NCBI RefSeq assembly: GCF_014199525.1
Contig: NZ_JACHNU010000002.1
Coordinates: forward strand, 106,147 to 170,146
Source of the DNA: Conexibacter arvalis
Lineage (GTDB): Bacteria; Actinomycetota; Thermoleophilia; Solirubrobacterales; Solirubrobacteraceae
DNA: 64,000 bases
Direction of reading: 5' to 3'
Part shown: piece by piece, positions 1-64,000 of the stretch
Position numbering within the stretch: the first letter of the stretch is position 1
Layout of the letters: every line of letters begins with the position of its first letter
Made by a program: the position numbers and the translations under genes
Notes under the pieces: model-generated
The model's input: only the letters and a program-made list of their open reading frames with translations
What the model was told of the DNA's origin: nothing
The model's database searches: none

Positions 1-134
1 CGCTCGCCACAGCGCGCCCGGCTCACCGCGACGCGCCCGCTCGCCACAGCGCGCCCGGCTCACCGCGACGCGCCCGCTCGCCACAGCGCGCCCGGCTCAC
101 CGCGACGCGCCCGCTCGCCACAGCGCGCCCGGCT
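1..134. repeat. 37-bp tandem repeat, 3.6 copies
   Basis: Three identical 37-bp units (1-37, 38-74, 75-111) and a partial fourth (112-134) follow one another, each starting CGCTCGCCACAGCGCGCCCG. The array touches the window edge, so its full length is unknown. It lies beyond the 3' end of the FG-GAP gene, and I see no convincing reading frame through it. Confidence 0.9.
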
Positions 135-147
135 CGTTCGCTCCACC

Positions 148-176
148 GTGCGCCCGCCTGCTCGACGGGCGTGCAC
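148..176 (-). terminator. possible hairpin terminator after the FG-GAP gene
   Basis: GTGCGCCCG is followed nine bases later by CGGGCGTGCAC. The arms pair as GTGC/GCAC and GCCCG/CGGGC with a two-base bulge. The hairpin is just past the stop of the minus-strand gene. No T-run follows, so this is only a candidate. Confidence 0.35.
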
Positions 177-181
177 GGCCG

Positions 182-2518
182 TCAGCGCCGCGCCGTGACG
201 ACGACGCGGGCGGCGATCGCGCGTGAGCCGGCCGCTCGCGCCACGAGTCTGACGACGTATCGGCGGCCCGGGCGGGCCCGTCTCGTCAGCTTGACGGCGA
301 TCGCGCGTCGGGCCGTTCTGCCGGCGCCGATCCGCCCGAGCTTGACGCAGCGGCCGGCCGCGAGCGCTCTGCCGACCCGCGGGCAGAGCGACACGCCGCG
401 CACCGCCGCTCTGCCGCGGTTGCGAACGGCGACCGTCAGTCGCAGCCGGCGGCCGGGCGCGAGCGCCGCCCGAGCCGGGCGGACCGTCAGCCGCAGCGCC
501 GCGGCGCGGCCGATCGAGCCGGAGCCGCCGCCCGCGCCGCCGCCGCCGGACCCGCCGCTTCCGCCGCCACTTCCGCCGCCCGAGCCGCCGCTTCTGCCGC
601 CGCCCGCGCCGCCGCCACCGCCGGAGCCGCCACCGCCACCGCCCGAGCCATCACCGGCGCCACCGCCACCGCCGCTACCTCCGTCGGAGCCATCTCCACC
701 GCCCGACCCGCCACCGCCAGAGCCGCCGCCCCCGTCGCCCCCGCCGGGCGGCTCGGTGCCGGTGCCGCTCAGGGCGACGGTCGTCTCGCGGGCGCCCGGG
801 GCGTCGGAGGCGATCGTCAGCGTCGCCGACCGGGCGCCGGGGGCGGGCGGCGCGAAGGAGAGCGCGAGGTCGCACGACTGGCCCGCCGGGATCGGCCGGT
901 CGGTGCAGCCGGTCGCGCCGAAGTCGGCCGCGTCGGGTCCGGAGATCGCCAGACCGGTCAGGCGCAGACCGTGGTCGCCGGGGTTGGAGACCGTGACGGT
1001 CGCGCCCGCGGGCGGGTCGCCGACCTGGCGGGAGCCGAGCTCGGCTGCCGAGGAGGAGACCGCGATCGCCGGCTCGGCGTCGTTGACGTACATCAGCACC
1101 CGCGCAGGCGACAGCGGGCTGGTCGCGAGGATGTCGAGCCGGCCGTCGCCGTCGAGGTCGGCGATCGCACCGGCGTTGTAGGACCACGCACCGGGAAGCA
1201 GCGCGCCCGCGTCCGACAGGAGCCGGCCGGCGCCGTCGCCGAACAGCGGCCAGACGCCGGCCGTCTCGCCGAGCGGCATCGCGGCGTCGAGCCGGCCGTC
1301 GCCGTCGAGGTCGCCGAGCGGAAGGGCGAAGACGCTCACCGGGTTGAGTGCCGGCGGGGTCACGAACGAGCCGGGCGGGCCAGCGCGGAACGTGCCGTCG
1401 CCGTCGCCGAGCAGCACCGCGACCGTGACGCTTCTGTTGTCCCCGCTCGCCGACCGGGCCGACACCACCAGGTCGACGCGTCCGTCGCCGTCGAGGTCGC
1501 CGGCGCTGAGCACGAGCGAGCCGGAGCCGGCGGCGTAGGGGCTGCCGGCGGCTCTCGCGAAGCCGCCCGTGCCGTCGCCGCGCAGGACCGTGACGACCCC
1601 GACCGTGACCAAGGCGTGGGCGACGGCGGCGTCGAGCTTGCCGTCGCCGTCGAAGTCGGCGAGCGCGACCGCGCTCGGGACGGCGCCGTCGAGCGCGACG
1701 TCGACGCTGGCCGGCGCGCCGAAGGTGCCGTCGCCGACGCCGCGCATGACGGCGAGGCGCGACCCGAGCCCGGTCTCGACGGCGAGGACGAGGTCGAGCT
1801 TCCCGTCTCCGTCGACGTCGCCGAGCGCCATCGTCCCGTACGCGCCCGGGGCGGTCACGGCCGGCGCGGGCGTGAACGCGCCGTCGCCGTCGCCGAGCAG
1901 CACCGCGACGGTCGAGCTGCTCGGCTGCGACTGGTACGCGAGCACGTCGGCGTGGCCGTCGCCGTTCACGTCGGCGACCTCCAGCGGGCCGCCGCCGTGC
2001 TCGTCGAGGCGGTGCGGGCTGCCCGGCCCGTGGCCGTACTGGCCGCTCGGGTCGCGCAGCAGGATCGAGAGCTCGCCCGACTGGAGCGCGACGGCGACGT
2101 CGGCCCGGCCGTCCTCGTCGAAGTCGCCGACGCCGAGCCCGCTCGGCCAGCCGAAGCCGTCGCCGGCCACCGGGACCGCGGAGCTCGTGAACGTGATCGC
2201 ATGCGCGGGCGCCGGTGCGAACAGGGCGCCGGCGAGCACGAGCGCCGGCAGCGACCCTGCAAACCCGCGCCGCGCACCGTCGAGACGCCGCCGGCGAGGC
2301 GCGATCCGCGGCGTGCTGCCCGTCGCGGCAGCTCCCGCGGGAAGCGCGCGTCGCCACACCGCGGGCACCGCCGCGAGCGCGCGTCGCCACACCGCGGGAA
2401 GCGATCGTCGGCCTGCCACGGGAAGCACGCGTCGGCGTTGGTCGGCTCTCCGATCGCGTGTGCGCGCAGCGGTCCGCGCGACCGCGGCGCTCGCGAGCGC
2501 GCGCGTCGTCCAGCTCAT
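182..2518 (-). CDS. secreted FG-GAP/VCBS repeat protein with choice-of-anchor-D domain and Gly-rich linker
   Basis: This looks like an extracellular beta-propeller protein. Seven FG-GAP/VCBS units with calcium-binding DxDxDG loops are visible (for example VGDFDEDGRAD, LADFDGDGKLD, IADLDGDGRLD). A choice-of-anchor-D/Hydin-like Ig domain follows (about AVSSSAAELGSRQVGD to VALSGTG), then a Gly/Ser linker of roughly 80 residues and a basic C-terminal beta domain (LTVRPARAALAPGRRL) resembling CARDB. A signal peptide (SLPALVLAGALFAPAPAHA) precedes the propeller. The start is uncertain: ATG at 2518 has AGGTGG upstream but leaves a long Arg-rich leader. An in-frame GTG nearer the signal peptide, or ATG at 2629, is possible. 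Ligand unknown; adhesion or cell-surface structure is the usual inference for this family. Confidence 0.75.
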   Translation of the reverse strand: MSWTTRALASAAVARTAARTRDRRADQRRRVLPVAGRRSLPAVWRRALAAVPAVWRRALPAGAAATGSTPRIAPRRRRLDGARRGFAGSLPALVLAGALFAPAPAHAITFTSSAVPVAGDGFGWPSGLGVGDFDEDGRADVAVALQSGELSILLRDPSGQYGHGPGSPHRLDEHGGGPLEVADVNGDGHADVLAYQSQPSSSTVAVLLGDGDGAFTPAPAVTAPGAYGTMALGDVDGDGKLDLVLAVETGLGSRLAVMRGVGDGTFGAPASVDVALDGAVPSAVALADFDGDGKLDAAVAHALVTVGVVTVLRGDGTGGFARAAGSPYAAGSGSLVLSAGDLDGDGRVDLVVSARSASGDNRSVTVAVLLGDGDGTFRAGPPGSFVTPPALNPVSVFALPLGDLDGDGRLDAAMPLGETAGVWPLFGDGAGRLLSDAGALLPGAWSYNAGAIADLDGDGRLDILATSPLSPARVLMYVNDAEPAIAVSSSAAELGSRQVGDPPAGATVTVSNPGDHGLRLTGLAISGPDAADFGATGCTDRPIPAGQSCDLALSFAPPAPGARSATLTIASDAPGARETTVALSGTGTEPPGGGDGGGGSGGGGSGGGDGSDGGSGGGGGAGDGSGGGGGGSGGGGGAGGGRSGGSGGGSGGGSGGSGGGGAGGGSGSIGRAAALRLTVRPARAALAPGRRLRLTVAVRNRGRAAVRGVSLCPRVGRALAAGRCVKLGRIGAGRTARRAIAVKLTRRARPGRRYVVRLVARAAGSRAIAARVVVTARR

Positions 2519-2733
2519 CCAAGCCACCTGCCCGTTCGTCGTTCGCGTCGCTCGTCGCGACCGCGCCCATGCGCGCAGCGACGCGATGCGCTGGCTTCCG
2601 AGCCTACGTGCGCGCGGCCGGCGCGCCAATGGACCCGCGTCGTCTCACGCAGGGGACCTGCGTCCCCACTCGCGGCCGCTGCGGAGCCTGCGCCGCCCCT
2701 CGCGGCCGCCCGACCGGCCGCGGGCCATGAACC

Positions 2734-2778
2734 GCATTGGCTTTCTGCCAGTGCTCAATACGTGCAGAAAGCCAATGC
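2734..2778. repeat. dispersed 45-bp palindrome, copy A
   Basis: Perfect 15-bp arms GCATTGGCTTTCTGC (2734-2748) and GCAGAAAGCCAATGC (2764-2778) enclose a 15-nt loop containing GCTC. The same architecture recurs at 52445-52489 and 63534-63578. Here it sits between the acidic-repeat gene's 3' end and the FG-GAP gene's 5' end, where it could also terminate transcription. Confidence 0.85.
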
Positions 2779-2850
2779 TCGGTGCCGTGAGGCGACGTGC
2801 GGTCGCCCCCCCTCGCTCAGCCGACGCGGCGGTCGCCCCGCCCGCCTCGC

Positions 2851-3732
2851 TCAGCTGGAGCGGCCGGTCGTTCTGCGCGCCGCCGAGGTGCGGGGGCGGC
2901 CCGGACGGCGGGGCGGCGACACTCTGCGCGGCGTGCGGCGGCGGGCCGGCGGGCGCTCCCGACCGTCCCCCTCGGCCTCCGGCTTCTCCTCGGCCTCAGC
3001 TTCCGGCTTCTCTTCAGCCTCGGCCTCGGGCTCTTCCTCGGCCTCCGCCTCGGGCTCTTCCTCAGCCTCGGCCTCGGGCTCTTCCTCAGCCTCGGCCTCG
3101 GGCTCTTCCTCAGCCTCGGCCTCGGGCTCTTCCTCAGCCTCGGCCTCGGGCTCTTCCTCGGCCTCGGCCTCCGGCTCCTCCTCGGCCTCGGCCTCCGGCT
3201 CCTCCTCGGCCTCGGCCTCCGGCTCCTCCTCAGCCTCGGCCTCCGCCTCCGGCTCCTCAGCCTCCGCCTCCGGCTCCTCCTCTTCAGCCTCCGCCTCCGG
3301 CTCCTCCTCAGCCTCGGCCTCCGGCTCCTCCTCTTCAGCCTCGGCCTCCGGCTCCTCCTCCTCAGCCTCCGCCTCCGGCTCCTCCTCCTCGGCCTCCGCC
3401 TCCGGCTCCTCCTCAGCCTCCGCCTCGGGCTCCTCCTCCTCGGCCTCCGCCTCCGGGCCGTGCTCGGTCTCCTCCTCGGCGGACGCGGAATCAGCGGACG
3501 AGGCGCGCTCCTGCTCCTCGTCCTCGCCCTCTTCCCCGCCGCCCGCGCCCTGCAGGCGCTCCTGCAGCAGTCTGCGGGCGGGGCCGGCGGCGGCGCGTGC
3601 GGCCGCGACGGTGCCGACGCCGAGCGCGAGCGCGCGGCCCGGGGTCAGGAAGCGGCGCTTCCGACCGGATCTCAGGTCCTCGAGGGCCGACTCGATCGCG
3701 GCGTTCACGGCTCTCTGTACGTCAATCGGCAT
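2851..3732 (-). CDS. acidic (PEAEAEEE)n repeat protein, gas vesicle locus
   Basis: This 293-residue protein has no recognised catalytic domain. Residues 1-75 form a basic, Ala-rich segment (MPIDVQRAVNAAIESALEDL, then RKRRFLTPGRALALGVGTVAAARAAAG). About 160 residues of near-perfect PEAEAEEE repeats (roughly 20 units) follow, ending in an Arg/Pro-rich basic tail (RRRTPRRVSPPRRPGRP). The middle should be highly acidic and extended or helical. GGGAG lies upstream of the ATG. It is the last gene of the operon divergent from gvpA, and the same repeat occurs in the SRPBCC protein two genes upstream. The N-terminus may correspond to small gas-vesicle-accessory proteins of actinomycetes (GvpY-like), but that is a guess. 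Repeat number may vary between strains. Confidence 0.7.
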   Translation of the reverse strand: MPIDVQRAVNAAIESALEDLRSGRKRRFLTPGRALALGVGTVAAARAAAGPARRLLQERLQGAGGGEEGEDEEQERASSADSASAEEETEHGPEAEAEEEEPEAEAEEEPEAEAEEEEPEAEAEEEEPEAEAEEEEPEAEAEEEPEAEAEEEEPEAEAEEPEAEAEAEEEPEAEAEEEPEAEAEEEPEAEAEEEPEAEAEEEPEAEAEEEPEAEAEEEPEAEAEEEPEAEAEEEPEAEAEEKPEAEAEEKPEAEGDGRERPPARRRTPRRVSPPRRPGRPRTSAARRTTGRSS

Positions 3733-3777
3733 CGTTTCGCTCCCTCGCCGGATCTCGTGTCCTCGCGCCGACGCCGC

Positions 3778-3918
3778 TCACCGGCGCAGCGCCTTGTAGG
3801 TGATCCCGCCGGCCGCGGCCGCCACCGTGCCGGCGGCGACCAACGCGCGGACCGGCGAGGAGCGTCTGCCTCTCGCCCGGTCCGCGACGGCGCGGCGCAG
3901 CGTCCGCGGGACGGCCAC
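3778..3918 (-). CDS. small 46-residue protein between the SRPBCC and acidic-repeat genes
   Basis: An unbroken frame from GTG at 3918 to TGA at 3778 encodes a small protein with a basic N-terminus ([20 protein letters not shown]) and a hydrophobic Ala/Gly segment ([17 protein letters not shown]) ending KALRR. GAGAGGG lies 8 nt before the GTG, and the gene starts 5 bp after the SRPBCC stop, so it fits the spacing of the operon. It could be a short membrane or vesicle-associated peptide. I do not recognise a family. Support comes from the ribosome binding site, the spacing and the lack of any other use for the gap. Confidence 0.55.
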
Positions 3919-3923
3919 CGCCC

Positions 3924-5186
3924 CTACCCTCTCGCCGTCGGCGCCGCCCTGCGACGGCCCGGCGCGCTGCGACGGTTGTCGCCGCGGCCGTCGTCGCCGC
4001 GTCGGGCAGGTGTCCGGCGGCGTCTCGCAGCGGCAGGCTGGCGCCGTCTGGCGACCGGCGCGGGCTCGGGCTCCTCGGCCTCGGGCTCCTCCTCAGCCTC
4101 CGCCTCGGGCTCCTCCTCCGCCTCCGCCTCGGGCTCCTCCTCCGCCTCGGGCTCCTCCTCCGCCTCGGCCTCCGGCCCCTGCTGCTCCTCCTCGGACTCC
4201 TCGCCCGCGGCCGACGGCGCCTCGGAGTAGTCGCGCTCCTCGTCGTACGCGGGATCGTGGTCCTCGACCAGCTCGCCGTCCTCGATCACGCCGCGCCAGG
4301 CGCCGGTCTCCATCTCCTGCATCTCGATGTACGCCTTGAAGCGGTGCATGTCGGCCCGCATCGCGCGCTTGATGTGGCGCATGCCGCGCGCCGCCTTCTC
4401 GATCAGCGAGCCGGGCGCGACGTCGACGCTCAGCTCGATCCGCGTCAGCCGCGGCGCGAGCTCGTGGAAGGTCACGACACCGGTGTGGGTGATGCCCTCC
4501 TCGACCGACCACTTGATGCGCTCGTCGGGGCGCTGGGTCTCGATCTTGGCGGTGAACTCCTTCGTCTTCGCCCAGATCTTCGTCGCGAACTTGACGGTGC
4601 AGGGATCGTCCTGCGTCACGCGCGTGACGCGGTGCATGAAGTTCGGCCAGTCCTCGAACTGCGTCCACTGGTTGTAGGCCGTCTCGATCGGGACCGCGAC
4701 GTCCATCGACTGCTGCACCGGCATCCGCCGGCCCTCGCCGACGCCGGGCACGCCCTGCTCCCCGCCGCCGTCGCCACCGCCGCCGCCGAACGGCAGCATG
4801 CTCTCGCCGACTCTCTTGGCCACGCCGCCGACGCCGCCGGCCTCGTCGACCGTCTCCTTCACCTTCCCGCCGACGCCCTTGCCGACCGCGTCGCCGAGCT
4901 TGTGCGTCACGCTGTCGACCGCGCCGCCGGCGCCCGTCGCCTTGCCGACCGCGCCGGTCGCCTGCTTGGCTCCCTCGCCCATGAGGCGTCTTCTGGCGAC
5001 GCGGACGGCGCCCTTCGCGGCGAGCGGCGCGAGCGCGGCCAGACCGGCGCCCGCGGCGACGCCGCCCGCACCGGAGAGCGGGTTGCGCGAAGACTTGCTC
5101 TTGCCGTCGATCCCGATGTTCTTCGCCGCGTCACGAACCGCGTTGCTGAGCGTGTCGCGCATGACGTCCGCGATGTCCTTGGCCAT
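3924..5186 (-). CDS. SRPBCC-family protein with acidic repeat tail, gas vesicle locus
   Basis: Residues 1-145 are a low-complexity Ala/Gly/Lys segment starting [20 protein letters not shown]. Residues about 150-290 form a polyketide-cyclase/START-like SRPBCC domain ([20 protein letters not shown], then [15 protein letters not shown] and ARLTRIEL-type strands). The C-terminus carries PEAEAEEE repeats and a basic Arg-rich tail, the same layout as the acidic protein two genes on. SRPBCC proteins are frequent neighbours of actinobacterial gas vesicle genes, where their role is not established; binding a hydrophobic ligand or a shell component is inference. It is the first gene of the operon divergent from gvpA. 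Confidence 0.8.
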
Positions 5187-5263
5187 TCGTCAGTCCCTTC
5201 TCGCGCCAACATTCGGAGCGTCGGCCGATGTCGTTCGACCGCTCTGTCCGCTCTGCCGGGTCG

Positions 5264-5288
5264 ATACCCCCGGTATCTGGCGCTAAGC
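5264..5288 (-). promoter_or_regulatory. candidate sigma-B/F-type promoter for the SRPBCC operon
   Basis: Read on the minus strand, GCTT (5288-5285), a 15-nt spacer and GGGTAT (5269-5264) resemble the actinobacterial stress-sigma consensus GTTT-N14-17-GGGTAT. It lies 78 bp upstream of the ATG at 5186. One base of the -35 differs from consensus. Confidence 0.4.
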
Positions 5289-5442
5289 AGCGCGCTCGGA
5301 TGTCGGCGGTTCGGCGCTCGGCCGCCCGTCGATCGCTCCGGGCCCTTGGCGGACGCGCGCTCCGCACGCAGGCGCGGCCGCTCCCGCAGGCAGCGCCCCG
5401 TCTGTCACGTGAGCGGCGCGGCGCCACTCCGCCGCCGCGTCC

Positions 5443-5467
5443 GTTTGCGGCGATATGGCGGGGGTAA
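5443..5467 (+). promoter_or_regulatory. candidate sigma-B/F-type promoter for the gvp operon
   Basis: GTTT (5443-5446), a 15-nt spacer and GGGTAA (5462-5467) match the actinobacterial SigB/SigF consensus except for the last base. The -10 ends about 80 bp before the gvpA ATG. A near-identical element with the same spacer length precedes the carbamoyltransferase gene at 49542. This is inferred from motif and position only. Confidence 0.5.
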
Positions 5468-5546
5468 TCCGGAACCGTTGCGAAAGCCAGGATGGCCGCC
5501 GACGATTCGCACCCGGCGGTCACGAACAGCGGCGGAGGTGACGCCG

Positions 5547-5945
5547 ATGGGAGTGCAGCCGAGCCCGGGAGGAGCGCTGGAGCGCAACCAGGAAAGCTCC
5601 CTCGCGGATGTCGTGAACACGATCCTCGACAAGGGCGTCGTCGTCGACGTCTTCGCGCGCGTGTCGCTCGTCGGCATCGAGCTGCTGCGGGCCGACGTCC
5701 GCGTCGTGATCGCGAGCGTCGACACCTACCTGCGGTTCGCTGACGCGGTCGGACGGCTCGACATGGGCAGCGAGGAGCCGCGCGACCTGACCGAGGTCGT
5801 CGAGGACGTCTCCGAGGGCGCATCCAAGGGCAAGAGCCGCGGCGTGCTGGAGGCCGGCGCCGAGAAGCTGCAGGACATCGTCGGCGGCGGCGAGCGGGAG
5901 CAGGAGCCCGCGAAGCGCTCGGGCGGCAGAGGAGGCAAGCGATGA
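5547..5945 (+). CDS. gvpA: gas vesicle structural protein GvpA
   Basis: GvpA is the main shell protein; it assembles into ribs that form the gas-filled vesicle wall. Residues about 14-66 carry the diagnostic core: [20 protein letters not shown], then [20 protein letters not shown] and [17 protein letters not shown] charged C-terminal extension of about 60 residues follows, as seen in other actinobacterial GvpA proteins and absent from the short cyanobacterial form. GGAGG at 5534-5538 places the start at ATG 5547. The stop overlaps the gvpF start (ATGA), indicating translational coupling. This is the first gene of the + strand gvp operon. Confidence 0.95.
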
Positions 5946-6739
5946 GCGCGCAGCGACAGCGCGAGCGCGAGAGCGGCGGCGAGCAGGGCCGCAGAGGCGT
6001 CTGGGTCTACGGCGTCGCGCCGGCCGGCGCCGCGCTGCGCGAGCTGGAGCGGCGCCGCGACAGACTCCCCGAGGTGTGGGTCGTCGACGCCGGCGACCTC
6101 GGCGCGATCGCCGGCCCGGCCCCCTCCGACGACGAGCGGGGGACGCGCGACCAGGCGCTCGCGCACGCGCACGTGCTCGAGGCCGCGATCCTCGACGCGC
6201 CGGTCGTCCCGTTCCGCTTCGGGATCGTCGTCGGCGACGCGCAGGACGTCGGCGAGGACCTCCTGCTCGCCCACCACGACGAGCTGGCGGCGCTGCTGAG
6301 ACGGGTCGAGAGCCGCCTCCAGATGACCCTCAAGGCCTACTACGACGAGGACGCGCTGCTGCGCGAGATCGTCGAGGCCGAGCCGGAGGTCGCGCGCCTG
6401 CGCGAGCAGCTGCGCGACGCGCCCGAGGAGGAGACGCGCGAGCAGCGCGTGCGGCTCGGCGAGCTGGTCGGCGCCGCCGTCGACCAGGCGCGCGAGCGCG
6501 ACGCCGCGGCGCTGCTCGACGCGCTGCGGCCGGTCGCGGTCGCCGCCGCCCCGGATCCGATCGAGCGCGAGTACATGGTCTGCAACGTGCCGCTGCTGGT
6601 CGAGCGCGATCGGCGCGAGGAGTTCGAGCAGGCCGTCGAGCAGCTCGCCGGCGACCACGCCGGGCGGATCCGCTTCCGCCTGCTCGGCCCGATGCCCGCG
6701 TACAGCTTCATCGACGTGGAGGAGCCGAGATGGGCCTGA
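5942..6739 (+). CDS. gvpF: gas vesicle protein GvpF (GvpF/GvpL family)
   Basis: This 265-residue protein belongs to the GvpL/GvpF family, minor components needed for vesicle assembly that contact GvpA in studied systems. Family features are VWVYGVAP at the N-terminus, [20 protein letters not shown] near residue 90, and the C-terminal [20 protein letters not shown] and [16 protein letters not shown] segment. The middle is rich in Glu and Arg and probably helical. It overlaps gvpA by 4 bp and gvpG by 10 bp. A second family member lies downstream (gvpL, 7693-8712). The F versus L naming rests on gene order as well as sequence. Confidence 0.92.
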
Positions 6740-6987
6740 TCAAGGAGCTGGTGCTGCTGCCGGTCGCGCCGCTGCGCTTCACCGTCTGGGTCGGCGACAA
6801 GCTCGCGGAAGAGGTCGACCGCCAACACAACAGCCCCGCAGCGACGGTGCGCGAGCTGGAGGAGATCGAGCAGGCCCGCGCACGCGGCGAGCTCGACGCC
6901 GAGGAGGCCGCGCAGCGCGAGAGCGAGGCGCTCGATCGCCAGCTCTCCGGACCGGGCGCCGACGAGGAGGGAGCCGACCGTGGCTGA
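6730..6987 (+). CDS. gvpG: gas vesicle protein GvpG
   Basis: This 85-residue protein starts [20 protein letters not shown], typical of GvpG, followed by a charged helical region (TVRELEEIEQARARGELDAE). GvpG is a small assembly protein of unresolved mechanism, usually encoded directly after gvpF. Its start lies within the end of gvpF, and its stop overlaps the GTG of gvpO, so translation is likely coupled throughout. Confidence 0.92.
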   Translation: MGLIKELVLLPVAPLRFTVWVGDKLAEEVDRQHNSPAATVRELEEIEQARARGELDAEEAAQRESEALDRQLSGPGADEEGADRG

Positions 6988-7258
6988 GCGCAAGACGCCG
7001 AGCGCGGAGCTGGCCAGACGAGCGCGCGATCAGCTCGCGGAGGTCACCGGGCTGCAGCCCGAGAGCGTCAGCTCGCTGGAGCGAGCCGAGGACGGCAGCT
7101 GGTTCGTCACCGTCGAGCTGCTCGAGCTGGAGCGCGTGCCGTCGACCGACGACGTGCTCGGCAGCTACGAGGCGCGCGTCGACGAGGACGGCGAGCTGCT
7201 CGGCTACAGACGGCTGCGCCGCTACGCCCGCAGCCACGCCTACGAGCAGAGCGGGTGA
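6980..7258 (+). CDS. gvpO: gas vesicle protein GvpO
   Basis: This 92-residue protein matches the GvpO family: ARRARDQLAEVTGLQPESVS, then DGSWFVTVELLELERVPSTD and the ending GYRRLRRYARSHAY. GvpO is required for vesicle formation in haloarchaea and is conserved in actinobacterial clusters, where it often comes before gvpA. Here it sits between gvpG and gvpJ. The start is GTG at 6980, inside gvpG. The stop is 4 bp before the gvpJ ATG. Confidence 0.9.
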   Translation: MAERKTPSAELARRARDQLAEVTGLQPESVSSLERAEDGSWFVTVELLELERVPSTDDVLGSYEARVDEDGELLGYRRLRRYARSHAYEQSG

Positions 7259-7262
7259 GCAG

Positions 7263-7700
7263 ATGAGCGGGATCGTCCCCTCCAGCTCCGGAAACGCCGC
7301 CGCTCCGGGCGGAGCGCTCGCCGGCGCGTCGGAGGGCGCGTCGAACCTCGCCGACGTGCTCGAGCGCGTCCTCGACAAGGGGATCGTGATCGTCGGCGAC
7401 ATCCGCGTGAACCTGCTCGACATCGAGCTGCTGACGATCAGACTGCGGCTGCTCGTCGCCGGCGTCGACACGGCGCGGCGGATCGGCATCGACTGGTGGG
7501 AGCACGACCCGTGGCTGAGCGGCGGCGACGAGAACAGGCGCGCCGAGCTGGAGCAGCGGCTCGACCGGATCGAGCGGCTCGTCGCCGGCGAGGAGGAGCC
7601 GCCGGCGCTGGAGCGGGAGAACGAGCAGCTGCGCGAGGAGGTCGACCGCCTCCGCCGCCAGCTGACGAGCGGGAGCGAGCAGCGGGGAGCCGATGGCTGA
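7263..7700 (+). CDS. gvpJ: gas vesicle protein GvpJ (GvpA-like)
   Basis: GvpJ is a minor GvpA-homologous protein thought to act in shell nucleation. The GvpA-like core is at residues about 26-76: SNLADVLERVLDKGIVIVGD, IRVNLLDIELLTIRLRLLVA, followed by GIDWWEHDPWL, which is characteristic of GvpJ rather than GvpA. A heptad-like charged tail (RLDRIERLVAGEEE, NEQLREEVDRLRRQL) suggests a coiled coil. The stop overlaps the start of gvpL. Confidence 0.92.
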   Translation: MSGIVPSSSGNAAAPGGALAGASEGASNLADVLERVLDKGIVIVGDIRVNLLDIELLTIRLRLLVAGVDTARRIGIDWWEHDPWLSGGDENRRAELEQRLDRIERLVAGEEEPPALERENEQLREEVDRLRRQLTSGSEQRGADG

Positions 7701-8712
7701 GCCGGCGGTCGGCTGGTACCTCTACTGCGTCCTCGACGCCGCGGCGCGGCCGCCGCTCGACGGGCTGGTCGGCGTCGACGGCGCGGCCCCGATCGAGCCG
7801 GTCGACGAGACCGGCCTGCGGGCGCTGGCCAGCCGCGTGCCGCTCAGCGAGTTCGGCGAGGAGCCGCTGCGGCGCAACCTCGAGGACCTCGCCTGGGTCG
7901 AGCGGACCGCGCGCGCTCACGACGCCGTCCTCGCCCGCACGCTCGCGTGCGACGCGGTCGTCCCGCTGCGGATGTTCACGATCTTCGCCGGCGAGCCCCA
8001 GGTCCGCGCGATGCTCGCCGACGAGCGCGCCGCGTTGACGGCCGCCCTGCGCCGCCTGCGCGGCCACGCCGAGTGGAGCGTCAAGGCGCGCGTCGACGAG
8101 CGGCGGCTGGAGGCGGTCCTGCGCGGCGAGGGCGGTGCGGGCGCGGCCGGCGCGGGCGCGGCGGGCGCAGGCGCGGCGGGCGCGGGCGCCGGTGGCGCGG
8201 CCGGTGCGGGCGCGGCGGGCGCAGGCGCGGCAGGCGCGGGCGCCGGTGGCGCGGCCGGTGCGGGCGCAGCGGGCGCAGGCGCGGCGGGCGCGGGCGCGGG
8301 CGCCGGTGGTGCGGACGCGGCGGGTGCCGGTGGCGCGGGCGCGGAGACGACCCCCGGCCGGGCCTTCTTCGCGCGCAAGCAGGCCGACCGCGGCCTGCGC
8401 GAGCGGGCGCTGGAGCGGATCGCCGACATCGCGGAGGAGATCCACGCGCGGCTGAGCGAGGCGGCGTCCGCCGAGACGCTGCTGCCGCCGCAGCGGCGCG
8501 AGCTGTCGCGCCTGCCCGGAACGATGGTGCTCAACGGCGCCTACCTCGTCGCCCGCGAGCGCGACGCCGCCTTCTCGGCGGCCGTCACGGAGCTGTCGGC
8601 GCGCCACCGCGCGGAGGGCTTCGCGATCGACGTCAGCGGCCCGTGGGCGCCGTACAACTTCGCGAAGCCCGGAGCGGAAGATGAGCAGCGAGCGCCGGCG
8701 CCCGGCCGCTGA
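7693..8712 (+). CDS. gvpL: gas vesicle protein GvpL (GvpF/GvpL family) with Ala/Gly insertion
   Basis: This is the second GvpF/GvpL-family protein (339 residues). The N-terminal half has WYLYCVLD, a DLAWVERTARAHDAVLARTL helix and VVPLRMFTIF. The C-terminal half has PPQRRELSRLPGTMVLNGAY, LVARERDAAFSAAVTEL and VSGPWAPYNFAK. Between them residues about 148-218 are an almost pure Ala/Gly tract built from GAGAAGAGA-type repeats (nucleotides 8133-8345). This replaces the short linker of ordinary family members and explains the extra length. The 3' end overlaps the next gene by 32 bp. Confidence 0.9.
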   Translation: MAEPAVGWYLYCVLDAAARPPLDGLVGVDGAAPIEPVDETGLRALASRVPLSEFGEEPLRRNLEDLAWVERTARAHDAVLARTLACDAVVPLRMFTIFAGEPQVRAMLADERAALTAALRRLRGHAEWSVKARVDERRLEAVLRGEGGAGAAGAGAAGAGAAGAGAGGAAGAGAAGAGAAGAGAGGAAGAGAAGAGAAGAGAGAGGADAAGAGGAGAETTPGRAFFARKQADRGLRERALERIADIAEEIHARLSEAASAETLLPPQRRELSRLPGTMVLNGAYLVARERDAAFSAAVTELSARHRAEGFAIDVSGPWAPYNFAKPGAEDEQRAPAPGR

Positions 8713-9571
8713 GGGCGAGGTCGAGCGGCCGACCGCCGAGCGCGACGTCGAGCGGCCGGCGGCTGAAGGCGAGGTCGAGCGGCCGACCGCCGAGCGCGAC
8801 GTCGAGCGGCCGGCGGCTGAAGGCGAGCGTCAGCGCCCGGCCGCTCAGCGTGAGGTCGCGCTGGTCGACGTGCTCGACCGCGCGCTCGGCACGGGCGTGG
8901 TCGTCAACGGCGACGCCGCGCTCTCGCTCGCCGACATCGACCTCGTCGAGATCGGCCTGCGGCTGGTCGTCGGCTCGGTCCCGGCGCTCCGCCCGTCCGC
9001 GGCCGAGCAGGAGGCCGAGACGGGCGGAGCGCCGGAGACGGGCGCGAAGGGCGGCGCACCGACGGCGGCCGCGCCAGGTGGACCGGCCGCGGCGCCGACG
9101 GCTGGCGCGTCGCCGCGGACGGCACCGGTGTCGCCGGCGCCCGCGGACGCGCTGCCCCGGCGAGCCACCCCGCCGCCGCACGCGCCGGCGGCCGCCGCCC
9201 CGGAGCCGCGCGCGCCGGAGCGCGCGCTGCCAGCCCGCGCCGCCCGGCCGGCGCGGGCGCACGAGCCGGAGGACGGCCCGCCGACGGAGCCCGTCGCGCG
9301 GGTCCGGCCGACGCGGCTCGACGCCGACGAGGACGACCTTGCGCGCGGGCTGGGCCAGCTCGTGCTGACGATCGTCGAGCTGCTGCGCCAGCTGATGGAG
9401 CGCCAGGCGATCCGCCGCGTCGAGGCCGGCGGACTGGACGAGGACGAGGTCGAGCGGCTCGGGCGCGCCCTGCTCGCGCTCGAGCGCCAGATGGACGAGC
9501 TGAAGGAGACCTTCGGGCTGACCGACGAGGACCTCAACCTCGACCTCGGCCCGCTCGGCAGACTGCTGTGA
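8681..9571 (+). CDS. gvpK: GvpS-GvpK fusion protein
   Basis: One uninterrupted frame of 296 residues joins two gas vesicle proteins. Residues 1-55 are charged repeats (two 54-bp units, GEVERPTAERDVERPAAE). Residues about 56-105 are a GvpA-family domain of GvpS type (VALVDVLDRALGTGVVVNGD, LSLADIDLVEIGLRLVVGS). Residues about 106-210 are an Ala/Pro linker. Residues about 213-296 are GvpK (DEDDLARGLGQLVLTIVELL, MERQAIRRVEAGGL, LKETFGLTDEDLNLDLGPLG). In Streptomyces gvp clusters gvpS and gvpK are neighbouring separate genes. No internal stop or good internal start separates them here. The ATG at 8681 has GGAGCGGAAG upstream. This is the last gene of the operon. Confidence 0.9.
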   Translation: MSSERRRPAAEGEVERPTAERDVERPAAEGEVERPTAERDVERPAAEGERQRPAAQREVALVDVLDRALGTGVVVNGDAALSLADIDLVEIGLRLVVGSVPALRPSAAEQEAETGGAPETGAKGGAPTAAAPGGPAAAPTAGASPRTAPVSPAPADALPRRATPPPHAPAAAAPEPRAPERALPARAARPARAHEPEDGPPTEPVARVRPTRLDADEDDLARGLGQLVLTIVELLRQLMERQAIRRVEAGGLDEDEVERLGRALLALERQMDELKETFGLTDEDLNLDLGPLGRLL

Positions 9572-9602
9572 GCCGCACGGCGGGCCGTCGAGCAGCCGCC
9601 GG

Positions 9603-9992
9603 CTAGAAGTCGAGCAGCTGCTCCAGCAGGCCCTTCTTCTTGTGCTTCTGCTTGGCGCCCTTCGTGCCCTTGTAGACGTCGAGGGCCTTGCGCGCCAGCA
9701 CCTCGGCGGCCTCGCGCTCGCTCGGCTTGCGCCCGTAGGAGCCGGTCGGGGCGGGCGCGTCCCGCCGGCCCTCTACCTCGCGGAAGAAGTCCTCGTCGGC
9801 GTCGCCGCCCGCGAGCTGGCGCTCGCGCACGAGGATCTTGTCGAGCTCGCCGCGGTCGAGCCACACGCCGCGGCAGTCGGGACAGGCGTCGATCAGCACC
9901 TCGGCGCGCTCGACCTCGATCAGCCGGGTGCCGCAGGTGGGGCAGCGCAGCGGCTCGCCGCCGCGCTGAGCCGGGATGCCGTGGATGCTCAT
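9603..9992 (-). CDS. TFIIB-type zinc-ribbon protein
   Basis: The N-terminal half is a zf-TFIIB domain (PF13453 type): LRCPTCGTRLIEVERAEV, then DACPDCRGVWLDRGELDKI, giving two CxxC pairs for one zinc. The C-terminal half is charged and Lys-rich (GTKGAKQKHKKKGLLEQLL). Proteins of this family are small cytoplasmic zinc proteins of unknown function. The gene is convergent with the gvp operon, with about 30 bp between stops, and is probably independent of it. Confidence 0.85.
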   Translation of the reverse strand: MSIHGIPAQRGGEPLRCPTCGTRLIEVERAEVLIDACPDCRGVWLDRGELDKILVRERQLAGGDADEDFFREVEGRRDAPAPTGSYGRKPSEREAAEVLARKALDVYKGTKGAKQKHKKKGLLEQLLDF

Positions 9993-10038
9993 GGCCGCGA
10001 GCCTATCCAGCGGGAATGATGCGAGCGCGGAGGCCGCA

Positions 10039-10992
10039 TCAGGCGACGCGCGTGATCGAGATGCTGGTCGCGAGCTCGAGCTCCATCGTGAGCTGGTTGG
10101 CGATCCGCGCCGAGAGCGTATCGCCGGCGTCCAGCTCGATCAGCCGCTCGATCCGCACCTGCGCCTCGCGCAGCGGCGCCCGCAGCGTCAGGACGAGCGC
10201 GACGTTGACGTCGAGCATCGGGAGCAGGCGCTGCTCGACGACCGTGCCGTTGCGGAGCAGCTGCAACGCGGCTCCCGCGCTCGCCGCGCTGGAGGTCGTG
10301 ACCGACGAGGTCGGCCCGCCGTGCGCCGCCACGTCGACGCGGTAGACCCCCGTCACGGGCGCGGTGTAGAGACCCGACGCGAGGTCGAAGGACGGGCTCG
10401 ACGGCTGGCCGGAGGCGCTCCACGCGGTGACCGCATGCGCGCCAGGGGCGTAGCGGGTCGGAGCCGTCGTCGCGCCGTCGTTCGGACCGACGACTCCGTC
10501 TCTGCCCGGGGCGCCGTCTCTGCCAGGAGCGCCGTCGTCGCCCTTCGGCCCGGCCGGTCCGATCGCGCCGGTCGCTCCGGCCGGGCCGGCCGGCCCTGCG
10601 GGTCCCACGTCGCCCTTCGGCCCTGCGGGCCCGGCGGCCCCTGCGGCCCCGGCCGGCCCGGCGGGACCGGTGGCGCCGACGGCGCCGGCGGGCCCCACGG
10701 GCCCGGCCGGCCCTGCCGCGCCGCGCTTGCCGGGACGGCCGGCCGGCCCGCGATCGCCCGCGGGCCCCTCGGCGTTCCACGAGATCTTGCGCTGGCCGTG
10801 CGGGCATCTGGCCTTCGCCGTGGTGAGGTTGAGCGTGCCGAAGTCGTTCGTGACGCAGGCGTGGATCCGCGCCTGCTTTCTCGAACCGGTCGCGACGCGG
10901 TCGGCGACGGCGTAGGCGGAGCCGCCGAGCAGCAGGAACAGCGCCATGAACGCGACCACATGGCGGCGGAGGACGGACAACGCCCGTGACAT
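10039..10992 (-). CDS. secreted or anchored collagen-like protein with C1q/TNF-like C-terminal domain
   Basis: Residues 1-30 are a signal peptide or anchor ([19 protein letters not shown]). Residues about 74-168 are uninterrupted Gly-X-Y triplets rich in GPAGPAG and GPKGD, a bacterial collagen-like triple helix. Residues about 175-317 look like a C1q/TNF-like beta-sandwich ([51 protein letters not shown]), which would promote trimers. A segment with two Cys ([28 protein letters not shown]) precedes the collagen part. GAAGGGA lies just before the ATG. A role in surface structure or adhesion is inferred from the architecture. Confidence 0.85.
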
Positions 10993-11133
10993 GCGAATCC
11001 CTTCGTCTGCAGCCCGATCCCTTCGGGCTGGTGTGCGGTGAGGGGCCCGCCGAGCGCGGGCCGGTCCGGCACGTTATCGCGCGGCGACGCGGCCGGGCGA
11101 CCAGCGCCACCGTTCGTCAACGTGCCGCGAATG

Positions 11134-11161
11134 TGGCAAGATCACTTGCCATGAAGGCAAG
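11134..11161 (+). promoter_or_regulatory. overlapping inverted repeats at the XRE-cupin start, candidate autoregulatory operator
   Basis: TGGCAAG-ATCA-CTTGCCA (11134-11151) is immediately followed by CTTGCC-ATGAA-GGCAAG (11145-11161), giving three half-sites, the middle one shared. The start codon lies within the array. Occupancy by the regulator would block initiation, so autorepression is a reasonable inference. Confidence 0.5.
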
Positions 11162-11729
11162 GACAGCAGAGGAGCCGGTCGACGTCCGCGTCCGCCGGCG
11201 GCTGCGCGAGCTGCGGACCCGCCAGGGGCTGACGCTCCAGCAGGTCGCCGCGCGCGCCAGCATCGACGAGTCGACGCTCAGCCGCCTTGAGGCCGGCAGA
11301 CGGCGGCTCGCGCTCGACCACATCCCCGCGCTGGCCGGCGCGCTCGGCGTCTCGGCCGACGAGCTGCTCGGCTCCGCTCCGCCGCCCGACCCGCGCGTGA
11401 GAGCGCGCCCGAGAAGACGCTGGGGCCTGACGATGTGGCCGCTGACCCGCCGCGGCGCAGCCGGCGGGCTGCAGGCGTACAAGATCGTGATCGACGCCGA
11501 CCGCGACACGCCGCCCAAGGAGCTGCCCGTCCACGAGGGCCACGACTGGCTGTACGTCCTCTCGGGCCGGATGCGGCTGCTGCTCGGCGAGCGCGACATG
11601 GTGATCGAGCCCGGCGAGGCGGTCGAGTTCACGACCTGGACGCCCCACTGGTTCGGCGCCGTCGACGGCCCGGTCGAGCTGATCGGGATCTTCGGCCCGC
11701 AAGGCGAGCGGGTCCACCTGCACAGCTGA
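11151..11729 (+). CDS. XRE-family transcriptional regulator with C-terminal cupin domain
   Basis: Residues about 10-70 are an XRE helix-turn-helix (RRLRELRTRQGLTLQQVAAR, ASIDESTLSRLEAGRR). Residues about 105-185 are a cupin sensor (LPVHEGHDWLYVLSGRMRLL, MVIEPGEAVEFTTWTPHWFG). This arrangement is common in regulators that sense small metabolites; the ligand here is unknown. The ATG at 11151 is inside a palindromic array. No clear Shine-Dalgarno sequence is visible, so the mRNA may be leaderless. Its stop overlaps a candidate operator for the LacI gene that follows 15 bp downstream. Confidence 0.88.
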   Translation: MKARTAEEPVDVRVRRRLRELRTRQGLTLQQVAARASIDESTLSRLEAGRRRLALDHIPALAGALGVSADELLGSAPPPDPRVRARPRRRWGLTMWPLTRRGAAGGLQAYKIVIDADRDTPPKELPVHEGHDWLYVLSGRMRLLLGERDMVIEPGEAVEFTTWTPHWFGAVDGPVELIGIFGPQGERVHLHS

Positions 11730-11743
11730 TAAAACCCTTTGGC
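11728..11743 (+). promoter_or_regulatory. degenerate LacI-type operator at the start of the LacI gene
   Basis: GATAAAACCCTTTGGC shares the right half CCCTTTGGC exactly with the near-perfect palindrome at 20406-20421 and has a partly matching left half. It lies directly before the LacI start, which suggests autoregulation by the same protein that controls the permease operon. Confidence 0.4.
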
Positions 11744-11744
11744 A

Positions 11745-12773
11745 ATGGCGATGAGAATGCAACCTCGAAGACGGGTCAGCATCAGAGACATCGCCGACGC
11801 GGCGGGCGTCTCGCTGACGACCGTCTCGCACGCGCTCAACGGCAAGGGGCGGGTCCAGCCGGAGACGCGCGCGCGGATCTTCGCGCTCGCCGCCGAGCTG
11901 GGCTACAGCGCCAACCCGCATGCGCAGCGGCTCGCGACCGGCCGCCACATGATGCTCGCGGTCCAGATCTCCGGCTTCGGCGGCAAGGCGCTCGCGACCG
12001 ACTCGGCCTACTTCGTCGACGTGCTCAACAGCGTCTCGGCGGCAGCGCTCGACCACGGCTACACCGCGGTGCTCGCCGCGCCCGACATGCGCCCGCGCGA
12101 CATCGACGCCTTCGCCGTCGACGGCGCGATCGTCGTCGACCCGACCGGCGAGGAGCCGCTGCTGACGACGCTCGCGCAGCGCGGCGCCCCCGTCGTCACG
12201 ACCGGCCGCGTGCTCGGCGCGGGCCAGACCAGCGGCTGGGTCGACAACGACCTGCGCAAGGCGGCGACGCGAGTGCTCGACCACTTCGGCGACGCCGGCT
12301 ACGAGCGGCCGGCGATCCTGACCGGCCCGCTGACGCGCTCCTACGCCGCCGACACCGTCGAGACCTACGAGCGGTGGGCGCGGGAGCGCGGGATCGAGCC
12401 GATCTCGGTCGCGGTCAGATCGGGCATGTCGGCCGCCGCGGCGATGAGAGCGGCGGAGGCGCTGCTGTCGCGCAGGGACCGCCCCGACGCCGTCTACGCG
12501 ATGCTCGACGTGCTCGCGCTCGCGACCGCGCACGTCGCGCGCAGACGCGGCCTGTCGGTCCCCGGCGACCTCGGGATCGCGGCCGCCTTCGACAGCGAGG
12601 TGCTGCGCTGGGCCGACCCGCCGCTGACCGCCTTCGACCTCCACCCCGCGCGGATCGGGCGCGAGGCGGTCGCGCTGCTGACCGCCGTCCTCGCCGACCC
12701 GACCAGAGCCGGCCGCTCGGTCACGGTGCCGGCGAAGCTCATCTCGCGGGCGTCGACCGCCCGCTCCGGGTGA
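11745..12773 (+). CDS. LacI-family transcriptional regulator
   Basis: The N-terminus is a classic LacI HTH and hinge: VSIRDIADAAGVSLTTVSHA, LNGKGRVQPETRARIF and GYSANPHAQRLATG. The rest is a periplasmic-binding-protein-like sensor ending with GLSVPGDLGIAAAFDSEVLR and PLTAFDLHPARIGREAV, the usual dimer-contact region. ATG 11745 was chosen; TTG 11739 and ATG 11751 are in-frame alternatives. The gene is convergent with the seven-gene minus-strand operon and overlaps its last gene by 35 bp. The matching palindromes near its own start and upstream of the permease suggest it represses that operon. The inducer is unknown. Confidence 0.9.
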   Translation: MAMRMQPRRRVSIRDIADAAGVSLTTVSHALNGKGRVQPETRARIFALAAELGYSANPHAQRLATGRHMMLAVQISGFGGKALATDSAYFVDVLNSVSAAALDHGYTAVLAAPDMRPRDIDAFAVDGAIVVDPTGEEPLLTTLAQRGAPVVTTGRVLGAGQTSGWVDNDLRKAATRVLDHFGDAGYERPAILTGPLTRSYAADTVETYERWARERGIEPISVAVRSGMSAAAAMRAAEALLSRRDRPDAVYAMLDVLALATAHVARRRGLSVPGDLGIAAAFDSEVLRWADPPLTAFDLHPARIGREAVALLTAVLADPTRAGRSVTVPAKLISRASTARSG

Positions 12774-13728
12774 GCCGCGCCCACAGCCGCTCGAGCCGCT
12801 CCTCCCCCTCGGCGCCGACGTCGCGGACCGTGACGCAGCGGCGCACGACCTCCTCGCCGGGGAACAGCACCGGGTCGTCGCGCAGCTCCGGCGCCAGCAG
12901 CGCGCGGGCGGCGCCGTTGGGCGTCGCGTAGCCGTTGCGCTCGACCGTGATCCGCGCGACCGCCGGGTCGAGCAGCACGTCGATCGCGGCGTGCGCGAGC
13001 AGCGGCCGGTCGCAGCGGGCGTCGATCGCGGCGGTCGTCACCCACAGGACCGCGCCCTCGGCCGGGACGGCGTAGGCGAGCCGCTCGTCGGCCCGCATCG
13101 CGCGCGCCGCCGGGCCGCTCCAGGCGTGGTGGGCGACGACCTCGCGGTCGACCACCGGACCGACGAAGTCGTCGCTGTCGAAGCCGGCGATCGCGTCGGC
13201 GCGCCGCTCCAGCAGCGCGGCCGCCGCCGCGAGCGACTCGTCGTCGGTCGCGTTGACGTCGCGGCCGCAGGCGATCAGCGCGGCGCCGATCACCTCGCGC
13301 AGCTCGTCGAGCAGGCCGACGGCGACGCCGGGCGGCGGGTCGAGCAGCGCCGCCCAGCCGCGTGCGCCGGCATCGGGCAGCCGCTCGCGGTCGTAGAGGA
13401 TCCCGGTCGTGCCGAAGGCGAGCGGGACCGCCCAGCGCTCGTCGGGATCCCAGACCGGCCGCCGCGCCCACGGCGCCAGGCCGACGCGGCCCGGCAGCAG
13501 CGCGGGGTCGAGCGGGTGGAGCGCGCCGCGCGCCGCCAGCCGCTCGACCATGTAGTCCGACGGCGTGATCACGTCGTAGCGCTCGCCGGCGAGCAGGCGC
13601 TCCTCGAGCTGCTCGTTGGTCGAGATCGCGACCGACTCGACGGCGACGCCGAGCCGCCGCTCGACCAGGTCGAGCGCCTCGTCGGCCGGCATCCCCGGCC
13701 AGACGAGCATCCGCAGCGGCGCGGTCAC
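12739..13728 (-). CDS. PotD-like substrate-binding protein without a signal peptide
   Basis: This 329-residue protein resembles bacterial extracellular solute-binding proteins of the spermidine/putrescine (PotD/PotF) type: VTAPLRMLVWPGMPADEALD, ERYDVITPSDYMVERLAARG, WAVPLAFGTTGILYDRERLP and YAVPAEGAVLWVTTAAIDAR. There is no signal peptide or lipobox, and no ABC permease or ATPase gene nearby, so it is probably cytoplasmic. The GTG start at 13728 overlaps the upstream stop (GTGA). It is the last gene of the operon. It may sense or sequester the substrate taken up by the operon's permease; that is inference. Confidence 0.7.
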   Translation of the reverse strand: MTAPLRMLVWPGMPADEALDLVERRLGVAVESVAISTNEQLEERLLAGERYDVITPSDYMVERLAARGALHPLDPALLPGRVGLAPWARRPVWDPDERWAVPLAFGTTGILYDRERLPDAGARGWAALLDPPPGVAVGLLDELREVIGAALIACGRDVNATDDESLAAAAALLERRADAIAGFDSDDFVGPVVDREVVAHHAWSGPAARAMRADERLAYAVPAEGAVLWVTTAAIDARCDRPLLAHAAIDVLLDPAVARITVERNGYATPNGAARALLAPELRDDPVLFPGEEVVRRCVTVRDVGAEGEERLERLWARLTRSGRSTPAR

Positions 13729-14531
13729 CGGTCGAGCTCCTCGACGTCCTCGTACCACTGCGCGCGCGTGCCGACCTTCGCGCGCAGCTTCCAGCGGCGC
13801 GTCTTCGGCTCGGCCTCGATCGCCGCCGCCAGCCGCTCCAGCCGCTCGCCGGTTGCCGCCGTCTCTCCGTTGAGGCCGGCGTCCGGGACGAGCGCGCGGA
13901 CCTTCTCGACGTTGCCCGAGGCGGTGTGGTGGAAGCCCCAGTCGCGCGCGAGCAGCCGCGCGACGTGGCCGGCGTCGAGGCCGTCGCCGGCGTCGGTCGG
14001 CGACAGCTCGTGGCCGAGGAGCAGGTAGAGGATGTCGACGAGGTCCTTGTCGGTCGTCTCGACGATCTGCAGCTTCTGCAGCAGCAGGTCGGTCGCCGAC
14101 GCCGCGACGCCGTCGGCGTCGAGCGCGTCGCGCAGCTCCAGTCTGTGGCAGGCCGGCGGCAGGCCGAGGAAGACGTCGACCTCCAGCGCCGGCTCCTCGC
14201 CGCCCGCCTCGAACAGGAAGTAGCGGTGGCGTCTGTCGCCGTGCCAGGCGATCAGCCGCTCGTCGGCGACGTAGCCGCGCGCGGCGAACAGCTCGGCGAC
14301 CTCCGCCTTCGTACCCGGCGGGGCGATCAGGTCGAGGTCCTTCGGCGCCGGGCGCATGCGGGCGTAGGCGTCGCGCCGCGCGGGCGCCAGCCGCTCCCAC
14401 ACGCCGATGCCGCCGACGGCGCGCAGCGGCACGCCGGCGGCGGCGCCGGCCGCGACCAGCGCGCGCGCCTCCGCCGCCATCCGCTCGAACGCCTCGCCGG
14501 GAGGGCCCGCGGGCCGTTCGATCTCGGTCAT
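13725..14531 (-). CDS. nucleotidyltransferase-like protein
   Basis: This 268-residue protein has the hallmarks of a minimal nucleotidyltransferase fold: LRAVGGIGVW (GG motif), PAPKDLDLIAPPG (a DxD-like acidic pair) and EPALEVDVFLGLP (third acidic residue), plus helical C-terminal segments (SATDLLLQKLQIVETTDKDL VDILYLLLGH, written here in two pieces). Its target is unknown. It lies 1 bp after the HDAC-like gene and overlaps the binding-protein gene. AbiEii-type antitoxin/toxin NTases share this fold, but no partner is present. Confidence 0.6.
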   Translation of the reverse strand: MTEIERPAGPPGEAFERMAAEARALVAAGAAAGVPLRAVGGIGVWERLAPARRDAYARMRPAPKDLDLIAPPGTKAEVAELFAARGYVADERLIAWHGDRRHRYFLFEAGGEEPALEVDVFLGLPPACHRLELRDALDADGVAASATDLLLQKLQIVETTDKDLVDILYLLLGHELSPTDAGDGLDAGHVARLLARDWGFHHTASGNVEKVRALVPDAGLNGETAATGERLERLAAAIEAEPKTRRWKLRAKVGTRAQWYEDVEELDR

Positions 14532-14532
14532 C

Positions 14533-15651
14533 TCATCTCACCTCCGGCCAGTGACGGCCGATCGCTCTGCGTACCTCGGCCAGCCGCTCAGGCCAGCCCT
14601 CCGCCGGCGGCGCGTCGGCCGCGAACGGATCCTCAAGGTCGGTCGCGAAGCTGCCGAGCCCGCCAAGGATCGCGTGGTCGACCTGCGGCAGCGTCGAGAC
14701 GTTGTAGCCGCCCTCGTGGACGACGACGAGGCCGATCTTCCGGCCGCTCGCGAAGGCCGCCATCCGCTCCGCCATCGCGCGGAAGCCGGCCGCCGAGACC
14801 AGCTGGTTGGAGAGCGGGTCGGCGGCGTGGCAGTCCTGCCCGGCCGAGACGATCAGCAGCTGCGGGTCGTAGGCGTCCAGCAGCGGCAGCACGACCGCGT
14901 CGAGCGCCTCGAGGTACTCGCGGTCGCCGCTGCCGGGCGGCATCGGGACGTTGGCGTTGAAGCCCGCGCCGGCGCCCTCGCCGGTCTCCTCCAGCCAGCC
15001 GGTGCCGGGGTAGAGCGGCCACTGGTGCAGCGAGCAGAAGAGGACGCTTGGGTCGTCGTAGTGGATCTCCTGCGTGCCGTTGCCGTGGTGGACGTCCCAG
15101 TCGACGATCGCGACCCGCTCGATCGGATAGGTCGCCTGCGCGTAGCGGGCGGCGACGGAGACGTGGTTGAAGAGGCAGAAGCCCATCGCGCGGTCGGCCG
15201 GCGCGTGGTGGCCCGGCGGCCGCGTGAGGCAGAAGAGGCTGTCGGGCCGCCAGTAGGCCTCCATCGCGACCGCGTCGACGGCCGTCAGCGCGGCGCCGGT
15301 CGCGAGCGTCGCGAGGTCGAAGCTGCCGGGGCCGGCCTTCGTGTCGGTGTCGAGCCAGACCGGGCCGTCGCGGTCGGCGCGGCGGACGCTCTCGACGTAG
15401 CGCGTGTCGTGCGAGCGGACGAGCTCCTCGACGCGGGCGTGGCGCGGGTGCATGACGAACAGCCGCTCCCAGTCGGCGCTCGCTCTCAGCCGCTGCACGA
15501 CGCCCGGCAGCCGCCGTGCGTTCTCGGGGTGCTCGCCGGTGTCGTGGCGCTCCTGCCCGGGCAGCAGCACGACTCCGGTCAGCGCCTGCTCGCGGCGGTA
15601 GTAGCCGTGCGGGACCGACCCGATCCCCTCGACCTGCTCGATCGCGCTCAT
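14533..15651 (-). CDS. histone deacetylase-like amidohydrolase (acetylpolyamine deacetylase type)
   Basis: This zinc hydrolase of 372 residues belongs to the HDAC/AcuC/AphA superfamily, which removes acetyl groups from acetylated amines. Visible features are TRPPGHHA (His-His dyad), VDWDVHHGNGTQ (zinc Asp and His), SAGQDCHAADPLS (second zinc Asp; family usually SAGFDAH) and VHEGGYN (transition-state Tyr). The N-terminus has HPENARRLP, common in this family. It overlaps the nitrilase-like gene (ATGA). The operon's APC permease and PotD-like protein suggest an acetylated polyamine substrate, but other N-acyl amines are possible. Confidence 0.85.
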   Translation of the reverse strand: MSAIEQVEGIGSVPHGYYRREQALTGVVLLPGQERHDTGEHPENARRLPGVVQRLRASADWERLFVMHPRHARVEELVRSHDTRYVESVRRADRDGPVWLDTDTKAGPGSFDLATLATGAALTAVDAVAMEAYWRPDSLFCLTRPPGHHAPADRAMGFCLFNHVSVAARYAQATYPIERVAIVDWDVHHGNGTQEIHYDDPSVLFCSLHQWPLYPGTGWLEETGEGAGAGFNANVPMPPGSGDREYLEALDAVVLPLLDAYDPQLLIVSAGQDCHAADPLSNQLVSAAGFRAMAERMAAFASGRKIGLVVVHEGGYNVSTLPQVDHAILGGLGSFATDLEDPFAADAPPAEGWPERLAEVRRAIGRHWPEVR

Positions 15652-16439
15652 GCCTGCTGCTCCTCGTGTCGCTCGTCTTCGCTCGGTGCGGCGGCCGCGG
15701 GCGCGGCCCGGGCGACGGCCGGCACCGGGATCGCCACGCGACCGTCGGCGCCGACCGCCAGCTCCTCGCCGCCGGCCGCGACCGCGCACGCGCCGCCCGC
15801 GAAGGCGATCCCGTGCTCCTCGCCGGCGCGGTTGGCCAGCGCGACCGCGACGCCGTGCGCCGCCGCCATCCCGCGCGCGAGGGCGCGGAGGCGATCCCAG
15901 CCCTCCTCGTCCTCCGCGACGCCGGCGACGACCAGCCGGGCGCCGCGTCGCGCGAGCGCCGCCCACGCCTGCGGGTCGGCCGCGTCGAGGCCGACGAGCA
16001 GGCCGGTCGGGCCCCACGGCGCGTCCGCGACCGCGAGGTCGCCGTGGCCCGGCGAGCAGAACAGCTGCTCGTAGCGGCCGTGGGCGGCGGCGAGCCTGCG
16101 CTGCCGGTAGGCGACCTCCTCGCCGCCGTCGCGGCCGAGCCGCGCGGTCAGGTAGAAGACGCCCTCCCCCTCCGACTCGTACGCGGACGCGGACAGCCAC
16201 GCGGGACCGGCGGCGGCGAGCGCGTCGCGCCACGCCGGCGCCGGCGCGCGCTGCGCCAGCTCGAGGCCGGCGCGGTCCCGCGTCGCCGCAACGTACGGCG
16301 CGAAGCTCCATTGCGGCAGGCAGATCAGCTCCGCGCCGGCGGCGGACGCGGCGGCGACGGAGGCGTGCGCCGCGGCGCACGCCTCCTCCCCGTCCGTCAC
16401 GCCCCCAAACGGCGGGAGCGCGACGTCGACCGTGGTCAT
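15648..16439 (-). CDS. nitrilase-superfamily protein lacking the Glu-Lys-Cys triad (probable pseudoenzyme)
   Basis: The 263-residue sequence follows the carbon-nitrogen hydrolase fold of N-carbamoylputrescine amidases. The catalytic Glu position reads AELICLPQWSFAPY (Gln), the Lys position YRQRRLAAAHGRYEQLFCSPG-like (Gln/Arg), and the nucleophile position GLLVGLDAADPQAW (Gly instead of Cys). Losing all three residues would abolish normal chemistry, so a binding, regulatory or scaffold role is likely. It lies 5 bp after the M24 gene and overlaps the HDAC-like gene. An intact paralogue begins at 63638. Confidence 0.75.
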   Translation of the reverse strand: MTTVDVALPPFGGVTDGEEACAAAHASVAAASAAGAELICLPQWSFAPYVAATRDRAGLELAQRAPAPAWRDALAAAGPAWLSASAYESEGEGVFYLTARLGRDGGEEVAYRQRRLAAAHGRYEQLFCSPGHGDLAVADAPWGPTGLLVGLDAADPQAWAALARRGARLVVAGVAEDEEGWDRLRALARGMAAAHGVAVALANRAGEEHGIAFAGGACAVAAGGEELAVGADGRVAIPVPAVARAAPAAAAPSEDERHEEQQA

Positions 16440-16444
16440 CGCGA

Positions 16445-17686
16445 TCACTCCCACCAGACGGTCGGCAGGTCGCGCGTCAGCACCTCGACGCCCTCCTTGG
16501 TGACGATCACGTTGTGCTCGAAGGCGCCGGTGCCGGCGCCGGGGCGGCCGACCTCGGCCTCGATCGCCCACACCTGGCCGGGGGCCAGCTCGGCCGTCTC
16601 GCCGGGCATCAGCCACGGGTGCTCCCACGCGAGGCCCATGCTGTGGCCGAACGACGGGAAGCTCTGGCCGAGGTAGGCGACGCCGTCGGAGGACTCGCCG
16701 CCCGGCACGTCGAAGCCGTGCTCGCCGAGCCACGCCGCGCCGCGGTTGAAGAGCTCCTCGCAGCGGACGCCCGGTCTCATCCCCTCGACGATGTGCTCGA
16801 CGACCGCGGCGCTCGCCTCCAGCACCTCGCGCTGCGCGTCGGTGACCTTGCGGCCGGCCACCGTCGTGCGGACCATGTCGTAGAAGTAGCCGTTGACGGT
16901 GCCGTACATGTCGGGGTGGATCATGTCCCCGGCCTCCAGCGGCCGCTTGTGGTCCCACGACGGCATCCGGTCCCACTGGAAGTGGTCGACGTTCGGCCCC
17001 GAGGTGACCGGGATGTCGAGCGGGAAGGCGCCCTGGCGGACGCCGGTCTGGAAGGCCGCGATCACGCAGTCGGCCTCGGTCGCGCCCGGCACCGCCGCCT
17101 CGCAGAAGGCGGCGACCATCTCGGAGCCGACGCGGACCGCCTCGCGCACGAGCACCAGCTCGGCCGGCGACTTGACCAGCCGCATCGCCTCGATCAGGTC
17201 GTCGGCCCACTCGAACTCGATCTCCGGCAGCGCCTGGCGGATGCGGTCGATCGCGACGTGCGGCAGCGACTCGCGGCCGATCAGGCCGACCTTGCCGGCG
17301 CCCAGCCCGCGATCGTTCAGCGTCTTCGCCGCGCCGGCCCACAGGTCGAGCTCGACGCGGACGTCGTCGATCACGACGAGATCGTCGCGCCAGTCGGGGA
17401 TCTCGACGACGAGCGTGCCGTCCTCCTCGACCGGCATCACGACGACGCCGTGGCCGCGGCCCGACCACGCCGGCGGGCGGTCGGCGATCTGCGGGAAGGG
17501 CGAGTAGTGGTTGGTGAGGTAGACGACGTCGGCGCCCCAGTCGGCGCCGTTGGCGCCGCGGCTGACGACCAGCAGGCCGTCGAGGCCGCGCTCCTGGGCG
17601 CGGCGCCGCAGCTCCGCGCGCCGCTGCGCGAACTCCGCGCGCGGGATGCCGTTGACGACGTCAGCCGTCTCGCTCGTTGCACTCAT
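16445..17686 (-). CDS. M24-family metallopeptidase (Xaa-Pro peptidase/creatinase-like)
   Basis: This 413-residue protein has an N-terminal creatinase-N domain (LDGLLVVSRGANGADWGADV, VYLTNHYSPFPQ) and a C-terminal pita-bread catalytic domain. Metal ligands are plausible: Asp in HPDMYGTVNGYFYDMVRTT (two positions), His in FPSFGHSMGLAWEHPW, and Glu in VWAIEAEVG and AFEHNVIVTKEGVEVL. Members cleave Xaa-Pro bonds or hydrolyse C-N bonds such as in creatine or ectoine derivatives. Given its operon, an amide or guanidino compound is as likely as a peptide. Confidence 0.85.
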   Translation of the reverse strand: MSATSETADVVNGIPRAEFAQRRAELRRRAQERGLDGLLVVSRGANGADWGADVVYLTNHYSPFPQIADRPPAWSGRGHGVVVMPVEEDGTLVVEIPDWRDDLVVIDDVRVELDLWAGAAKTLNDRGLGAGKVGLIGRESLPHVAIDRIRQALPEIEFEWADDLIEAMRLVKSPAELVLVREAVRVGSEMVAAFCEAAVPGATEADCVIAAFQTGVRQGAFPLDIPVTSGPNVDHFQWDRMPSWDHKRPLEAGDMIHPDMYGTVNGYFYDMVRTTVAGRKVTDAQREVLEASAAVVEHIVEGMRPGVRCEELFNRGAAWLGEHGFDVPGGESSDGVAYLGQSFPSFGHSMGLAWEHPWLMPGETAELAPGQVWAIEAEVGRPGAGTGAFEHNVIVTKEGVEVLTRDLPTVWWE

Positions 17687-17711
17687 GTGGGGACTCCTCT
17701 CGTGGGTTCTG

Positions 17712-18692
17712 TCAGCCGGTGACGAACTGGTGGCCGACGACGCGCTCGGGCTCGAGCGTCACCAGCACCGCGCGCAGCACGCCCTCGGCGTATTCGCTTC
17801 CGGGGTTGATCGCCTTCGTGCGCCCGATCTCGACGGCGCCCGGCGACTCGTGGATGTGTCCGTGAAGGCTCAGCAGCGGCTGGCGGTCGGCCAGGAACGA
17901 CGCGACCGCCCTGCTGCCGACCGATGCCGTCGAGCCGGCGATCGCACGCGGCGGCGAGACCGACGTGTCGAGCTCCGGCGCGATGTCGAGCGACGAGCCG
18001 TGCGGCGGCACGTGGATGTTGGCGATCACCGACGTGAAGTCGCCGGCCTGCCCGGCGAGCGCGTCGAGCTCGGCGGCGAGCTTCTCCTCCGGCACGTCGC
18101 GCGGGCACTGCCACGGCGTCTCGTTCGCCAGCCCGCAGGAGATCAGCGTCCAGTCGTCGTTCAACGGCAGCACCCTGCCGTCGGCGCCGTGGGTCCACTC
18201 GCGCTCGGCGAAGGTCAGCTCGTCGAGGTTCCACGGGTCGTCGTTGCCGGCGATCAGGTACGCGGGGACCCGCAGCTCGGCGCAGCGCGCCTCGAGCCGC
18301 TCGATCCAGCGCTCCCAGCGCTCGTACATCAGGCGGTCGAAGACCTCCTCGGCGTGGGCCCCGTCGTCGTGCAGCGCCTGCAGCTCGTCGGCCGAGCCGC
18401 GGTAGGGGTAGAAGCCGAGCTGGGAGCCGAGCCGCTCGTACTCGGGCAGCTCGTCGAGCGCGACCTCGTGCTCCTCGCCCATCCACCGCACGCGGGCGCC
18501 GCCGCCCTCGACGTGGATCGGCATCAGGCCCTTGCCGGCGACGTCGCCGCCGACGACGATCGCGTCGGGCCGCCACGCCTGCAATGCGCCGAGCAGCTTG
18601 CCGAAGGTGTGCTCGCTGCCGTGCAGATCGGTCGCGAACAGCACCTTGATCCGCCGTCTCTTCTCGCCTGCGCGCTTCTTGAAGAGGCCCAT
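17712..18692 (-). CDS. calcineurin-like metallophosphoesterase
   Basis: The 326-residue protein carries the metallophosphoesterase signature in order: VLFATDLHGSEHTFGKLL (DxH), AIVVGGDVAGKG (GDxxx), YLIAGNDDPW (GNxD in place of GNHD), VIANIHVPPHG and LSLHGHIHESPG (GHxH), then AINPGSEYAEG. The fold binds two metal ions and hydrolyses phosphomonoesters or diesters; the substrate is unknown. The N-terminus is Lys/Arg-rich without a signal peptide. It begins 2 bp after the permease stop, so it belongs to the same operon. Confidence 0.8.
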   Translation of the reverse strand: MGLFKKRAGEKRRRIKVLFATDLHGSEHTFGKLLGALQAWRPDAIVVGGDVAGKGLMPIHVEGGGARVRWMGEEHEVALDELPEYERLGSQLGFYPYRGSADELQALHDDGAHAEEVFDRLMYERWERWIERLEARCAELRVPAYLIAGNDDPWNLDELTFAEREWTHGADGRVLPLNDDWTLISCGLANETPWQCPRDVPEEKLAAELDALAGQAGDFTSVIANIHVPPHGSSLDIAPELDTSVSPPRAIAGSTASVGSRAVASFLADRQPLLSLHGHIHESPGAVEIGRTKAINPGSEYAEGVLRAVLVTLEPERVVGHQFVTG

Positions 18693-18694
18693 CG

Positions 18695-20368
18695 TCACTC
18701 CGGCGGCAGCTGGCGGAAGGCCAGGTCGAGGTCGACGCCGTTGCGCTTCTGCCAGGCGCGGTAGGCGAAGAACCAGATCGCCGAGACGACGAGGCTGAGC
18801 AGGAGCAGCAGGCGCGCCGCGGTCGTCGTGAAGCCGAGCTCGGGATAGATCAGGTTCATCACCGTGACGGCGCCGGCGGCGAGGAAGGTGACGGCGCCGG
18901 CGACGGCGATCAGCGGCAGCCCAAGGATTCTGTGGCGCGCGACCGGCGAGACCTCGTGGACGTGCTTGGCGCGGTAGGCGAACAGCATCCCCGCCAGGCC
19001 GCTCATCGCGATCACGCCGACGCTGGTGAAGGCGCCGCCGTAGACCATCGTGTTCTTGACCTCGTCGTCGAAGCGGTAGAGGACGTTGAGCGCGACGGCG
19101 ACCGCGAAGTAGAAGAGCGCGGCGTTGACGGGCGCGTGGAAGCGCTCGCTGATGCGGCTGAACCACTCGGGGATCGTGCGGTCCATGCCCATCGCCGAGA
19201 GGACGCGCGTCATGTTGAGGAAGACGCACGTGGTGAAGTAGAAGCCGACCGCTATGAATCCGAGCGCCAGCAGGATCGAGACGATCGGGCTGCTCGTCAT
19301 CATCATCGCGAAGCTCGGGATCGTCGCCCCGGCTGGTGAGGTGACGTCACCGTTGGTGAACGCGAAGGCGTAGGCGTTCATGAATTCATTGCCGACCATC
19401 CGCTGGAAGAGCCAGGTCGGGATCACCCACGCGACGAGGCCGACGTAGAGGCCGCCGATCGCGAAGGCGCGGAAGAGGCGGCCGAAGTTGTTGGCCTGCT
19501 TGGTCTCGCCGAGCAGCCCCTGCGCGCCGAAGACGACGTACCAGGCCAGGCCGACGACCGACAGGAACATGACGGTGTATCTGAAGCTGAAGCTCGGGTT
19601 CTCGAAGCCCCCTCTCTCCGCGGCCGCCTGGACGGTCGCGTGGAAGTTCGGGTCGCCGGTCGCCGCCTGGTGGAACTCGTTGAACTGCGTGATGAACGAG
19701 CTGTTGGAGCGCAGCAGCAGGAGGATCAGGACGATGTTGGAGACGACGATCGCCGGGATGATCAGGAAGCACTGGATCTTGCGGTAGGCGCCGATCCCGC
19801 GCAGCGTCACCGCGAACGCCATCGAGGTGAGCGCGAGCGTCGTCACGAGCAGGCCGTTGGCGCCGCCGAACCAGTTGGCGGCGTCGATCAGCGCGCTCGA
19901 CTCCCACTGCAGGCCGAGGTTGAACAGCAGCGGCTGCAGCCCGAGCGTCGCCACCACGAGGCCGCCGGTCGTCGTGAAGGTGACCCACATGAACACCTCC
20001 CACGCGAACGTGAAGGTGAAGCCGACGGCCGGATGAATCGCGCGCGATTGATACAGGTAGTCGCCGCCCATCCGCGGCATCGCCGAGCCCAGGCCCGCAT
20101 AGAGCGCGAAGACGGGGATCATCAACACCATCGCGATCAACGCGGTGAGCGGAACGTTGAGGCCCGCGAGGAAGACCTGCGGCGACGGGAAGACGTACAG
20201 CAGGCCGAACAGCGCGCCGGCCGCCAGGATGCCGTACCACGCGGTGTCGGCCAGCGACAGCTCGCGCACCAGACCCGACGATCTGCGTGAGAAGACGCCG
20301 AGCGATGGCGCAGGCGTCTTCGGCCCCCGGATCGAACCCGATCCAGGCGCTCTCGAGGCGGTATTCAT
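18695..20368 (-). CDS. APC-superfamily amino acid/polyamine permease
   Basis: This 557-residue membrane protein has about 12 hydrophobic segments and APC features: the first helix pair (ADTAWYGILAAGALFGLLYV), RMGGDYLYQSRAIHPAVGF and later VTSPAGATIPSF, TRVLSAMGMDRTIPEWF and a cytoplasmic tail. It should import an amino acid, amine or polyamine by proton symport. GGAGGGAGAG precedes the ATG at 20368. It is the first gene of the seven-gene operon. A near-perfect LacI-type palindrome lies 38 bp upstream. Confidence 0.9.
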   Translation of the reverse strand: MNTASRAPGSGSIRGPKTPAPSLGVFSRRSSGLVRELSLADTAWYGILAAGALFGLLYVFPSPQVFLAGLNVPLTALIAMVLMIPVFALYAGLGSAMPRMGGDYLYQSRAIHPAVGFTFTFAWEVFMWVTFTTTGGLVVATLGLQPLLFNLGLQWESSALIDAANWFGGANGLLVTTLALTSMAFAVTLRGIGAYRKIQCFLIIPAIVVSNIVLILLLLRSNSSFITQFNEFHQAATGDPNFHATVQAAAERGGFENPSFSFRYTVMFLSVVGLAWYVVFGAQGLLGETKQANNFGRLFRAFAIGGLYVGLVAWVIPTWLFQRMVGNEFMNAYAFAFTNGDVTSPAGATIPSFAMMMTSSPIVSILLALGFIAVGFYFTTCVFLNMTRVLSAMGMDRTIPEWFSRISERFHAPVNAALFYFAVAVALNVLYRFDDEVKNTMVYGGAFTSVGVIAMSGLAGMLFAYRAKHVHEVSPVARHRILGLPLIAVAGAVTFLAAGAVTVMNLIYPELGFTTTAARLLLLLSLVVSAIWFFAYRAWQKRNGVDLDLAFRQLPPE

Positions 20369-20405
20369 CACTCTCCCTCCGCGCGGAAGCCAGCGCGTAT
20401 CGGAT

Positions 20406-20421
20406 GCCAAAGCCCTTTGGC
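20406..20421 (-). promoter_or_regulatory. LacI-type operator upstream of the permease operon
   Basis: GCCAAAG-CC-CTTTGGC is an inverted repeat with 7-bp perfect arms, 38 bp upstream of the permease start. Its half CCCTTTGGC recurs at the LacI gene start (11735-11743). It is a likely binding site for that LacI protein. Confidence 0.55.
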
Positions 20422-20599
20422 TTACCCTAGCGGCATCCCCGGCCCCTGCCAACCCCACCTGCGCGAATTCGCTCCCGAGCCCCGGCCGGCTCGGTCAAAC
20501 GTCTACCGCCCGCACCGCCGCCAACGGCGACGGGGCGGTGCACGAACTGCGCAGGCCCGCGCATTTCAGGGCGGCCGCGCTTGAACGGCTGGACGCCGC

Positions 20600-20844
20600 A
20601 TGCCGTACTGCCTGACCATGCGGTTCACGCGCCACGCCATCGAGCGGCTCGCCACGCGCGGCATCGCGCGCGAGGACTCGCCGCTGTCATCGCTTCCCCG
20701 GTCCGCATGGCCCGGATTCGTCCGAACGCGGCCAGCTACTTCGGGCGCGCGCTCGACCGGCGGGCTATCGTCGTCTCAGTGGCGCACGATCCGCACGACC
20801 TGATCATCACCGTGATGCTCGACCAATCCGAGGAACGCGCATGA
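20600..20844 (+). pseudogene. frameshifted DUF4258-like gene (putative toxin of a DUF4258/DUF2283 pair)
   Basis: The first frame gives RFTRHAIERLATRGIARED, the DUF4258 N-terminal signature, then loses sense. The next frame supplies the remainder (LAAVIASPVRMARIRPNAAS, RAIVVSVAHDPHDLIITVML). Joining them near 20678, where one base appears to be missing after GAG-GAC, restores a complete DUF4258 protein. ATG 20600 or 20618 could be the start. The end overlaps the DUF2283 gene by 4 bp (ATGA). It may be a disabled toxin, a sequencing error or, less likely, a programmed frameshift. Confidence 0.65.
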
Positions 20845-21131
20845 AGGCCGTCTACGACAGCGAGGCCAACGCGATCGAGATCACCCTCGCCGACGTGCGC
20901 CGGGTCGACCGCGACGTGCCCGCGCACCCGTGCGGCACCGTCGCCCTCGCCGACGGCCGGCCGGTCAGCGTCGAGCTGCTCAACGTGCGCGCCGGCGTGG
21001 ACGACGCCGTCGATGCGATCGTCACCCGCTTCGCCGAGCTTGACGGCGGCGCGCTCCGCGCCGCCGCCGATGCCGCGCTCGCGGTCCCCGGCCGGCAGGT
21101 CGAGATCACCGTCACCTCGCGCGCCGCGTAG
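20841..21131 (+). CDS. DUF2283-like protein (putative antitoxin partner)
   Basis: This 96-residue protein opens MKAVYDSEANAIEITLADV, close to the DUF2283 pattern (MxxxYDxEADALYIxL), and continues with GTVALADGRPVSVELLNVRA. DUF2283 genes often lie next to DUF4258 genes, and such pairs have been suggested to be toxin-antitoxin modules; the function is not proven. Its start overlaps the frameshifted DUF4258 gene. The 3' end overlaps the convergent MobA-like gene by 20 bp. Confidence 0.7.
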   Translation: MKAVYDSEANAIEITLADVRRVDRDVPAHPCGTVALADGRPVSVELLNVRAGVDDAVDAIVTRFAELDGGALRAAADAALAVPGRQVEITVTSRAA

Positions 21132-21780
21132 GCGCCCGGGATACGGACTCATCCGACCCGGCGCGCGCAAGGTCGTCGGGGGTGTCGACGTCGAGCACGG
21201 CGCCGGGGCCGCACTCGACTTCGACGAGCTCGGCCGCGGCCAGCACGGCGCCGGCGCCGCGGTCGCCGCGCAGCTCGCGCAGCGCCGGGAAGAGCGCGCG
21301 GTCGAGCAGCACCGGATGGCCCGGTCTGCCGCCATGGACCGCGCGCACGGCGCGCGGGCGCGAGGGGCGGGCCGGTTCGTCGCCGCCCGGGTCGCGCCAC
21401 GCCCCGACGACGCGCGCGATCGCGTCGACGTCGATCTCCGGCTGGTCGCCGAGCAGGACGAGCGCCGCGTCGGCGTCGGGGCCGATCGCGTCGAGGCCGG
21501 CGCGCAGCGAGGCGGCGATCCCCTCCTCCCAATCGGGCGCGACGACCGGCCGCGCGCCGTGCAGGTCGACCGCGCCGGCGATCCGGTCGGCCTCGGCGCC
21601 GAGCACGACGACGACGCCGGCCAGCTCCGGCGCCGCCGCCGCGGCGGCCAGCGCGTGCTCCAGCAGCGGCCGCCCGCGCAGCGGCGCGAGCTGCTTCGCG
21701 GCCCCGAACCGCCGCGCCCCGCCGGCCGCCAGCACGATCGCGTGGACGCGCGGGTCGGGCGGCTCGGACAGCGCGGGCAT
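21112..21780 (-). CDS. MobA/MocA-like molybdenum cofactor nucleotidyltransferase family protein
   Basis: The N-terminal signature VHAIVLAAGGARRFGAAKQL, APLRGRPLLEHAL and AALVLLGDQPEIDVDAIARV identify the NTP-transferase-3 family (MobA, MocA, YgfJ). The usual role is transfer of CMP or GMP to molybdopterin. The C-terminus contains GGRPGHPVLLDRALFPALRE, typical of MocA-like enzymes. No molybdoenzyme genes are nearby, so the exact substrate is uncertain. Length (222 residues) fits the family. Confidence 0.82.
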   Translation of the reverse strand: MPALSEPPDPRVHAIVLAAGGARRFGAAKQLAPLRGRPLLEHALAAAAAAPELAGVVVVLGAEADRIAGAVDLHGARPVVAPDWEEGIAASLRAGLDAIGPDADAALVLLGDQPEIDVDAIARVVGAWRDPGGDEPARPSRPRAVRAVHGGRPGHPVLLDRALFPALRELRGDRGAGAVLAAAELVEVECGPGAVLDVDTPDDLARAGSDESVSRAPTRRAR

Positions 21781-21855
21781 GGCGCGATCGTACCCGCGAA
21801 AGTCGACCGCGTCCGGTCGCTGTCGCGGGCGGCGTGAGGGCCGCGTGAGGGCGGC

Positions 21856-22050
21856 GAGCGCGGGACCGAGTGCGCCCCCTGCGCCGGTCAGTCGCCGGGA
21901 TCGAGCTCGTCTTTGTCGAACGTCGGCGGAGCGGTCAGCTCCCGCTGCGGGCGGCCGTCGCCCGGACGAGCGCGGGACCGAGTGCGCCGCTGCCGCCGGT
22001 CAGCGCCGCTGCGGGTGGCAGTCGCCCGGACGCGCTCGACACCGAGTGCG
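21856..22050. repeat. imperfect direct repeats in the gap before the nicotinamidase gene
   Basis: GAGCGCGGGACCGAGTGCGCC occurs at 21856 and again at 21968, and a diverged third copy lies around 22027-22050 (GTCGCCCGGACG is shared with 21957). The 280-bp gap holding them has no supported gene. Confidence 0.6.
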
Positions 22051-22059
22051 GGGTGCCCC

Positions 22060-22593
22060 TCAGTCGACGACCGCGCCGGCCTCCGCCAGCTCGCGCAGCG
22101 TCTCCGCGGTTCGCTCGGCGTCGATGCCGCGCACGGCGTCGGTCGCGACCGTCACGCGCAGCCCCTCGCCCAGCGCGTCGAGCGCCGTGTGGCGGACGCA
22201 GTAGTCGGTCGCGACGCCGGCGATCGTGACGGCGTCGACGCCCCGCTCGCGCAGCACCTCGCGCAGCGCCGGCGTCTCGAAGGCCGAGTAGCCCTCCGCG
22301 GCCCGCTCGGTCCCCTTGTCGATCACGACCTCCGCAACCTGCTCGACCCGCTCGTGCAGCGCCGCCCCGGGCGACTCGGCGACGCAGTGCTCGGGCCACG
22401 GCCCGCCCTCGCCGGCGAACGAGCTGTGGTCGGGCGGATGCCAGTCACGCGTCGCGACGACGAGGTCGAAGCGGCCAGAGCGGGCCAGCGCGACGATCGC
22501 GTCGATCACGCGGTCGCCCTCGGGCACCGCGAGCGCCCCGGCCGGCGGCAGGAAGTCGTGCTGGACGTCGATGATCAGCAGCGCCTCGCTCAC
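22060..22593 (-). CDS. pncA: nicotinamidase/isochorismatase-family hydrolase
   Basis: The 177-residue protein matches PncA-type nicotinamidases, which convert nicotinamide to nicotinate in NAD salvage. The catalytic triad is visible: Asp in LLIIDVQHDF, Lys in VVIDKGTE and Cys in GVATDYCVRHTALDA. The metal site is in ATRDWHPPDHSSF. The cis-peptide loop IAGVATDYC is typical. GGGAGG lies before the ATG. It appears to be a single-gene transcript. Confidence 0.88.
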   Translation of the reverse strand: MSEALLIIDVQHDFLPPAGALAVPEGDRVIDAIVALARSGRFDLVVATRDWHPPDHSSFAGEGGPWPEHCVAESPGAALHERVEQVAEVVIDKGTERAAEGYSAFETPALREVLRERGVDAVTIAGVATDYCVRHTALDALGEGLRVTVATDAVRGIDAERTAETLRELAEAGAVVD

Positions 22594-22699
22594 ACCTCCC
22601 AGCTACCCGCCGGCCCCCGCCCGCCGACCGCCGGACGCGGCGGCCGGCGCGCCGGGATCTCCGCTCAGCCGAACCGCCGGCCGCGGCGCCCTCCGCTCC

Positions 22700-25210
22700 T
22701 CACTCCGCCGCGATCGCGCGCAGCACGTCGAGCCGCGCGGCGCGGCGGGCCGGACGGACCCCGGCGAGCACGCCGGCCAGCCCGCCGACGACGAGCACGA
22801 TCGCGAGCTGCGCGACCGGCACCGCGAACGTCTCGATCCCGACCGCGTCGCCGAGCCGCGTCAGCAGGAACGCGATCGGCAGGCCGAGGACGATCCCGCC
22901 GGTCGTCCCCAGCAGCGCGATCACGACCGCCTCCCAACGGACCGTCGCGCGCAGCTGGCCGCGCGTCTGCCCGACCGCGCGCAGCAGCCCCAGCTCGCGC
23001 GTCCGCTCGTGGGTCGCGAGCGCGAGCGTGTTGGCGATCCCGAGCAGCGCGATCACCACGGCGAGCGCGAGCAGCACGTACACGATCGACAGCACCATCC
23101 GGACGCCGTCGCCGGCGGCGTCGACGTATTCCTGCCGCGTCTGCGTCTCCGGCGCGCCCCAGCGCTCGGCGACCCGCTCGACCGCCGCCTTCCCAGCCGC
23201 CTCGCCGACGCCCGGCGCGAGCGAGACGAAGATCGTCCGGTCGGCGCTCTGCGGCGCGTGCCGCTCCCACGCCGCGCGCGGCAGCAGCACGTCGCCGGCG
23301 ATCCCCTCCTCGCCGTAGACCGCCCCGACGCGCAGCGTCGCGCGGGCACCGTCGGGATAGACGACCGCGACCGGGCTGCCGACCCGCCAGCCGCGCTGCT
23401 CGGCCTCGTCGGCCGAGACGGCCAGCGCCCCGCGGCCGAGCGCGTCGAGCGAGCCGGCGCGCAGGTCGAGGTCGACGAGCCGCGACAGCGCGGCCGCGTC
23501 GGCATTCGCGTACACGCCGTTGCGCCCGTCGACGCGCGCCGAGCCGGAGCCGAGGCCGACCGCGGTCGCGACCTGCGGCAGCGCGGCCAGCTCGCGCGCC
23601 AGCGCCGGCGGCAGCGACGCGTCCTCGAACTCGCCGCCGGTGACCGCGAGGTCGCCGTCGAACGAGCGGGCGGCGGAGTCGTCGAGCGAGCGCTGGAGCG
23701 AGAAGCCGACGACGGTGATCGCCGTCACGACCGTCACCCCGACGACGAGCGCCGACGCCGCCCGCGCGGTCCGGCGCGGGCTGCGGATCGCGTTGCGCCG
23801 CGCCAGCGTCCCGACCGTGCCGCGCAGCCGTGGCAGCGGCGCCGCGATCAGCGCCGTCGCCCCGCGCACGAGCGCGGTCAGCGGCCGGCGGCGGCGCGAG
23901 CGACCGGCCCGCGCCCCGCCGGCCCGCGCCCCGCCGGCCCGCGCCCCGCGGGCGAGCGCCGTGAGCGACCGGCGCTGCCGCACGCTGGCGCCGCCCTCCT
24001 CACCCTCCAGCGCCGCGTCGCGCAGCGCCGCGAGCGGCGGGACGCGCGAGGCCGCCAGCGCCGGCGCCAGGCCGGCCAGCAGCGTCACGACGACGCCGGC
24101 CGCGACGGCGATCAGCGCGCTCGTCGCCGACACCTCGAGGCCGCCGGCCGGCAGCGCGAAGCCGAAGGCGTCGAACATCGCCTTCAGCGCCGAGGCGATC
24201 GCGATCCCGCCGACCAGGCCGGCGAGCGAGGCGACGGCCGCGAGCAGCGCCGTCTCCGTCAGCGCGGCGCCGAGCACCTGGCGGCGGGTCGCGCCGACGG
24301 CGCGCAGCAGCGCCGACTCGCGCGCACGCTGGGCGGCGACGATCGCGAAGGTGTTGTGGATCGTGAAGGCGCCGACGAGCAGCGCCAGCCCGGCGAAGGC
24401 GACGAGCACGGTGCGGAGCCCGTCGAGGAAGGTCTGGTCGATGTCGTCGACCCGCTCGGCCGCCAGCCGGTCGCCGGCGATCGCCTCGATTCCGCTGCCG
24501 AGCGCCGGCCGCAGCCGCGCGACCAGCTCGGCCTGCGACAGCCCCGGCTCGCCGCGCACGACCACCGACGAGATCGCGTCGGGGCGTTTCATCACGTGCC
24601 GCGCGGCGCCCGCGGTCGAGAAGGCGGTGAAGGTCGTCGCGCCGACGCCCGACGAGGAGCCGAAGGTCGCGATCCCGACGATCCGCACGCGCACCGGCTC
24701 GGGCGTCCGCACGGTCGCCTCGTCGCCGACGCGCAGGCCGCCGTCGTCGGCGGCGCCGCGGTTGACCACGACCTCGTCGCCGGTCCGAGGGGCGCGCCCC
24801 TCGGCGAGCCGGTAGGGGTTGAGGCGCGGGTCGGCGATCCAGTTGCCGGCGAGCTTCGGCGGGCCGTCGCGGCCGACCGCTCTGCCGTCGGCGCCGATCA
24901 GCGTCCCGCGCCCCTCGATCGACGGCTCCGCCGCCGCGACGCCGTCGACGGCGCGGACGCGCGCCAGCGTGGAGGCCGGGATCGGCGCGCGCTGGCCGGG
25001 GCCGGCGTCGTCGTCGATCCGCGTCGTGCTGCGCACGACCGCGTCGGTGCCGGCGGTGACCTCGCCGAACAGCCGCTCGAAGTTGCGCTGCAGCGTGTCG
25101 CCGAGCATCAGCGTCCCGGCGAGGAAGGCGACGCCGAGGAACACCGACAGGAAGGTGCCGGCGAGCCGGCGCTTGTGGGCCCAGAGGCCGTTCAGGGCGA
25201 TCCGTCGCAT
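22700..25210 (-). CDS. ABC transporter permease with two FtsX domains (MacB/LolC type)
   Basis: This 836-residue membrane protein has an N-terminal helix (LAGTFLSVFLGVAFLAGTLM), a large extracytoplasmic MacB-core-like region, a first FtsX block of three helices (LVAFAGLALLVGAFTIHNTF), a second helix (ASALVVGVTVVTAITVVGFS) with another periplasmic domain, and a final FtsX block (IVYVLLALAVVIALLGIANT, LALATHERTRELGLLRAVGQ). It pairs with the ATPase gene 4 bp upstream. Such systems export lipids, peptides or antibiotics, or transmit force; the cargo is unknown. An Arg/Gly repeat (GGARAGGARAG) sits in the central cytoplasmic loop. Confidence 0.88.
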   Translation of the reverse strand: MRRIALNGLWAHKRRLAGTFLSVFLGVAFLAGTLMLGDTLQRNFERLFGEVTAGTDAVVRSTTRIDDDAGPGQRAPIPASTLARVRAVDGVAAAEPSIEGRGTLIGADGRAVGRDGPPKLAGNWIADPRLNPYRLAEGRAPRTGDEVVVNRGAADDGGLRVGDEATVRTPEPVRVRIVGIATFGSSSGVGATTFTAFSTAGAARHVMKRPDAISSVVVRGEPGLSQAELVARLRPALGSGIEAIAGDRLAAERVDDIDQTFLDGLRTVLVAFAGLALLVGAFTIHNTFAIVAAQRARESALLRAVGATRRQVLGAALTETALLAAVASLAGLVGGIAIASALKAMFDAFGFALPAGGLEVSATSALIAVAAGVVVTLLAGLAPALAASRVPPLAALRDAALEGEEGGASVRQRRSLTALARGARAGGARAGGARAGRSRRRRPLTALVRGATALIAAPLPRLRGTVGTLARRNAIRSPRRTARAASALVVGVTVVTAITVVGFSLQRSLDDSAARSFDGDLAVTGGEFEDASLPPALARELAALPQVATAVGLGSGSARVDGRNGVYANADAAALSRLVDLDLRAGSLDALGRGALAVSADEAEQRGWRVGSPVAVVYPDGARATLRVGAVYGEEGIAGDVLLPRAAWERHAPQSADRTIFVSLAPGVGEAAGKAAVERVAERWGAPETQTRQEYVDAAGDGVRMVLSIVYVLLALAVVIALLGIANTLALATHERTRELGLLRAVGQTRGQLRATVRWEAVVIALLGTTGGIVLGLPIAFLLTRLGDAVGIETFAVPVAQLAIVLVVGGLAGVLAGVRPARRAARLDVLRAIAAE

Positions 25211-25214
25211 GCGA

Positions 25215-25991
25215 TCACCCGCCCAGCGTCCGGACGCGGTCGAGCACCAGCTCCGGCGTCGGGTCGTCGAGCGCGTCGACGACCCTGCCGTCGGCGAGGA
25301 AGACGGCGGCGTCGGTCCAGGCGGTCGCGAGCGGGTCGTGGGTGACCATCACGACCGTCTGCCCCAGCTCGTCGACCGCGCGGCGCATGAATCCAAGGAT
25401 CTCGCCGCCGGAGCGCGAGTCGAGGTTGCCGGTCGGCTCGTCGGCGAAGACGATCTGCGGCCGGCTGGCGAGCGCACGCGCGACCGCGACGCGCTGCTGC
25501 TGACCGCCGGACAGCTCGGCCGGGCGGTGGTGGAGCCGGTCGCCGAGGCCGACGGTCCCGATCACCGTGTCGAGCCAGTCGCGATCGGGCCGCGCTCCGG
25601 CGAGGTCGAGCGCGAGCGTGACGTTCTCGCGCACGGTCAGCGTCGGCACGAGGTTGAACGCCTGGAAGACGAAGCCGATCCGCTCCCGCCGCAGCAGCGT
25701 CAGCTGCGTGTCGGAGAGCCGCGACAGCGGGGTGTCGCCGATGTAGGCCTCGCCGGAGGTGAGCGCGTCGAGCCCGGCGACGCAGTGCAGCAGCGTCGAC
25801 TTGCCGGAGCCCGACGGTCCCATGATCGCGGTGAAGCGGCCGGCGGGGAAGGCGACGGTGACGTCGTCGAGCGCGGTGACGGCGGTGTCGCCGACGCCGT
25901 GGACCTTGGTCGCGCCGACGACGCGCGCGACGGCGCTGCCGGGCGGCGGTGCGGTGCGGGCGTACGGAGCGGTGGACGGTGCGGCGGTCAT
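25215..25991 (-). CDS. ABC transporter ATP-binding protein (MacB/LolD type)
   Basis: This is a complete nucleotide-binding domain: Walker A GPSGSGKST, Q-loop FVFQAFNLVPTLTV, signature LSGGQQQRVAVARAL, Walker B IVFADEPTGNLDS and H-loop MVTHD. The pattern is of the lipoprotein/antimicrobial-peptide exporter class. ATG 25991 with AAGGAG upstream is preferred over an upstream in-frame ATG at 26039. It lies 4 bp before the FtsX permease. The two-component genes upstream on the same strand may control it. Confidence 0.92.
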   Translation of the reverse strand: MTAAPSTAPYARTAPPPGSAVARVVGATKVHGVGDTAVTALDDVTVAFPAGRFTAIMGPSGSGKSTLLHCVAGLDALTSGEAYIGDTPLSRLSDTQLTLLRRERIGFVFQAFNLVPTLTVRENVTLALDLAGARPDRDWLDTVIGTVGLGDRLHHRPAELSGGQQQRVAVARALASRPQIVFADEPTGNLDSRSGGEILGFMRRAVDELGQTVVMVTHDPLATAWTDAAVFLADGRVVDALDDPTPELVLDRVRTLGG

Positions 25992-26132
25992 GGTGCGATC
26001 TCCTTGTCGGGTCGGGACCGCATCCCAGTCTCCGCACATCCCGCCGCGCTGTCGTCGCCCCCCGGGCGGCTTCCCATACGCCCCCGGATGACACTTCCGC
26101 CTGCGCCCCGCGGCGTACGCCCGCCCCTCACT

Positions 26133-26185
26133 CGGACCTGTGTCATCCAGCTGTTCCTGAGCAACACCTGGATGACAAAGGTCCG
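26133..26185. repeat. dispersed 53-bp palindrome, copy 1
   Basis: Arms of 23 bases (CGGACCTGTGTCATCCAGCT.. and ..CTGGATGACAAAGGTCCG) pair at 21 of 23 positions around a 7-nt loop. A second 53-bp copy is at 39630-39682. Both show the same asymmetry, CGGACCTNTG on the left and CAAAGGTCCG on the right. It lies between the response regulator stop and the ABC ATPase start, so it could be a terminator. Confidence 0.85.
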
Positions 26186-26203
26186 CGCGGGTGCCGCGGC
26201 GGC

Positions 26204-27013
26204 TCAGGCGGCGGGCGGGCGCGGGGTGACGAGGCCGGACTCGTAGGCGAGCACGACCAGCTGGGCGCGGTCGCGCGCGTCGAGCTTGCCCATCGCGCGG
26301 CTGACGTGGGTCTTCGCCGTCGCCGGGCTGATCACGAGCCGCTCGGCCAGCTCGCGGTTGGAGAGCCCTTCGGCGACGAGCGCGACGACCTCGCGCTCGC
26401 GCTCGGTCAGCACGTCGAGCCGCGGCGGCGCCGGCGTCGGGGCGGCCGGCGCGCGGGCGGCGAACTCGGAGATCAGCCGGCGCGTCACGCTCGGCGCCAG
26501 CAGCGCCTCGCCGTCGGCGACGACCCGCACCGCGCGCAGCAGGTCGACCGGCTCGACGTCCTTCAGCAGGAAGCCGCTGGCGCCGCAGCGCAGCGCGCCG
26601 AAGACGTACTCGTCGAGCTCGAAGGTCGTCAGCACGAGCACGCGCACGCCGGCGAGCGCGGGATCGTCGGAGATCGCGCGGGTCGCGGCGAGGCCGTCCT
26701 GGCGGGGCATCCGCACGTCCATCAGCACGACGTCCGGCGTCGTCGCGCGCACGACCTCGACCGCCTCCACCCCGTCGGCCGCCTCGCCGACGACGGCGAA
26801 CCCCTCCTCGGCGTCGAGCAGCATCCGGAAGCCGGCCCGCACGAGCGCCTGGTCGTCGGCGAGCACGACGCGGATCTCGCGCGAGCCGGCGGCCGGACGG
26901 TGCGCGCCGGTCGCACCGCCGGCGCCAGCCGCGGCGGGAGCGTGGGGCGCCCCGCTCGCGCCGTCGGCGCCAGCCGCGCCGCGGCCGTCGAACGCCCCGC
27001 CCGCTCCGCTCAC
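26204..27013 (-). CDS. NarL/LuxR-family response regulator
   Basis: The receiver domain contains IRVVLADDQALVRAGF, the phosphoacceptor Asp in VVLMDVRMPRQDGL, and the Lys in GFLLKDVEPVDLL. The C-terminal LuxR HTH is LDVLTEREREVVALVAEGLS, NRELAERLVISPATAKTHVS. An N-terminal Ala/Gly extension of about 45 residues precedes the receiver. The GTG start at 27013 overlaps the histidine kinase stop (GTGA). It is the partner of the DesK-like kinase and may regulate the downstream ABC exporter. Confidence 0.9.
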   Translation of the reverse strand: MSGAGGAFDGRGAAGADGASGAPHAPAAAGAGGATGAHRPAAGSREIRVVLADDQALVRAGFRMLLDAEEGFAVVGEAADGVEAVEVVRATTPDVVLMDVRMPRQDGLAATRAISDDPALAGVRVLVLTTFELDEYVFGALRCGASGFLLKDVEPVDLLRAVRVVADGEALLAPSVTRRLISEFAARAPAAPTPAPPRLDVLTEREREVVALVAEGLSNRELAERLVISPATAKTHVSRAMGKLDARDRAQLVVLAYESGLVTPRPPAA

Positions 27014-28293
27014 GCCGTCACCGCCGGCAGCCGCGCGCGGACGCGGAAGCCGCCGCCGGGGCGCGGGCCGGCCTCGACCGATCCGCCGAGCAGCGCGGCG
27101 CGCTCGCGCATGCCGGCGAGGCCGTGGCCGCCGCCGCCCGCGCCGTCGCCCGTCCCGGCCGCCGCGCCGCGGCCGTCGTCGTCGATCACGAGCGCGACGG
27201 CGTCGGGCTCGTAGGCGAGCGCGACCCGCACGCGCGTCGCGGCCGCGTGGCGGACGACGTTCGTCAGCGCCTCCTGCACGATCCGGTAGCCGGCGACGTC
27301 GACCGGGACCGGCAGACGCCGCCGCTCGCCGGTCACGTCGACCGAGACCTCCGCCCCGGCCCGCCGCGCGCCGTCGGCCAGCTCCTCGACGCGCGCGAGG
27401 CTCGGCTGCGGCCCGGCCGGCTCGGGCTCCTGCTCGGCGCCGGCGCGCAGCACGCCGACGGTCGTGCGCAGGTCGGCGAGCGCCTCGCCGCTCGCCTGCT
27501 TGATCGCGCTCAGCACCTGCTCGGCCTGCTCCGGTCTGCGCGCGACGACGTGCGCGCCGGTGCTCGCCTGCACGTGGATCATCGCGAGGCTGTGGGCGAG
27601 CACGTCGTGCAGCTCGCGCGCGATCCGCAGCCGCTCCTCGCCGACCTGGCGGCGCGCCTCCTCGGCGCGCGTCCGCTCGGCCTCGCGCGCCCGCGCGGCG
27701 ACCGCCGCGACCGACTCGCGCTGACTGCGCAGCGCGACGCCGGCGAGCGTGCCGATCGCGACCCAGCCGGCGGCCGCGGCGACCGGGCCGCTGAGCAGGT
27801 CGCGCCCGCCGAGCGTCAGCACCGCCGTCAGCTCGACCGCGAGCAGCCCGCCGCCGAGCCACAGCGCGTTGCGCGGCGGGATCCGCGCCGCCGCGGTCGC
27901 GAGCGCGATCAGCGCCGCGACGCAGGGACCGGGCCCGCCGGGATAGCCGCGCGCGACGTAGACCAGCTCGATCGCGAAGGTCGCGCCGAGCACGCCGAAC
28001 GGCCACCGCCGGCGGCCGAGCAGCAGCGCCGCCGCGCCGGCGATCGCGACGTAGGCGAAGGCGTCGAGCGGCCGCTCGCCGGGGTCGCGGTCGGCGACCG
28101 CGGTCGTCACCAGCACGGCGAAGGCGCCCGCGAGCAGCGCGATCGCGACGTCGAGCGCCCACGGCGGCGGCAGCGGGCCGCGCGCCGGCCGCTCGCCGCC
28201 GCCCGCGCCGTCCGGTCCGGACGGCGCGGGGCCGAGCGGGTCCGCGCCGCGGGCGGCCGCGGCGGGCGTGCGGGATGTGGCGGCTGCGGCCAT
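27010..28293 (-). CDS. DesK/LiaS-type sensor histidine kinase
   Basis: After a Pro/Gly-rich N-terminus come about five or six transmembrane helices (ALDVAIALLAGAFAVLVTTA, AYVAIAGAAALLLG, ELTAVLTLGG and others). A coiled region leads to the HisKA_3 box with phosphoacceptor His (RIARELHDVLAHSLAMIHVQ). The HATPase_c domain has EALTNVVRHA (N box) and GHGLAGMRERAALLGG. The extracellular loops are short, so it probably senses membrane state or a membrane component. GTG at 28302 is an alternative start three codons upstream. It forms an operon with the response regulator. Confidence 0.88.
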   Translation of the reverse strand: MAAAATSRTPAAAARGADPLGPAPSGPDGAGGGERPARGPLPPPWALDVAIALLAGAFAVLVTTAVADRDPGERPLDAFAYVAIAGAAALLLGRRRWPFGVLGATFAIELVYVARGYPGGPGPCVAALIALATAAARIPPRNALWLGGGLLAVELTAVLTLGGRDLLSGPVAAAAGWVAIGTLAGVALRSQRESVAAVAARAREAERTRAEEARRQVGEERLRIARELHDVLAHSLAMIHVQASTGAHVVARRPEQAEQVLSAIKQASGEALADLRTTVGVLRAGAEQEPEPAGPQPSLARVEELADGARRAGAEVSVDVTGERRRLPVPVDVAGYRIVQEALTNVVRHAAATRVRVALAYEPDAVALVIDDDGRGAAAGTGDGAGGGGHGLAGMRERAALLGGSVEAGPRPGGGFRVRARLPAVTA

Positions 28294-28342
28294 CGACGAC
28301 ACGGTAGATCGTCCGCGCCGGCCGCACATCGGCCGGCGGGCG

Positions 28343-28358
28343 TACTCCCCCGGGAGTA
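28343..28358. promoter_or_regulatory. palindrome upstream of the DesK-like kinase gene
   Basis: TACTCCC-CC-GGGAGTA has perfect 7-bp arms and sits in the 74-bp gap between the STAS gene stop and the kinase start. It could be an operator for the kinase-regulator operon or a short terminator for the STAS operon. Confidence 0.45.
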
Positions 28359-28367
28359 TTCCCCGCG

Positions 28368-28727
28368 CTACAGGCCGGCGTGCGCCTGCTCGAGCGCGGC
28401 CGCGCGCGTCTCCTCGGTCCGCTCGGCGACGGCGAGCCCGGAGATCGCGACGATCCGCGCGACCGGCGAGGCGGGGTCGACGACGAGCAGCAGCCGCTGC
28501 TGGCGGTCGCGCAGCCGCGCACCGAGCGCGAACAGGAGGTTGATGCCGGCGCTGTCGAGGTAGCCGGTCTCGGTCAGGTCGACGACGAGCGCGATCGAGT
28601 GGTTGCTGAGCGCCGCGTCGATCGAGCGGCTGATCTCGGTCGCGTTGGAGGCGTCGACCTCGCCCTCGATCGCTACGACGGGGAAGGCGCCGTGCTGCTC
28701 GACGACGATCCGCGCGAGCGAGCTCAT
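28368..28727 (-). CDS. STAS-domain anti-sigma factor antagonist (RsbV-like)
   Basis: The 119-residue protein is a single STAS domain: FPVVAIEGEVDASNATEISR, IALVVDLTETGYLDSAGINL and LLLVVDPASPVARIVAISGL. The phosphorylatable Ser is the one in YLDSAGINLL. RsbV-like proteins release a sigma factor from its anti-sigma kinase when unphosphorylated. Its start overlaps the stop of the phosphatase/kinase gene upstream, so the two are coupled. Confidence 0.9.
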   Translation of the reverse strand: MSSLARIVVEQHGAFPVVAIEGEVDASNATEISRSIDAALSNHSIALVVDLTETGYLDSAGINLLFALGARLRDRQQRLLLVVDPASPVARIVAISGLAVAERTEETRAAALEQAHAGL

Positions 28728-30343
28728 GCACGTGCCTCCGCGCCTGCGAGCGTCCGTTCCAGCACGACGACCGTCCCGTCGTCGCCGTGCTCGACGTCGA
28801 CGTCGTCCATCAGCCGGCGCATCAGCATGAGGCCGCGGCCGCGATGCTGGCCGCGCGGCGCCCGCCAGCGCCCGCCGTCGCGCACGGTCAGCGAGACGCG
28901 GCCGTCCTCGAAGCGGCCCTGCAGCGAGAAGCTGTGCGCGCCCGGCCCGTAGGCGTGCTCGACGGCGTTCGCGCACGCCTCCTGGCACGCGACCGTGATG
29001 TCGTACGCCTCCTCCTCGCTCGCGCCCCGGCCGCGCAGCCAGCGGCGCAGCAGGTGGCGGATCTCGGCGAGCGTCGCGTGCTCGGCCGGCCAGCTGCCGT
29101 CGATCTCCTTGGGCGGCGGCGGGACCCGCAGCGCGATCATCGCGACGTCGTCGGCGCGCGTCCGGGCGACGAGCTTGCTGGCGAGGCACGCGCAGAGCGG
29201 GTCGACGCCGCCGTCGACCGCGGCGGCGGTCACGCGCAGCCGCTCGAGCCCCTCGTCGATCACCTCGCCGCGCCGCTCGACCAGGCCGTCGGTGTAGAGC
29301 ACGAGCGTCGCGCCGGTCGGGACGTGGTGGACGGTCGACTCGTACCAGCTGCCGGGGACCGTCGCGAGCGGCACGTTCGGCTTGACGTCGAGATACCGCC
29401 CCTCGCCCCCGGGCTCGAGCAGCAGCGGCGGTGGATGGCCGGCGCAGACGTGCTCGACCCGCTCGGCCTCGAGGTCGAGGACGGCGTAGGAGAGCGTCGT
29501 CATCGAGCGCGGCCCCAGCTGCCACATCAGGCGGTTGAGCCGCGCGACGACCTCCGACGGCCTGTGGCCGTCGGTCGCGTAGGCCCGCAGCGCCGCGCGC
29601 AGCTGCGCCATCGACGCCGCCGCCCCGACGCCGTGCCCGACGACGTCGCCGACCGCGAGCGCGACCCGCCCGCCGGGCAGCGCGAAGGCGTCGAACCAGT
29701 CGCCGCCGAGCGTGTCGCGGCTGGCCGGCAGGTAGCGCGCGGCCAGCTCGACGCCCGGGATCCGCTGCATGTTGGGCAGCAGCTGGCGCTGGAGCGACTC
29801 CGCGACCCGGCGCTGCTCGTAGAGGGCGGCGTTGTCGATCGTCAGCGCCGCGCGGTCGGCGGCGAGCTGGAGCAGGTCGGTCTCCTCCGCGCTGAAGCGG
29901 CGGGGTCGCAGGCTGCCGACGTGGAGGACGCCGAGCACGCGGCCCTCGATCAGCAGCGGCACGCCCACGAGCGAGCGGATCCCCTTGTCGCGCAGGATCG
30001 GGTTGAGGATGTCGGCGTGGTCGACGTCGTCGATCACGATCGCCCGCCGCTCCGCCGCGATGCGGCCGGCGAAGCCCTTGCCGAGCGGGATCGTGACGCC
30101 CTGCTCGACCTCCTCCTCGATCCCCTTCGCCGCCCGCGCGCGCAGCAGCGGCTGCTCGTCGTCGAGCAGGAGGATCGCGGCGGTGTCGGCGCGCAGGATC
30201 TCGGTCACGCGCACGAGCAGCTCCGACAGCAGCTCGTCCTGCGGCAGCCACGCCAGCGCCGCGTCGGTCAGCTGCTGCAGCGAGGCGAGCGCCTCGTCGC
30301 GCGGAACGGCGCCGCTCGTGGTCAGGATCTCCTTCGTCGACAC
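28724..30343 (-). CDS. GAF-PP2C(SpoIIE)-HATPase protein (RsbU/RsbW-like partner-switching regulator)
   Basis: Three domains are visible in 539 residues. A GAF sensor occupies about 20-175 (TAAILLLDDEQPLLRARAAK, RSLVGVPLLIEGRVLGVLHV). A PP2C/SpoIIE phosphatase is at about 190-390 (GGDWFDAFALPGGRVALAVG, DVVGHGVGAAASMAQLR, LVLYTDGLVERRG, DDVAMIAL). An RsbW-type HATPase is at about 400-530 (ITVACQEACANAVEHAYGPG, RGRGLMLMRRLMDDVDVEHG). One chain thus carries both the phosphatase and kinase activities that act on STAS proteins, and it is followed by such a STAS gene. Confidence 0.9.
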   Translation of the reverse strand: MSTKEILTTSGAVPRDEALASLQQLTDAALAWLPQDELLSELLVRVTEILRADTAAILLLDDEQPLLRARAAKGIEEEVEQGVTIPLGKGFAGRIAAERRAIVIDDVDHADILNPILRDKGIRSLVGVPLLIEGRVLGVLHVGSLRPRRFSAEETDLLQLAADRAALTIDNAALYEQRRVAESLQRQLLPNMQRIPGVELAARYLPASRDTLGGDWFDAFALPGGRVALAVGDVVGHGVGAAASMAQLRAALRAYATDGHRPSEVVARLNRLMWQLGPRSMTTLSYAVLDLEAERVEHVCAGHPPPLLLEPGGEGRYLDVKPNVPLATVPGSWYESTVHHVPTGATLVLYTDGLVERRGEVIDEGLERLRVTAAAVDGGVDPLCACLASKLVARTRADDVAMIALRVPPPPKEIDGSWPAEHATLAEIRHLLRRWLRGRGASEEEAYDITVACQEACANAVEHAYGPGAHSFSLQGRFEDGRVSLTVRDGGRWRAPRGQHRGRGLMLMRRLMDDVDVEHGDDGTVVVLERTLAGAEARA

Positions 30344-30452
30344 CCGCGCCAGACTACCCGGCGACCGGCCTCGTCATGCCGAGATCGCCCCGTGCGGGCG
30401 CCGCGCCCCTCCGCGAGACGGCCGGCGGCGCGACCGCATACTGTCCACCGCG

Positions 30453-31109
30453 ATGTCGCGGACGCGCGTGCTGATCGCCGAGGACCAGGTGCTGCTGCGC
30501 TCCGGGATCGCGCGGCTGCTGGAGGACGCCGGGATGGAGGTCGTCGCGCAGGCCGGCGACGCCGAGGAGCTGATGCGCAAGGTCCGCGCGCACCGGCCCG
30601 ACGTCGCGATCGTCGACGTGCAGATGCCGCCCGACAACACCGACGACGGGCTGCGCGCGGCGATCGCGCTGCGCGCCGAGCTGCCCAAGGTGGCGATCGT
30701 CGTGCTGTCGCAGTTCCTCGAGGAGCGCTACGCGGTCGACCTCGTCGGCGACGACGCGCGCGGCGTCGGCTACCTGCTGAAGGACCGCGTGATCGACGTC
30801 GCCGAATTTGCCGACGCGATCGAGCGGGTCGCGAACGGCGGCTCGGCGCTCGACCCCGAGGTCGTCTCGCGGATGGTCGGCCGCCGCCGCGCCGACGACC
30901 CGCTCGACGCGCTCACCCCGCGCGAGCGCGAGGTGCTCGGGCTGATGGCCGAGGGCAAGTCCAACCGCGGCATCGCCGAGCTGCTGGGCCTGAGCGGCGC
31001 CGCGGTCGAGAAGCACGCGACGCGGATCTTCCACAAGCTCGGCGTCGCCGACGAGCCGACCGAGCACCGCCGCGTGATGGCGGTGCTGCGCCTGCTGCGC
31101 GCGGGGTAG
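30453..31109 (+). CDS. NarL/LuxR-family response regulator
   Basis: The receiver has VLIAEDQVLLRSGIARLLED, phosphoacceptor Asp in VAIVDVQMPPDNTDDG and GVGYLLKDRVIDVAEFADAI. The LuxR HTH is LDALTPREREVLGLMAEGKS, NRGIAELLGLSGAAVEKHAT. It ends with VMAVLRLLRAG. It is convergent with the PAS-kinase gene 70 bp away, which is its most likely partner. A strong hairpin separates the two. ATG 30453 is the first good start. Confidence 0.9.
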   Translation: MSRTRVLIAEDQVLLRSGIARLLEDAGMEVVAQAGDAEELMRKVRAHRPDVAIVDVQMPPDNTDDGLRAAIALRAELPKVAIVVLSQFLEERYAVDLVGDDARGVGYLLKDRVIDVAEFADAIERVANGGSALDPEVVSRMVGRRRADDPLDALTPREREVLGLMAEGKSNRGIAELLGLSGAAVEKHATRIFHKLGVADEPTEHRRVMAVLRLLRAG

Positions 31110-31127
31110 CGCGGCTGGCGCCGAACT

Positions 31128-31166
31128 CCGGTCGTCTGCACCCCTCTGAGGGGTGCAAACGACCGG
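31128..31166. terminator. bidirectional hairpin terminator
   Basis: CCGGTCGTCTGCACCCCTC pairs with GAGGGGTGCAAACGACCGG at 18 of 19 positions around one central base. It lies between the convergent response regulator and PAS-kinase stops. No T-run is present, as is usual in such GC-rich genomes. Confidence 0.7.
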
Positions 31167-31179
31167 ACCTCCGCGCCGG

Positions 31180-32301
31180 CTACGCCGCCGGCGTCGCCGG
31201 CAGGTCGGCCGTGACGGTCGTCGGGCCGCCTGACGGGCTGTCGACCGTCAACGTCCCGCCGGCCGCGCCGACGCGGTCGTGGAGCCCCTGCAGGCCGCGC
31301 CCCGGGGCGGCGACCGCGCCGCCGCGGCCGTCGTCGAAGACGGTCACGAGCAGGCGGCCCTCCCGCTCGGCGACCCGCACCTCGGCTCGGCTGGCGCGGG
31401 CGTGCTTGGCGGCGTTGGCGAGCGCCTCGGCGATCACGAAGTAGGCGGCCGCCTCGACCGCCGGCGCCCACCGCCGCGCCGGCACCTCGAAGCGCGTCGG
31501 CAGCGGCATCCGCCCGGTCAGCGAGTCGACGGCCGCCTCCAGCCCGCGGTTGGTGAGGATCGACGGGTGGATGCCGGCCGCCAGCTCGCGCAGGTCGGAG
31601 ATCGCCGCGCGCACCTCGGCGAGCGCGTCGTCGAGCGCGGCGCGCGCCTCCTCGGCCTCCCCCGGCAGCGCCGCCAGGCCCGCCTGGACGCCGAGCGCGA
31701 CGTTCATCAGCCGCTGCTGGGCGCCGTCGTGGATGTCGCGCCCGAGCCGGCGCCGCTCGGCGTCGGCGGCGGCGACGATCCGCGCCCGCGACTGCTGCAG
31801 CTCCTCGGCCCGTGCCCGCTCGGCCGCCTCGCGGCGGGCCGCGGCCTCGGCGGCGCGCCGCTCGCTCGTGTCGCGGAAGGCGACGACGGCGCCGCGGCCG
31901 CCGCCCTGCTCGGGGATCGGCGCCGACGAATAGGCGACCGGGACCATCGAGCCGTCGCGGCGGACGAACCAGTCGTCCTCGACGCGGACCGTCCTGCCGG
32001 TCGTGCGCGGCAGCAGCAGCGGGCACTCCGACTCCGGGTACGGGGAGCCGTCGGGGCGGCGGAAGTGGATCGTCGCGTGGCTCGGCGCGCCGAGCAGCTC
32101 GGCCGGCTCGTCGTAGCCGAGCACCTCCAGCGCCGCCGGGTTGACGAACCGCACGAGCCCGTCGCGGTCGACGAGGTAGACGGCGTCGGCGATCGAGCGC
32201 AGCAGCACCTCGAGCAGCTCGGACGGCATCGCCGCCTCCGGCCGCGCGTGCGCCGCCGGCGCGCCCGTCACCGCCGGCTGCTCGTCGCCCGTCGCGCTCA
32301 C
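31180..32301 (-). CDS. PAS-domain sensor histidine kinase (HisKA_3 type)
   Basis: The 373-residue protein has no membrane helix. A PAS domain lies at about 25-150 (LRSIADAVYLVDRDGLVRFV, NPAALEVLGYDEPAELLGA, VPVAYSSAPIPEQGGGRGAV). A helical linker leads to the HisKA_3 box (ERRRLGRDIHDGAQQRLMNV) with the phosphoacceptor His. The HATPase domain follows (AAYFVIAEALANAAKHARAS, VTVFDDGRGGAVAAPGRGLQ). It is cytoplasmic and probably senses a soluble signal or redox state. It likely pairs with the regulator at 30453-31109. Confidence 0.9.
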   Translation of the reverse strand: MSATGDEQPAVTGAPAAHARPEAAMPSELLEVLLRSIADAVYLVDRDGLVRFVNPAALEVLGYDEPAELLGAPSHATIHFRRPDGSPYPESECPLLLPRTTGRTVRVEDDWFVRRDGSMVPVAYSSAPIPEQGGGRGAVVAFRDTSERRAAEAAARREAAERARAEELQQSRARIVAAADAERRRLGRDIHDGAQQRLMNVALGVQAGLAALPGEAEEARAALDDALAEVRAAISDLRELAAGIHPSILTNRGLEAAVDSLTGRMPLPTRFEVPARRWAPAVEAAAYFVIAEALANAAKHARASRAEVRVAEREGRLLVTVFDDGRGGAVAAPGRGLQGLHDRVGAAGGTLTVDSPSGGPTTVTADLPATPAA

Positions 32302-32305
32302 CCGG

Positions 32306-32626
32306 TCAGCCTACGTCCCTCGACGGGCGCTCGTCCGGCCAGTGGCCGTGCGCGTCGAAGTAGCGGCGCGCCTCGTCCTCCTGCGCGCGCTCGACGTCGC
32401 CGCGGACGCCGGTGCGGTGGAGGACGTTCAGCAGCAGCACGCTGAGGCCGGCGCCGATCAGCGCGGCGGCGCCCTCGAAGTTGTCGACGCGGGGATCTCT
32501 CAGGAAGATCACGACGCCGGTCAGGACGACGGCGATCGGCAGCACGTAGCGGACGGCGATCAGCAGCGGACTCGACGGCTCGCGACCGCCGGCCTGCTGG
32601 TTGGAGGTGGAGCGGTCCGAGGCCAT
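32306..32626 (-). CDS. small membrane protein, two TM helices
   Basis: The 106-residue protein has two hydrophobic segments (LLIAVRYVLPIAVVLTGVVI and GAAALIGAGLSVLLLNVL) and a cytoplasmic tail EARRYFDAHGHWPDERP. The tail resembles the ARxRYxxTGxW motif of the small membrane protein at 37602-37862, so the two may be related. The family is common in actinobacteria and uncharacterised. It ends 4 bp upstream of the PAS-kinase start and is likely co-transcribed with it. Confidence 0.75.
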   Translation of the reverse strand: MASDRSTSNQQAGGREPSSPLLIAVRYVLPIAVVLTGVVIFLRDPRVDNFEGAAALIGAGLSVLLLNVLHRTGVRGDVERAQEDEARRYFDAHGHWPDERPSRDVG

Positions 32627-32825
32627 GCGACAAGGCTCGCAGCGCGCCTACGCGCCGAACAGGGCCCGATCCGGACCCGCGATGTCCGGAAACTGGACAG
32701 CGGCGGGCGGCGCGGCCGCGCGCCGGGCGGGGCGCGTCAGGCGGCGACGACAGCGGGCGGCGCGGCTGCCGCCGCGCGGGCGCGTCCGGCGGCGGTCGCG
32801 GCCGCGCGCCGCGCGGGGCGCTGCG

Positions 32826-34292
32826 TCAGTCGGAATCGATGCCTCTCTCGGCCGCGGCGGAGACGACCTGCGCCTGCACGCGGATCTCGCCGACCGCCGT
32901 CGTCTCCCACAGCTCCCCGCGGCGGAGCGGGCCGAGCAGGTGGAGCCGCGGGCGGACCGCGCCGTCGGCGCCGACGAGCGCGCCCTCGGGGCTCGCGCGC
33001 AGGCCGAGCCCGAGCGGATCGGGACTGGCGAGGCCGCGGCGCAGCAGCGCGTCGACCAGCGGCACGCCGGCGCGCGCGACGTCGGTGCCGGCGCCGGCGC
33101 AGACGACGACGCGGTCGGCGCGCAGCGTGCGCATCTCGCCGCAGTCGTCGACGAGCAGCTCGACCGTGCGCGGCAGCGCGCGCACCGCCAGCGCCCTGCC
33201 GGCGCGGACGAGCAGCCGTCCCGCGCCGACGAGCTCGCGCACCCGGCCGCCGACCTCCGGCGCCATGCGGTGGCGGCGCACCTCCCAGGCGCGTGCCCGC
33301 TCGCGCACGAAACGGCGCCGCTCGCCGTCGGGCAGCGAGCGCCACAGCGTCTGCGCGTGCGGCCGCACCCCGTCGAGCGCGTCGCGCCAGTCGGCGCCGG
33401 CACGCCGCGCCCGCGCGACGTGGACGCCGAGCCAGCGCTCCAGGCGCTCGACGGTGGCGGGCGCGGGCGGCGGATCGGCCGACGGGACGGGCCTCCGCAG
33501 CCCCGGCAGCTGCTCGTGGGGAAGGCAGCCGCCGCGCGAGATCGCGACGACGCGGCCGCGCCCGTCGTCGCCGCAGCAGGCGACCGCGACGTCGACGGCC
33601 GTCAGCCCCGAGCCGATCAGCAGCGTCGTCGCCGCCGGCGGCGCCCCCGCGAGCGCGCCCGGCGCCCACGGATCGCCGACGACGCGCGGATCGTCGGGCA
33701 GCGCGACCGGCGCCGCCGCCGGCAGCCCGCCGAGCGCCAGCACGACCGCGTCCGCCGCGATCGCCCGCCCATCCGCGAGCACGACCGTCGCGCCATCCAC
33801 CGCGCCGCCGGCCCCCGCGCCGCCGGCCGCCCCGCCGTCCACCGCGCCGCCGGCCATCGGGCGGCTCGCCCCACGCGAGCCGCCGAGCGCCGCACCGCGC
33901 CCGGGCACCACGTCGACCGCCTCCCCCACGACGCGCTCGAGACATCGGCCGGGGGCGGCGGAGCGCTCGGCGTCGTCGAGCAGCGCGCGCAGATAGTCGC
34001 CGTACAGCCCGCGCGGGAGATAGGCGCCGGCCGGAAGCGGGCCGAGGCGGTCGGCGGCCCATGCCGCGAAATGGCCGGGATCGCCGGGAAAGGCGCTCAT
34101 CCGCTCCGCCGCGACGTTGAGGAGGTGGCGGGCGTCAGGGGTCGAGTACGCGACGCCGGGGCCGAAGCTCCCGCGGCGCTCGACCAGGACGACGCGCAGC
34201 GGACCGCCCGGCCGACGCAGCAGGTCGACGGCGGTCAGCGTCCCCGCGCAGCCCGCCCCCACGACCACGACCGTCCGCGTCACGCCCGTCAT
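32826..34292 (-). CDS. FAD/NAD(P)-binding oxidoreductase, YdhS/COG4529-like
   Basis: The N-terminal dinucleotide fold is RTVVVVGAGCAGTLTAVDLL, and a family-typical block follows (GPGVAYSTPDARHLLNVAAE, RMSAFPGDPGHFAAWAADRL, YLPRGLYGDYLRALL). A second nucleotide-binding motif is TTLLIGSGLTAVDVAVACC. This pattern matches the NAD_binding_9 FAD/NAD(P) family, whose reactions are largely unknown. A Gly/Ala-rich insertion (about residues 135-165) interrupts the domain. The gene stands alone, about 85 bp from a TetR gene on the same strand. Confidence 0.8.
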   Translation of the reverse strand: MTGVTRTVVVVGAGCAGTLTAVDLLRRPGGPLRVVLVERRGSFGPGVAYSTPDARHLLNVAAERMSAFPGDPGHFAAWAADRLGPLPAGAYLPRGLYGDYLRALLDDAERSAAPGRCLERVVGEAVDVVPGRGAALGGSRGASRPMAGGAVDGGAAGGAGAGGAVDGATVVLADGRAIAADAVVLALGGLPAAAPVALPDDPRVVGDPWAPGALAGAPPAATTLLIGSGLTAVDVAVACCGDDGRGRVVAISRGGCLPHEQLPGLRRPVPSADPPPAPATVERLERWLGVHVARARRAGADWRDALDGVRPHAQTLWRSLPDGERRRFVRERARAWEVRRHRMAPEVGGRVRELVGAGRLLVRAGRALAVRALPRTVELLVDDCGEMRTLRADRVVVCAGAGTDVARAGVPLVDALLRRGLASPDPLGLGLRASPEGALVGADGAVRPRLHLLGPLRRGELWETTAVGEIRVQAQVVSAAAERGIDSD

Positions 34293-34377
34293 CCATGTCT
34301 CCTATCCAGATTGACCAAGTCAAGTTACCGCCCTGACAACCCGCCCGCTTGCCGATCGATGCGCCCTTCCGCCTCTT

Positions 34378-35046
34378 CTACCCCCTGCGCGCGTCGGGGT
34401 CGGCGATCGCGGCGCGCAGCTCCGGATCGCGCTCCATCGAGCGGATGAAGACCGACAGCACCGTCCCGAGCAGCGCCGGCGAGACGTGACCGGGATCGAC
34501 GACGCGGATCATGCCGAGACCGATGCTGAGGCCGAGGAAGGTGTTGGCGACGTGCTCGGAGGCCTCGACCGGCATCGCGATCCCGGCGTCGGCGGCGCTC
34601 TCGGCGCTGAACCTCGCGAAGGTCTCGCGCAGCGCGGCGAAGCCGGTCGCGAACCGCTCGCGCATCGCCTCGTCGCGCCCCGCGGCGAGCCAGAACTCGA
34701 CCAGCAGCCGGAAGGCGTCGGGCGCCTCGTCGAGCTCCTCCATCCAGCTGTCGGCGCCGCTGAACGGCCGCTTCCAGGTCGTCTCGTCGCGACTGAAGAG
34801 CGCGACCTGCTCGGCGATCTCCGCCGCCAGGTACTCGTCCATCAGCGCCGCCAGCAGGTTGCCCTTCGAGCCGAAGTGGCCGTAGACGGCGCCTTTCGTC
34901 AGCCCCGCCTCCTCGGCGACGTCGTCGAGCGTCGCGCCCGCGAAGCCGCGGGCGGCGTAGACCCTCGCCGCCGCCTCCAGCAGCCGCGCACGCGTCGCCG
35001 CCTTGCGCGCGCTGCGGTCGAACTCGCCGCGCGGCATCAGCGGCAT
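34378..35046 (-). CDS. TetR-family regulator, divergent from the P450
   Basis: The N-terminal HTH is TRARLLEAAARVYAARGFAG, ATLDDVAEEAGLTKGAVYGH, FGSKGNLLAALMDEYLA. The C-terminal ligand-binding helices contain FRLLVEFWLAAGRDEAM and VANTFLGLSIGLGMIRVVDP. It is transcribed away from the P450 gene across a 170-bp region holding a strong promoter and a TACT-CGTC-AGTA palindrome, so local repression of the P450 is likely. ATG 35037 is an alternative start. Confidence 0.9.
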   Translation of the reverse strand: MPLMPRGEFDRSARKAATRARLLEAAARVYAARGFAGATLDDVAEEAGLTKGAVYGHFGSKGNLLAALMDEYLAAEIAEQVALFSRDETTWKRPFSGADSWMEELDEAPDAFRLLVEFWLAAGRDEAMRERFATGFAALRETFARFSAESAADAGIAMPVEASEHVANTFLGLSIGLGMIRVVDPGHVSPALLGTVLSVFIRSMERDPELRAAIADPDARRG

Positions 35047-35070
35047 CCCCGCACGGCCGCGCCGGCGCCG

Positions 35071-35115
35071 CCCGCGCGCGGCGCACCCGCGCGCGGCGCA
35101 CCCGCGCGCGGCGCA
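35071..35115. repeat. 15-bp tandem repeat, three copies
   Basis: Three perfect copies of CCCGCGCGCGGCGCA lie just upstream of the TetR start, in the region between the TetR and P450 genes. Confidence 0.85.
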
Positions 35116-35152
35116 CGCGCACGCCCCGCCCGCGCCCGATGCACCGCTTTCC

Positions 35153-35180
35153 TTGACAGATACTCGTCAGTACATATACT
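35153..35180 (+). promoter_or_regulatory. strong promoter with embedded TetR-type operator, P450 gene
   Basis: TTGACA (35153-35158), a 16-bp spacer and TATACT (35175-35180) form a near-consensus housekeeping promoter, striking in this GC-rich sequence. The spacer contains TACT-CGTC-AGTA. ATACTCGTC and ATACTCATC form a direct repeat 16 bp apart. A TetR bound here would block RNA polymerase. Confidence 0.7.
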
Positions 35181-35220
35181 CATCCGCACGCTCTGACCCT
35201 ACCGAGGAGGGACGACGACG

Positions 35221-36576
35221 ATGCAGGCGACCTTGCCGCCCGGATCTCGCATGCCGACGGCGCTGCAGACGATCGGCTGGTGGATGCGTCCGCTCGCCTT
35301 CCCCGACCGCGTCCGCGCGCGCGCCGACGGCCGGCGCTACACGCTCAAGCTCGCGGGCCAGCCGCCCTTCGTCCTCCTCACCGACCCCGACGACGTCAAG
35401 GCGCTCATGACCGCCCCGCCCAACGTCCTCCACCCCGGCGAGGGCGCGCGCATCCTCGAGCCGATCGTCGGCCCCAACTCGGTGATCCTGCTCGACGAGG
35501 ATCTCCACATGGAGCAGCGCAAGCTGATGCTCCCGGCCTTCCACGGCGACCGCATGCAGCGCCTCACCGGGCTGATGGACGAGCTGACCGAGCGCGAGCT
35601 CGACGGCTGGCCGCTCGACGCGCCGGTCGAGCTGCACCCGCGCCTCCAGGCGCTGACGCTGGAGATCATCCTGCGCGCCGTCTTCGGCCTCGACGAGGGG
35701 CCGCGGCTCGACCTGCTGCGGGAGCGGCTGCCGCAGATCCTCTCCTTCGGCGACAGCCCGATCTCGCTGATGCCGCCGCTGCAGCGGCTGATGAGAGGAC
35801 GCGGCCGCTTCGGCCGCTTCGAGCGTGACAGAGCCGAGGTCGACCGCGAGCTGTACGCGCTGATCGAGGAGCGCCGCGCCGAGCGCGACGGCGACCGCGA
35901 CGACGTGCTCGCGATGCTGCTGGACGCGACCCACTCCGACGGCTCGCCGATGCGCGACGAGGAGATCCGCGACGAGCTGATGACCGCGCTCGTCGCGGGC
36001 CACGAGACGACCGCCTCCTCGCTCGGCTTCGCCTTCGAGCAGCTCGCCCGCTCGCGCGACGTGCAGGAGCGGCTGGCGGCGTCGGTCGCCGCCGACGAGA
36101 CCGCCTACCTCGACGCGACGATCAACGAGGTGCTGCGCCGCCGTCCGGTGCTGACGATCCCCGAGCCGCGGCTCGTCAAGCGCGAGATCGAGATCGGCGG
36201 CTGGACCTACCCGGTCGGCGCGGTGCTGTGCGCGGCCGCCTACCAGATCCACCACGACCCGGCGATCTATCCCGACCCGTACGCCTTCAAGCCCGAGCGG
36301 TTCCTGGAGAGAAAGCCCGGCACCTACACCTTCCTGCCGTTCGGCGGCGGCCGGCGGCGCTGCCTCGGCGCGAGCTTCGCGCTGCTGGAGATGCGCGTCG
36401 TGCTGCGCGCGGCGGCGCGGCGCTTCACCGTCTCCGCCGACCGGCCGAGACCGCGGGTGAGACGGCGGATGATCACGATCGCCCCCGGCGACGGCGCGCG
36501 CGTCCTCCTCTCCCGGCGGCCTTCCCCGCCGAGCCCGTCCGCCGCAGCGGCCGCGACCGAGCGGGCGGCGGCGTAG
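35221..36576 (+). CDS. cytochrome P450
   Basis: The 451-residue protein shows the complete P450 signature: I-helix VAGHETTASSLGFAF, K-helix ExxR in INEVLRRRP, PERF region FKPERFLERKPG, and heme loop FLPFGGGRRRCLGASFALLE with the cysteine ligand. No membrane anchor is seen, so it is soluble and needs separate redox partners, which are not encoded nearby. GAGGAGG lies upstream of the ATG. Its expression is probably controlled by the divergent TetR. Substrate unknown. Confidence 0.95.
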   Translation: MQATLPPGSRMPTALQTIGWWMRPLAFPDRVRARADGRRYTLKLAGQPPFVLLTDPDDVKALMTAPPNVLHPGEGARILEPIVGPNSVILLDEDLHMEQRKLMLPAFHGDRMQRLTGLMDELTERELDGWPLDAPVELHPRLQALTLEIILRAVFGLDEGPRLDLLRERLPQILSFGDSPISLMPPLQRLMRGRGRFGRFERDRAEVDRELYALIEERRAERDGDRDDVLAMLLDATHSDGSPMRDEEIRDELMTALVAGHETTASSLGFAFEQLARSRDVQERLAASVAADETAYLDATINEVLRRRPVLTIPEPRLVKREIEIGGWTYPVGAVLCAAAYQIHHDPAIYPDPYAFKPERFLERKPGTYTFLPFGGGRRRCLGASFALLEMRVVLRAAARRFTVSADRPRPRVRRRMITIAPGDGARVLLSRRPSPPSPSAAAAATERAAA

Positions 36577-36585
36577 CGAGCGCGC

Positions 36586-36620
36586 GGCGGTCCGGGGGCC
36601 GGGCTCGCCCCCGGATCGCC
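36586..36620. terminator. bidirectional hairpin terminator
   Basis: GGCGGTCCGGGGGC (36586-36599) and GCCCCCGGATCGCC (36607-36620) pair at 13 of 14 positions around a 7-nt loop. It lies between the convergent P450 and peroxiredoxin genes. Confidence 0.7.
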
Positions 36621-36639
36621 GCCGCTCGCCGAGGGGGAG

Positions 36640-37302
36640 CTAGGAGCCCGGCGCGTCGACGATGCGCAGGTACGGGAGCGGCTGCTCCCAGCCCTCCGGG
36701 TAGCGCTCTCTCGCCTGCTCGTTGCTGACCGAGCCGGAGATGATGACCTTCTCGCCCTGTCTCCACTGGGCCGGCGTGGCGACCTGGTGGTCGGCGGTCA
36801 GCTGGAGGGAGTCGATGACGCGCAGGACCTCGTCGAAGTTGCGGCCCGTCGTCATCGGGTAGATCAGGACCAGTCTGATCTTCTTGTCCGGCCCGATCAC
36901 GAAGACGTTGCGCAGCGTCGCGTTCTGCGCCGGCGTGCGCTCCGTCGGGTCGCCCTCGACGTCGGGCGGCAGCATCCCGTACGCCTTCGCGACGGCGTGG
37001 TCGGTGTCGCCGATGATCGGATAGTTCGGCGCGGTGCCCTGCGAGGACTTGATGTCCTCGGCCCATCTGTCGTGGTTGTCGGTCGGGTCGGTCGAGATCG
37101 CGATGATCTTGACGCCGCGCTTGTCGAAGTCGGACTTGATCGAGGCCATGTAGCCGAGCTCGGTCGTGCAGACCGGGGTGAAGTCGCGCGGGTGCGAGAA
37201 GAGGACGGCCCAGCTGTCCCCGATCCACTCGTGGAAGTCGATCTCGCCCTCGGTCGTCTTGGCTCTGAAGTTGGGGGCGGTGTCGCCGATGGTCAACGCC
37301 AT
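36640..37302 (-). CDS. 1-Cys peroxiredoxin (Prx6 type)
   Basis: This 220-residue enzyme reduces peroxides. The peroxidatic Cys is in SHPRDFTPVCTTELGYMASI, and the Prx6-type C-terminal arm is present (VATPAQWRQGEKVIISGSVS, ERYPEGWEQPLPYLRIVDAP). No resolving Cys is seen in the expected position. NFRAKTTEGEIDFHEW starts the thioredoxin fold. AGGAGA precedes the ATG. An inverted repeat lies about 40 bp upstream. Confidence 0.95.
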   Translation of the reverse strand: MALTIGDTAPNFRAKTTEGEIDFHEWIGDSWAVLFSHPRDFTPVCTTELGYMASIKSDFDKRGVKIIAISTDPTDNHDRWAEDIKSSQGTAPNYPIIGDTDHAVAKAYGMLPPDVEGDPTERTPAQNATLRNVFVIGPDKKIRLVLIYPMTTGRNFDEVLRVIDSLQLTADHQVATPAQWRQGEKVIISGSVSNEQARERYPEGWEQPLPYLRIVDAPGS

Positions 37303-37601
37303 GATGCGCGGTCTCCTGGTCGCTATGACGGAAAACTGGAAAAGTCGACCTGATTTTACGACTTCCCTCGCTTGAGCCTACACCCGACGAGCGGCTGATG
37401 ACAGGGATGCTGGAGCCGGGGGGCGGCCGGGGCGGCGCGGCCCGCCGGCGGCACGGCTGCGGGGGCCGGAGCGGCCGACGCGGCGACGCGCTCAGGCACC
37501 GGCGGCGGCGCGGCGGGCGGCCTTCCGGCGTACATGCACGCGTCGGCGAGCGCCAGGGCGCGCCGACGAGCGGGCGCGGAAGATGGGCCGGCGCCGCCGG
37601 G
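37303..37601. other. intergenic region upstream of the peroxiredoxin gene
   Basis: This 299-bp stretch has no supported gene. It includes the comparatively AT-rich inverted repeat AAGTCG (37342-37347) and CGACTT (37359-37364), spaced by 11 bp, a possible operator for the peroxiredoxin gene. The remainder is G-rich low-complexity sequence. Confidence 0.5.
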
Positions 37602-37862
37602 TCAGTGCGGCCGGGGGCCGCCCCGCGGCGTCCAGCGGCCGGTGCGCGTGTAGCGGTCCCGCGCGCGCTGCTCGCGCTCGCGGTCGTCCTCGCTGGAGAT
37701 GCTCAGCCGGGCGAAGAGGTTCGCGAGCAGGACCAGCAGCGCGATGCCCAGCAGGACGATGCCGAATGCCGTCGCCGCGCCGCCGCTGCCGGCAATCAGG
37801 AAGACGAGGCCGGCGATCGCGATCAGCGCCGGCAGCCCGTAGCGGACGAGCTTGAGGACCAT
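37602..37862 (-). CDS. small membrane protein, two TM helices
   Basis: The 86-residue protein begins with two hydrophobic segments (YGLPALIAIAGLVFLIAG and AFGIVLLGIALLVLLANLF) and ends with a charged tail DREREQRARDRYTRTGRWTP. The tail motif recalls the protein at 32306-32626. It follows the next gene by 6 bp and is probably in the same operon. Function unknown. Confidence 0.7.
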   Translation of the reverse strand: MVLKLVRYGLPALIAIAGLVFLIAGSGGAATAFGIVLLGIALLVLLANLFARLSISSEDDREREQRARDRYTRTGRWTPRGGPRPH

Positions 37863-37868
37863 CGCCGC

Positions 37869-38813
37869 TCAGCTCCCCGGCGCGCGGCGGTCGCGGGCGG
37901 CGTCATCGCGGACGGGCACCTCGCCGGCGCCGCGGTCGCGGGCGGCATCACCGGGCGCGGGCGCCTCGCCGGCGCCGCGGTCGCGGTCGGGGGCGTCATC
38001 GCGGGCGGGCACCTCGCCGGCGCCGCGGTCGCGGGCGCTCGTGCCGGCCCGCTCCTCCCCGCGCGCGTCGTAGGCGCGGTCGAGCAGCAGCCAGCCGATC
38101 GCGGCGAGCCACACGATCGCGGCGGCGACCCAGATCGCGCCGCCCTCGACGATCGCCGCGACGAGCGCGACGACGCAGGTGCCCGCGACGACCAGCGCCG
38201 GCATCGCGCCGATCGGCGAGCCCTCGCCGGCCGGGACGCTGGCGCGGGCGTCGGGCGTCATCGCGGTGCGCTGCTCGGCGGTGGCGCGAGCCGGGTCGTC
38301 CTGCGGCAGCATGCTCAGCTCGTTGGCGCCGCTCTCGACGACGTCGCGGGCCCGCCGCTCCCGCGGGTCCTCGCCCGCGTACTCCTCGACCAGCTCGGTG
38401 AAGACGCGGTCGGGGTCGCCGACGCCCTCCTCCTCCAGCCGCGCGGCGACGGTCGGCGAGACGTGCTCGGTCTCGGTCGTCAGCTGCAGCGCCAGGCCGG
38501 CCGTCAGCAGCGTTCCGGTCGCGTGCAGCGCGACGGCGCCGACGAGCACCCACCAGCTGCCGGTGGCGAGCGCGATCGCCCCACCGATCACGACGAGCGC
38601 GAAGAACGAGATCGCGATGTAGAGCCGGTTGGTCGCGAGCGTCGCGACGAACGAGCCGCCCCGCTCGTGGCGCTCGCGGGCGCGCGCGATCAGCTCCGGC
38701 GTGAGCGTCGCGTCGTCGCGTCCGACGGCCTCGCGCAGCTCAGCCGTGAGCTGCCGCTCGGTCTCGCGCGAGAGCCGCCGGCGCGGGCGGTGGATGCGAT
38801 GTGCATGCGCCAT
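37869..38813 (-). CDS. membrane protein with four TM helices and a repetitive acidic/basic tail
   Basis: The 314-residue protein has a basic N-terminus, two TM helices (LYIAISFFALVVIGGAIALA, WWVLVGAVALHATGTLLTAG), a soluble loop (SPTVAARLEEEGVGDPDRVF), two more helices (ALVVAGTCVVALVAAIVEGG, IWVAAAIVWLAAIGWLLLD) and a C-terminal run of DRGAGEVPARDDA-like repeats. I do not recognise the family. It is upstream of the small membrane protein at 37602 in a two-gene operon. Confidence 0.65.
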   Translation of the reverse strand: MAHAHRIHRPRRRLSRETERQLTAELREAVGRDDATLTPELIARARERHERGGSFVATLATNRLYIAISFFALVVIGGAIALATGSWWVLVGAVALHATGTLLTAGLALQLTTETEHVSPTVAARLEEEGVGDPDRVFTELVEEYAGEDPRERRARDVVESGANELSMLPQDDPARATAEQRTAMTPDARASVPAGEGSPIGAMPALVVAGTCVVALVAAIVEGGAIWVAAAIVWLAAIGWLLLDRAYDARGEERAGTSARDRGAGEVPARDDAPDRDRGAGEAPAPGDAARDRGAGEVPVRDDAARDRRAPGS

Positions 38814-39032
38814 GAGATCTGCTCCTCGTATCCGCCAACGCCCCGTCGCTACCCGGCGACCGAGGCGCTTGCGCGGCCGAGGTCAGAGAACGCGACGACG
38901 GGCAGGGGCGAGCGGGGCGGCGCGAGGCGGGCGTCGGACGCGCGGGGCGGGCGCGAGCGGCGCGGGGCGGGCGCGAGCGGTGCGGCGCGGGCGGCGCGGG
39001 CGGCGCGGGCGGCGCGGGCGGCGCGGGCCAGC

Positions 39033-39572
39033 CTACGGGAGCGGCAGGCGCCACGCTTCGCGCAGCGTGGCGGCCGGCGCGAGCGCGGCCCAGCGGGAGG
39101 CGGCGTCGTGGAGGCGCTCGCGGGCGCGGTCGATCGCGGCGGCGGTGACGTCGTCGCTCCACCAGCGCTCGCCGATCTCGCGCCGGATCGTGCGCGGGTC
39201 GGCCGGCCTGCCGGCGAGCGCGACGTCGCAGACCGCGCGGGTGAGGATCTCGGCCTGCATGATGCGGTCGCCGGCGCGGTCGATCGCCTCGCGCCCGCGT
39301 CTGGCCGCGTGCGGGGCGCGGCGGCCGGAGACGACCGTGGCGTGAGCGAACATGCCGCCGGCCGCGAGCACGCCCCAGACGCCGGCGCGCAGCCCGAGCT
39401 CCTCCTCGACGATCAGGTGCGCGAGATCGTGCGGGACCTCGCGCGCCGGCCCGCCGACCTTGTTGTACGCCCCGCCCTCGAATGCCACGACGAGCCCGTC
39501 GGGACGGTGGATCAGCGAGCGGTAGCGGCGCCCCTGCCGCGGCTTCTCGAACTCGATCGCGATCGCGCCCAC
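39033..39572 (-). CDS. conserved hypothetical protein
   Basis: The frame encodes 179 residues starting GTG at 39572: VGAIAIEFEKPRQGRRYRSL, then GLVVAFEGGAYNKVGGPARE, VPHDLAHLIVEEELGLRAGV and WGVLAAGGMFAHATVV. The HDLAHLIVEE stretch is a recurrent actinobacterial motif in proteins of unknown function. No signal peptide or TM helix is seen. Its 5' end lies 58 bp from the 53-bp palindrome. An upstream in-frame extension exists but crosses that repeat, so GTG 39572 is preferred. Confidence 0.6.
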   Translation of the reverse strand: MGAIAIEFEKPRQGRRYRSLIHRPDGLVVAFEGGAYNKVGGPAREVPHDLAHLIVEEELGLRAGVWGVLAAGGMFAHATVVSGRRAPHAARRGREAIDRAGDRIMQAEILTRAVCDVALAGRPADPRTIRREIGERWWSDDVTAAAIDRARERLHDAASRWAALAPAATLREAWRLPLP

Positions 39573-39629
39573 GCGCCCAACCGTAACGGCCCCGCACCGC
39601 CTGCCGTCCCACCCTCGCCCGCCTCCGCC

Positions 39630-39682
39630 CGGACCTCTGTCATCCAACTGTCGCTGACCAACAGCTGGATGACAAAGGTCCG
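39630..39682. repeat. dispersed 53-bp palindrome, copy 2
   Basis: CGGACCTCTGTCATCCAACT.. pairs with ..CTGGATGACAAAGGTCCG at 20 of 22 positions. It has the same length, arms and left/right asymmetry as the copy at 26133-26185. Its right edge abuts the truncated TetR reading frame, placing it at the breakpoint of that gene. Confidence 0.85.
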
Positions 39683-39685
39683 GCT

Positions 39686-40117
39686 GCGGTTGGCGTTGAG
39701 ACGCTGCGCGGCTACCAGGAGGGCTTCCTGGCGGTGCTGGGAGCGAGCCCGACCGCCGAGGGCGGCGTGCGCGGCGCGGTGCTGCACACGCTCGACTGGT
39801 GCGCCGCCCATCCGGCGCAGGCGCGGCTGCTGTTCGGCGGCCGCGGCGCCGCCGACCCCGCCGCGCTCGCCGACGCGAACCGCGGCTTCTTCGGCCGCGC
39901 CAGCGGGTGGTACGCCACCCACGTCCACTACGGAGCCGTGCGCGAGCTGCCGTTCCCGCTGTTGAGCGCGCTCTGGCTCGGCCCCTCACTCCACTACGTC
40001 CGCCACGCGCTCGACGGCCCCGAGCCGGCGATCGGCGCCGACGCCCGCACGGCGCTCGCCGACGCCGCCTGGGCCGCGCTCGGGACCGTCGGCGAGCAGG
40101 AGCCGATCACGCCATGA
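39686..40117 (+). pseudogene. TetR-family regulator lacking its DNA-binding domain
   Basis: The frame begins directly after the 53-bp palindrome with VETLRGYQEGFLAVLGAS and runs through EGGVRGAVLHTLDWCAAHPA, QARLLFGGRGAADPAALADA and LWLGPSLHYVRHALDGPEPA. This is the ligand-binding half of a TetR protein. The expected N-terminal HTH (about 45 residues) is missing; the frame upstream runs into the palindrome without TetR-like sequence. GTG 39734 could start a shortened protein. The stop overlaps the enoyl-CoA hydratase start, so the remnant may still be translated. I interpret it as a decapitated gene. Confidence 0.7.
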
Positions 40118-41025
40118 CCGCATCCGACCGCCGGCCGACCACGCCCGGAGCACCCGACCGCCACGCCGCGCCGCGCCGGTCGAGCGCCGGCCGCCCCTCC
40201 GTCTACCGCGACCTGCTCGACGAGGGCGCGGCCGCCGACCGCGCCGCCGTCCACGTCGAGCGGCGCGGCGACCGCGCGCTCGTCACGCTCGCGGAGCCCG
40301 ACCGCCTCAACGTGCTGACCGCGGCGCTCGTCACGCAGCTGAAGCGAGCGCTCGCCGACCTCGCCGCCGATCCCGAGATCCGCGCGGTCGTGCTGACCGG
40401 CGACGGCCGCGGCTTCAGCGCCGGCGGCGACCTGCGGATGATGGACCGCGCCGTCGACTCGCTCGAGCGGCGCGAGCCCGAGGGCGCCGCCGACATGTGG
40501 CGCTGGATCCGCAACGAGTTCGGCGCGATCGCCCGGCTGATCGCCCGCGGCGACACGATGTTCGTGGCGGCGCTCAACGGCCCGGCCGCCGGCGTCGGCC
40601 TCGCCTGGGCGCTCACCTGCGACATCGCGATCGCCGCGGAGGAGGCGGTGATCGTCCCCGCGTTCGGCAAGCTCGGGCTGCTGCCGGAGGTCGGCACCAG
40701 CTGGGCGCTGACGCGCGCGCTCGGCTACCAGGGCGCCTTCGCCTTCTACGTCGCCGGCGAGCACCTCGACGCGCGCGGCGCGCTCGCGCGCGGGCTGGTG
40801 CAGGAGGTCGTCCCCGGCGGCGAGCTGCTCGCCGCCGCCGACCGCTGGTGCGACCGCGCCTGCGCGCTGCCGCCCCACGCCCTCCAGATGACGAAGCCGC
40901 TGCTGCGCGGCGCCGCGGACGCGACCTGGGACGGCGCACTCGCGCTGGAGGAGTTCGCCGAGCCGGTCTGCTTCACGACGGAGGCGTTCGCCGGGGCGGT
41001 CCGCGGGCGGCTGGCGCGCTCCTGA
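40114..41025 (+). CDS. enoyl-CoA hydratase/isomerase-family protein
   Basis: This 303-residue crotonase-fold protein shows RALVTLAEPDRLNVLTAALV, the oxyanion loop AVVLTGDGRGFSAGGDLRMM, VAALNGPAAGVGLAWALTCD and GLLPEVGTSWALTRALGY with the catalytic-type Glu. Members hydrate or isomerise acyl-CoA in fatty acid breakdown. An N-terminal Pro/Arg-rich extension of about 45 residues precedes the fold. The ATG overlaps the TetR remnant stop (ATGA), so the two were once an operon. Confidence 0.88.
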   Translation: MTASDRRPTTPGAPDRHAAPRRSSAGRPSVYRDLLDEGAAADRAAVHVERRGDRALVTLAEPDRLNVLTAALVTQLKRALADLAADPEIRAVVLTGDGRGFSAGGDLRMMDRAVDSLERREPEGAADMWRWIRNEFGAIARLIARGDTMFVAALNGPAAGVGLAWALTCDIAIAAEEAVIVPAFGKLGLLPEVGTSWALTRALGYQGAFAFYVAGEHLDARGALARGLVQEVVPGGELLAAADRWCDRACALPPHALQMTKPLLRGAADATWDGALALEEFAEPVCFTTEAFAGAVRGRLARS

Positions 41026-41090
41026 CGGCGGGCTTCGGCGACCCGCCCCGGCGCCCGGCGCGGGTCCCCGCGCCGCGCCGTCCGCACGCC

Positions 41091-41120
41091 ATGTACGCTC
41101 GTACATGTACAGTCGTACAT
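41091..41120 (+). promoter_or_regulatory. tandem 16-bp palindromic operators for the SMR-TetR operon
   Basis: ATGTAC-GCTC-GTACAT (41091-41106) and ATGTAC-AGTC-GTACAT (41105-41120) share two bases. The second ends 17 bp before the SMR start. Two closely spaced sites of this kind suit a TetR-family repressor binding as paired dimers; the next gene but one is such a regulator. Confidence 0.75.
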
Positions 41121-41137
41121 GAAGGAGCACCGCCCGC

Positions 41138-41458
41138 ATGCCGTACCTGCTGCTCGCGATCGCGATCGCCGCCGAGATCGCCGCGACGAGCCTGATGAAG
41201 GAGACCGACGGCTTCACCCGCCCGCTGCCGACCGTCGCCTGCCTGCTCGGCTACGGGATCGCGTTCGCGCTGCTCGCGCAGGCGATCAAGTCGATGCCGG
41301 TCGGGGTCGCGTACGCGATGTGGGCCGGGATCGGCACGGCCGCGATCGCCGCTGTCGGGGCGATGTTCCTCGGCGAGCCGCTGACCGCCGCGAAGGTCGG
41401 CGGGATCGTGCTCGTGATCGCTGGCGTCGTCATGCTCAACCTTGGAGGTGCCCATTGA
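41138..41458 (+). CDS. SMR-family multidrug efflux protein (EmrE-like)
   Basis: The 106-residue protein has four TM helices and the SMR hallmarks: LLLAIAIAAEIAATSLMKET with the essential membrane Glu, PTVACLLGYGIAFALLAQAI, MPVGVAYAMWAGIGTAAIAA and GIVLVIAGVVMLNLG. Such proteins export cationic compounds or guanidinium in exchange for protons. It overlaps the TetR gene (TTGA). Paired palindromic operators precede it. Confidence 0.94.
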   Translation: MPYLLLAIAIAAEIAATSLMKETDGFTRPLPTVACLLGYGIAFALLAQAIKSMPVGVAYAMWAGIGTAAIAAVGAMFLGEPLTAAKVGGIVLVIAGVVMLNLGGAH

Positions 41459-42009
41459 GCGCCCGCCGCCCACCGCGCCCGCGCGACCCCAAGGGCCGTC
41501 GCGAGGCGATCGTCGCGGCGGCGGTCGAGGTGATCGCCGAGCACGGGCTCGGCAACGCCTCCCACCGCCTGATCGCCGAGCGCGCCGACGTCCCGCTCGG
41601 CTCGACGACCTACTACTTCCCGACCCGCGGCGACCTCGTTGCGAGCGCGCTGGAGAAGAACCTGCGCGACTGGGCCAGGGAGCTGGAGCGGTGGGCCGAC
41701 GCGCTGACGCGCGACCCCTTCCCCGCGACCCTCGTCTCGCTCGCAGCCTCCTACCTCGCCGATCGGGCGCGCGCCGTCGTCGAATACGAGCTGTACATCG
41801 CCGCGGCCCGCGAGCCGGAGCTGCGCGAGCTCGTGCGGCAGTGGCTGGAGCTGCTGGAGCGCCAGCTGAGCCCGATCGCCCGCGAGGGGCGCGCACGGGC
41901 GATCGCGATGCTCGTCGACGGCGCGATCGTGCGAGCTGTCGCGCTCGACCGCCCGCTCGACGGCGAGGCGCTCGAGGACGGGATCGCCGCGCTGATGGGC
42001 GGCCGCTGA
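41455..42009 (+). CDS. TetR-family regulator of the SMR gene
   Basis: The N-terminal HTH reads GRREAIVAAAVEVIAEHGLG, NASHRLIAERADVPLGSTTY, YFPTRGDLVASALEKNL. The C-terminal part has VVEYELYIAAAREPELRELV. The start is TTG at 41455, overlapping the SMR stop, with GGAGG 6 nt before it; no in-frame ATG or GTG fits as well. It most likely represses its own operon through the ATGTACNNNNGTACAT sites. Confidence 0.88.
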   Translation: MSARRPPRPRDPKGRREAIVAAAVEVIAEHGLGNASHRLIAERADVPLGSTTYYFPTRGDLVASALEKNLRDWARELERWADALTRDPFPATLVSLAASYLADRARAVVEYELYIAAAREPELRELVRQWLELLERQLSPIAREGRARAIAMLVDGAIVRAVALDRPLDGEALEDGIAALMGGR

Positions 42010-42034
42010 GGCGAGACGCGCCAGGCGACGCGCG

Positions 42035-43168
42035 TCAGGCCAGGTAGCGCTCGGCGAGCCACGCGGCGAGGCCGTCGGCGCCCGACCGCGCGGCGACCTC
42101 GCGCTGCCGCATCGCGCCGTTGGCGGCGGCGAGATCGCGGGCGGCGGCGAGCTGGGCGGCGCAGCCGAGCCGCTCGGCGGCCGGCGCGATCTCCTCCAGC
42201 AGCGCCTCCAGGCGGGCGCGGGTCGGCGTCGGCGCGCCGGTCTCCAGGTCGGCGAGCGAACCGTCGAGGCCGTCGCGGAGCGCCGCGAAGCGGTTCTCCT
42301 CGATCCGCCACGTCGGCACGGCGGCGACCGGCTCGCCGGCCTTCCAGCGCGCGGCGAGCGTCGCGACGAGCGCCTGCACGACCGCGATCACGGCGGCGGC
42401 CTCCGCGACGGTCGTCTGCGCGTCGGGCACGCGCAGCTCGAGCGTCCCGAACGCCGGGTGCGGGCGCAGCTCCCACCACCACGTCCGCGGCCCCTCCAGC
42501 ACCCCGGCCGCCGCGCCCCAGCGCAGCTCGGCCGCATACGCCTCCCAGCCGTCGAGATGCGGCGGGACGCCCTGGCGCGGCAGCAGCGTGCAGATCGTCG
42601 GGCGGACGGACGCGAGGCCGGTGTCGCGCCCGGCGTGGACCGGCGCGTTGGCGGCCAGCGCCGCCAGCTCCGGCAGCCGCGCGCGGAGCATGTTGCAGAC
42701 GGCGAGCGAGCGGTCGGCGCCGCCGACGGCGACGTGGACCTGGAGGCTCGCGACCAGCTGGCGCCGCGCGATCGTCCCGTACCGCTCCTGCAGCGGCTCG
42801 TAGCGGGCGCCGCCGTTCAGCTCGCCCTCGGCGTCGCTGAAGGGATGGACGCCCGCGACCGCCGGCAGCGCCAGGCCGTCGGCCGCGGCGGCGAGGTCGC
42901 GGCGGGCGGCGGTGAGCTGGGCGACCGCCTCGCCCACGGTCGCGGCCGGCGCGGTCGCGATCTCGAGCTGGGAGGCGGGCAGCTCGGGCTTGAAGCGCGG
43001 GTCGCCGCCGAGCCGCTCCAGCAGCGCGCCGGCGCGCGGAGCGAGGTCGCGTGTGCCGGGGTCGAGCAGCATCGTCTCCTCCTCGACGCCGACGGTGAAG
43101 CCGCCGGCCGCGTCGAACCGCCGCCGCAGCTCGGCGGTCGTCGGAAGCTCGAGCGCTGGGACCGTCAT
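42035..43168 (-). CDS. GCS2-type glutamate-cysteine ligase/carboxylate-amine ligase (YbdK-like)
   Basis: The 377-residue protein opens with FDAAGGFTVGVEEETMLLDP, the GCS2 signature, followed by PELPASQLEIATAPAATVGE, QVHVAVGGADRSLAVCNM, HAGRDTGLASVRPTICTLLP and WWWELRPHPAFGTLELRVPD. Family members ligate glutamate with cysteine or another amine using ATP; the specific product is not certain. A similar protein is encoded at 47342-48490. It is convergent with the TetR gene. Confidence 0.85.
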   Translation of the reverse strand: MTVPALELPTTAELRRRFDAAGGFTVGVEEETMLLDPGTRDLAPRAGALLERLGGDPRFKPELPASQLEIATAPAATVGEAVAQLTAARRDLAAAADGLALPAVAGVHPFSDAEGELNGGARYEPLQERYGTIARRQLVASLQVHVAVGGADRSLAVCNMLRARLPELAALAANAPVHAGRDTGLASVRPTICTLLPRQGVPPHLDGWEAYAAELRWGAAAGVLEGPRTWWWELRPHPAFGTLELRVPDAQTTVAEAAAVIAVVQALVATLAARWKAGEPVAAVPTWRIEENRFAALRDGLDGSLADLETGAPTPTRARLEALLEEIAPAAERLGCAAQLAAARDLAAANGAMRQREVAARSGADGLAAWLAERYLA

Positions 43169-43492
43169 CACCGCCACTGTGACCGTTCGCGCGCGCTTCC
43201 AACCGCGGGAGGCCCGCGCGCGGCCGCCGCCGCCCCCGCGCCGCACCCGCCGCGCCCGCGCCGCCGCCGCCCACACGCCGCGCCCGCGCCGCCGCCGGCG
43301 CGCGCGGCCGGCCCGCCGCCGCCCGCACCGCGCGGCCGCGCCCGCGCCGCCGCCGGCGCGCCGCGGCCGGCCCGTCGCCGCGCGCACGCGCGCCGCACAC
43401 GACCCGCGCCGGCGCGCCGCGGCAGGCCCGCGCCGGCGCCGCGCAGGACCGCCGTGGTTTGAAGCGGGCGCCGCGCGTGAACCTTTCCGCCC
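43169..43492. other. GC-rich low-complexity gap between divergent genes
   Basis: This 324-bp stretch is dominated by CGCGCCGCCG-type repeats and is nearly free of A and T from about 43205 to 43450. I see no gene with a credible start. It must contain the promoters of the GCS2-type gene and the iron-containing redox enzyme gene, but no clear elements are recognisable. Confidence 0.6.
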
Positions 43493-44530
43493 ATGGTGCC
43501 GACCGTCACGCTCCGTCCCCGGCCGCGCGCGTTCGCGCTCCCGACGCCGCGCGGCCCGCTGAGCGAGCGGCTGATCGAGACGCTGCGCCGCCAGCCGGGC
43601 GCGCCGCTGGCCGCGCCGGCGCCCGACGCGCTCGCGGCGATCGACGACCCGCTCGCCGACGACGACCTCCAGCTCGCGCTCTACCTCTCCTACGAGCTGC
43701 ATTACAGCGAGCTGCTCGGGGTCGATCCCGACTGGGAGTGGGATCCCGGCCAGCTCGCCTTCCGCGCCGCGCTCGAACGGCCGTTCGAGGCGGCCGTCCG
43801 CGCGCTCGCCGCGCCGCCCGATGCCGTCGCACCGGCCCGAATCGGCGCCGCGCTGCAGGAGCTGGTCGCCGCCGACGACGGCCCTCCGCTGTCGCGCTGG
43901 GTCGAGGCGCGCGCGAGCTCCGAGCAGGTGCGCGAGTTCCTCATCCACCGCTCCGGATACCAGTTGAAGGAGGCCGATCCCCACTCGTGGGCGATCCCGC
44001 GGCTGGCCGGCGGCCCGAAGGCGGCGCTCGTCGAGGTCCAGGCCGACGAGTACGGCGGCGGCGCCGCCGACCGCATCCACGCGACGCTGTTCGCGAAGGC
44101 GATGGCGGCGGTCGGGCTCGACCCGACCTACGGCGCCTACGTCGAGCGGCTGCCGGCGGTCACGCTCGCGACCGTCAACCTGATGTCGCTGTGCGGGCTG
44201 CACCGGCGGCTGCGCGGCGCGATCGTCGGCCACCTCGCCGCGTTCGAGATGACCTCCTCGCTGCCCAACCGCCGCTACGGCAACGCGCTGCGCCGGCTCG
44301 GATTCGGCGAGGAGGCGACCGACTTCTTCGACGAGCACGTCGCCGCCGACGCCGTCCACGAGAACATTGCCGCGTGGGACCTCGCCGGCGGGCTGGCCGC
44401 GAGCGAGCCCGAGCTGGCCGCCGACGTGCTGCTCGGCGCCCGCGCGCTGCTGGCGCTCGAGGCCCGCTGGGCGCGTCATCTGCTCGACGCCTGGGAGTCC
44501 GGCGCCAGCTCGCTGCGCCCGGCGGCGTGA
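43493..44530 (+). CDS. iron-containing redox enzyme family protein (heme-oxygenase-like diiron fold)
   Basis: This 345-residue protein matches the Haem_oxygenas_2/iron-containing redox enzyme family. Candidate metal ligands are in LYLSYELHYSELLGV, EQVREFLIHRSGYQLKEADP, VEVQADEYGGGAADRIHATL and ATDFFDEHVAADAVHENIAA. The core helix NLMSLCGLHRRLRGAIVGHL is typical. Diiron members act as oxidases or oxygenases; the reaction here is unknown. The gene is convergent, 7 bp from the methyltransferase-CDGSH gene. Confidence 0.82.
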   Translation: MVPTVTLRPRPRAFALPTPRGPLSERLIETLRRQPGAPLAAPAPDALAAIDDPLADDDLQLALYLSYELHYSELLGVDPDWEWDPGQLAFRAALERPFEAAVRALAAPPDAVAPARIGAALQELVAADDGPPLSRWVEARASSEQVREFLIHRSGYQLKEADPHSWAIPRLAGGPKAALVEVQADEYGGGAADRIHATLFAKAMAAVGLDPTYGAYVERLPAVTLATVNLMSLCGLHRRLRGAIVGHLAAFEMTSSLPNRRYGNALRRLGFGEEATDFFDEHVAADAVHENIAAWDLAGGLAASEPELAADVLLGARALLALEARWARHLLDAWESGASSLRPAA

Positions 44531-44537
44531 CGCGGCG

Positions 44538-45671
44538 TCAGCCCTCGCCGCCCGCCCGGCGCTCGTCGCCGTGCGGGCCGCCCTCCGCTCCGCCGGCCGC
44601 TCTGAACCCGACCAGCTTGTGGGTCCCGTCGCAGAAGGGGCGGATCTGGGAGCGGCCGCAGCGGCAGAGCGCGACGGTCTGCCGGCCGCAGTCGATCGTT
44701 CTGCCGTCCTGGTCGGTCAGCTCGAACGGGCCGCGCAGCAGGTAGGGGCCGTCGCGGTAGGGCGTGATCCGCGCGGGCGCGGCGGGACGCGGCGGCAGCG
44801 GCGGCTCGGCCGCGTCGCCGTCGGCCGGCGAGCGCGCGACCGCTCCGGACGTCTCGCCGCCGGACGCGCTCGCGCCGAGGGGCGGCGCCGTCGCGCCTCC
44901 GACGACGCGGCGCGCGCTCCACCAGTCGCCTGAGTCGCGCTCGACGGCGCCGCCCGTCGGCGCCGTGCGCGCTCCCGCTTCGCCAGGCGCCGCCGCCTCG
45001 ATCACGAGCAGCTCCTCCGCGTCGGCGTCCGGCGCGAGCCGACCGGCGGCGCGCAGCGCGGCGCTGCGGGCGCGCGCAAGCGGGCCGAGCGGCCCCCGGC
45101 GGCGGGCCAGCACGCGCGGACGCAGGCCCGCGGAGGCGAGCCGGTCGAGCGTCTCCGCCTCGCCGGTCAAGGACGACTGCACGAGCAGCAGCCGCCCGCC
45201 CGGCGCGAGATGGCCGCGGACGCCGTCGCACAGCCGGTCGACGAGCAGGCGCCCGTCGGCGCCGCCCTCCCACGCCCGCGCCGCGCCGCCGCGCGGCAGC
45301 TCGTCGGCGCCCGGCAGGTACGGCGGGTTGGCGACGATCAGGTCGAAGCGCTCGCCTGCGACCGGCGCGAACAGGTCGCCGCGCAGCGCCCGCAGCCGCA
45401 CGCCGTTGCGGCGGCCGTTCAGCCGCGCCGCGACGACCGCGCGGCGCGACAGGTCGACCGCGGTGACGGCGCTCGCCCCCTCCAGCCCCGCGACGACGGC
45501 GAGCACGCCGCTGCCGGTGAAGAGATCGAGCACGCGCGCGCCGCGGGCGAGGCCGCGCTCGCGCATCGCTGCGGCGAGCAGCAGCGCGTCGCTGCGCGGG
45601 CGAAAGACGCCCGGCGGCGCCGCGATCCGCACGGCGGCGCGCCCGCCGGGGCGAGAGGCGATCGAGGACAT
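44538..45671 (-). CDS. HemK-like methyltransferase fused to a CDGSH iron-sulfur domain
   Basis: Residues about 20-220 are a class I SAM methyltransferase: GARVLDLFTGSGVLAVVAGL (motif I), VTAVDLSRRAVVAARLN and LIVANPPYLPG (NPPY catalytic motif of N5-glutamine/amino methyltransferases). A variable Ala/Gly-rich linker follows. Residues about 300-365 form a CDGSH domain with the ligand pattern CRCGRSQIRPFCDGTH (three Cys, one His) binding a 2Fe-2S cluster. From memory, separate CDGSH and HemK2/MTQ2-like genes lie next to iron-containing redox enzyme genes in some actinobacteria; here they are one protein, beside such an enzyme. Confidence 0.85.
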   Translation of the reverse strand: MSSIASRPGGRAAVRIAAPPGVFRPRSDALLLAAAMRERGLARGARVLDLFTGSGVLAVVAGLEGASAVTAVDLSRRAVVAARLNGRRNGVRLRALRGDLFAPVAGERFDLIVANPPYLPGADELPRGGAARAWEGGADGRLLVDRLCDGVRGHLAPGGRLLLVQSSLTGEAETLDRLASAGLRPRVLARRRGPLGPLARARSAALRAAGRLAPDADAEELLVIEAAAPGEAGARTAPTGGAVERDSGDWWSARRVVGGATAPPLGASASGGETSGAVARSPADGDAAEPPLPPRPAAPARITPYRDGPYLLRGPFELTDQDGRTIDCGRQTVALCRCGRSQIRPFCDGTHKLVGFRAAGGAEGGPHGDERRAGGEG

Positions 45672-45829
45672 GGGCGAGCGCTACCCCGCACCCGTGAGAC
45701 CGAAAAGCGGCGTGGTCCGGCGCGGCGGGCGAGCGGCGCGGGCGCCGCGCGCGCGGCGAGCAAGTCGGCGCCGGCCGCGTCCCTCGCGAGCGCGGATCGC
45801 GGCAGCCCGCGGCGGGTAGACGAGCGACC

Positions 45830-46783
45830 ATGAGCCTTCCGCGCGAGGAGCAGGCCGTGCGGCTGCTCGACGAGGATCCCGACCTCGCCGAGCGACTGGC
45901 TCCCGAGCGCCGCGCCGAGGCCCGCGTCCGCCTGCTGGCGCGCGCGGTCCGGCTGCCGCGCGGACCGCTCGCGCCGGCGGCGCTCGACCGTGACGCCTCC
46001 TCGCTCCACGGCCTCCTGCTGCTCGACGGGCTCGTCAGCCGCAACGTGCGGCTCGCCGACACGACGACCGTCCAGCTGCTCGGCCGCGGCGACCTGCTGG
46101 AGCCGGGCACCGACGCGCTCGGCGGCCGGCTCGTGCCGATCGACGTCGCATGGGTCGTGCTCGAGCCCGGGCGCGCGCTCCCCGTCGACGACGCCTTCGT
46201 CGAGCGCGTGCTGCGCTGGCCGGAGGTGGTCGCGGCGCTGTTCGAGCGGATCGCGGCGCAGTCGGCGCGCCAGGGGACGCAATGCGCGATCTCGGGGCTG
46301 GCGCGCGTCGAGGACCGGATCGAGACGCTGATGTGGTTCCTCGCCGAGCGCTGGGGCCGGATCGGCAGCCAAGGGGTCGTGCTGCCGCTGCGGCTGACGC
46401 ACGAGACGCTCGGGCAGATGCTCGGCGCCAGACGGTCGACGGTCACGCTCGCGCTGAGACAGCTCGCCGCCGACGGGCTCGTCCAGCGGCGCGACGACGG
46501 TGCGTGGCTGCTGCTCGTCCCCTCCGGCGACGAGGTCGGGGTCGCCGACCGCCGCGGCGGCGGCGTCCGCTTCCTCGAAGGGGACCTGGCGCTGCCGCCG
46601 GAGCGCGACGCCCCCGCGCCGACGGCGCCCGCGTCGCGTCCCGCCCGCGAGGCCCTGCCGGTCGCCGGCGCGCTCGACCGGCTGGAGGCGCGGATCGAGC
46701 GGATGCTGGCCGTCCACGCGCGGATGCGCGCCCGCACAGCGTCAGCTTCGGCACCTTCGAGCAGAGACGGCGCTTCAGGCTGA
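45830..46783 (+). CDS. Crp/Fnr-family transcriptional regulator
   Basis: The N-terminal part is a degenerate cyclic-nucleotide-like domain (LHGLLLLDGLVSRNVRLADT, VQLLGRGDLLEPGTD). A long dimerisation helix includes ARVEDRIETLMWFLAERWGR, and the Crp HTH is LRLTHETLGQMLGARRSTVT, LALRQLAADGLVQRRDDGAW. The C-terminal extension of about 80 residues contains a helical motif (LDRLEARIERMLAVHARMRA). No Cys cluster as in FNR is seen, so it probably does not bind a 4Fe-4S cluster. Targets unknown. Confidence 0.85.
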   Translation: MSLPREEQAVRLLDEDPDLAERLAPERRAEARVRLLARAVRLPRGPLAPAALDRDASSLHGLLLLDGLVSRNVRLADTTTVQLLGRGDLLEPGTDALGGRLVPIDVAWVVLEPGRALPVDDAFVERVLRWPEVVAALFERIAAQSARQGTQCAISGLARVEDRIETLMWFLAERWGRIGSQGVVLPLRLTHETLGQMLGARRSTVTLALRQLAADGLVQRRDDGAWLLLVPSGDEVGVADRRGGGVRFLEGDLALPPERDAPAPTAPASRPAREALPVAGALDRLEARIERMLAVHARMRARTASASAPSSRDGASG

Positions 46784-46836
46784 CAGCGGCGGCCTGCGGT
46801 CGAGAGCAGCCGCCCGTGCGGCGATCCGCGGTCGCG

Positions 46837-47229
46837 TCATCTCTGCGGCGACGCGCCGACCGAGGTTCTCGCGTCGGCCGCGAAGCGGGCGTCCAGCCCG
46901 GTCAGCCGCAGCAGCCGGCGCACGGGGCCGGTGCCCTCCACGATCCCGAAACGGCGGCCGCAGTCGCTCGCGAGGTCGTCGAGTCGCAGCAGCATCCGCA
47001 GACCGGTCGAGTCGATGAACGCCAGCTCGCGCAGATCGAGCACGACGCCGGGGCAGCCGCTTGCGAGCAGATCTTGGACCGTCTGTTCGAGGATGCCGAC
47101 GGTTGCGAGATCGAGCTCGCCCGTGACACGCACGACCGCCTGCCCGTACTCCATGGTGGGCTCGATCGCGAGGCCGCCGGCGGCGGCGTCACCGAGATGC
47201 TGCATGAGAGCCTCCAGGCTCGGGTTCAT
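46837..47229 (-). CDS. STAS-domain anti-sigma factor antagonist
   Basis: The 130-residue protein has a single STAS domain: AVVRVTGELDLATVGILEQT, PGVVLDLRELAFIDSTGLRM with the phosphorylatable Ser, and CGRRFGIVEGTGPVRRLLRL. The N-terminal 25 residues (MNPSLEALMQHLGDAAAG) are variable; ATG further in is possible. Unlike the STAS gene at 28368 it stands alone, with no kinase or phosphatase adjacent. It is divergent from the second GCS2-type gene. Confidence 0.87.
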   Translation of the reverse strand: MNPSLEALMQHLGDAAAGGLAIEPTMEYGQAVVRVTGELDLATVGILEQTVQDLLASGCPGVVLDLRELAFIDSTGLRMLLRLDDLASDCGRRFGIVEGTGPVRRLLRLTGLDARFAADARTSVGASPQR

Positions 47230-47266
47230 CGACCGTATCGCGCCGACGGAGACCGGGGCAACGGGG

Positions 47267-47283
47267 ATGTTGGTTTCCAACAT
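47267..47283. promoter_or_regulatory. palindrome in the divergent STAS/GCS2-type promoter region
   Basis: ATGTTGG-TTT-CCAACAT has perfect 7-bp arms and sits in the 112-bp gap between the divergent genes, 38 bp upstream of the STAS start. It is a candidate operator for an unknown regulator. Confidence 0.5.
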
Positions 47284-47341
47284 GCGGCGGATCGGAGGCC
47301 TCGCGCATGTCTCCGCGGCGACGCGGGGAACGATTCCGCGC

Positions 47342-48490
47342 ATGGACGGCACGGGCGATGCGGACGGCGGCGAGGGCTCGTGGGCGGGCGAGCACCGCTT
47401 CGGCCGCGAGGCCCCGTTCACGCTCGGCGTCGAGGAGGAGCTGTTCCTCGTCGACCCCGTCGACGGCGCGCAGACGAACGCCTCCGCGGCCGTGCTGGAG
47501 CGGCTCGGCGCCGTCCGCGGAACGGTCGAGCGCGAGCTGCACGCCTGCCAGGTCGAGCTGATCACCGACCTCTGCCATGACGCCGGCGAGGCGGCGACCG
47601 CGCTGCGGGGGCTGCGCCGGGCCGTCGTCGGGACCGGCGCGGGGATCCTTGGCGCCGGCACCCACCCGGCGGCGTTGGAGGGCGCCGCCGAGATCACCGA
47701 CAAGGCGCGCTACGAGCGGATCCACGAGCTGCTCGGAGACGCCGTCGCGACGCCGGTCGGCGGGCTCCACGTCCACGTCGGCATGCCCGACCCCGAGACG
47801 GCCGTGCGCGTCTTCAACGGGCTGCGCCGGCACCTGCCGCTGCTGCAGGCGCTCGGTGCCAACACGCCCTACCGGCACGGGCGCGACACCGGGCTCGCCT
47901 CCGCGCGGGAGATCACGACGCGCGGATGGCCGCGCTCCGGCGTGCCGCGCGCGCTGCGCGACTTCGACGACTTCGCCGAGCTGAGCGCGCGGCTCGTGCG
48001 GGCCGCCGACGTGCCCGACTACACGTGGTTCTGGTGGAAGCTGCGGCCCCATCCACGGCTGGGGACCGTCGAGATCCGCGCGCTCGACGCGCAGGCGTCG
48101 CTCGACGACCTGGCCGCGCTCGTCGCGCTCGTCCACTGCCTCGCGCGGCACCTCGCGGAGGCCGAGCCGGCGCGCGGCGCGGGTGGGCGCGGCGAGCCGA
48201 GCCCGCCCGCAGAGCTGCTCGACGAGGGGACCTTCCGCGCCGCCCGCTATGGCGTGCGCGCCCGCCTGCCCGATGCCGAGGGCCGCCTCGTGCCGTTCGA
48301 CGCGCTGCTCGCGCAGGTGCTGCGCGAGATCGCCGGCGACGCGCGCGAGCTCGGCTGCGACGCGGCGCTCGACTCGCTCCCCGCGCTCGTCGCGCGCGGC
48401 GGCGGCGCCGGGCGCCAGCGCTCGATCCACGCGATCGGCGGCATGGGCGCGCTGCTGCGCGAGCTGGCGACGCTGACGGCGCGGGGCTGA
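47342..48490 (+). CDS. GCS2-type carboxylate-amine ligase (YbdK-like), second copy
   Basis: The 382-residue protein shows the GCS2 pattern: FTLGVEEELFLVDPVDGAQT, ELHACQVELITDLCHDAGEA, PVGGLHVHVGMPDPETAVRV, PYRHGRDTGLASAREITTRG and TWFWWKLRPHPRLGTVEIRA. It is more typical of the YbdK/EgtA-like group than the copy at 42035 and shares the same catalytic region, but the substrate is unknown. ATG 47342 is used; an in-frame upstream ATG at 47267 lies in the palindrome and is less likely. Confidence 0.85.
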   Translation: MDGTGDADGGEGSWAGEHRFGREAPFTLGVEEELFLVDPVDGAQTNASAAVLERLGAVRGTVERELHACQVELITDLCHDAGEAATALRGLRRAVVGTGAGILGAGTHPAALEGAAEITDKARYERIHELLGDAVATPVGGLHVHVGMPDPETAVRVFNGLRRHLPLLQALGANTPYRHGRDTGLASAREITTRGWPRSGVPRALRDFDDFAELSARLVRAADVPDYTWFWWKLRPHPRLGTVEIRALDAQASLDDLAALVALVHCLARHLAEAEPARGAGGRGEPSPPAELLDEGTFRAARYGVRARLPDAEGRLVPFDALLAQVLREIAGDARELGCDAALDSLPALVARGGGAGRQRSIHAIGGMGALLRELATLTARG

Positions 48491-48586
48491 GCGGCCCCGG
48501 ACCGCACGCGCGGCACGGGCGGCGGGGCACGTGCGCGACGCGCGCGCGGCGGGGGTGCGGCGCGCGCGGCGCGGCCGGCGGTCCGC

Positions 48587-49477
48587 TCACCCCCGCTCCA
48601 CGGCGCGCAGGTCGCGCTCGACCGCGGCGGGCACGACCCGGCGCTCGCGCGCGACCCAGCGAAGGCCGCGGAGCGCGGCGATCGCGCCCGCCGCCGTCGT
48701 CCGCCGCCAGGGGCCGGCCGCCCAGAGCCGCCGCGCCGTCGCGCCCGGGAGCCGCCGCGGCGGCCGGCGCAGCCAGATCGTCCAGAGGTCGTTGCGGAGC
48801 GTCGCCGCGACCCGCGCCGGCCGCGGCGCGCCGCCGCCCGGCGGGCAGTGGCGCGCGACGATCTCGGGCACGTGGCGGACCTCCCAGCCGGCGGCGGCCA
48901 GGTCGAGCGCCAGCAGCTGCTCCTCGCCGCCGACCTCGAAGCGGCGGTGGAAGCCGCCGACCGCGACGAAGGCGCTGCGCCGCACGACCGCGCCGCAGGC
49001 GACGAAGCCGGTGACCGGGACGCCGGGGCCGCTGTTCCGGCCGGCCGCGGCGGCGAGCGGACCGGACGCCATCGCGACGCAGGTCGGGTCGAGCCGCCGC
49101 TCGGGACCGACGAGCACCGCCGCGGCGATCAGCCCGACGCGCGGATGACGGTCGAGCAGCGCGGCGGCCCGCGCCAGCGCGCCGGGCTCCCACCACGAGT
49201 CGTCGTCGCTGAACGCGACGTACGGGGTCCGCAGCCGCGCGACCGCCTCGGTCCGCGCGGCGGCGCCGACGCTCGAGCGGAGCGCGATCACCTCGACGCC
49301 GGCGTCCCCGCGGGCGCGCAGCGCGGCGGCGGTACCGTCGACCGAGCCGTCGTCGGCGACGACGATCGGCGGCCGCTCCGGCAGCGCGCGCAGCCGCGCC
49401 ACGGTCGACAGGACGAGCTCGCGGCGGTCGCGGGTCGCGAGCGCGACGCCGATCCGCGGCTCTCCCCTCGCCTCCAT
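48587..49477 (-). CDS. family 2 glycosyltransferase
   Basis: This 296-residue GT2 enzyme has the N-terminal nucleotide-sugar fold: PRIGVALATRDRRELVLSTV, PPIVVADDGSVDGTAAALRA, TPYVAFSDDDSWWEPGALAR (DxD metal site) and later VTGFVACGAVVRRSAFVAVG, GGFHRRFEVGGEEQLLALDL (ED-like acceptor site). No TM helices are seen. GGAGG lies 5 nt before the ATG. It is divergent from the carbamoyltransferase gene and likely belongs to the same glycan pathway. Confidence 0.9.
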   Translation of the reverse strand: MEARGEPRIGVALATRDRRELVLSTVARLRALPERPPIVVADDGSVDGTAAALRARGDAGVEVIALRSSVGAAARTEAVARLRTPYVAFSDDDSWWEPGALARAAALLDRHPRVGLIAAAVLVGPERRLDPTCVAMASGPLAAAAGRNSGPGVPVTGFVACGAVVRRSAFVAVGGFHRRFEVGGEEQLLALDLAAAGWEVRHVPEIVARHCPPGGGAPRPARVAATLRNDLWTIWLRRPPRRLPGATARRLWAAGPWRRTTAAGAIAALRGLRWVARERRVVPAAVERDLRAVERG

Positions 49478-49541
49478 GCGGCCTCCGTACCCGCGCGAAG
49501 CGATTCGAGACGCCAGGCAGCGCAGATCCCGGTCCGTTGTC

Positions 49542-49566
49542 GTTTAGCCACTTCTCGCAGGGGTAC
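49542..49566 (+). promoter_or_regulatory. candidate sigma-B/F-type promoter for the heptose glycan cluster
   Basis: GTTT (49542-49545), a 15-nt spacer and GGGTAC (49561-49566) fit the actinobacterial stress-sigma consensus (GTTT, then GGGTAY). It ends 57 bp before the carbamoyltransferase start. The gvp promoter has the same spacer length. Confidence 0.55.
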
Positions 49567-49623
49567 GTCCGGCTCGCGCCGCCCCGCCGGCGCTCGTGGC
49601 CCCCTTACGAAGGAGTCGCCCGT

Positions 49624-51288
49624 ATGCGCGTTCTGGGCGTCAACGCCGTCTTCCACGATCCCGCCGCAGCGCTCGTGGTCGACGGCGAGATCGCCGCCGC
49701 CGCCGAGGAGGAGCGCTTCACGCGCCGCAAGCACGGGAAGGCGCCGGTCGCCTTCTCGACGTGGGAGCTGCCCGAGCAGGCGGCGCGCTGGTGCCTGGAG
49801 GCCGCCGGTCTGCGCCCCGACCAGCTCGACGCCGTCGCCTACTCCTACGACCCGGCGCTCGCGCCGCCGACCGACGGGGTGCTCGACCTGCGCTGGGAGG
49901 GGCTGCGGACGCTCTACGTGCGGCGCGCTCCCCGCTTCCTCGCGACCGCGCTGCCCGGCCTCGATCCCGCGTGCGTCACGTACGTCCCGCACCACCTCGC
50001 GCATGCCGCCTCGGCCTACGGCGCCGCCGGCTGGAGCGACTGCGCCGCGCTCGTGCTCGACGGCCGCGGCGAGCGCGGCTCGCACCTCGCCGGTCGCGTG
50101 CGCGACGGGCGGCTGGAGCCGTTGGCGGCACAGGCGCTCCCGCACTCGCTCGGGCTCGTCTACGAGGAGCTGACGTCGCATCTCGGCTTCCGGCGCGCCT
50201 CTGACGAGTACAAGGTGATGGCGCTCGCCGCCTACGGCGAGCCGCGCTTCCTCGGCGCGCTGCGCGAATGCGTCCACGCGACCGGGGACGGCGGCTTCGC
50301 GGCGACGCCGCCGGCGTGGGAGCGGTTCGCCCCGCCGGTCGCGGCGAGGGATTCCCCGGAGGCGGTCCACGCCGATCTCGCCGCCTCGGTCCAGCGGGCG
50401 ACCGAGGAGGTCGTGCTCGAGCTGGCGCGCTGGCTGCACGAGCGGACCGGCGAGCGCCGGCTCGCGATGGCCGGCGGCGTCGCGCTCAACTGCGTCGCGA
50501 ACGCGCGGCTGTGGCGCGAAGGTCCGTTCGCGGAGCTGTTCGTCCAGCCGGCCGCCGGCGACGCCGGGACCGCGCTCGGCGCCGCGCTGCACGTCGCGCG
50601 CGAGCTGGGCGACCGGCCGGCGGCGATGGCGACCGCGGCGCTCGGCCGCGGCTGGGAGGACGACGAGCTGGCCGGCTGGCTGCGCGCGGCCGGGGTCGAG
50701 TTCGCGCGCGCCGACGACGTCGCCGACGAGGTCGCCGCGACGCTCGCCGACGACGGGATCGTCGCCTGGTTCCAGGGGCGCGCCGAGTTCGGGCCGCGCG
50801 CGCTCGGGCACCGCTCGCTGCTCGCCGATCCGCGGCGGGCGGCGAACGTCGAGCGGCTCAACGACGTGAAGGGCCGAGAGCAGTTCCGGCCGGTCGCGCC
50901 GATGGTGCTGGAGGAGCGCGCCGGCGCCATCTTCGACGGCCGGCTGCCGAGTCCCCACATGCTGTTCACGCACGTCGTGGACGAGGCGTGGCGGGAGCGG
51001 ATCCCGGCGGTCGTCCACGTCGACGGGACGGCGCGGATCCAGACCGTCGCGCGCGCGGCCGAACCGCTCGTGGCGCGGATGCTCGACGGCTTCGAGCGGC
51101 GCACCGGCGTCCCCGTCGTCGTCAACACGAGCCTCAACACCGCCGGACGGCCGATCGTCGACGATCCCCGCGACGCGCTCGAGTGCTTCGGCTCCGCGCC
51201 GATCGACCTGCTCGCGATCGGCCCCTTCGTCGTCCGCCGCGCCGGCGCCTTCGCCGGTTCCCGCCCCGTGGAGGCGCTCGCCCGATGA
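49624..51288 (+). CDS. carbamoyltransferase (NodU/CmcH family)
   Basis: This 554-residue enzyme transfers carbamoyl from carbamoyl phosphate, via carbamoyl-AMP, to a sugar or other hydroxyl. Signatures are VLGVNAVFHDPAAALVVDGE, AAAAEEERFTRRKHGKAP, VPHHLAHAASAYGAAGW, EYKVMALAAYGEP, MAGGVALNCVANARL and the C-terminal EFGPRALGHRSLLADPRRAA, REQFRPVAPMVLEER, VVNTSLNTAGRPIVDDP. AAGGAG precedes the ATG. It is the first gene of the cluster and overlaps the GT2-GmhB gene (ATGA), so it probably decorates a sugar of the same glycan. Confidence 0.93.
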   Translation: MRVLGVNAVFHDPAAALVVDGEIAAAAEEERFTRRKHGKAPVAFSTWELPEQAARWCLEAAGLRPDQLDAVAYSYDPALAPPTDGVLDLRWEGLRTLYVRRAPRFLATALPGLDPACVTYVPHHLAHAASAYGAAGWSDCAALVLDGRGERGSHLAGRVRDGRLEPLAAQALPHSLGLVYEELTSHLGFRRASDEYKVMALAAYGEPRFLGALRECVHATGDGGFAATPPAWERFAPPVAARDSPEAVHADLAASVQRATEEVVLELARWLHERTGERRLAMAGGVALNCVANARLWREGPFAELFVQPAAGDAGTALGAALHVARELGDRPAAMATAALGRGWEDDELAGWLRAAGVEFARADDVADEVAATLADDGIVAWFQGRAEFGPRALGHRSLLADPRRAANVERLNDVKGREQFRPVAPMVLEERAGAIFDGRLPSPHMLFTHVVDEAWRERIPAVVHVDGTARIQTVARAAEPLVARMLDGFERRTGVPVVVNTSLNTAGRPIVDDPRDALECFGSAPIDLLAIGPFVVRRAGAFAGSRPVEALAR

Positions 51289-53231
51289 GGCGCCCGCCGC
51301 TCACCTACGAGGTCGTCATCCCCACCGTCGGACGCCCGTCGCTCTCCCGCCTGCTGCGCGCCCTCGACGCCCTCCCGCCCGCCGAGCGGCCGGCGCGGGT
51401 GCGGGTCGTGGACGATCGGGCGGGGATAAGCGGGGGCGGCGGGTCGGGGGTGGCGGGGGTGGCGGGGGCAGCGCTCCGCTCTGGCGCGGGGGCGGGCGCC
51501 GGCGGCGGCCGGTCGGCAACGACGGGGGACGCGGCGCGGGAGGCGCTCCGCGCGGACGTGGGCGGCTTGCGCGACGCCGGGTCGCTCTCGGTGACCGTCC
51601 TCACCTCCGGCGGCCGGGGGCCGGCGGCGGCGCGGAACGTCGGATGGCGGGTGGCGGCGGCCGAATGGGTCGTCTTCCTCGACGACGACGTGGTGCCCGG
51701 CGAGCGGTGGGGCGAGCGGCTGCTCGACGACCTGCGCGGCGCCGGCGCGGAGGTCGGCGGGGTGCAGGGACGGATCCGCGTCCCGCTGCCGGCCGATCGG
51801 CGCCCGACCGACTGGGAGCGCAATGTCGCCGGGCTCGCGTCGGCGCGCTGGGCGACCGCCGACCTCGCCTACCGGCGCGCCGCGCTCGCGGCGGTCGGCG
51901 GCTTCGACGACCGCTTCCGCCGCAACTACCGCGAGGACGCCGACCTCGGCCTGCGGGTCGTCGGTGCAGGCTGGCGGATCGAGCGGGGCGAGCGGGAGAC
52001 GCTCCACCCGGTCGGCCCGACCGGCTTCTGGGCGAGCGTCCGTCGCCAGGCCGGCAACGCCGACGACGCGCTGATGCGCCGCCTCCACGGCCGCGACTGG
52101 CGCACCCGCGCCGCCGCTCCCGCCGGCCGCCTCCCCCGCCACGCCGCGACCGCCGCCGCGGGCCTCACCACCGCCGGCCTCCTCCTCGCGCTCACAGCCC
52201 CGCGCCGCAACGGTTCGCGGCGCGTGCGGGCCGCGGCGCTGATCGCTGGCGCGGGGTGGGTCGGCGGGACGGCGGAGCTGGCCTGGGCGCGGATCGCGCC
52301 GGGGCCGCGGACGCCGGCCGAGGTCGCGGTGATGGCGGCGACCTCGATCGCCCTGCCCTTCGCCGCCGTCGCGCACCGGCTCGCCGGCGAGTGGCGCTGG
52401 CGCGCGGCCGCCCCGTACGACAGAGATGCCTGGCACGGCGGCGGCCATCGGCTGTTTGCACGTGCTCTTCACGTGCAAACAGCCAATGCTCCGCCGGCCG
52501 CGGCGATGCGCGGCGGCGGGCCGGCGCTCGACCCTCGCGGCCGAGCGCCAGACGGCGGCGGGCGGCCGGCGGCGGCGATGCGCGGCGGCGGGCCGGCGCT
52601 CGACCCTCGTGGCCGAGCGCCAGACGGCGGCGGGCGGCCGGCGGCGGCGATGCGCGGCGGCGGGCCGGCGCTCGACCCTCGTGGCCGAGCGCCAGGCGGC
52701 GGCGGGCGGCCGGCGGCGGTGCTGTTCGACCGCGACGGGACCCTCGTCGAGGACGTGCCGTACAACGGCGATCCGCTGCGGGTGAGGCCGATGCCCGGCG
52801 CGCTCGACGCGCTCGCGGCGCTGCGCGCGGCCGGCGTCCCGACGGCGGTCGTGTCGAACCAGTCCGGGATCGCGCGCGGGCTTCTCACCCCCGCGCAGGT
52901 CGAGGCGGTCAACGCTCGCGTCGAGGAGCTGCTCGGCGACGTCGGGCCGTGGCTCGTCTGCCCGCACGTCCCGGCCGACGGCTGCGACTGCCGCAAGCCG
53001 GCGCCCGGCCTCGTGCTGGCGGCCGCGGCGGCGCTCGGCGTCGCGCCGGAGCGGTGCGTCGTGATCGGCGACATCGGCGCCGACGTCGCCGCCGCCCGCG
53101 CCGCCGGCGCGCGCGGGGTGCTCGTGCCGACGCGGGCGACCCTGCCGGCCGAGGTCGACGCCGCCGTGGAGGTCGCCCCGGACCTGCTGAGTGCCGTCCG
53201 GCTGGTGCTCGACGGGGAGGCGGTCACATGA
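51285..53231 (+). CDS. fusion: GT2 glycosyltransferase, membrane segment, repeat linker, GmhB-like phosphatase
   Basis: One frame of 648 residues. Residues about 1-290 are a GT2 enzyme (TYEVVIPTVGRPSLSRLLRA, WVVFLDDDVVPGERWGERLL, YREDADLGLRVVGAGWRIER) with a Gly-rich insertion near 45-90. Residues about 290-385 have hydrophobic helices. Residues 387-478 are a linker encoded by the 45-bp palindrome and three 72-bp repeats. Residues about 479-640 are a HAD phosphatase of D-glycero-D-manno-heptose-1,7-bisphosphate type: VLFDRDGTLVEDVPYNGDP, AVVSNQSGIARG, CPHVPADGCDCRKPAPG (zinc Cys/His set) and VVIGDIGADVAAARAAGARG. Internal ATGs at 52506, 52578 and 52650 could give a free phosphatase. Confidence 0.85.
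   Translation: MRRPPLTYEVVIPTVGRPSLSRLLRALDALPPAERPARVRVVDDRAGISGGGGSGVAGVAGAALRSGAGAGAGGGRSATTGDAAREALRADVGGLRDAGSLSVTVLTSGGRGPAAARNVGWRVAAAEWVVFLDDDVVPGERWGERLLDDLRGAGAEVGGVQGRIRVPLPADRRPTDWERNVAGLASARWATADLAYRRAALAAVGGFDDRFRRNYREDADLGLRVVGAGWRIERGERETLHPVGPTGFWASVRRQAGNADDALMRRLHGRDWRTRAAAPAGRLPRHAATAAAGLTTAGLLLALTAPRRNGSRRVRAAALIAGAGWVGGTAELAWARIAPGPRTPAEVAVMAATSIALPFAAVAHRLAGEWRWRAAAPYDRDAWHGGGHRLFARALHVQTANAPPAAAMRGGGPALDPRGRAPDGGGRPAAAMRGGGPALDPRGRAPDGGGRPAAAMRGGGPALDPRGRAPGGGGRPAAVLFDRDGTLVEDVPYNGDPLRVRPMPGALDALAALRAAGVPTAVVSNQSGIARGLLTPAQVEAVNARVEELLGDVGPWLVCPHVPADGCDCRKPAPGLVLAAAAALGVAPERCVVIGDIGADVAAARAAGARGVLVPTRATLPAEVDAAVEVAPDLLSAVRLVLDGEAVT
52445..52489. repeat. dispersed 45-bp palindrome, copy B, inside a gene
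   Basis: CCATCGGCTGTTTGC and GCAAACAGCCAATGC flank a 15-nt centre that itself pairs (ACGT-GCTCTTC-ACGT), extending the stem. It is read in frame (HRLFARALHVQTANA) at the junction between the GT2 and HAD parts. The other copies (2734, 63534) are intergenic. Confidence 0.85.
52506..52721 (+). repeat. in-frame 72-bp tandem repeat, three copies
   Basis: Three 72-bp units (52506, 52578, 52650) encode 24-residue repeats beginning MRGGGPALDPRGRAP. Each starts with ATG. Units differ at very few bases, which indicates recent amplification. They form the linker before the GmhB-like domain. Confidence 0.9.
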
Positions 53232-54541
53232 CGGCCCGCCCCGACCGCGACCGCCGCCACGCCGCGCCCGCCCCCGCAGCGACGCCCACCGCGACCGGTC
53301 CCGCCCCGCCGCGCACCGTGGCCGATCCGGCCGACACGGCGCGGCCGCGGCCGATCGGGGGGCGGACGGCCGACCGGCCGCAACGACCGCACGTGCTCGT
53401 CGCCCGGCTCGACAACGACGGCGACGTGCTGCTCGCCGGACCGGCGATCCGGGCGGTCGCCGCGAACGCGGGACGGGTCACGCTCCTCTGCGGGCCGCGC
53501 GGCCAGGCCGCCGCGGAGCTGCTGCCGTGCGTCGACGAGCTGCTGCTCCACCGCGCCGAGTGGATCGATCCCGAGCCGGAGCCGTTCGACCCGGCCCACA
53601 GCCACCGACTGGTGCGCGAGGTCGCCGCGCGGCCGGTCGACGAGGCGGTGATCTTCACCTCCTTCCATCAGAGCCCGCTGCCGCTGGCGCTGCTGCTGCG
53701 GCTCGCCGGCGTCCCGCGGATCGCCGCGACCAGCGTCGACTACCCCGGCTCGCTGCTCGACGTCCGCCACCGCATCTCCGACGACGTCCACGAGGTCGAG
53801 CGCGCCCTCGGCCTCGCCGCAGCCGCCGGCCACCCGCTCCCACCCGGCGACGACGGCGCGCTGCGGATCCTGCGACGCTCAGCGGGCACCGCCCTCCCGC
53901 CCGCCCTCCCTCCCCAGCCGTACGTCGTCGTCCACCCCGGCGCCTCGGTCAGCGCCCGCGCGTGGGCGCCCGAACGGCACGAGCAGCTGGTCGCGGCGCT
54001 GACGGAGCGCGGCCGCGCCGTCGTCGTCACCGGCTCCCCGGACGAGCGCGAGCTGACCGCGCGCGTCGCGGCCGCCGCGCCCGTCCGCGCCGTCGACCTC
54101 GGCGGCGCGACCGACCTCGCGGGGCTCGCCGAGGTGATCGCGGGGGCCGAGGCGATCGTCGTCGGCAACACGGGGCCGGCCCATCTCGCGGCGGCGGTCG
54201 GGACGCCGGTCGTCTCGCTCTACGCGCCGACCGTGCCGGCCGTCCGCTGGCGGCCGTGGATGGTCCCGCACGTCATCCTGCACGAGCCGGTCCCGTGTGC
54301 GGGCTGCCGCGCGCGCGACTGCCCGGTGCCGGGCCATCCGTGCATCGACCGGCTGCCGCTCGCGACCGTCCTCGACGCGGTCGACGCGATGGCCGCCGCC
54401 GAGCGCCCGCACCGGCCCCCGCTGCCGGCGCCGGAGCCGCCCGCGCCGCGCCCGCCGTCGCGCCCCGACCGCCACGGCCGCCCCGCCCGCACCGCCCGCC
54501 GCGGCAACGGCTCCACCCGCCAGAGGGGAGCGACCGCATGA
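53228..54541 (+). CDS. GT9-family glycosyltransferase (ADP-heptose transferase type)
   Basis: After a Pro/Ala-rich N-terminus of about 55 residues, the GT9 fold begins: HVLVARLDNDGDVLLAGPAI, RVTLLCGPRGQAAAELLP, DEAVIFTSFHQSPLPLALLL. The C-terminal half has YVVVHPGASVSARAWAPERH, AVVVTGSPDERELTARVAA and AIVVGNTGPAHLAAAVGTPV, the ADP-heptose-binding region of WaaF/WaaC-like enzymes. Several Cys (CAGCRARDC) follow. The C-terminal 45 residues are Pro/Arg-rich. It overlaps its neighbours by 4 bp on both sides. The acceptor is unknown. Confidence 0.87.
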   Translation: MTARPDRDRRHAAPAPAATPTATGPAPPRTVADPADTARPRPIGGRTADRPQRPHVLVARLDNDGDVLLAGPAIRAVAANAGRVTLLCGPRGQAAAELLPCVDELLLHRAEWIDPEPEPFDPAHSHRLVREVAARPVDEAVIFTSFHQSPLPLALLLRLAGVPRIAATSVDYPGSLLDVRHRISDDVHEVERALGLAAAAGHPLPPGDDGALRILRRSAGTALPPALPPQPYVVVHPGASVSARAWAPERHEQLVAALTERGRAVVVTGSPDERELTARVAAAAPVRAVDLGGATDLAGLAEVIAGAEAIVVGNTGPAHLAAAVGTPVVSLYAPTVPAVRWRPWMVPHVILHEPVPCAGCRARDCPVPGHPCIDRLPLATVLDAVDAMAAAERPHRPPLPAPEPPAPRPPSRPDRHGRPARTARRGNGSTRQRGATA

Positions 54542-55479
54542 ACGTCCTGCTCTGGCACGTGCACGGCTCGTGGACGACCGCGTTCGTCCACGGACGGCAC
54601 ACGACGCTCCTCCCGGTCGTGCCCGACCGCGGACCGGACGGCCGCGGCCGCGCGCAAACGTGGGAGTGGCCGGCGAACGCCGTCGAGGTGACGCCGGAGG
54701 AGGCGGCCGAGACCGACGTCGACGTCGTGATCCTCCAGCGCCCGCACGAGCTGGAGCGGCTCGCGCCGGAGTGGCTCGGCGGCCGCCGGCCCGGCCGCGA
54801 CCTGCCCGCGATCTACCTCGAGCACAACGCGCCCCAGGGCCGCATCGCCGAGATGCGCCACCCGGCCGCCGACCGGCCCGACCTGACGCTCGTCCACGTC
54901 ACCCACTTCAACGATCTGTTCTGGGACGCCGGCAGCACGCCGACGCGCGTGATCGAGCACGGGATCGTCGACCCCGGCGAGCGCTACAGCGGCGAGCTGC
55001 CGCGGGCCGCGGTCGTCATCAACGAGGCGGCGCGGCGGCAGCGCGTCACCGGCACCGACCTGCTCGACCGCTTCGCGCGGGCCGCGCCGATCGACCTGTT
55101 CGGGATGGACGCGGCGTCGCTGGGCGGGATCGAGGACGTGCCGCAGGCGCGGCTCCACGACGAGATGGCGCGCCGCCGCGTCTACCTCCACCCGATCCGC
55201 TGGACCTCGCTCGGCCTCTCGCTGATCGAGGCGATGCAACTGGGGATGCCGGTCGTCGCGCTGGCGACGACCGAGGCGCCCGACGCCGTCCCGCCCGCGG
55301 CCGGGGTCGTCTCGACGCGCGTCGACCGGCTCGCCGACGCGGTCCGCGGCTTCGTCGAGGAGCCCGACCGCGCCCGCGAGGCCGGCCGCGCCGCGCGCGC
55401 CGCGGCGCTGGAGCGGTTCGGGCTGGAGCGCTTCCTGGACGACTGGAACCGACTGCTGGAGGAGGTGACCTCGCCATGA
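54538..55479 (+). CDS. GT4-like glycosyltransferase
   Basis: The 313-residue protein starts MNVLLWHVHGSWTTAFVHGR and contains LPAIYLEHNAPQGRIAEMRH, LTLVHVTHFNDLFWDAGSTP, RVIEHGIVDPGERYSGELPR, DLFGMDAASLGGIEDVPQAR and RWTSLGLSLIEAMQLGMPVV, the donor-binding Glu motif of GT4/GT-B enzymes. It lacks a signal peptide. It is in the middle of the heptose cluster with ATGA overlaps on both sides. Donor and acceptor are unknown. Confidence 0.82.
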   Translation: MNVLLWHVHGSWTTAFVHGRHTTLLPVVPDRGPDGRGRAQTWEWPANAVEVTPEEAAETDVDVVILQRPHELERLAPEWLGGRRPGRDLPAIYLEHNAPQGRIAEMRHPAADRPDLTLVHVTHFNDLFWDAGSTPTRVIEHGIVDPGERYSGELPRAAVVINEAARRQRVTGTDLLDRFARAAPIDLFGMDAASLGGIEDVPQARLHDEMARRRVYLHPIRWTSLGLSLIEAMQLGMPVVALATTEAPDAVPPAAGVVSTRVDRLADAVRGFVEEPDRAREAGRAARAAALERFGLERFLDDWNRLLEEVTSP

Positions 55480-57383
55480 AGGTCGCGATGGTGTCCGAGC
55501 ACGCGAGCCCGCTCGCCACCCTGGGCGGGGTCGACGCGGGCGGCCAGAACGTCCACGTCGCTGCGCTCGCGACCGAGCTCGCCCGCCAGGGCGCCGAGGT
55601 GGTCGTCCACACGCGTCGCGACGCGCCCGGGCTGCCACGGCGGGTCGCGCTGGCGCCGGGCGTCGAGGTCGACCACGTCTCCGCCGGGCCGCCGCTGGAG
55701 CTGCCCAAGGACGAGCTGCTGCCGTACATGGGCAGCTTCGCCGAGGAGCTCGTCGAGCAGTGGCGGCACGAGCGGCCGGACGTCGTCCACGCCCACTTCT
55801 GGATGTCGGGCCTCGCCGCGCTCGACGCCGCGCGTGAGCTGGGGATCCCGGTCGTGCAGACCTTCCACGCGCTTGGCGTCGTCAAGCGGCGCTACCAGGG
55901 AGAGAAGGACACGAGCCCGGTCGAGCGGGTCGAGCTGGAGCGCGAGATCCTGCGCCGCGCCGACCACGTGATCGCGACCTGCAGCGACGAGGTCTTCGAG
56001 CTGCTGCGACTCGGCGCCACGCGCAGCCGCGTCGCGGTGATCCCGTGCGGCGTCGACCTCGACGCCTTCACGCCCGACGGCCGGCGCAGCCGCCGCCGGC
56101 CGGGGTTCAAGCGGCTGGTCTCGATCGGCCGGCTGGTCGAGCGCAAGGGCGTCGGCAACGCGATCTCCGGGCTCGCGAGCGTCCCCGGCGCCGAGCTGGT
56201 GATCGCCGGCGGGCCGCCGCGCGAGCGGCTCGGCGACGACCCCGAGGCGCAGCGGCTGACGCGGCTGGCGCGCGCGGTCGGCGTCGAGGAGCGCGTGACG
56301 CTGCGCGGCAGGATCGGCCGCGGCGACGTCGCGGCGCTGCTGCGCTCCGCCGACGCGGTCGTCTGCGTGCCCTGGTACGAGCCGTTCGGGATCGTGCCGC
56401 TGGAGGCGATGGCCTGCGGCGCGCCGGTCGTCGCGGCCGCCGTCGGCGGGATGGTCGACACGGTCGTCGACGGCGTCACCGGCGTCCACGTGCCGCCGCG
56501 CGACCCCGAGCGGCTGGCCGAGACGCTGCGGGCGCTGCTCGACGACGAGGCGCGGCGCCAGGCGTACGGCGCGGCCGGCGTGCAGCGGGCGCGCAGACGG
56601 TACGGCTGGCCGCGGATCGCCGCCGCGACGCTCGAGGTCTACGCCGGCGTCGCCGAGCGGCGCGCCGCACGCGAGCGTCCCGCGCGGCCGGCGCCGCGGC
56701 GCGGCGCCGCTCGCCGGCGGGTGCCGAGCGGCCGGGAGCACCACGCCGCGCTGCTCGACGCGCTCGAGCTGCTGAAGGACGAGATCGACACGCTCGAGTC
56801 GTGGGGCGAGCGGCTCGCCGAGCAGCTCGCCGGCGGGCGGCGGCTGCTGGCGGTCGGCAACGGCGGCAGCGCCGCGCAGGCGCAGCACCTGACGGCCGAG
56901 CTGGTCGGCCGCTTCCTGATGGAGCGCGCGCCGCTGAGCGCGATCTGCCTCCACGCCGACACGTCGAGCCTGACCGCGATCGGCAACGACTACGGCGTCG
57001 AGGAGGTGTTCGCGCGGCAGGTGCGCGCGCACGGCCGGCCCGGCGACGTGCTGCTCGCGCTCAGCACCTCGGGCCGCAGCCCGAACGTGATCCGCGCCGC
57101 CGAGGCGGCGCGCGAGATCGGCATGACCTGCTGGGCGCTGACCGGCGCCGGCGCGAGCCCGCTCGCCGACGTCTGCGACGAGGCGCTGCGGCTCGGCGGC
57201 GCCGAGACCTCGACGACCCAGGAGCTGCACCTCGTCGCGCTGCACATCCTCTGCGGCGCCGTCGACCGCGAGCTGGCGTTGCGCGACCCGGCGCGCAAGG
57301 AGCCGGCCCGCGGCGTCCGCGGAGGACGGCGAGCCCACGGCCGCGGCTTTGCGCGGCGCCAGGAGCAGGAGGTCCGCCGATGA
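55476..57383 (+). CDS. fusion: GT4 glycosyltransferase and GmhA-like sedoheptulose-7-phosphate isomerase (SIS)
   Basis: One frame of 635 residues. Residues about 1-395 are a GT4 enzyme (KVAMVSEHASPLATLGGVDA, GGQNVHVAALATELARQGAE, VVHAHFWMSGLAALDAAREL, LVSIGRLVERKGVGNAISGL, CVPWYEPFGIVPLEAMACGA). A basic linker follows. Residues about 420-600 are a SIS-fold GmhA isomerase (LLAVGNGGSAAQAQHLTAEL, VGRFLMERAPLSAICLHADT, SSLTAIGNDYGVEEVFARQV, LLALSTSGRSPNVIRAAEAA, STTQELHLVALHILCGAVD). GmhA converts sedoheptulose 7-phosphate to heptose 7-phosphate, the first step of ADP-heptose synthesis. The Glu and His of TTQELHLVALH fit the catalytic pair. Confidence 0.9.
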   Translation: MKVAMVSEHASPLATLGGVDAGGQNVHVAALATELARQGAEVVVHTRRDAPGLPRRVALAPGVEVDHVSAGPPLELPKDELLPYMGSFAEELVEQWRHERPDVVHAHFWMSGLAALDAARELGIPVVQTFHALGVVKRRYQGEKDTSPVERVELEREILRRADHVIATCSDEVFELLRLGATRSRVAVIPCGVDLDAFTPDGRRSRRRPGFKRLVSIGRLVERKGVGNAISGLASVPGAELVIAGGPPRERLGDDPEAQRLTRLARAVGVEERVTLRGRIGRGDVAALLRSADAVVCVPWYEPFGIVPLEAMACGAPVVAAAVGGMVDTVVDGVTGVHVPPRDPERLAETLRALLDDEARRQAYGAAGVQRARRRYGWPRIAAATLEVYAGVAERRAARERPARPAPRRGAARRRVPSGREHHAALLDALELLKDEIDTLESWGERLAEQLAGGRRLLAVGNGGSAAQAQHLTAELVGRFLMERAPLSAICLHADTSSLTAIGNDYGVEEVFARQVRAHGRPGDVLLALSTSGRSPNVIRAAEAAREIGMTCWALTGAGASPLADVCDEALRLGGAETSTTQELHLVALHILCGAVDRELALRDPARKEPARGVRGGRRAHGRGFARRQEQEVRR

Positions 57384-57471
57384 GCGGGCGCGGCGACCTC
57401 CGGCACCCCTACGCCGCAAGCCGCGGAGGCGCGGGATGAGCGGGCGCGGCGACCTCCGGCACCCCTACGCC
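57380..57471 (+). repeat. duplicated gene start: 36-bp direct repeat, 56 bp apart
   Basis: A perfect 36-bp sequence beginning ATGAGCGGGCGCGGCGACCT occurs at 57380-57415 and 57436-57471. The first copy opens a 19-codon frame (MSGRGDLRHPYAASRGGAG) whose TGA overlaps the second ATG. The duplication thus turned the old start into a short upstream frame coupled to hldE. Confidence 0.85.
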
Positions 57472-59250
57472 ACGAGCGACGCGGGCGCGCCGACGAGCGG
57501 GCGCGGCGCGCTGGTCGTGATCGGCGACCTGCTGCTCGACCGCGACGTCGACGGCGCCGTCGAGCGGGTCGCGCCCGACGCGCCGGTCCCGGTGCTCGAC
57601 GAGCGCTGCGCCGTCGCGCGGCCGGGCGGCGCCGGGCTGGCCGCGGCGCTGGCGGCCGCCGACGGCCGCGACGTGACGCTCGTGACCGCGCTCGCCGACG
57701 ACGACGGCGGCCGGCTGCTCGCCGCGCTCCTGGCGACGGCGGGCGTCGAGCTCGTCGACCTCGGCCTCGCCGGCACGACGCCGGAGAAGATCCGCTTCGC
57801 CTGCGGCGGCCATCCGCTGCTGCGGCTCGACCGCGGCGACGGCGGCCGCGTCGGCCCGCTGACCGCGGCGGCACGGGCGGCGATCGGCTGGGCCGACGCC
57901 GTCCTCGTCTCCGACTACGGCCGCGGCGTCGCGGCGGCCGACGGGGTGCGGGAGCTGCTGGGCGGCGGCCCGCCGGTCGTCTGGGACCCGCATCCGCGCG
58001 GAGTGGCGCCACCGGCCGGCGTGACGCTCGCGACGCCCAACGCGGCCGAGGCGGCCCGGTTCGCGGACGTTGGCGGGGTTGGAGCCGTCGGACGCGGCGC
58101 AACCGCCGCGCGCGACCCGCTCGTCACGCCGCCCCCGCGCGACCCGCTCGCCACGCCGCCCCCGCGCGACCCGCTCGCCACGCCGCCCCCGCGCGACCCG
58201 CTCGCCACGCCGCCCCCGCGTGACCCGCTCGTCACGCCGCCCCCGCGCGACCCACTCGCCACGCCGCCTCCGCGCGACCCGCTCGCCACGCCGCCCCCGC
58301 GCGACCCGCTCGCGGCCGCCGCGGCGCATGCCGCGATCCTGCGTGCGCGCTGGGAGGCCGAGGCGGTCGCGGTCACGCTCGGCGCACGTGGCGCGCTGCT
58401 CGACGCCGGCGGCCCCATCCCGATCGCCTTCCCGGCCACGCCGGCCGACGGGGGTGACCCGTGCGGCGCCGGCGACCGCTTCGCGGCGACCGCCGCCGGC
58501 CTGCTCGCCGACGGCGCGGCGCCGATCGCAGCGGCGCATGCGGCGACCGAGGCCGCCTCGCGCTTCGTCGCGGCCGGCGGCGCCGCCGGCTTCGCGCGGC
58601 GCACCGCGCACGACGGCGCGGGCGCGCGCCTCCCCCGCCCCGCCGTCCCCACCGCCGGAGACACCCGCATGCGCGCCAGCGGCAGCGTCCCGGCCGCCGG
58701 CCGCGTCGTCGACGACCGCGCCGCCGCCGGCCGCAGCACCCCGAGCGCCGGCCGCGCCGCGCCTGCACCCGCGGGCTCCGCTGCCGACGAGGCGGAAGCG
58801 CGGGCGCTGATCGCGCATGCGCGCGCAGGGGGCGGCACGATCGTCGCCACGGGCGGCTGCTTCGACCTGCTCCACGCCGGCCACGTCAGCACGCTGCAGG
58901 CGGCGCGGCAGCTCGGCGACCTGCTCGTCGTCTGCCTCAACGACGACGCGTCGGTGCGGCGGCTGAAGGGGCCGAGCCGGCCGCTCGTCCCGGCCGCGGA
59001 GCGCGCCGGGGTGCTGGCGGCGCTCGCGTGCGTCGACGCGGTCGTCGCCTTCTCCGAGGACACGCCGTGCGAGCTGCTGGAGCGGCTGCGACCGGACCTG
59101 TGGGCGAAGGGCGGCGACTACGCCGGCGCGCCGATGCCGGAGCAGGAGGTGCTGGAGCGCTGGGGCGGCCGCGTCGTGCTGCTGCCCCACCACGCCGGCC
59201 ATTCGACCACCCGACTGATCGAGGAGGCAGCGCATCGTGCAGCAAGCTGA
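57436..59250 (+). CDS. hldE: bifunctional heptose kinase/adenylyltransferase HldE-like
   Basis: Residues about 30-410 are a PfkB-family sugar kinase (LVVIGDLLLDRDVDGAVERV, AVARPGGAGLAAALAAADGR, AVLVSDYGRGVAAADGVREL, DPCGAGDRFAATAAGLLA with the catalytic GAGD). It is interrupted at 226-293 by seven RDPLATPPP repeats. Residues about 465-600 are a nucleotidyltransferase (IVATGGCFDLLHAGHVSTLQ, AARQLGDLLVVCLNDDASVR, DLWAKGGDYAGAPMPEQEVL) with the HxGH motif. Together they phosphorylate heptose 7-phosphate at C1 and add AMP. With GmhA and GmhB domains encoded upstream, the ADP-heptose pathway is complete. The 604-residue length exceeds typical HldE (about 475) because of insertions. Confidence 0.9.
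   Translation: MSGRGDLRHPYATSDAGAPTSGRGALVVIGDLLLDRDVDGAVERVAPDAPVPVLDERCAVARPGGAGLAAALAAADGRDVTLVTALADDDGGRLLAALLATAGVELVDLGLAGTTPEKIRFACGGHPLLRLDRGDGGRVGPLTAAARAAIGWADAVLVSDYGRGVAAADGVRELLGGGPPVVWDPHPRGVAPPAGVTLATPNAAEAARFADVGGVGAVGRGATAARDPLVTPPPRDPLATPPPRDPLATPPPRDPLATPPPRDPLVTPPPRDPLATPPPRDPLATPPPRDPLAAAAAHAAILRARWEAEAVAVTLGARGALLDAGGPIPIAFPATPADGGDPCGAGDRFAATAAGLLADGAAPIAAAHAATEAASRFVAAGGAAGFARRTAHDGAGARLPRPAVPTAGDTRMRASGSVPAAGRVVDDRAAAGRSTPSAGRAAPAPAGSAADEAEARALIAHARAGGGTIVATGGCFDLLHAGHVSTLQAARQLGDLLVVCLNDDASVRRLKGPSRPLVPAAERAGVLAALACVDAVVAFSEDTPCELLERLRPDLWAKGGDYAGAPMPEQEVLERWGGRVVLLPHHAGHSTTRLIEEAAHRAAS
58111..58299 (+). repeat. in-frame 27-bp tandem repeat, seven copies, inside hldE
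   Basis: Seven 27-bp units encode RDP-L(A/V)T-PPP nonamers; a partial eighth continues into the Ala-rich stretch. They fall within the kinase domain between two core strands. Copies differ mainly by GTC/GCC (Val/Ala). Confidence 0.9.
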
Positions 59251-59980
59251 GCTGGACCGGACCACCGCCCGGGCCGCGAGCGCCGGGCCCGGCGCCGCGC
59301 TCGGGCGCGTGCTCGTCACCGGCGGCGCCTCCGGCCTCGGGGCCGCGATCGCGGCGACCGTCGCGGCGCGCGGCGGCACGGCGATCGTGCTCGACCGCGA
59401 CCGGCCCGCCGGCGATCTCGACCACGAGCAGGTCGACCTCGCCGACACGCGCGCCGCGGAGGCGGCCGTCGCGCGCGCGATCGACCGCCACGGCGGCCTC
59501 GACGGCGTCGTGACCGCGGCCGGCACCGACGCCTGCGGCCCACTGCTCGGCACGCCGGGCGAGCAGTGGGACCGTGTCGTCGCGGTCAACCTGCTCGGCA
59601 CCGCCGCGGTCGTGCGGGCGGCGCTGCCGGCGCTGACGCGAGCCGACAACGGGCGCGTCGTGACGGTCGCCTCGACGCTCGGGCTGCGCGTCCTCGGCGA
59701 CGCGACCGCGTACTGCGCCAGCAAGTTCGGCATCGTCGGCTTCACCCGCGCGCTGGCGCTCGAGACCGCCGGCAGCGTCGGCGTCACGCTGCTCGTCCCC
59801 GGCGGCATGCGGACGCACTTCTTCGACGGCCGCGCCCCGCAGTACCAGCCGCCGCCCGACGCGCCGCTGCTCGATCCGCGTGAGGTCGCCGAGGCAGTCG
59901 CCTTCGCGCTCTCGCGCCCGCGCGGCGTCGAGCTGCGCGAGCTGGTCGTGACCGTCTCCGAGGAGAGCTCGTGGCCGTGA
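59237..59980 (+). CDS. short-chain dehydrogenase/reductase
   Basis: The 247-residue SDR has VLVTGGASGLGAAIAATVAA (TGxxxGxG), the NAG-equivalent VTAAGTDACG, Ser in VVTVASTLGLRVLG and the catalytic YCASKFG (YxxxK). It uses NAD(P)H to oxidise or reduce a carbonyl or alcohol; in this cluster a sugar or sugar nucleotide is the likely substrate. The GTG start lies 14 bp inside hldE, and the end overlaps the next gene by 10 bp. Confidence 0.9.
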   Translation: MQQAELDRTTARAASAGPGAALGRVLVTGGASGLGAAIAATVAARGGTAIVLDRDRPAGDLDHEQVDLADTRAAEAAVARAIDRHGGLDGVVTAAGTDACGPLLGTPGEQWDRVVAVNLLGTAAVVRAALPALTRADNGRVVTVASTLGLRVLGDATAYCASKFGIVGFTRALALETAGSVGVTLLVPGGMRTHFFDGRAPQYQPPPDAPLLDPREVAEAVAFALSRPRGVELRELVVTVSEESSWP

Positions 59981-61335
59981 GCGATGACCCCGCGCCCGGC
60001 CGACCTCGGCCGCGGCTGCTGGTCCTACGGGCGCTCGGACTCGGCGACCTGCTGTGCGCGGTGCCGGCGCTGCGCGCGCTCGCCGCCGCCTTCCCCGACC
60101 GGCGGCGGCTGCTGGCGGCGCCGGCCCAGCTCGCGTCGCTGATCGCGCTGATCGGCCCCGACCCCGCGCGCAGACCGGCTGCGGGCGAGCGCGCGATCGA
60201 CGAGCTGGTGCCGCTGCCGCCGTGGGTCGGCGGCAGACGGCCGCCGACCGCGGCCGCCGCGCGGCTGCCGCACGGCGCGCTGGCCGTCAACCTCCACGGC
60301 AGCGGGCCCGAGAGCCACCGGCTGCTGCTCGCGACCAAGCCCGAGCGGCTGCTCGCCTTCGCCCATCCCGACGTCCCCGAATGCGCCGACGGCCCGCCAT
60401 GGGACCTCCCGCCCGACGCGCCCGACGCCCACGACGCCCCCGACGCGCCCGACGCGCCCGGCAAGCCGGCAGCCGGCGGCGCGCCCGCAACCGCGAGCGC
60501 GCGCGGCGTGCCTCCCGGCGAGCCGGAGCCCAGGCATGCGGCGGCCGGCGGCGCGCCTCCCCGCGAGCCCGCGCGCGGGCCTGCGGCGGCAGCCGGCGCC
60601 GCGCCCGTCGAGCACGAGCGTGAGCGCTGGTGCCGGCTGCTGCGCGCGCACGGGATCGACGCCGACCCGGCTGCGCTGGAGCTGCCGGTGCGCCCGGCGC
60701 ATGCGCTCGCCGGGCTCGACGCGACGGTCGTCCACCCCGGCGCGGCGAGCGAGGCGCGGCGGTGGCCGGCGGAGCGGTGGGTCGAGGTGATCCGCGCCGA
60801 GCGCGCCCGGGGCCGCGTCGTCGTCCTCACCGGCAGCGCGAGCGAGCAGCCGCTCGCCGAGCGGATCGCGGCAGCCGCCGGCCTGCCGCCCACGGCCGTG
60901 CTCGCCGGCCACGTCGACCTCACGGGCCTCGCGGCGCTGGTCGCGGCGGCCGGCCGGCTCGTCTGCGGCGACACCGGCGTCGCCCACCTCGCGACCGCGA
61001 CGCGCACGCCGTCGGTCGTGCTGTTCGGACCGGTCTCGCCGGAGCGCTGGGGACCGCCGGCCGACCGCCCGTGGCATCGCGCGCTGTGGCAGCGCACGGA
61101 GGGCGCCGGCGATCCCCACGCCGACCGCCCCGACCCGGCCCTGCTCGCGATCGAGCCGGCCGCCGTCGCCGCCGCGCTCGCCGATCTCCCGCTCCGGCCC
61201 GCCGCAGCCTTCCCTTCCGTCCGGCCGCCCGCGAACCAGCCGCGCGTCACGGCGCGGCCGCGGGCCGCCGCTCCGCCGCCTCCCGTCCCGCCACCGACCG
61301 CGACCGGTTTGCGACCCGGCGCCGCGGGGAGGTGA
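59971..61335 (+). CDS. GT9-family glycosyltransferase with low-complexity insertion
   Basis: The 454-residue protein has the GT9 N-terminal half (RLLVLRALGLGDLLCAVPAL, ALAVNLHGSGPESHRLLLAT) and C-terminal half (ATVVHPGAASEARRWPAERW, VVVLTGSASEQPLAERIA, RLVCGDTGVAHLATATRTPS, VVLFGPVSPERWGPP). The GDTGVAHLA stretch is the donor site of heptosyltransferases. Residues about 140-213 are a Pro/Ala/Asp-rich insertion (DAPDAHDAPDAPDAPGK and more) between the two halves. The C-terminal tail is Pro-rich. GTG 59971 overlaps the SDR gene. It is the second GT9 enzyme of the cluster. Confidence 0.87.
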   Translation: MAVSDDPAPGRPRPRLLVLRALGLGDLLCAVPALRALAAAFPDRRRLLAAPAQLASLIALIGPDPARRPAAGERAIDELVPLPPWVGGRRPPTAAAARLPHGALAVNLHGSGPESHRLLLATKPERLLAFAHPDVPECADGPPWDLPPDAPDAHDAPDAPDAPGKPAAGGAPATASARGVPPGEPEPRHAAAGGAPPREPARGPAAAAGAAPVEHERERWCRLLRAHGIDADPAALELPVRPAHALAGLDATVVHPGAASEARRWPAERWVEVIRAERARGRVVVLTGSASEQPLAERIAAAAGLPPTAVLAGHVDLTGLAALVAAAGRLVCGDTGVAHLATATRTPSVVLFGPVSPERWGPPADRPWHRALWQRTEGAGDPHADRPDPALLAIEPAAVAAALADLPLRPAAAFPSVRPPANQPRVTARPRAAAPPPPVPPPTATGLRPGAAGR

Positions 61336-61340
61336 ACGGC

Positions 61341-62345
61341 ATGCGGATGGCGATCACCGGCGCGACGGGGAACGTCGGGACGAGCCTGCTCGCCGCGCTC
61401 GCGGGCGAGACGGCGGTCGAGGAGATCGTCGCGATCGCGCGGCGGCCGGCCGAGCTGCCCGACCCGCGCGTGCGCTTCCACGTCGCCGACATCTCGCGCG
61501 ACGACCTGACCGAGCCGCTGCGCGGGGTCGACGCGGTCGTCCACCTCGCCTGGCTGATCCAGCCCTCGCGCGACGAGGCGACGCTCCACGCGACCAACGT
61601 CGAAGGCTCCCGCCGGCTGCTCGACGCGATCGCGCGCAGCGACGTCCGCGCACTCGTCTACGCCTCGTCGGTCGGCGCCTACTCGCCGGGCCCGAAGGAC
61701 CGCCGCGTCGACGAGTCGTGGCCGACCGACGGCATCTCCAGCAGCTTCTACGCGCGTCACAAGGCGGCGGTCGAGAGGCTGCTGGACGCCTTCGAGCGCG
61801 ACCGGCCGCAGGTGCGGGTCGTGCGGATGCGCCCCGGGCTGATCTTCAAGCGCGACGCCGCGACCGGGATCCGCAAGCTGTTCATCGGCCCGCTGCTGCC
61901 GCCGGCGGCCGTCCGCCGCGAGCTGATCCCGATCGTGCCCGACGTGCCGCGGCTGCGCTTCCAGGCGGTCCACTCGCTCGACGTCGGCGACGCCTACCGC
62001 CGCGCGCTGGTCGGCGACGCCCGCGGCGCCTTCAATCTCGCGGCCGACCCGGTGCTCGACCCGCAGGTGCTCGGCGAGACGCTCGGCGCCCGCCCGGTGC
62101 CGATGCGCGCCGGCTTGCTGCGCAGCGCCGCCGACCTGTCGTGGCGGATGCGGCTGCAGCCGACGCCGGCCGGCTGGGTCGACCTCGCGCTCGCCGTCCC
62201 GCTGCTCGACGCGAGCCGCGCCCGCAGCGAGCTCGGCTGGACCCCGCGCTTCTCCTCGACCGAGGCCCTGACCGAGCTGCTCGACGGCATCCGCGAACGG
62301 GCCGACCTGCCGACCCCGCCGCTGCACGACGGCCCGATCGGCTGA
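61341..62345 (+). CDS. NAD-dependent epimerase/dehydratase family protein
   Basis: This 334-residue extended SDR begins MRMAITGATGNVGTSLLAAL and has VDAVVHLAWLIQPSRDEATL, YASSVGAYSPGPKDRRVDES and FYARHKAAVERLLDAF (YxxxK-like motif: YARHK). It is not a clear HldD (ADP-heptose 6-epimerase), so the heptose may remain in the D-glycero form or the enzyme may act on another sugar. It starts 5 bp after the GT9 stop, with GGGGAGG upstream; GTG 61332 is an alternative. It is the last gene of the cluster, followed by a hairpin. Confidence 0.82.
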   Translation: MRMAITGATGNVGTSLLAALAGETAVEEIVAIARRPAELPDPRVRFHVADISRDDLTEPLRGVDAVVHLAWLIQPSRDEATLHATNVEGSRRLLDAIARSDVRALVYASSVGAYSPGPKDRRVDESWPTDGISSSFYARHKAAVERLLDAFERDRPQVRVVRMRPGLIFKRDAATGIRKLFIGPLLPPAAVRRELIPIVPDVPRLRFQAVHSLDVGDAYRRALVGDARGAFNLAADPVLDPQVLGETLGARPVPMRAGLLRSAADLSWRMRLQPTPAGWVDLALAVPLLDASRARSELGWTPRFSSTEALTELLDGIRERADLPTPPLHDGPIG

Positions 62346-62353
62346 CCGAAGCC

Positions 62354-62402
62354 GATCAACGCTGGTCTGGGCACGCATACCGTGCCCAGATCAACAGCGA
62401 TC
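62354..62402 (+). terminator. hairpin after the heptose cluster
   Basis: TGGTCTGGGCACG (62363-62375) and CGTGCCCAGATCA (62381-62393) pair at 12 of 13 positions around CATAC. Weaker pairing extends to GATC at both ends (62354, 62399). It lies just after the epimerase stop and likely ends the cluster transcript. Confidence 0.65.
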
Positions 62403-62470
62403 CGCTGGTGACGAGGGGCGCCGGGCGGCGCGGCTGATCGGGCGCGGGCGGCCCGTTATCGTCCGCGCCC

Positions 62471-63481
62471 GTGCCCAGAGCGAGACCGGTCACCCTGCTC
62501 GACGTCGCCCGCGCCGCCGGCGTCTCGCGCACGACCGCGTCGGCGGCGCTCGGCGGCAGCGGGCGGCTGTCGGAGGAGACGCGCGCGCATGTCGCGGCGG
62601 TCGCGGCGCGGCTCGGCTACCGCGCCAACCCGGTCGCGCGCCACCTGCGCCGGGGCCGGATCGGCGCGATCGGCCTCCATCTGCCGTCGCACGCGACCGG
62701 CCTCGCGTACTACATGGAGTTCGCGTTCGGCGTCGTCGAGCGCGCGCAGCGGGAGGGGCTGTCGGTGACGCTGCTGGCGCCCAAGGCGACCGCCCCGGCC
62801 CAGGTCGACGGCTTCGTCGTCGTCGACCCGCTGCGCGGCGACCCGCTCGTCGGCGCGCTGCTCGGCTCCGGCCTGCCGGTCGTCAGCGGCGAGCAGGTGG
62901 CGCCCGGCGAGCCGGCGCCGGCCGCGGTCGTCCAGGCCGACCACGAACGCGGCCTGCGGGCGCTGCTCGACCACCTCGCCGCGCGCGGCGCGCGACGACC
63001 GGCGCTGCTCGCGCCCGACGAGAGGTCGGCGTGGGCGCTGGCACTGCGCAGCGCCTACGACGCGTGGTGCCATGAGCGCTGCGTCCCCCCGCGCGTCCGC
63101 GACGTCCCCTTCAGCGCCACCGCCGATGAGGTCCGCGCCGTGTCGGCGGAGCTGCTGGGCGCCCGCGGCGGCGCGGCCGGCAGCCCCGATCTCCCCGACG
63201 CGATCGTCTGCGCGCCCGACGGCTCGGCGCTCGGCGCGATCGCGGCCGCCGCGGACGCGGGGCTGACGGTCGGCGACGACCTGCTCGTCGCCGCGTGCGT
63301 CGACAGCGCCGCGATGGCGCTCGCCGGACCGCCGGTCACGGCGCTCGACCTCCGCCCGCGCGAGTTCGGCGCCCGCTGCGCGACGTCGCTGCTCGCCATC
63401 CTCGCCGGCGAGCGACCGGCCGCCGCGACGCTGCGCCAGCCGGTCGACCTCGTCGTCCGCGCCTCGACCGGGACCCGCTGA
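62471..63481 (+). CDS. LacI-family transcriptional regulator
   Basis: The HTH is VTLLDVARAAGVSRTTASAA, LGGSGRLSEETRAHVAA and LGYRANPVARHLRRGRIGAI. The sensor domain follows (GLAYYMEFAFGVVERAQREG, VDGFVVVDPLRGDPLVGALL, PPVTALDLRPREFGARCATS). The start is GTG at 62471. It belongs to the same family as the regulator at 11745. A palindrome with central CG lies between it and the downstream nitrilase gene, which it probably controls. Confidence 0.9.
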   Translation: MPRARPVTLLDVARAAGVSRTTASAALGGSGRLSEETRAHVAAVAARLGYRANPVARHLRRGRIGAIGLHLPSHATGLAYYMEFAFGVVERAQREGLSVTLLAPKATAPAQVDGFVVVDPLRGDPLVGALLGSGLPVVSGEQVAPGEPAPAAVVQADHERGLRALLDHLAARGARRPALLAPDERSAWALALRSAYDAWCHERCVPPRVRDVPFSATADEVRAVSAELLGARGGAAGSPDLPDAIVCAPDGSALGAIAAAADAGLTVGDDLLVAACVDSAAMALAGPPVTALDLRPREFGARCATSLLAILAGERPAAATLRQPVDLVVRASTGTR

Positions 63482-63533
63482 CCGGCGCCGCGCCCGCTCA
63501 GCGCCCGCGAACAACCGAGCCCCGCCGCCGCGA

Positions 63534-63578
63534 GCATTGGCTGTTTGCAATCGCTCAGCACCAGCAAAGAGCCAATGC
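63534..63578. repeat. dispersed 45-bp palindrome, copy C
   Basis: GCATTGGCTGTTTGC (63534-63548) and GCAAAGAGCCAATGC (63564-63578) pair at 14 of 15 positions around a 15-nt loop with GCTC at the same position as in copies A and B. It lies between the LacI gene and the nitrilase gene. Confidence 0.85.
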
Positions 63579-63603
63579 TCCGCCCAGACTCGACCAACAC
63601 ACT

Positions 63604-63621
63604 TGCGGGATCGATTCCGCA
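63604..63621 (+). promoter_or_regulatory. LacI-type operator before the nitrilase gene
   Basis: TGCGGGATCGATTCCGCA is an 18-bp palindrome (16 of 18 positions symmetric) with the central CG common in LacI-family sites. It ends 16 bp before the nitrilase ATG and is a probable target of the LacI protein encoded upstream. Confidence 0.5.
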
Positions 63622-63637
63622 GCGGTACGCTCAGGCC

Positions 63638-64000
63638 ATGAAGCTGCTCACCGCCTACGCTCCGCCCACGTCGCTCGCCCGCGTCGAGCAGCCCGCGCGC
63701 AGACCGCTGCGGGTCGGCGCCGTCCAGCAGCGCTGGCACGAGGACCCGGCCGAGCACCGCGCCGCGCTCGCCGAGGGGATCCGGATCGCCGCCGCCGAGG
63801 GCGCGCGGCTGGTCTGCCTCCAGGAGCTGACGCTCTCCCCCTACTTCGCCTTCGTCCCCGACGGCCCCGCGAAGCTCGGGGTCGAGCCGGAGGAGCTGGC
63901 CGGCGGCCCGACGCATGCCTTCGCCGCCGAGCTGGCGGCGGAGACCGGCGCCCACGTCCACGCCTCGCTGTTCGAGCGCGCCGACAGCCCCGACGGACCC
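63638..64000 (+). CDS. carbon-nitrogen hydrolase (N-carbamoylputrescine amidase-like), truncated by the window edge
   Basis: The first 121 codons are present. VGAVQQRWHEDPAEHRAALA, EGARLVCLQELTLSPYFAFV (catalytic Glu in QEL) and GPTHAFAAELAAETGAHVHA match the N-terminal third of N-carbamoylputrescine amidases and other nitrilase-superfamily enzymes. The Lys and Cys of the triad lie beyond the window. Unlike the relative at 15648-16439, it keeps the catalytic Glu, so it is probably active. It follows a LacI gene and candidate operator. Confidence 0.8.
   Translation, partial: MKLLTAYAPPTSLARVEQPARRPLRVGAVQQRWHEDPAEHRAALAEGIRIAAAEGARLVCLQELTLSPYFAFVPDGPAKLGVEPEELAGGPTHAFAAELAAETGAHVHASLFERADSPDGP

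What the first reader, a model, noticed from the sequence alone, without database searches (positions are those of the whole stretch)
8681..9571. GvpS-GvpK fusion in the gas vesicle operon
A GvpA-family domain of GvpS type and a complete GvpK domain are in one 296-residue frame, joined by an Ala/Pro linker. These are separate neighbours in Streptomyces clusters. A fusion implies that the two minor proteins work together in equal amounts during vesicle assembly.
Basis: partly seen in the sequence, partly recalled or inferred. Interest (0 to 1): 0.6.

Follow-up and report, generated by a model that had tools for sequence, protein, structure and literature searches.

The report
GvpS-GvpK fusion gene, gas vesicle cluster
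Two small proteins that help bacteria start building gas-filled flotation vesicles, normally made from two separate genes, are here made as one joined protein; this is rare, seems to have happened at least twice, and fits the idea that the two act together when a vesicle is started.

Summary
Confirmed. Window 8681-9571 (+) is one 296-codon frame with a GvpA-family domain (PF00741, 8e-12) and a complete GvpK domain (PF05121, 4e-33), joined by about 107 Ala/Pro-rich residues. No single indel in the linker could end the first gene ahead of GvpK. The cluster is gvpA-F-G-O-J-L-[S-K]; a congener has A-F-G-O-J-L-S-F3-K, with a third gvpF/L gene ("F3") between S and K. Of 103 GvpK loci read, 3 are fused, 45 have F3 between S and K, 44 have S and K adjacent in different frames, 8 are of another type, 3 lack a detectable S or K. 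The other two fusions belong to another family of the class and are not sister to this one (AU p = 0.004): fusion arose at least twice, each time without F3. Most likely it is a working, tethered pair of nucleation proteins, made by loss of F3 and gain of a low-complexity linker. Published work on other gas vesicles puts S, K, J and L in one early complex. Function here is inferred. New variant of a known kind.

The parts
8681..9571 (+). gvpS-gvpK fusion gene, 296 aa, ATG start, TGA stop
   Evidence: ORF; Pfam; only GvpK in genome
8671..8674 (+). GGAG, likely ribosome binding site 6 nt before the ATG
   Evidence: read directly from the sequence
8698..8858 (+). 54-nt tandem repeat, 3 copies, coding for charged N-terminal repeats of type VERPTAERDVERPAAEGE
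   Evidence: TRF
8858..8971 (+). GvpA-family (GvpS/M-type) domain, residues 60-97
   Evidence: PF00741, 45.5 bits; 73% aa identity over 45 residues to GvpS of congener G082
8993..9313 (+). Ala/Pro-rich linker, residues 105-211, predicted disordered
   Evidence: composition 32 A, 25 P of 107; no helix or strand and pLDDT at most about 60 over most of it in a low-confidence model
9314..9568 (+). complete GvpK domain, residues 212-296, predicted helical hairpin
   Evidence: PF05121 1-85/85, 113.8 bits; helices 217-248 and 254-278
7693..8712 (+). gvpL (GvpL/GvpF family); carries an in-frame Ala/Gly-rich insert at about 8121-8344; overlaps the fusion gene by 32 nt
   Evidence: PF06386 in two stretches; TRF
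7263..7700 (+). gvpJ-type GvpA-family gene
   Evidence: PF00741
6980..7258 (+). gvpO
   Evidence: PF05800
6730..6987 (+). gvpG
   Evidence: PF05120; start codon chosen by eye
5942..6739 (+). gvpF
   Evidence: PF06386 over nearly the whole profile
5547..5945 (+). gvpA (likely major shell protein)
   Evidence: PF00741; start codon chosen by eye

Best explanation
It is a real gene fusion of two minor gas vesicle assembly proteins, GvpS (a GvpA-like protein of the early shell) and GvpK (a small soluble helical factor). In an ancestor with the order S-F3-K, the third gvpF/L gene, the stop of gvpS and the start of gvpK were lost and the two frames joined; a low-complexity Ala/Pro linker now separates the domains (sequence comparison: shown; order and mechanism of events: inferred). 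The product most likely works as a tethered nucleation unit: the GvpS domain sits in the first ring or tip of the forming vesicle, and the GvpK domain hangs from it on a flexible linker where it can meet GvpL and help bring GvpA in (inferred from work on other gas vesicles). Tethering fixes the ratio of the two at synthesis and holds GvpK at the nucleation site (inferred).
For: Both domains over cut-off in one frame; no single indel in the linker separates them. Congener G082: A F G O J L S F3 K; window: A F G O J L [S-K]; own genome has only two GvpF/L genes (three matches, two of them halves of gvpL). Window and G082 are sister in an S+K tree (99/89). GvpS keeps a C-terminal tail like that of G082 up to the point where G082's stop lies. 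Both domains look selected: K dN 0.17 v dS 0.95 against L009; S dN 0.16 v dS 0.24 against G082, a weaker signal. A second, non-sister fusion is shared by two genera of another family, at 67% identity. PMC11445434 (passages): in B. megaterium GvpS, GvpK and GvpJ are each needed for the GvpA2-GvpL contact, all GvpS tag fusions allowed vesicles, most GvpK fusions did not interfere, and the gvpK frame overlaps gvpS. PMC9501494 (passages): in Halobacterium, M (= S) and K both contact GvpL, and K is listed as a member of the putative nucleation complex.
Against: No expression, protein or vesicle data for this organism. Direct M-K contact in Halobacterium was weak by split-GFP (rf 1-5) though positive in pulldown (PMC9501494, tables). 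None of seven gvp-bearing genomes searched, this one included, has a GvpN over the curated cut-off, and GvpN is needed to enlarge bicones in Serratia (PMC4982088, section 7), so it is open whether such clusters make full vesicles. Three GvpF genes are each essential in Serratia (same section), and this genome has two GvpF/L genes. The fold model is poor outside GvpK (mean pLDDT 57.7). In order and class the fusion is rare, so it gives no general advantage.
Confidence: 0.72

Rival explanations
1. A decaying gas vesicle cluster: loss of F3 and the read-through fusion are steps of erosion, and the protein has no function.
For: F3 is lost; low-complexity expansions sit in gvpL and the fusion; the congener's gvpK is frameshifted; no GvpN over cut-off.
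Against: All seven gvp genes of the window are intact frames with their domains; GvpK is full length and under purifying selection; repeat units are multiples of three. The congener lacks the repeats but has the broken gvpK, so breakage is not linked to the fusion.
Confidence: 0.15
2. One frame but two proteins: the linker is cut, or GvpK is also started inside the frame, so S and K work apart as elsewhere.
For: A long, unstructured Ala/Pro linker would be easy to cut (inference); one in-frame GTG at 9128 lies ahead of GvpK.
Against: No Shine-Dalgarno-like stretch ahead of 9128 was seen by eye; the L056/L057 fusions have only about 20 residues between domains.
Confidence: 0.1
3. An assembly or sequencing error joins two genes.
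For: GC-rich repetitive DNA is error-prone; no reads were seen.
Against: No single indel in the linker gives gvpS a stop before gvpK; a base error at a stop codon, or a larger misassembly, would be needed. A third gvpF/L gene is missing from the whole assembly.
Confidence: 0.03

Closest known systems
GvpS (B. megaterium) / GvpM (haloarchaea) / GvpA2 (Serratia)
   Same: Short GvpA-family domain, minor protein, encoded next to or near gvpK and gvpL
   Different: Here it has an N-terminal repeat extension and continues into GvpK
GvpK (PF05121)
   Same: Complete 85-position domain with the C-terminal LNLxLGPLGxLL stretch
   Different: Elsewhere a free protein; here the C-terminal part of a fusion
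S-K fusions L056 (G374) and L057 (G388), same class, other family
   Same: Same domain order, same cluster order A F G O J L [S-K], no F3 between
   Different: Linker of about 20 residues; GvpK matches only profile positions 1-67 and 1-65 of 85; separate origin
B. megaterium pNL29 gvpS/gvpK overlap
   Same: Neighbouring genes with overlapping frames (PMC11445434, methods passage)
   Different: Two proteins, not one

Membership tests
Gas_vesicle (GvpA family, PF00741) | Profile match over the curated cut-off | tested here: met
   45.5 bits v 25, residues 60-97, profile 1-38/39
GvpS/GvpM subfamily | Curated subfamily model over cut-off | tested here: not met
   NCBIfam best are PRK09371 (28 v 100) and halo GvpM (26.2 v 109); no bacterial GvpS model was among the hits. 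I therefore call it GvpS-type, not GvpS by model
GvpS/GvpM subfamily | Position after gvpL and before gvpK, grouping with S genes of relatives | tested here: met
GvpK (PF05121) | Full-length profile match over cut-off | tested here: met
   113.8 bits v 25, 1-85/85
GvpK | Required for vesicle formation | not testable with these tools
   needs deletion and complementation
Gas vesicle cluster | gvpA, F, G, J, K, L, S present | tested here: met
Gas vesicle cluster | GvpN present | tested here: not met
   TIGR02640: 0 of 7 genomes over cut-off, own genome included; the unfused relatives and the G476 cluster lack it too, so this does not set the window apart

The most novel reading that the evidence does not exclude
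F3, the third GvpF/L protein, normally brings GvpS and GvpK together in this class; where it is lost, a covalent link between S and K takes its place. In the class loci examined, all 38 canonical unfused loci keep F3 between S and K and all 3 fused loci lack it (2 further class loci are of a divergent type). Unfused clusters without F3 exist outside the class (44 loci), so this would be a lineage-specific dependence.
Probability: 0.12. Interest if true: 0.6.

Novelty: new variant of a known kind. Interest (0 to 1): 0.4.

Why it matters
GvpK is essential in the well-studied systems, yet little is known of its role (PMC11445434, discussion passage). A natural, repeated fusion to GvpS is independent genetic support for a shared early step and gives a ready-made construct: one protein that could replace two in engineered gas vesicle operons, with long-linker and short-linker versions to compare.

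Tried and rejected
Linker as remnant of F3: not supported. tblastn of two F3 proteins on the linker found nothing at E 10, and the best local score over three frames (51) was reached by 73 of 300 dinucleotide shuffles (mean 47). Nucleotide matches of the linker to G082 were scattered over both strands, typical of GC-rich low complexity.

Single origin of all fusions: rejected by AU test, p = 0.004, 3 rows against 60; the long branch of L056/L057 is a caution, and the group was named after an earlier tree had been seen.

Survey limits: the 103 loci are not a random sample. In the order all 24 true GvpK loci of 232 genomes were read (1 fused); in the class and phylum searches (399 and 396 genomes) nearly all matches; in the large genus of G476 only 27 new loci were read, although 320 of 392 genomes had a match. 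L026 is a sigma factor, L071 had no S found in the stretch, L082 no K by my queries. The tree left out L026, L082, L071 and L076-L081, cut G082's GvpK at its frameshift, and did not include L121-L159. Other phyla were hardly sampled: one Gemmatimonadota contig and six plasmid records, 0 of 6 with a place covering 80% of the query.

Structure: an AlphaFold model from 7 rows had mean pLDDT 57.7, pTM 0.38; only the GvpK helices are usable, so no fold search was run. A larger alignment (A3) gave the S rows low identity to the window, looked misaligned, and was not used. PDB search: only GvpA shell chains, weakly, plus one unrelated chain on the linker.

Literature: no paper on a natural GvpS-GvpK fusion was found (open-access library only; listings seen, three papers read in passages or one section).

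Full report
What is there. Window 8681-9571 (+) encodes 296 residues in one frame. Residues 60-97 match the GvpA family (PF00741, 45.5 bits, cut-off 25) and 212-296 match GvpK over its whole profile (PF05121, 113.8 bits, cut-off 25). Between them lie about 107 residues, 32 Ala and 25 Pro. Ahead of the GvpS domain is a 54-nt tandem repeat, three copies. The start has GGAG six bases upstream and overlaps the end of gvpL by 32 nt, as expected for coupled translation (inference). The fusion is the only GvpK and one of three GvpA-family domains in a 5.2 Mb genome reported 99% complete.

Is the frame real. In DNA this GC-rich an open frame means little: all three frames are open over the linker. Codon usage favours the true frame strongly in both domains (0.73 and 0.69 v at most 0.28) but only weakly in the linker (0.50 v 0.41 and 0.32), with one part of the linker favouring another frame. 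What speaks against an error is that no single indel in the linker could separate the genes: the +1 frame has no stop before 9366, inside GvpK, and the +2 frame none up to the end.

Surroundings. The cluster reads gvpA (5547-5945), gvpF, gvpG, gvpO, gvpJ, gvpL, gvpS-gvpK (gvpA and gvpG starts by eye). There are two GvpF/L genes in the genome; a third match is the second half of gvpL, which is split by an Ala/Gly-rich in-frame insert. No GvpN model match passes the cut-off in this or six other gvp-bearing genomes (0 of 7).

Relatives. The congener G082 has A F G O J L S F3 K, F3 being a short gvpF/L gene; its gvpK is frameshifted. I read 103 GvpK loci: 45 with a GvpF/L gene between S and K (gap between domains 594-1011 nt), 44 with S and K adjacent (32-293 nt), 8 of another, divergent type, 3 fused, 1 without a detectable S, 2 without K. 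In the 44 adjacent loci the gap between domains is never a multiple of three: 41 have remainder 2 and 3 have remainder 1, so neighbours are consistently in different frames. In the window's order all 24 true GvpK loci of 232 genomes were read: 23 have F3 and 1 (the window) is fused. In the class, a further 15 loci have F3, 2 are fused and 2 are of the divergent type.

The second fusion. L056 (G374) and L057 (G388), two genera of another family, carry a 155-159 residue S-K fusion, 67% identical to each other, with both Pfam domains over cut-off, about 20 residues between the domains, and a GvpK that lacks the end of the profile. Both clusters read A F G O J L [S-K]. In that family 2 of 103 genomes had a match over most or all of the fusion. 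In an S+K tree of 63 loci the window is sister to G082 (99/89) and next to L009 (100/98), both with F3, while L056/L057 group with F3-bearing loci of other families (97/78); forcing the three fusions together is rejected (AU p = 0.004). So fusion with loss of F3 happened at least twice, and in the window's lineage after the split from G082.

How it may have arisen. The GvpS tail of the window still resembles that of G082 up to the point of G082's stop, and the GvpK domain begins close to where G082's starts. F3 is gone. The linker shows no significant trace of F3. Since gvpL and the N-terminus of the fusion also carry 54-nt tandem repeats not seen in G082, growth of low-complexity DNA in this lineage is a likely source of the linker (inference).

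How it may work. From papers on other systems: in B. megaterium, GvpS, GvpK and GvpJ are each required for the GvpA2-GvpL contact and are proposed to seed vesicles; every GvpS tag fusion still allowed vesicles and most GvpK fusions did not interfere (PMC11445434, passages). In Halobacterium, GvpM (the GvpS counterpart) and GvpK both contact GvpL, the platform of the nucleation complex; their direct contact is weak by split-GFP but seen in pulldown (PMC9501494, passages and tables). In Serratia gvpA2 (GvpS), gvpK and three gvpF genes are each essential (PMC4982088, passages and section 7). Hence the fusion most likely acts as a tethered seed: the S domain in the first shell, GvpK on a flexible arm next to GvpL (inference). 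Purifying selection on GvpK (dN 0.17, dS 0.95 against L009) and more weakly on S (dN 0.16, dS 0.24 against G082) fits a working protein. The fold model supports only a helical hairpin for GvpK and a disordered linker.

Verdict. A real, rare fusion with an independent parallel; the joint action of S and K is supported by outside data, equal amounts are plausible, and function in this organism is untested. No paper on such a fusion came up in seven searches of the open-access library.

Noticed in passing
L158:179-1498, L159:176-1498: In two genomes of another family of the class (G283, G238) a GvpA-family domain is followed in the same frame by about 270 residues with weak, below-cut-off matches to GRAM/Vps36 PH-like domains: possibly a gas vesicle protein with lipid-binding parts.
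   Followed up: partly
window 8121-8344: gvpL has an in-frame Ala/Gly-rich insert of 54-nt repeats that splits its Pfam match in two; the congener's gvpL lacks it.
   Followed up: partly
window 2851-3732 and 3924-5186, minus strand: Two divergent genes ahead of the cluster carry long acidic [11 protein letters not shown] repeats (24-nt units); the second has a polyketide cyclase/SRPBCC domain.
   Followed up: no
L025:1500-1707 (G082): The congener's only gvpK is frameshifted after about 43 residues of the domain: sequencing error or decay.
   Followed up: no
L056:1420-1896, L057:1429-1893: The GvpK part of these fusions lacks the conserved C-terminal LNLxLGPLG stretch.
   Followed up: partly

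Follow-up and report, generated by a model that had tools for sequence, protein, structure and literature searches.

A conserved trio of permease, metallophosphoesterase and nucleotidyltransferase genes in a LacI-linked operon of Conexibacter arvalis and its possible role in transport control

Results

The window analysed here is a stretch of 64,000 nucleotides from Conexibacter arvalis. Seven tightly packed genes occupy positions 20368-12739 of its minus strand. The operon opens with an APC-type permease of 557 aa (18695..20368; Pfam AA_permease_2, 5.7e-18), followed by a calcineurin-like metallophosphoesterase (MPE) of 326 aa (17712..18692; Metallophos, 5e-10), an M24 (creatinase/prolidase-like) hydrolase (16445..17686; Peptidase_M24, 5e-28, and PDB alignment) and a nitrilase-fold CN-hydrolase (15648..16439; PF00795, 1.5e-14). 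An HDAC/HDAH-type zinc amidohydrolase (14533..15651; Hist_deacetyl, 8e-87, and PDB), a nucleotidyltransferase (NTase) of 268 aa with an ANT/LnuA-like fold (13725..14531; alignments and AF2 model) and a PotD-like binding protein (12739..13728; SBP_bac_6, 7e-14, and PDB/NCBIfam) complete the row. Spacings from permease to PotD-like gene measure 2, 25, 5, -4, 1 and -4 bp, in agreement with the original prediction of a seven-gene operon beside lacI with gaps of at most 25 bp or overlaps; all genes were located at the predicted place and their family matches agree. Conservation of the neighbourhood had been named beforehand as a check. The same set recurs in the same order in other genomes, so that the assembly is more than chance and the prediction survives on this point.

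The regulator gene lies on the plus strand (11739..12773, starting at TTG 11739 or ATG 11745; Pfam LacI PF00356 and Peripla_BP_3 PF13377), convergent to the operon, and runs 35 bp into the end of the PotD-like gene. Both the permease and lacI are preceded by a LacI-type operator: an operator-like palindrome, TGCCAAAGCCCTTTGGCT, lies upstream of the permease (20405..20422) and leaves a footprint in at least eight related loci, and operator comparison places a second site, TGATAAAACCCTTTGGCA, at the lacI start (11727..11744). Helix-turn-helix, ligand-binding domain and palindromic sites are thus all present, and LacI orthologs adjoin the same module in four further loci (L035, L074, L076 and L048). 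Cognate sites also precede sister operons, so the proposed linkage to LacI appears well founded as far as operator sequences can tell. Since these sister operons also encode an intact nitrilase and a ureohydrolase resembling agmatinase, the substrate is likely, to judge from gene content, to be a guanidino or acyl-amine compound. Of the polyamine- or amide-like substrate proposed originally, a nitrogen-rich compound is therefore plausible, and a single polyamine pathway is unlikely.

Upon closer examination, the operon proved to be made up of two modules, not of a single polyamine pathway: the trio of permease, MPE and NTase, and a catabolic cassette of M24 hydrolase, inactive CN-hydrolase, HDAC and signal-less PotD-like protein. 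The cassette is conserved in that order. It is rarer than the trio, having been found in 6 further genomes.

Two of the cassette proteins retain the metal ligands of their families. All five metal ligands of the M24 hydrolase are present (D259, D270, H348, E376 and E390). Its top NCBIfam match is the ectoine hydrolase DoeA, at 53.9 bits far under the equivalog cut-off of 613, and the ectoine pathway was rejected on this ground. Ectoine degradation by doeA/doeB likewise pairs an M24 hydrolase with a deacylase; here, however, the deacylase is of HDAC type, and the pseudo-nitrilase and binding protein are extra. The HDAC has its dyad (H148, H149), zinc ligands (D186, H188, D273) and Y316. A gatekeeper Glu characterizes the polyamine deacetylase HDAC10 (PMC5454378), and in our protein Leu280 stands at this DP[L/E] place, so an HDAC10-like polyamine deacetylase was rejected. 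PDB matches to HDAH (4e-66) are stronger than to 3men (6e-36), used as bacterial APAH comparison, and among single-domain proteins its nearest relatives are HDAH amidohydrolases of the general kind. Specific deacetylation of acetylpolyamines, as first proposed, thus lost its footing.

The other two proteins have departed from their families. The nitrilase fold of the CN-hydrolase is supported by PDB amidases (1e-8) as well as by the Pfam profile, and its catalytic triad is replaced throughout (Glu by Q43, Lys by Q113, Cys by G150). Glu, Lys and Cys are gone in 7/7 orthologs, so that an amide-cleaving step by this protein, part of the original prediction, was rejected on its residues. The PotD-like protein lacks a signal peptide in 6/6 orthologs, the N-termini starting at the mature domain, and is, judged by these sequences, probably cytoplasmic. 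In E. coli PotD, four acids (E36, D168, E171 and D257) bind the polyamine. The operon protein, which shares PotD-type sequence with the PotABCD system (E 5e-36 to E. coli PotD), retains E142 and E145, whereas T231 occupies the place of D257 and the place of E36 is not acidic. Unlike PotD of PotABCD, it has neither signal peptide nor ATPase and permease partners. With no ABC genes and two of the four ligand acids replaced, PotD-type polyamine uptake was discarded.

The pairing of an NTase with a phosphoesterase had been called unusual, and this remark turned out to be the best lead, as both genes go with one permease type in many catabolic contexts and not with one pathway. The permease with its fixed tail, a dedicated MPE and the NTase stay together in bacteria as well as archaea: in Thermoleophilia, Rubrobacter, Chloroflexota, Alphaproteobacteria, Halobellus and Asgard archaea. 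Gene content of related loci was called by ORF-based HMM searches. Among 199 genomes of a class sample, the NTase occurs in 37 and the MPE in 34, both together in 34 and the MPE alone in none (Fisher 3e-35); among 296 genomes of a phylum sample, the corresponding numbers are 38 for either gene and 37 for both (p 7.6e-45). Expressed per carrying genome, both are present in 34/37 and 37/39, respectively. A trio-type permease was found in 33 of 35 further phylum genomes with MPE or NTase, and MPE genes lie within 6 kb of such a permease in 63/69 (class) and 51/56 (phylum) cases. Both partners stand within 6 kb of the NTase in 64 of the best 80 NTase loci, in many gene orders. Distances between the trio proteins are correlated (Mantel r 0.66-0.85), a correlation for which the species tree could account in part.

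Linkage is looser at some loci. No NTase lies near certain permease-MPE pairs, as on the T. roseum megaplasmid, and 26/91 permeases of the class sample have neither partner within 6 kb. One genome (G195) carries six MPEs, seven permeases and a single NTase; one NTase serving several permease-MPE pairs points to a shared target on which it would act in trans. The surroundings of the trio include agmatinase, class III aminotransferase, inositol catabolism, GcvT-like and ALDH genes. As these contexts differ, the NTase/MPE pair evidently follows the permease, not one substrate. Searching open-licence papers by the gene names together, we found none on the trio.

The permease of this operon has about 12 hydrophobic (TM) windows and ends in the tail NGVDLDLAFRQLPPE. 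The tail consensus, G-[IV]-D-x4-[FY]-x-E-[IL]-P-x-[ED]-COOH, is present in 107 of 110 complete trio-linked permeases. It is missing from those other APC permeases of the source genome that were readable and, in two genomes devoid of NTase and MPE, from the closest permeases. Since many of these permeases have Phe at its aromatic position, the tail would seem to serve for docking and not to carry the modified residue. A Pfam search showed no nucleotide-binding domain in the permease.

The NTase carries an hG[GS] motif, DxD and a third acid; in alignments G40, D65 and D67 are invariant and D119 is kept in at least 90%, the catalytic acids being D65, D67 and D119. Pfam gave no significant match for the protein of this operon (best 0.054), and its assignment follows from these conserved acids together with the AF2 model (pLDDT 91.4), which shows an NTase fold. 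In VIA-align the model matches ANT(2'')-Ia with Z 12.5 over 164 residues (rmsd 3.9) and LnuA with Z 10.5 over 137 residues (rmsd 3.0). With these small-molecule adenylyltransferases it shares fold and catalytic acid pattern, but identity is 13-16%, and it is tied to permease and MPE, not to antibiotic resistance. A PDB search with the NTase profile returned nothing significant (best E 1.2, ANT(2'')). PF14907, an uncharacterised NTase family, matches 21/37 trio NTases weakly, so that the trio family could form no more than an unnamed branch of PF14907. MenT1 and MenT3 are also among the best fold matches; MenT/AbiEii nucleotidyltransferase toxins have the same fold (Z 8-11), but the partner genes of the operon NTase are permease and MPE instead of an AbiEi-type antitoxin.

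The MPE has all its metal motifs intact (DxH, GD, GND, H, GHxH), and D22, H24, D50, N150, H227, H277 and H279 are invariant over 34 relatives from bacteria and archaea. Closest to its AF2 model (pLDDT 93.7) are aq_1956 (2yvt, Z 26.1) and TT1561 (1uf3, Z 25.1), entries that bear no function in their titles. They share fold and metal site, yet identity is 16-17% and no permease link was found for either.

Discussion

We read the operon as a widespread three-part transport module joined to a catabolic cassette under LacI, in which NTase and MPE may act as writer and eraser of a nucleotide mark; we give this reading a probability of about 0.45. The permease would import a guanidino- or acyl-amine-type compound, to be hydrolysed by the M24 and HDAC enzymes, and LacI would respond to it. 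Transport would be the step at which the NTase attaches a nucleotide, most probably to the permease or to a protein docked at its tail, and the MPE would take it off, giving uptake an on/off switch. The inactive CN-hydrolase and the binding protein may serve as cytoplasmic binding or sensing subunits.

Co-occurrence and close linkage of the genes, the shared permease tail, the variety of catabolic contexts, the genome with one NTase for several permease-MPE pairs, the operators, and catalytic residues conserved in NTase and MPE alike speak for this reading. On the other side stand the permeases that lack one or both partners nearby and the frequent Phe in the tail, and the closest NTase folds act on small molecules (ANT(2''), LnuA) or tRNA (MenT), none on a transporter.

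The main rival is metabolic trapping, where the NTase nucleotidylates the entering compound and so keeps it inside, the MPE frees it for catabolism, and the permease tail docks the NTase, coupling import with capture. The nearest folds being small-molecule adenylyltransferases, the opposite chemistries of the two enzymes and their strict linkage to an importer all suit it. A single NTase would, however, be required to handle substrates as unlike as agmatine-like compounds, inositols and others. Genomes in which a lone NTase goes with six or seven permeases also fit trapping poorly, and we consider it doubtful. Opposed chemistries would also serve a second messenger, a small nucleotide made by the NTase, destroyed by the MPE and gating this permease type through the tail; among the nearest MPE folds is Rv0805, a cyclic-nucleotide phosphodiesterase. 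ANT/LnuA/MenT-like NTases, however, pass NMP to an acceptor, and with no nucleotide-binding domain seen in the permease by Pfam this mechanism is very unlikely.

An ordinary operon for acetylpolyamine or agmatine catabolism, with NTase and MPE as enzymes of that one pathway, would explain the HDAC, M24 and PotD-like genes and the ureohydrolase and nitrilase of the sister operons. We nevertheless regard it as unlikely, since the pair is found beside the permease also where these genes are missing, in other genomes and operons, the residues of the nitrilase-like protein mark it as inactive, the HDAC lacks the polyamine gatekeeper and PotD acids are lost. Least credible, and indeed far-fetched, is a toxin-antitoxin-like pair, with the NTase as a tRNA-modifying toxin like MenT, the MPE as its antidote and the permease as a chance neighbour. 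It would account for the MenT1 and MenT3 matches, but no AbiEi-type antitoxin gene stands beside the NTase, whose direct neighbours here are the HDAC and PotD-like genes and elsewhere MPE and permease. The permease family and its tail are, moreover, conserved with the pair, and PADLOC gave no NTase match. An anti-phage system was rejected as well, PADLOC having returned nothing convincing.

Reversible nucleotidylation is familiar in nitrogen control from GlnD/PII with AmtB and from GlnE. Amino-acid-type permeases are thought to be regulated mostly through the expression of their genes, by substrate and by a small number of bound regulators. Reversible nucleotidylation of the trio permease would share the logic of GlnD/PII-AmtB and GlnE, a nucleotide put on or taken off controlling nitrogen uptake or use. 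The likeness to GlnD/PII-AmtB would be one of logic: the eraser would be an MPE, there is no PII protein and the permease is of APC, not Amt, type. More tentatively than for this operon, we propose that bacteria and archaea have in common an undescribed form of transporter control, in which APC permeases recognisable by a C-terminal E-[IL]-P-x-[ED] tail would be turned on and off through reversible nucleotidylation, a dedicated NTase writing the mark and a dedicated MPE erasing it.

Inactive nitrilase and signal-less PotD-like protein illustrate that gene names in such operons can mislead. The trio itself gives a handle on many NTase and phosphoesterase genes now called hypothetical or named generically, the short tail motif identifies the permeases involved, and cultured thermophiles and halophiles offer systems in which it can be tested. 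If the proposal is true, a permease family with its own nucleotide writer and phosphodiester eraser, shared by bacteria and archaea, would represent a new way of controlling transport, or else of coupling import to capture.

The operon and its two modules

The original prediction described seven genes with a LacI gene alongside as an operon for a polyamine- or amide-like compound. The genes are present as described, and this reading of them is supported in part. All on the minus strand, they encode an APC permease, a calcineurin-like phosphoesterase (MPE) and a nucleotidyltransferase (NTase), here called the trio, together with a cassette of M24 hydrolase, CN-hydrolase-like protein, HDAC and PotD-like protein. 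Since their spacings are 2, 25, 5, -4, 1 and -4 bp, they almost certainly form a single transcription unit of about 7.6 kb. The plus-strand lacI gene converges on this unit and shares 35 bp with its last gene. The assembly comprises 5.2 Mb, and by the NTase its closest named relatives among 84,980 species genomes scanned are Solirubrobacterales and other Thermoleophilia MAGs.

The operon consists of two modules, joined here, since most close NTases have MPE and permease beside them, the full gene set is rarer among loci of the class sample (199 genomes), and the cassette is also found apart from the trio (loci L075 and L077). Locus L048 carries LacI, ureohydrolase, nitrilase, permease, MPE, NTase, M24, CN-hydrolase, HDAC and PotD-like genes in a row. 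L035 and L074 combine NTase, permease, MPE, M24, CN-hydrolase and HDAC with LacI, L074 having the PotD-like gene as well; L076 has LacI, permease, MPE, NTase, M24, HDAC and PotD-like genes, its CN-hydrolase frame being found in L072.

Several other genes of the window were noted. Two small genes resembling a DUF4258/DUF2283 pair lie just upstream of the permease (20609-21131, plus strand). By reading only, a gas-vesicle-like group (3924-9571) comprises an SRPBCC-like protein (3924-5186), a GvpA-like frame near 5346-5942, GvpF/L-like genes (5942-6739 and 7693-8712) and a GvpK-like gene (8681-9571). On the minus strand, the protein at 2851-3732 bears a long acidic EEEPEAEA-type repeat and that at 10039-10992 a collagen-like Gly-x-y repeat.

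Linkage and co-occurrence of the trio

In the class sample, 37 of 199 genomes contain homologs of the NTase protein, and most close ones adjoin an MPE and an APC permease. An NTase alignment retrieved 419 relatives among the 84,980 species genomes, the best 80 belonging to Actinomycetota, Chloroflexota, Armatimonadota, Proteobacteria, Asgard archaea, Thermoproteota, Bathyarchaeota and others. An MPE lies within 6 kb in 70 of these 80 loci, the permease in 69 and the two together in 64; many of the exceptions are short contigs. Since gene order and strand vary widely over the same 80 loci, the linkage is more than one inherited operon.

Co-occurrence was also evident when adjacency was not used. 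In the class sample, 37 genomes have NTase, 34 MPE (leaving out two weak partial matches, E ~1e-21, in G009 and G063), 34 both and none MPE alone (Fisher 3e-35); in the phylum sample, whose 296 genomes include four positives of the class sample, the numbers are 38, 38 and 37 (7.6e-45). The trio-type permease occurs in 35 of the 37 class NTase genomes and in only two class genomes lacking NTase. In the phylum sample it is found in 33 of a further 35 genomes that carry MPE, NTase or both, and in 21 of 21 of those that are near-complete. The permease is no more than 6 kb away from the MPE gene in 63 of 69 cases (class) and 51 of 56 (phylum). The HMMs used were built from class sequences, and many trio loci come from MAGs. 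A second, looser NTase group (family f6, 42 class genes, many copies per genome, e.g. in G032, G050 and G068) showed no linkage to the trio in the class sample. Protein distances over 86 loci correlate (MPE-permease r 0.85, NTase-MPE 0.74, NTase-permease 0.66), as would be expected from joint inheritance, though this does not set it apart from an effect of the species tree.

Annotated records give the pair or trio generic names only. Halobellus limi has a metallophosphoesterase, a "hypothetical protein" that is the NTase (249 bits) and an APC permease. On the T. roseum megaplasmid, an APC permease and metallophosphoesterase adjoin a binding protein and a nitrilase-related protein, with no trio NTase adjacent; the 603-aa nitrilase-related protein (L167, 7996-9804) immediately follows the pair. 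Four loci labelled Chloroflexota or Anaerolineales (L092, L094, L108, L121) have one MPE and two NTases nearby, and small neighbour genes recur there (clusters 4, 12 and 13).

Trio enzymes and the permease tail

The predicted NTase model (pLDDT 91.4) is closest in fold to ANT(2'')-Ia (Z 12.5, 164 residues, rmsd 3.9), followed by MenT1 (Z 11.1, 170, 3.4) and LnuA (Z 10.5, 137, 3.0). The MPE model (pLDDT 93.7) is closest to aq_1956 (Z 26.1, 236 residues, rmsd 3.3) and next to TT1561 (Z 25.1, 215, 2.7), neither of which has a stated function. Alignments show conserved NTase catalytic acids and, among MPE relatives, an invariant metal site; both enzymes should be active.

The extreme C-terminus of trio permeases is a short fixed tail, G-[IV]-D-x4-[FY]-x-E-[IL]-P-x-[ED], carried by 107 of 110 complete, non-redundant trio-linked permeases (E at -5 in 98, I/L/V at -4 in 109, P at -3 in 107, E/D at -1 in 103) from Actinomycetota, Chloroflexota, Alphaproteobacteria, archaea and Halobellus. 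It was not found in the readable other APC permeases of the window's genome, whose scores are only 28-47 bits where its two trio permeases reach 595 and 633, and is absent from the nearest permeases of two class genomes without NTase and MPE (L169, L170), a small control. In trio genomes, permeases without an adjacent MPE mostly keep the tail, suggesting that the two enzymes can work in trans; G195 has seven permeases, six MPE and one NTase.

Cassette proteins and probable LacI control

The M24 hydrolase retains all five metal ligands and the HDAC its zinc site. Hydrolysis by the CN-hydrolase-like protein is not supported: its three catalytic residues are replaced (Q43, Q113, G150), as in six orthologs (Glu to Gln or Leu, Lys to Gln, Cys to Gly), which makes it, judged by its residues, a conserved pseudoenzyme. 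In each of six genomes the PotD-like protein begins directly with the mature domain, and in the alignment it lacks two of the four acids that bind spermidine in E. coli PotD. HDAC10 owes its polyamine deacetylase activity to a Glu (PMC5454378), whereas the window HDAC has Leu there. The cassette likely comprises cytoplasmic hydrolases (M24, HDAC) together with two subunits for binding or sensing.

About 40 bp upstream of the permease stands the palindrome TGCCAAAGCCCTTTGGCT, and a second site, TGATAAAACCCTTTGGCA, is at the lacI start. Allowing up to two mismatches, the core operator pattern occurs four times in the window against 0.11 expected: twice as the pre-permease palindrome read on both strands, once at the lacI start and once elsewhere (26362). 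Sites like TGC[AC]AAA[AG]CG[CT]TTT[TG]xCA precede the first genes of sister operons (L048, with two sites, L045, L050, L046, L044, L076, L074 and L035). Because similar operator-like sites precede both the ureohydrolase-nitrilase and the M24-HDAC versions, and the second trio of the window's genome (contig C3, L040) has its own LacI and ureohydrolase, both versions are probably controlled by related LacI proteins, suggesting that their substrates are related nitrogen-rich compounds. The L048 ureohydrolase, similar to agmatinase, guanidinobutyrase and guanidinopropionase, exceeds the agmatinase model cut-off (192.7 vs 174.3). An XRE-HTH and cupin protein with weak PuuR similarity, encoded immediately before lacI (10986-11729, plus strand), could regulate this region as well.

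Proposed role of the trio

Computation directly shows the operon and its modules, the co-occurrence, the tail, which active sites are intact or lost, and the operators; substrate class and mechanism we infer. The conserved tail amid varied substrate contexts argues that NTase and MPE would serve the permease rather than one pathway. The NTase would write, and the MPE erase, a nucleotidylation on the permease, with docking via its tail, and the pseudo-CN-hydrolase and PotD-like protein would have a sensing role. Alternatively, the NTase may trap the imported compound. The trio is built of members of known superfamilies, but the family libraries and open-licence papers searched contain no system in which a tailed APC permease is combined with an NTase and an MPE of its own.
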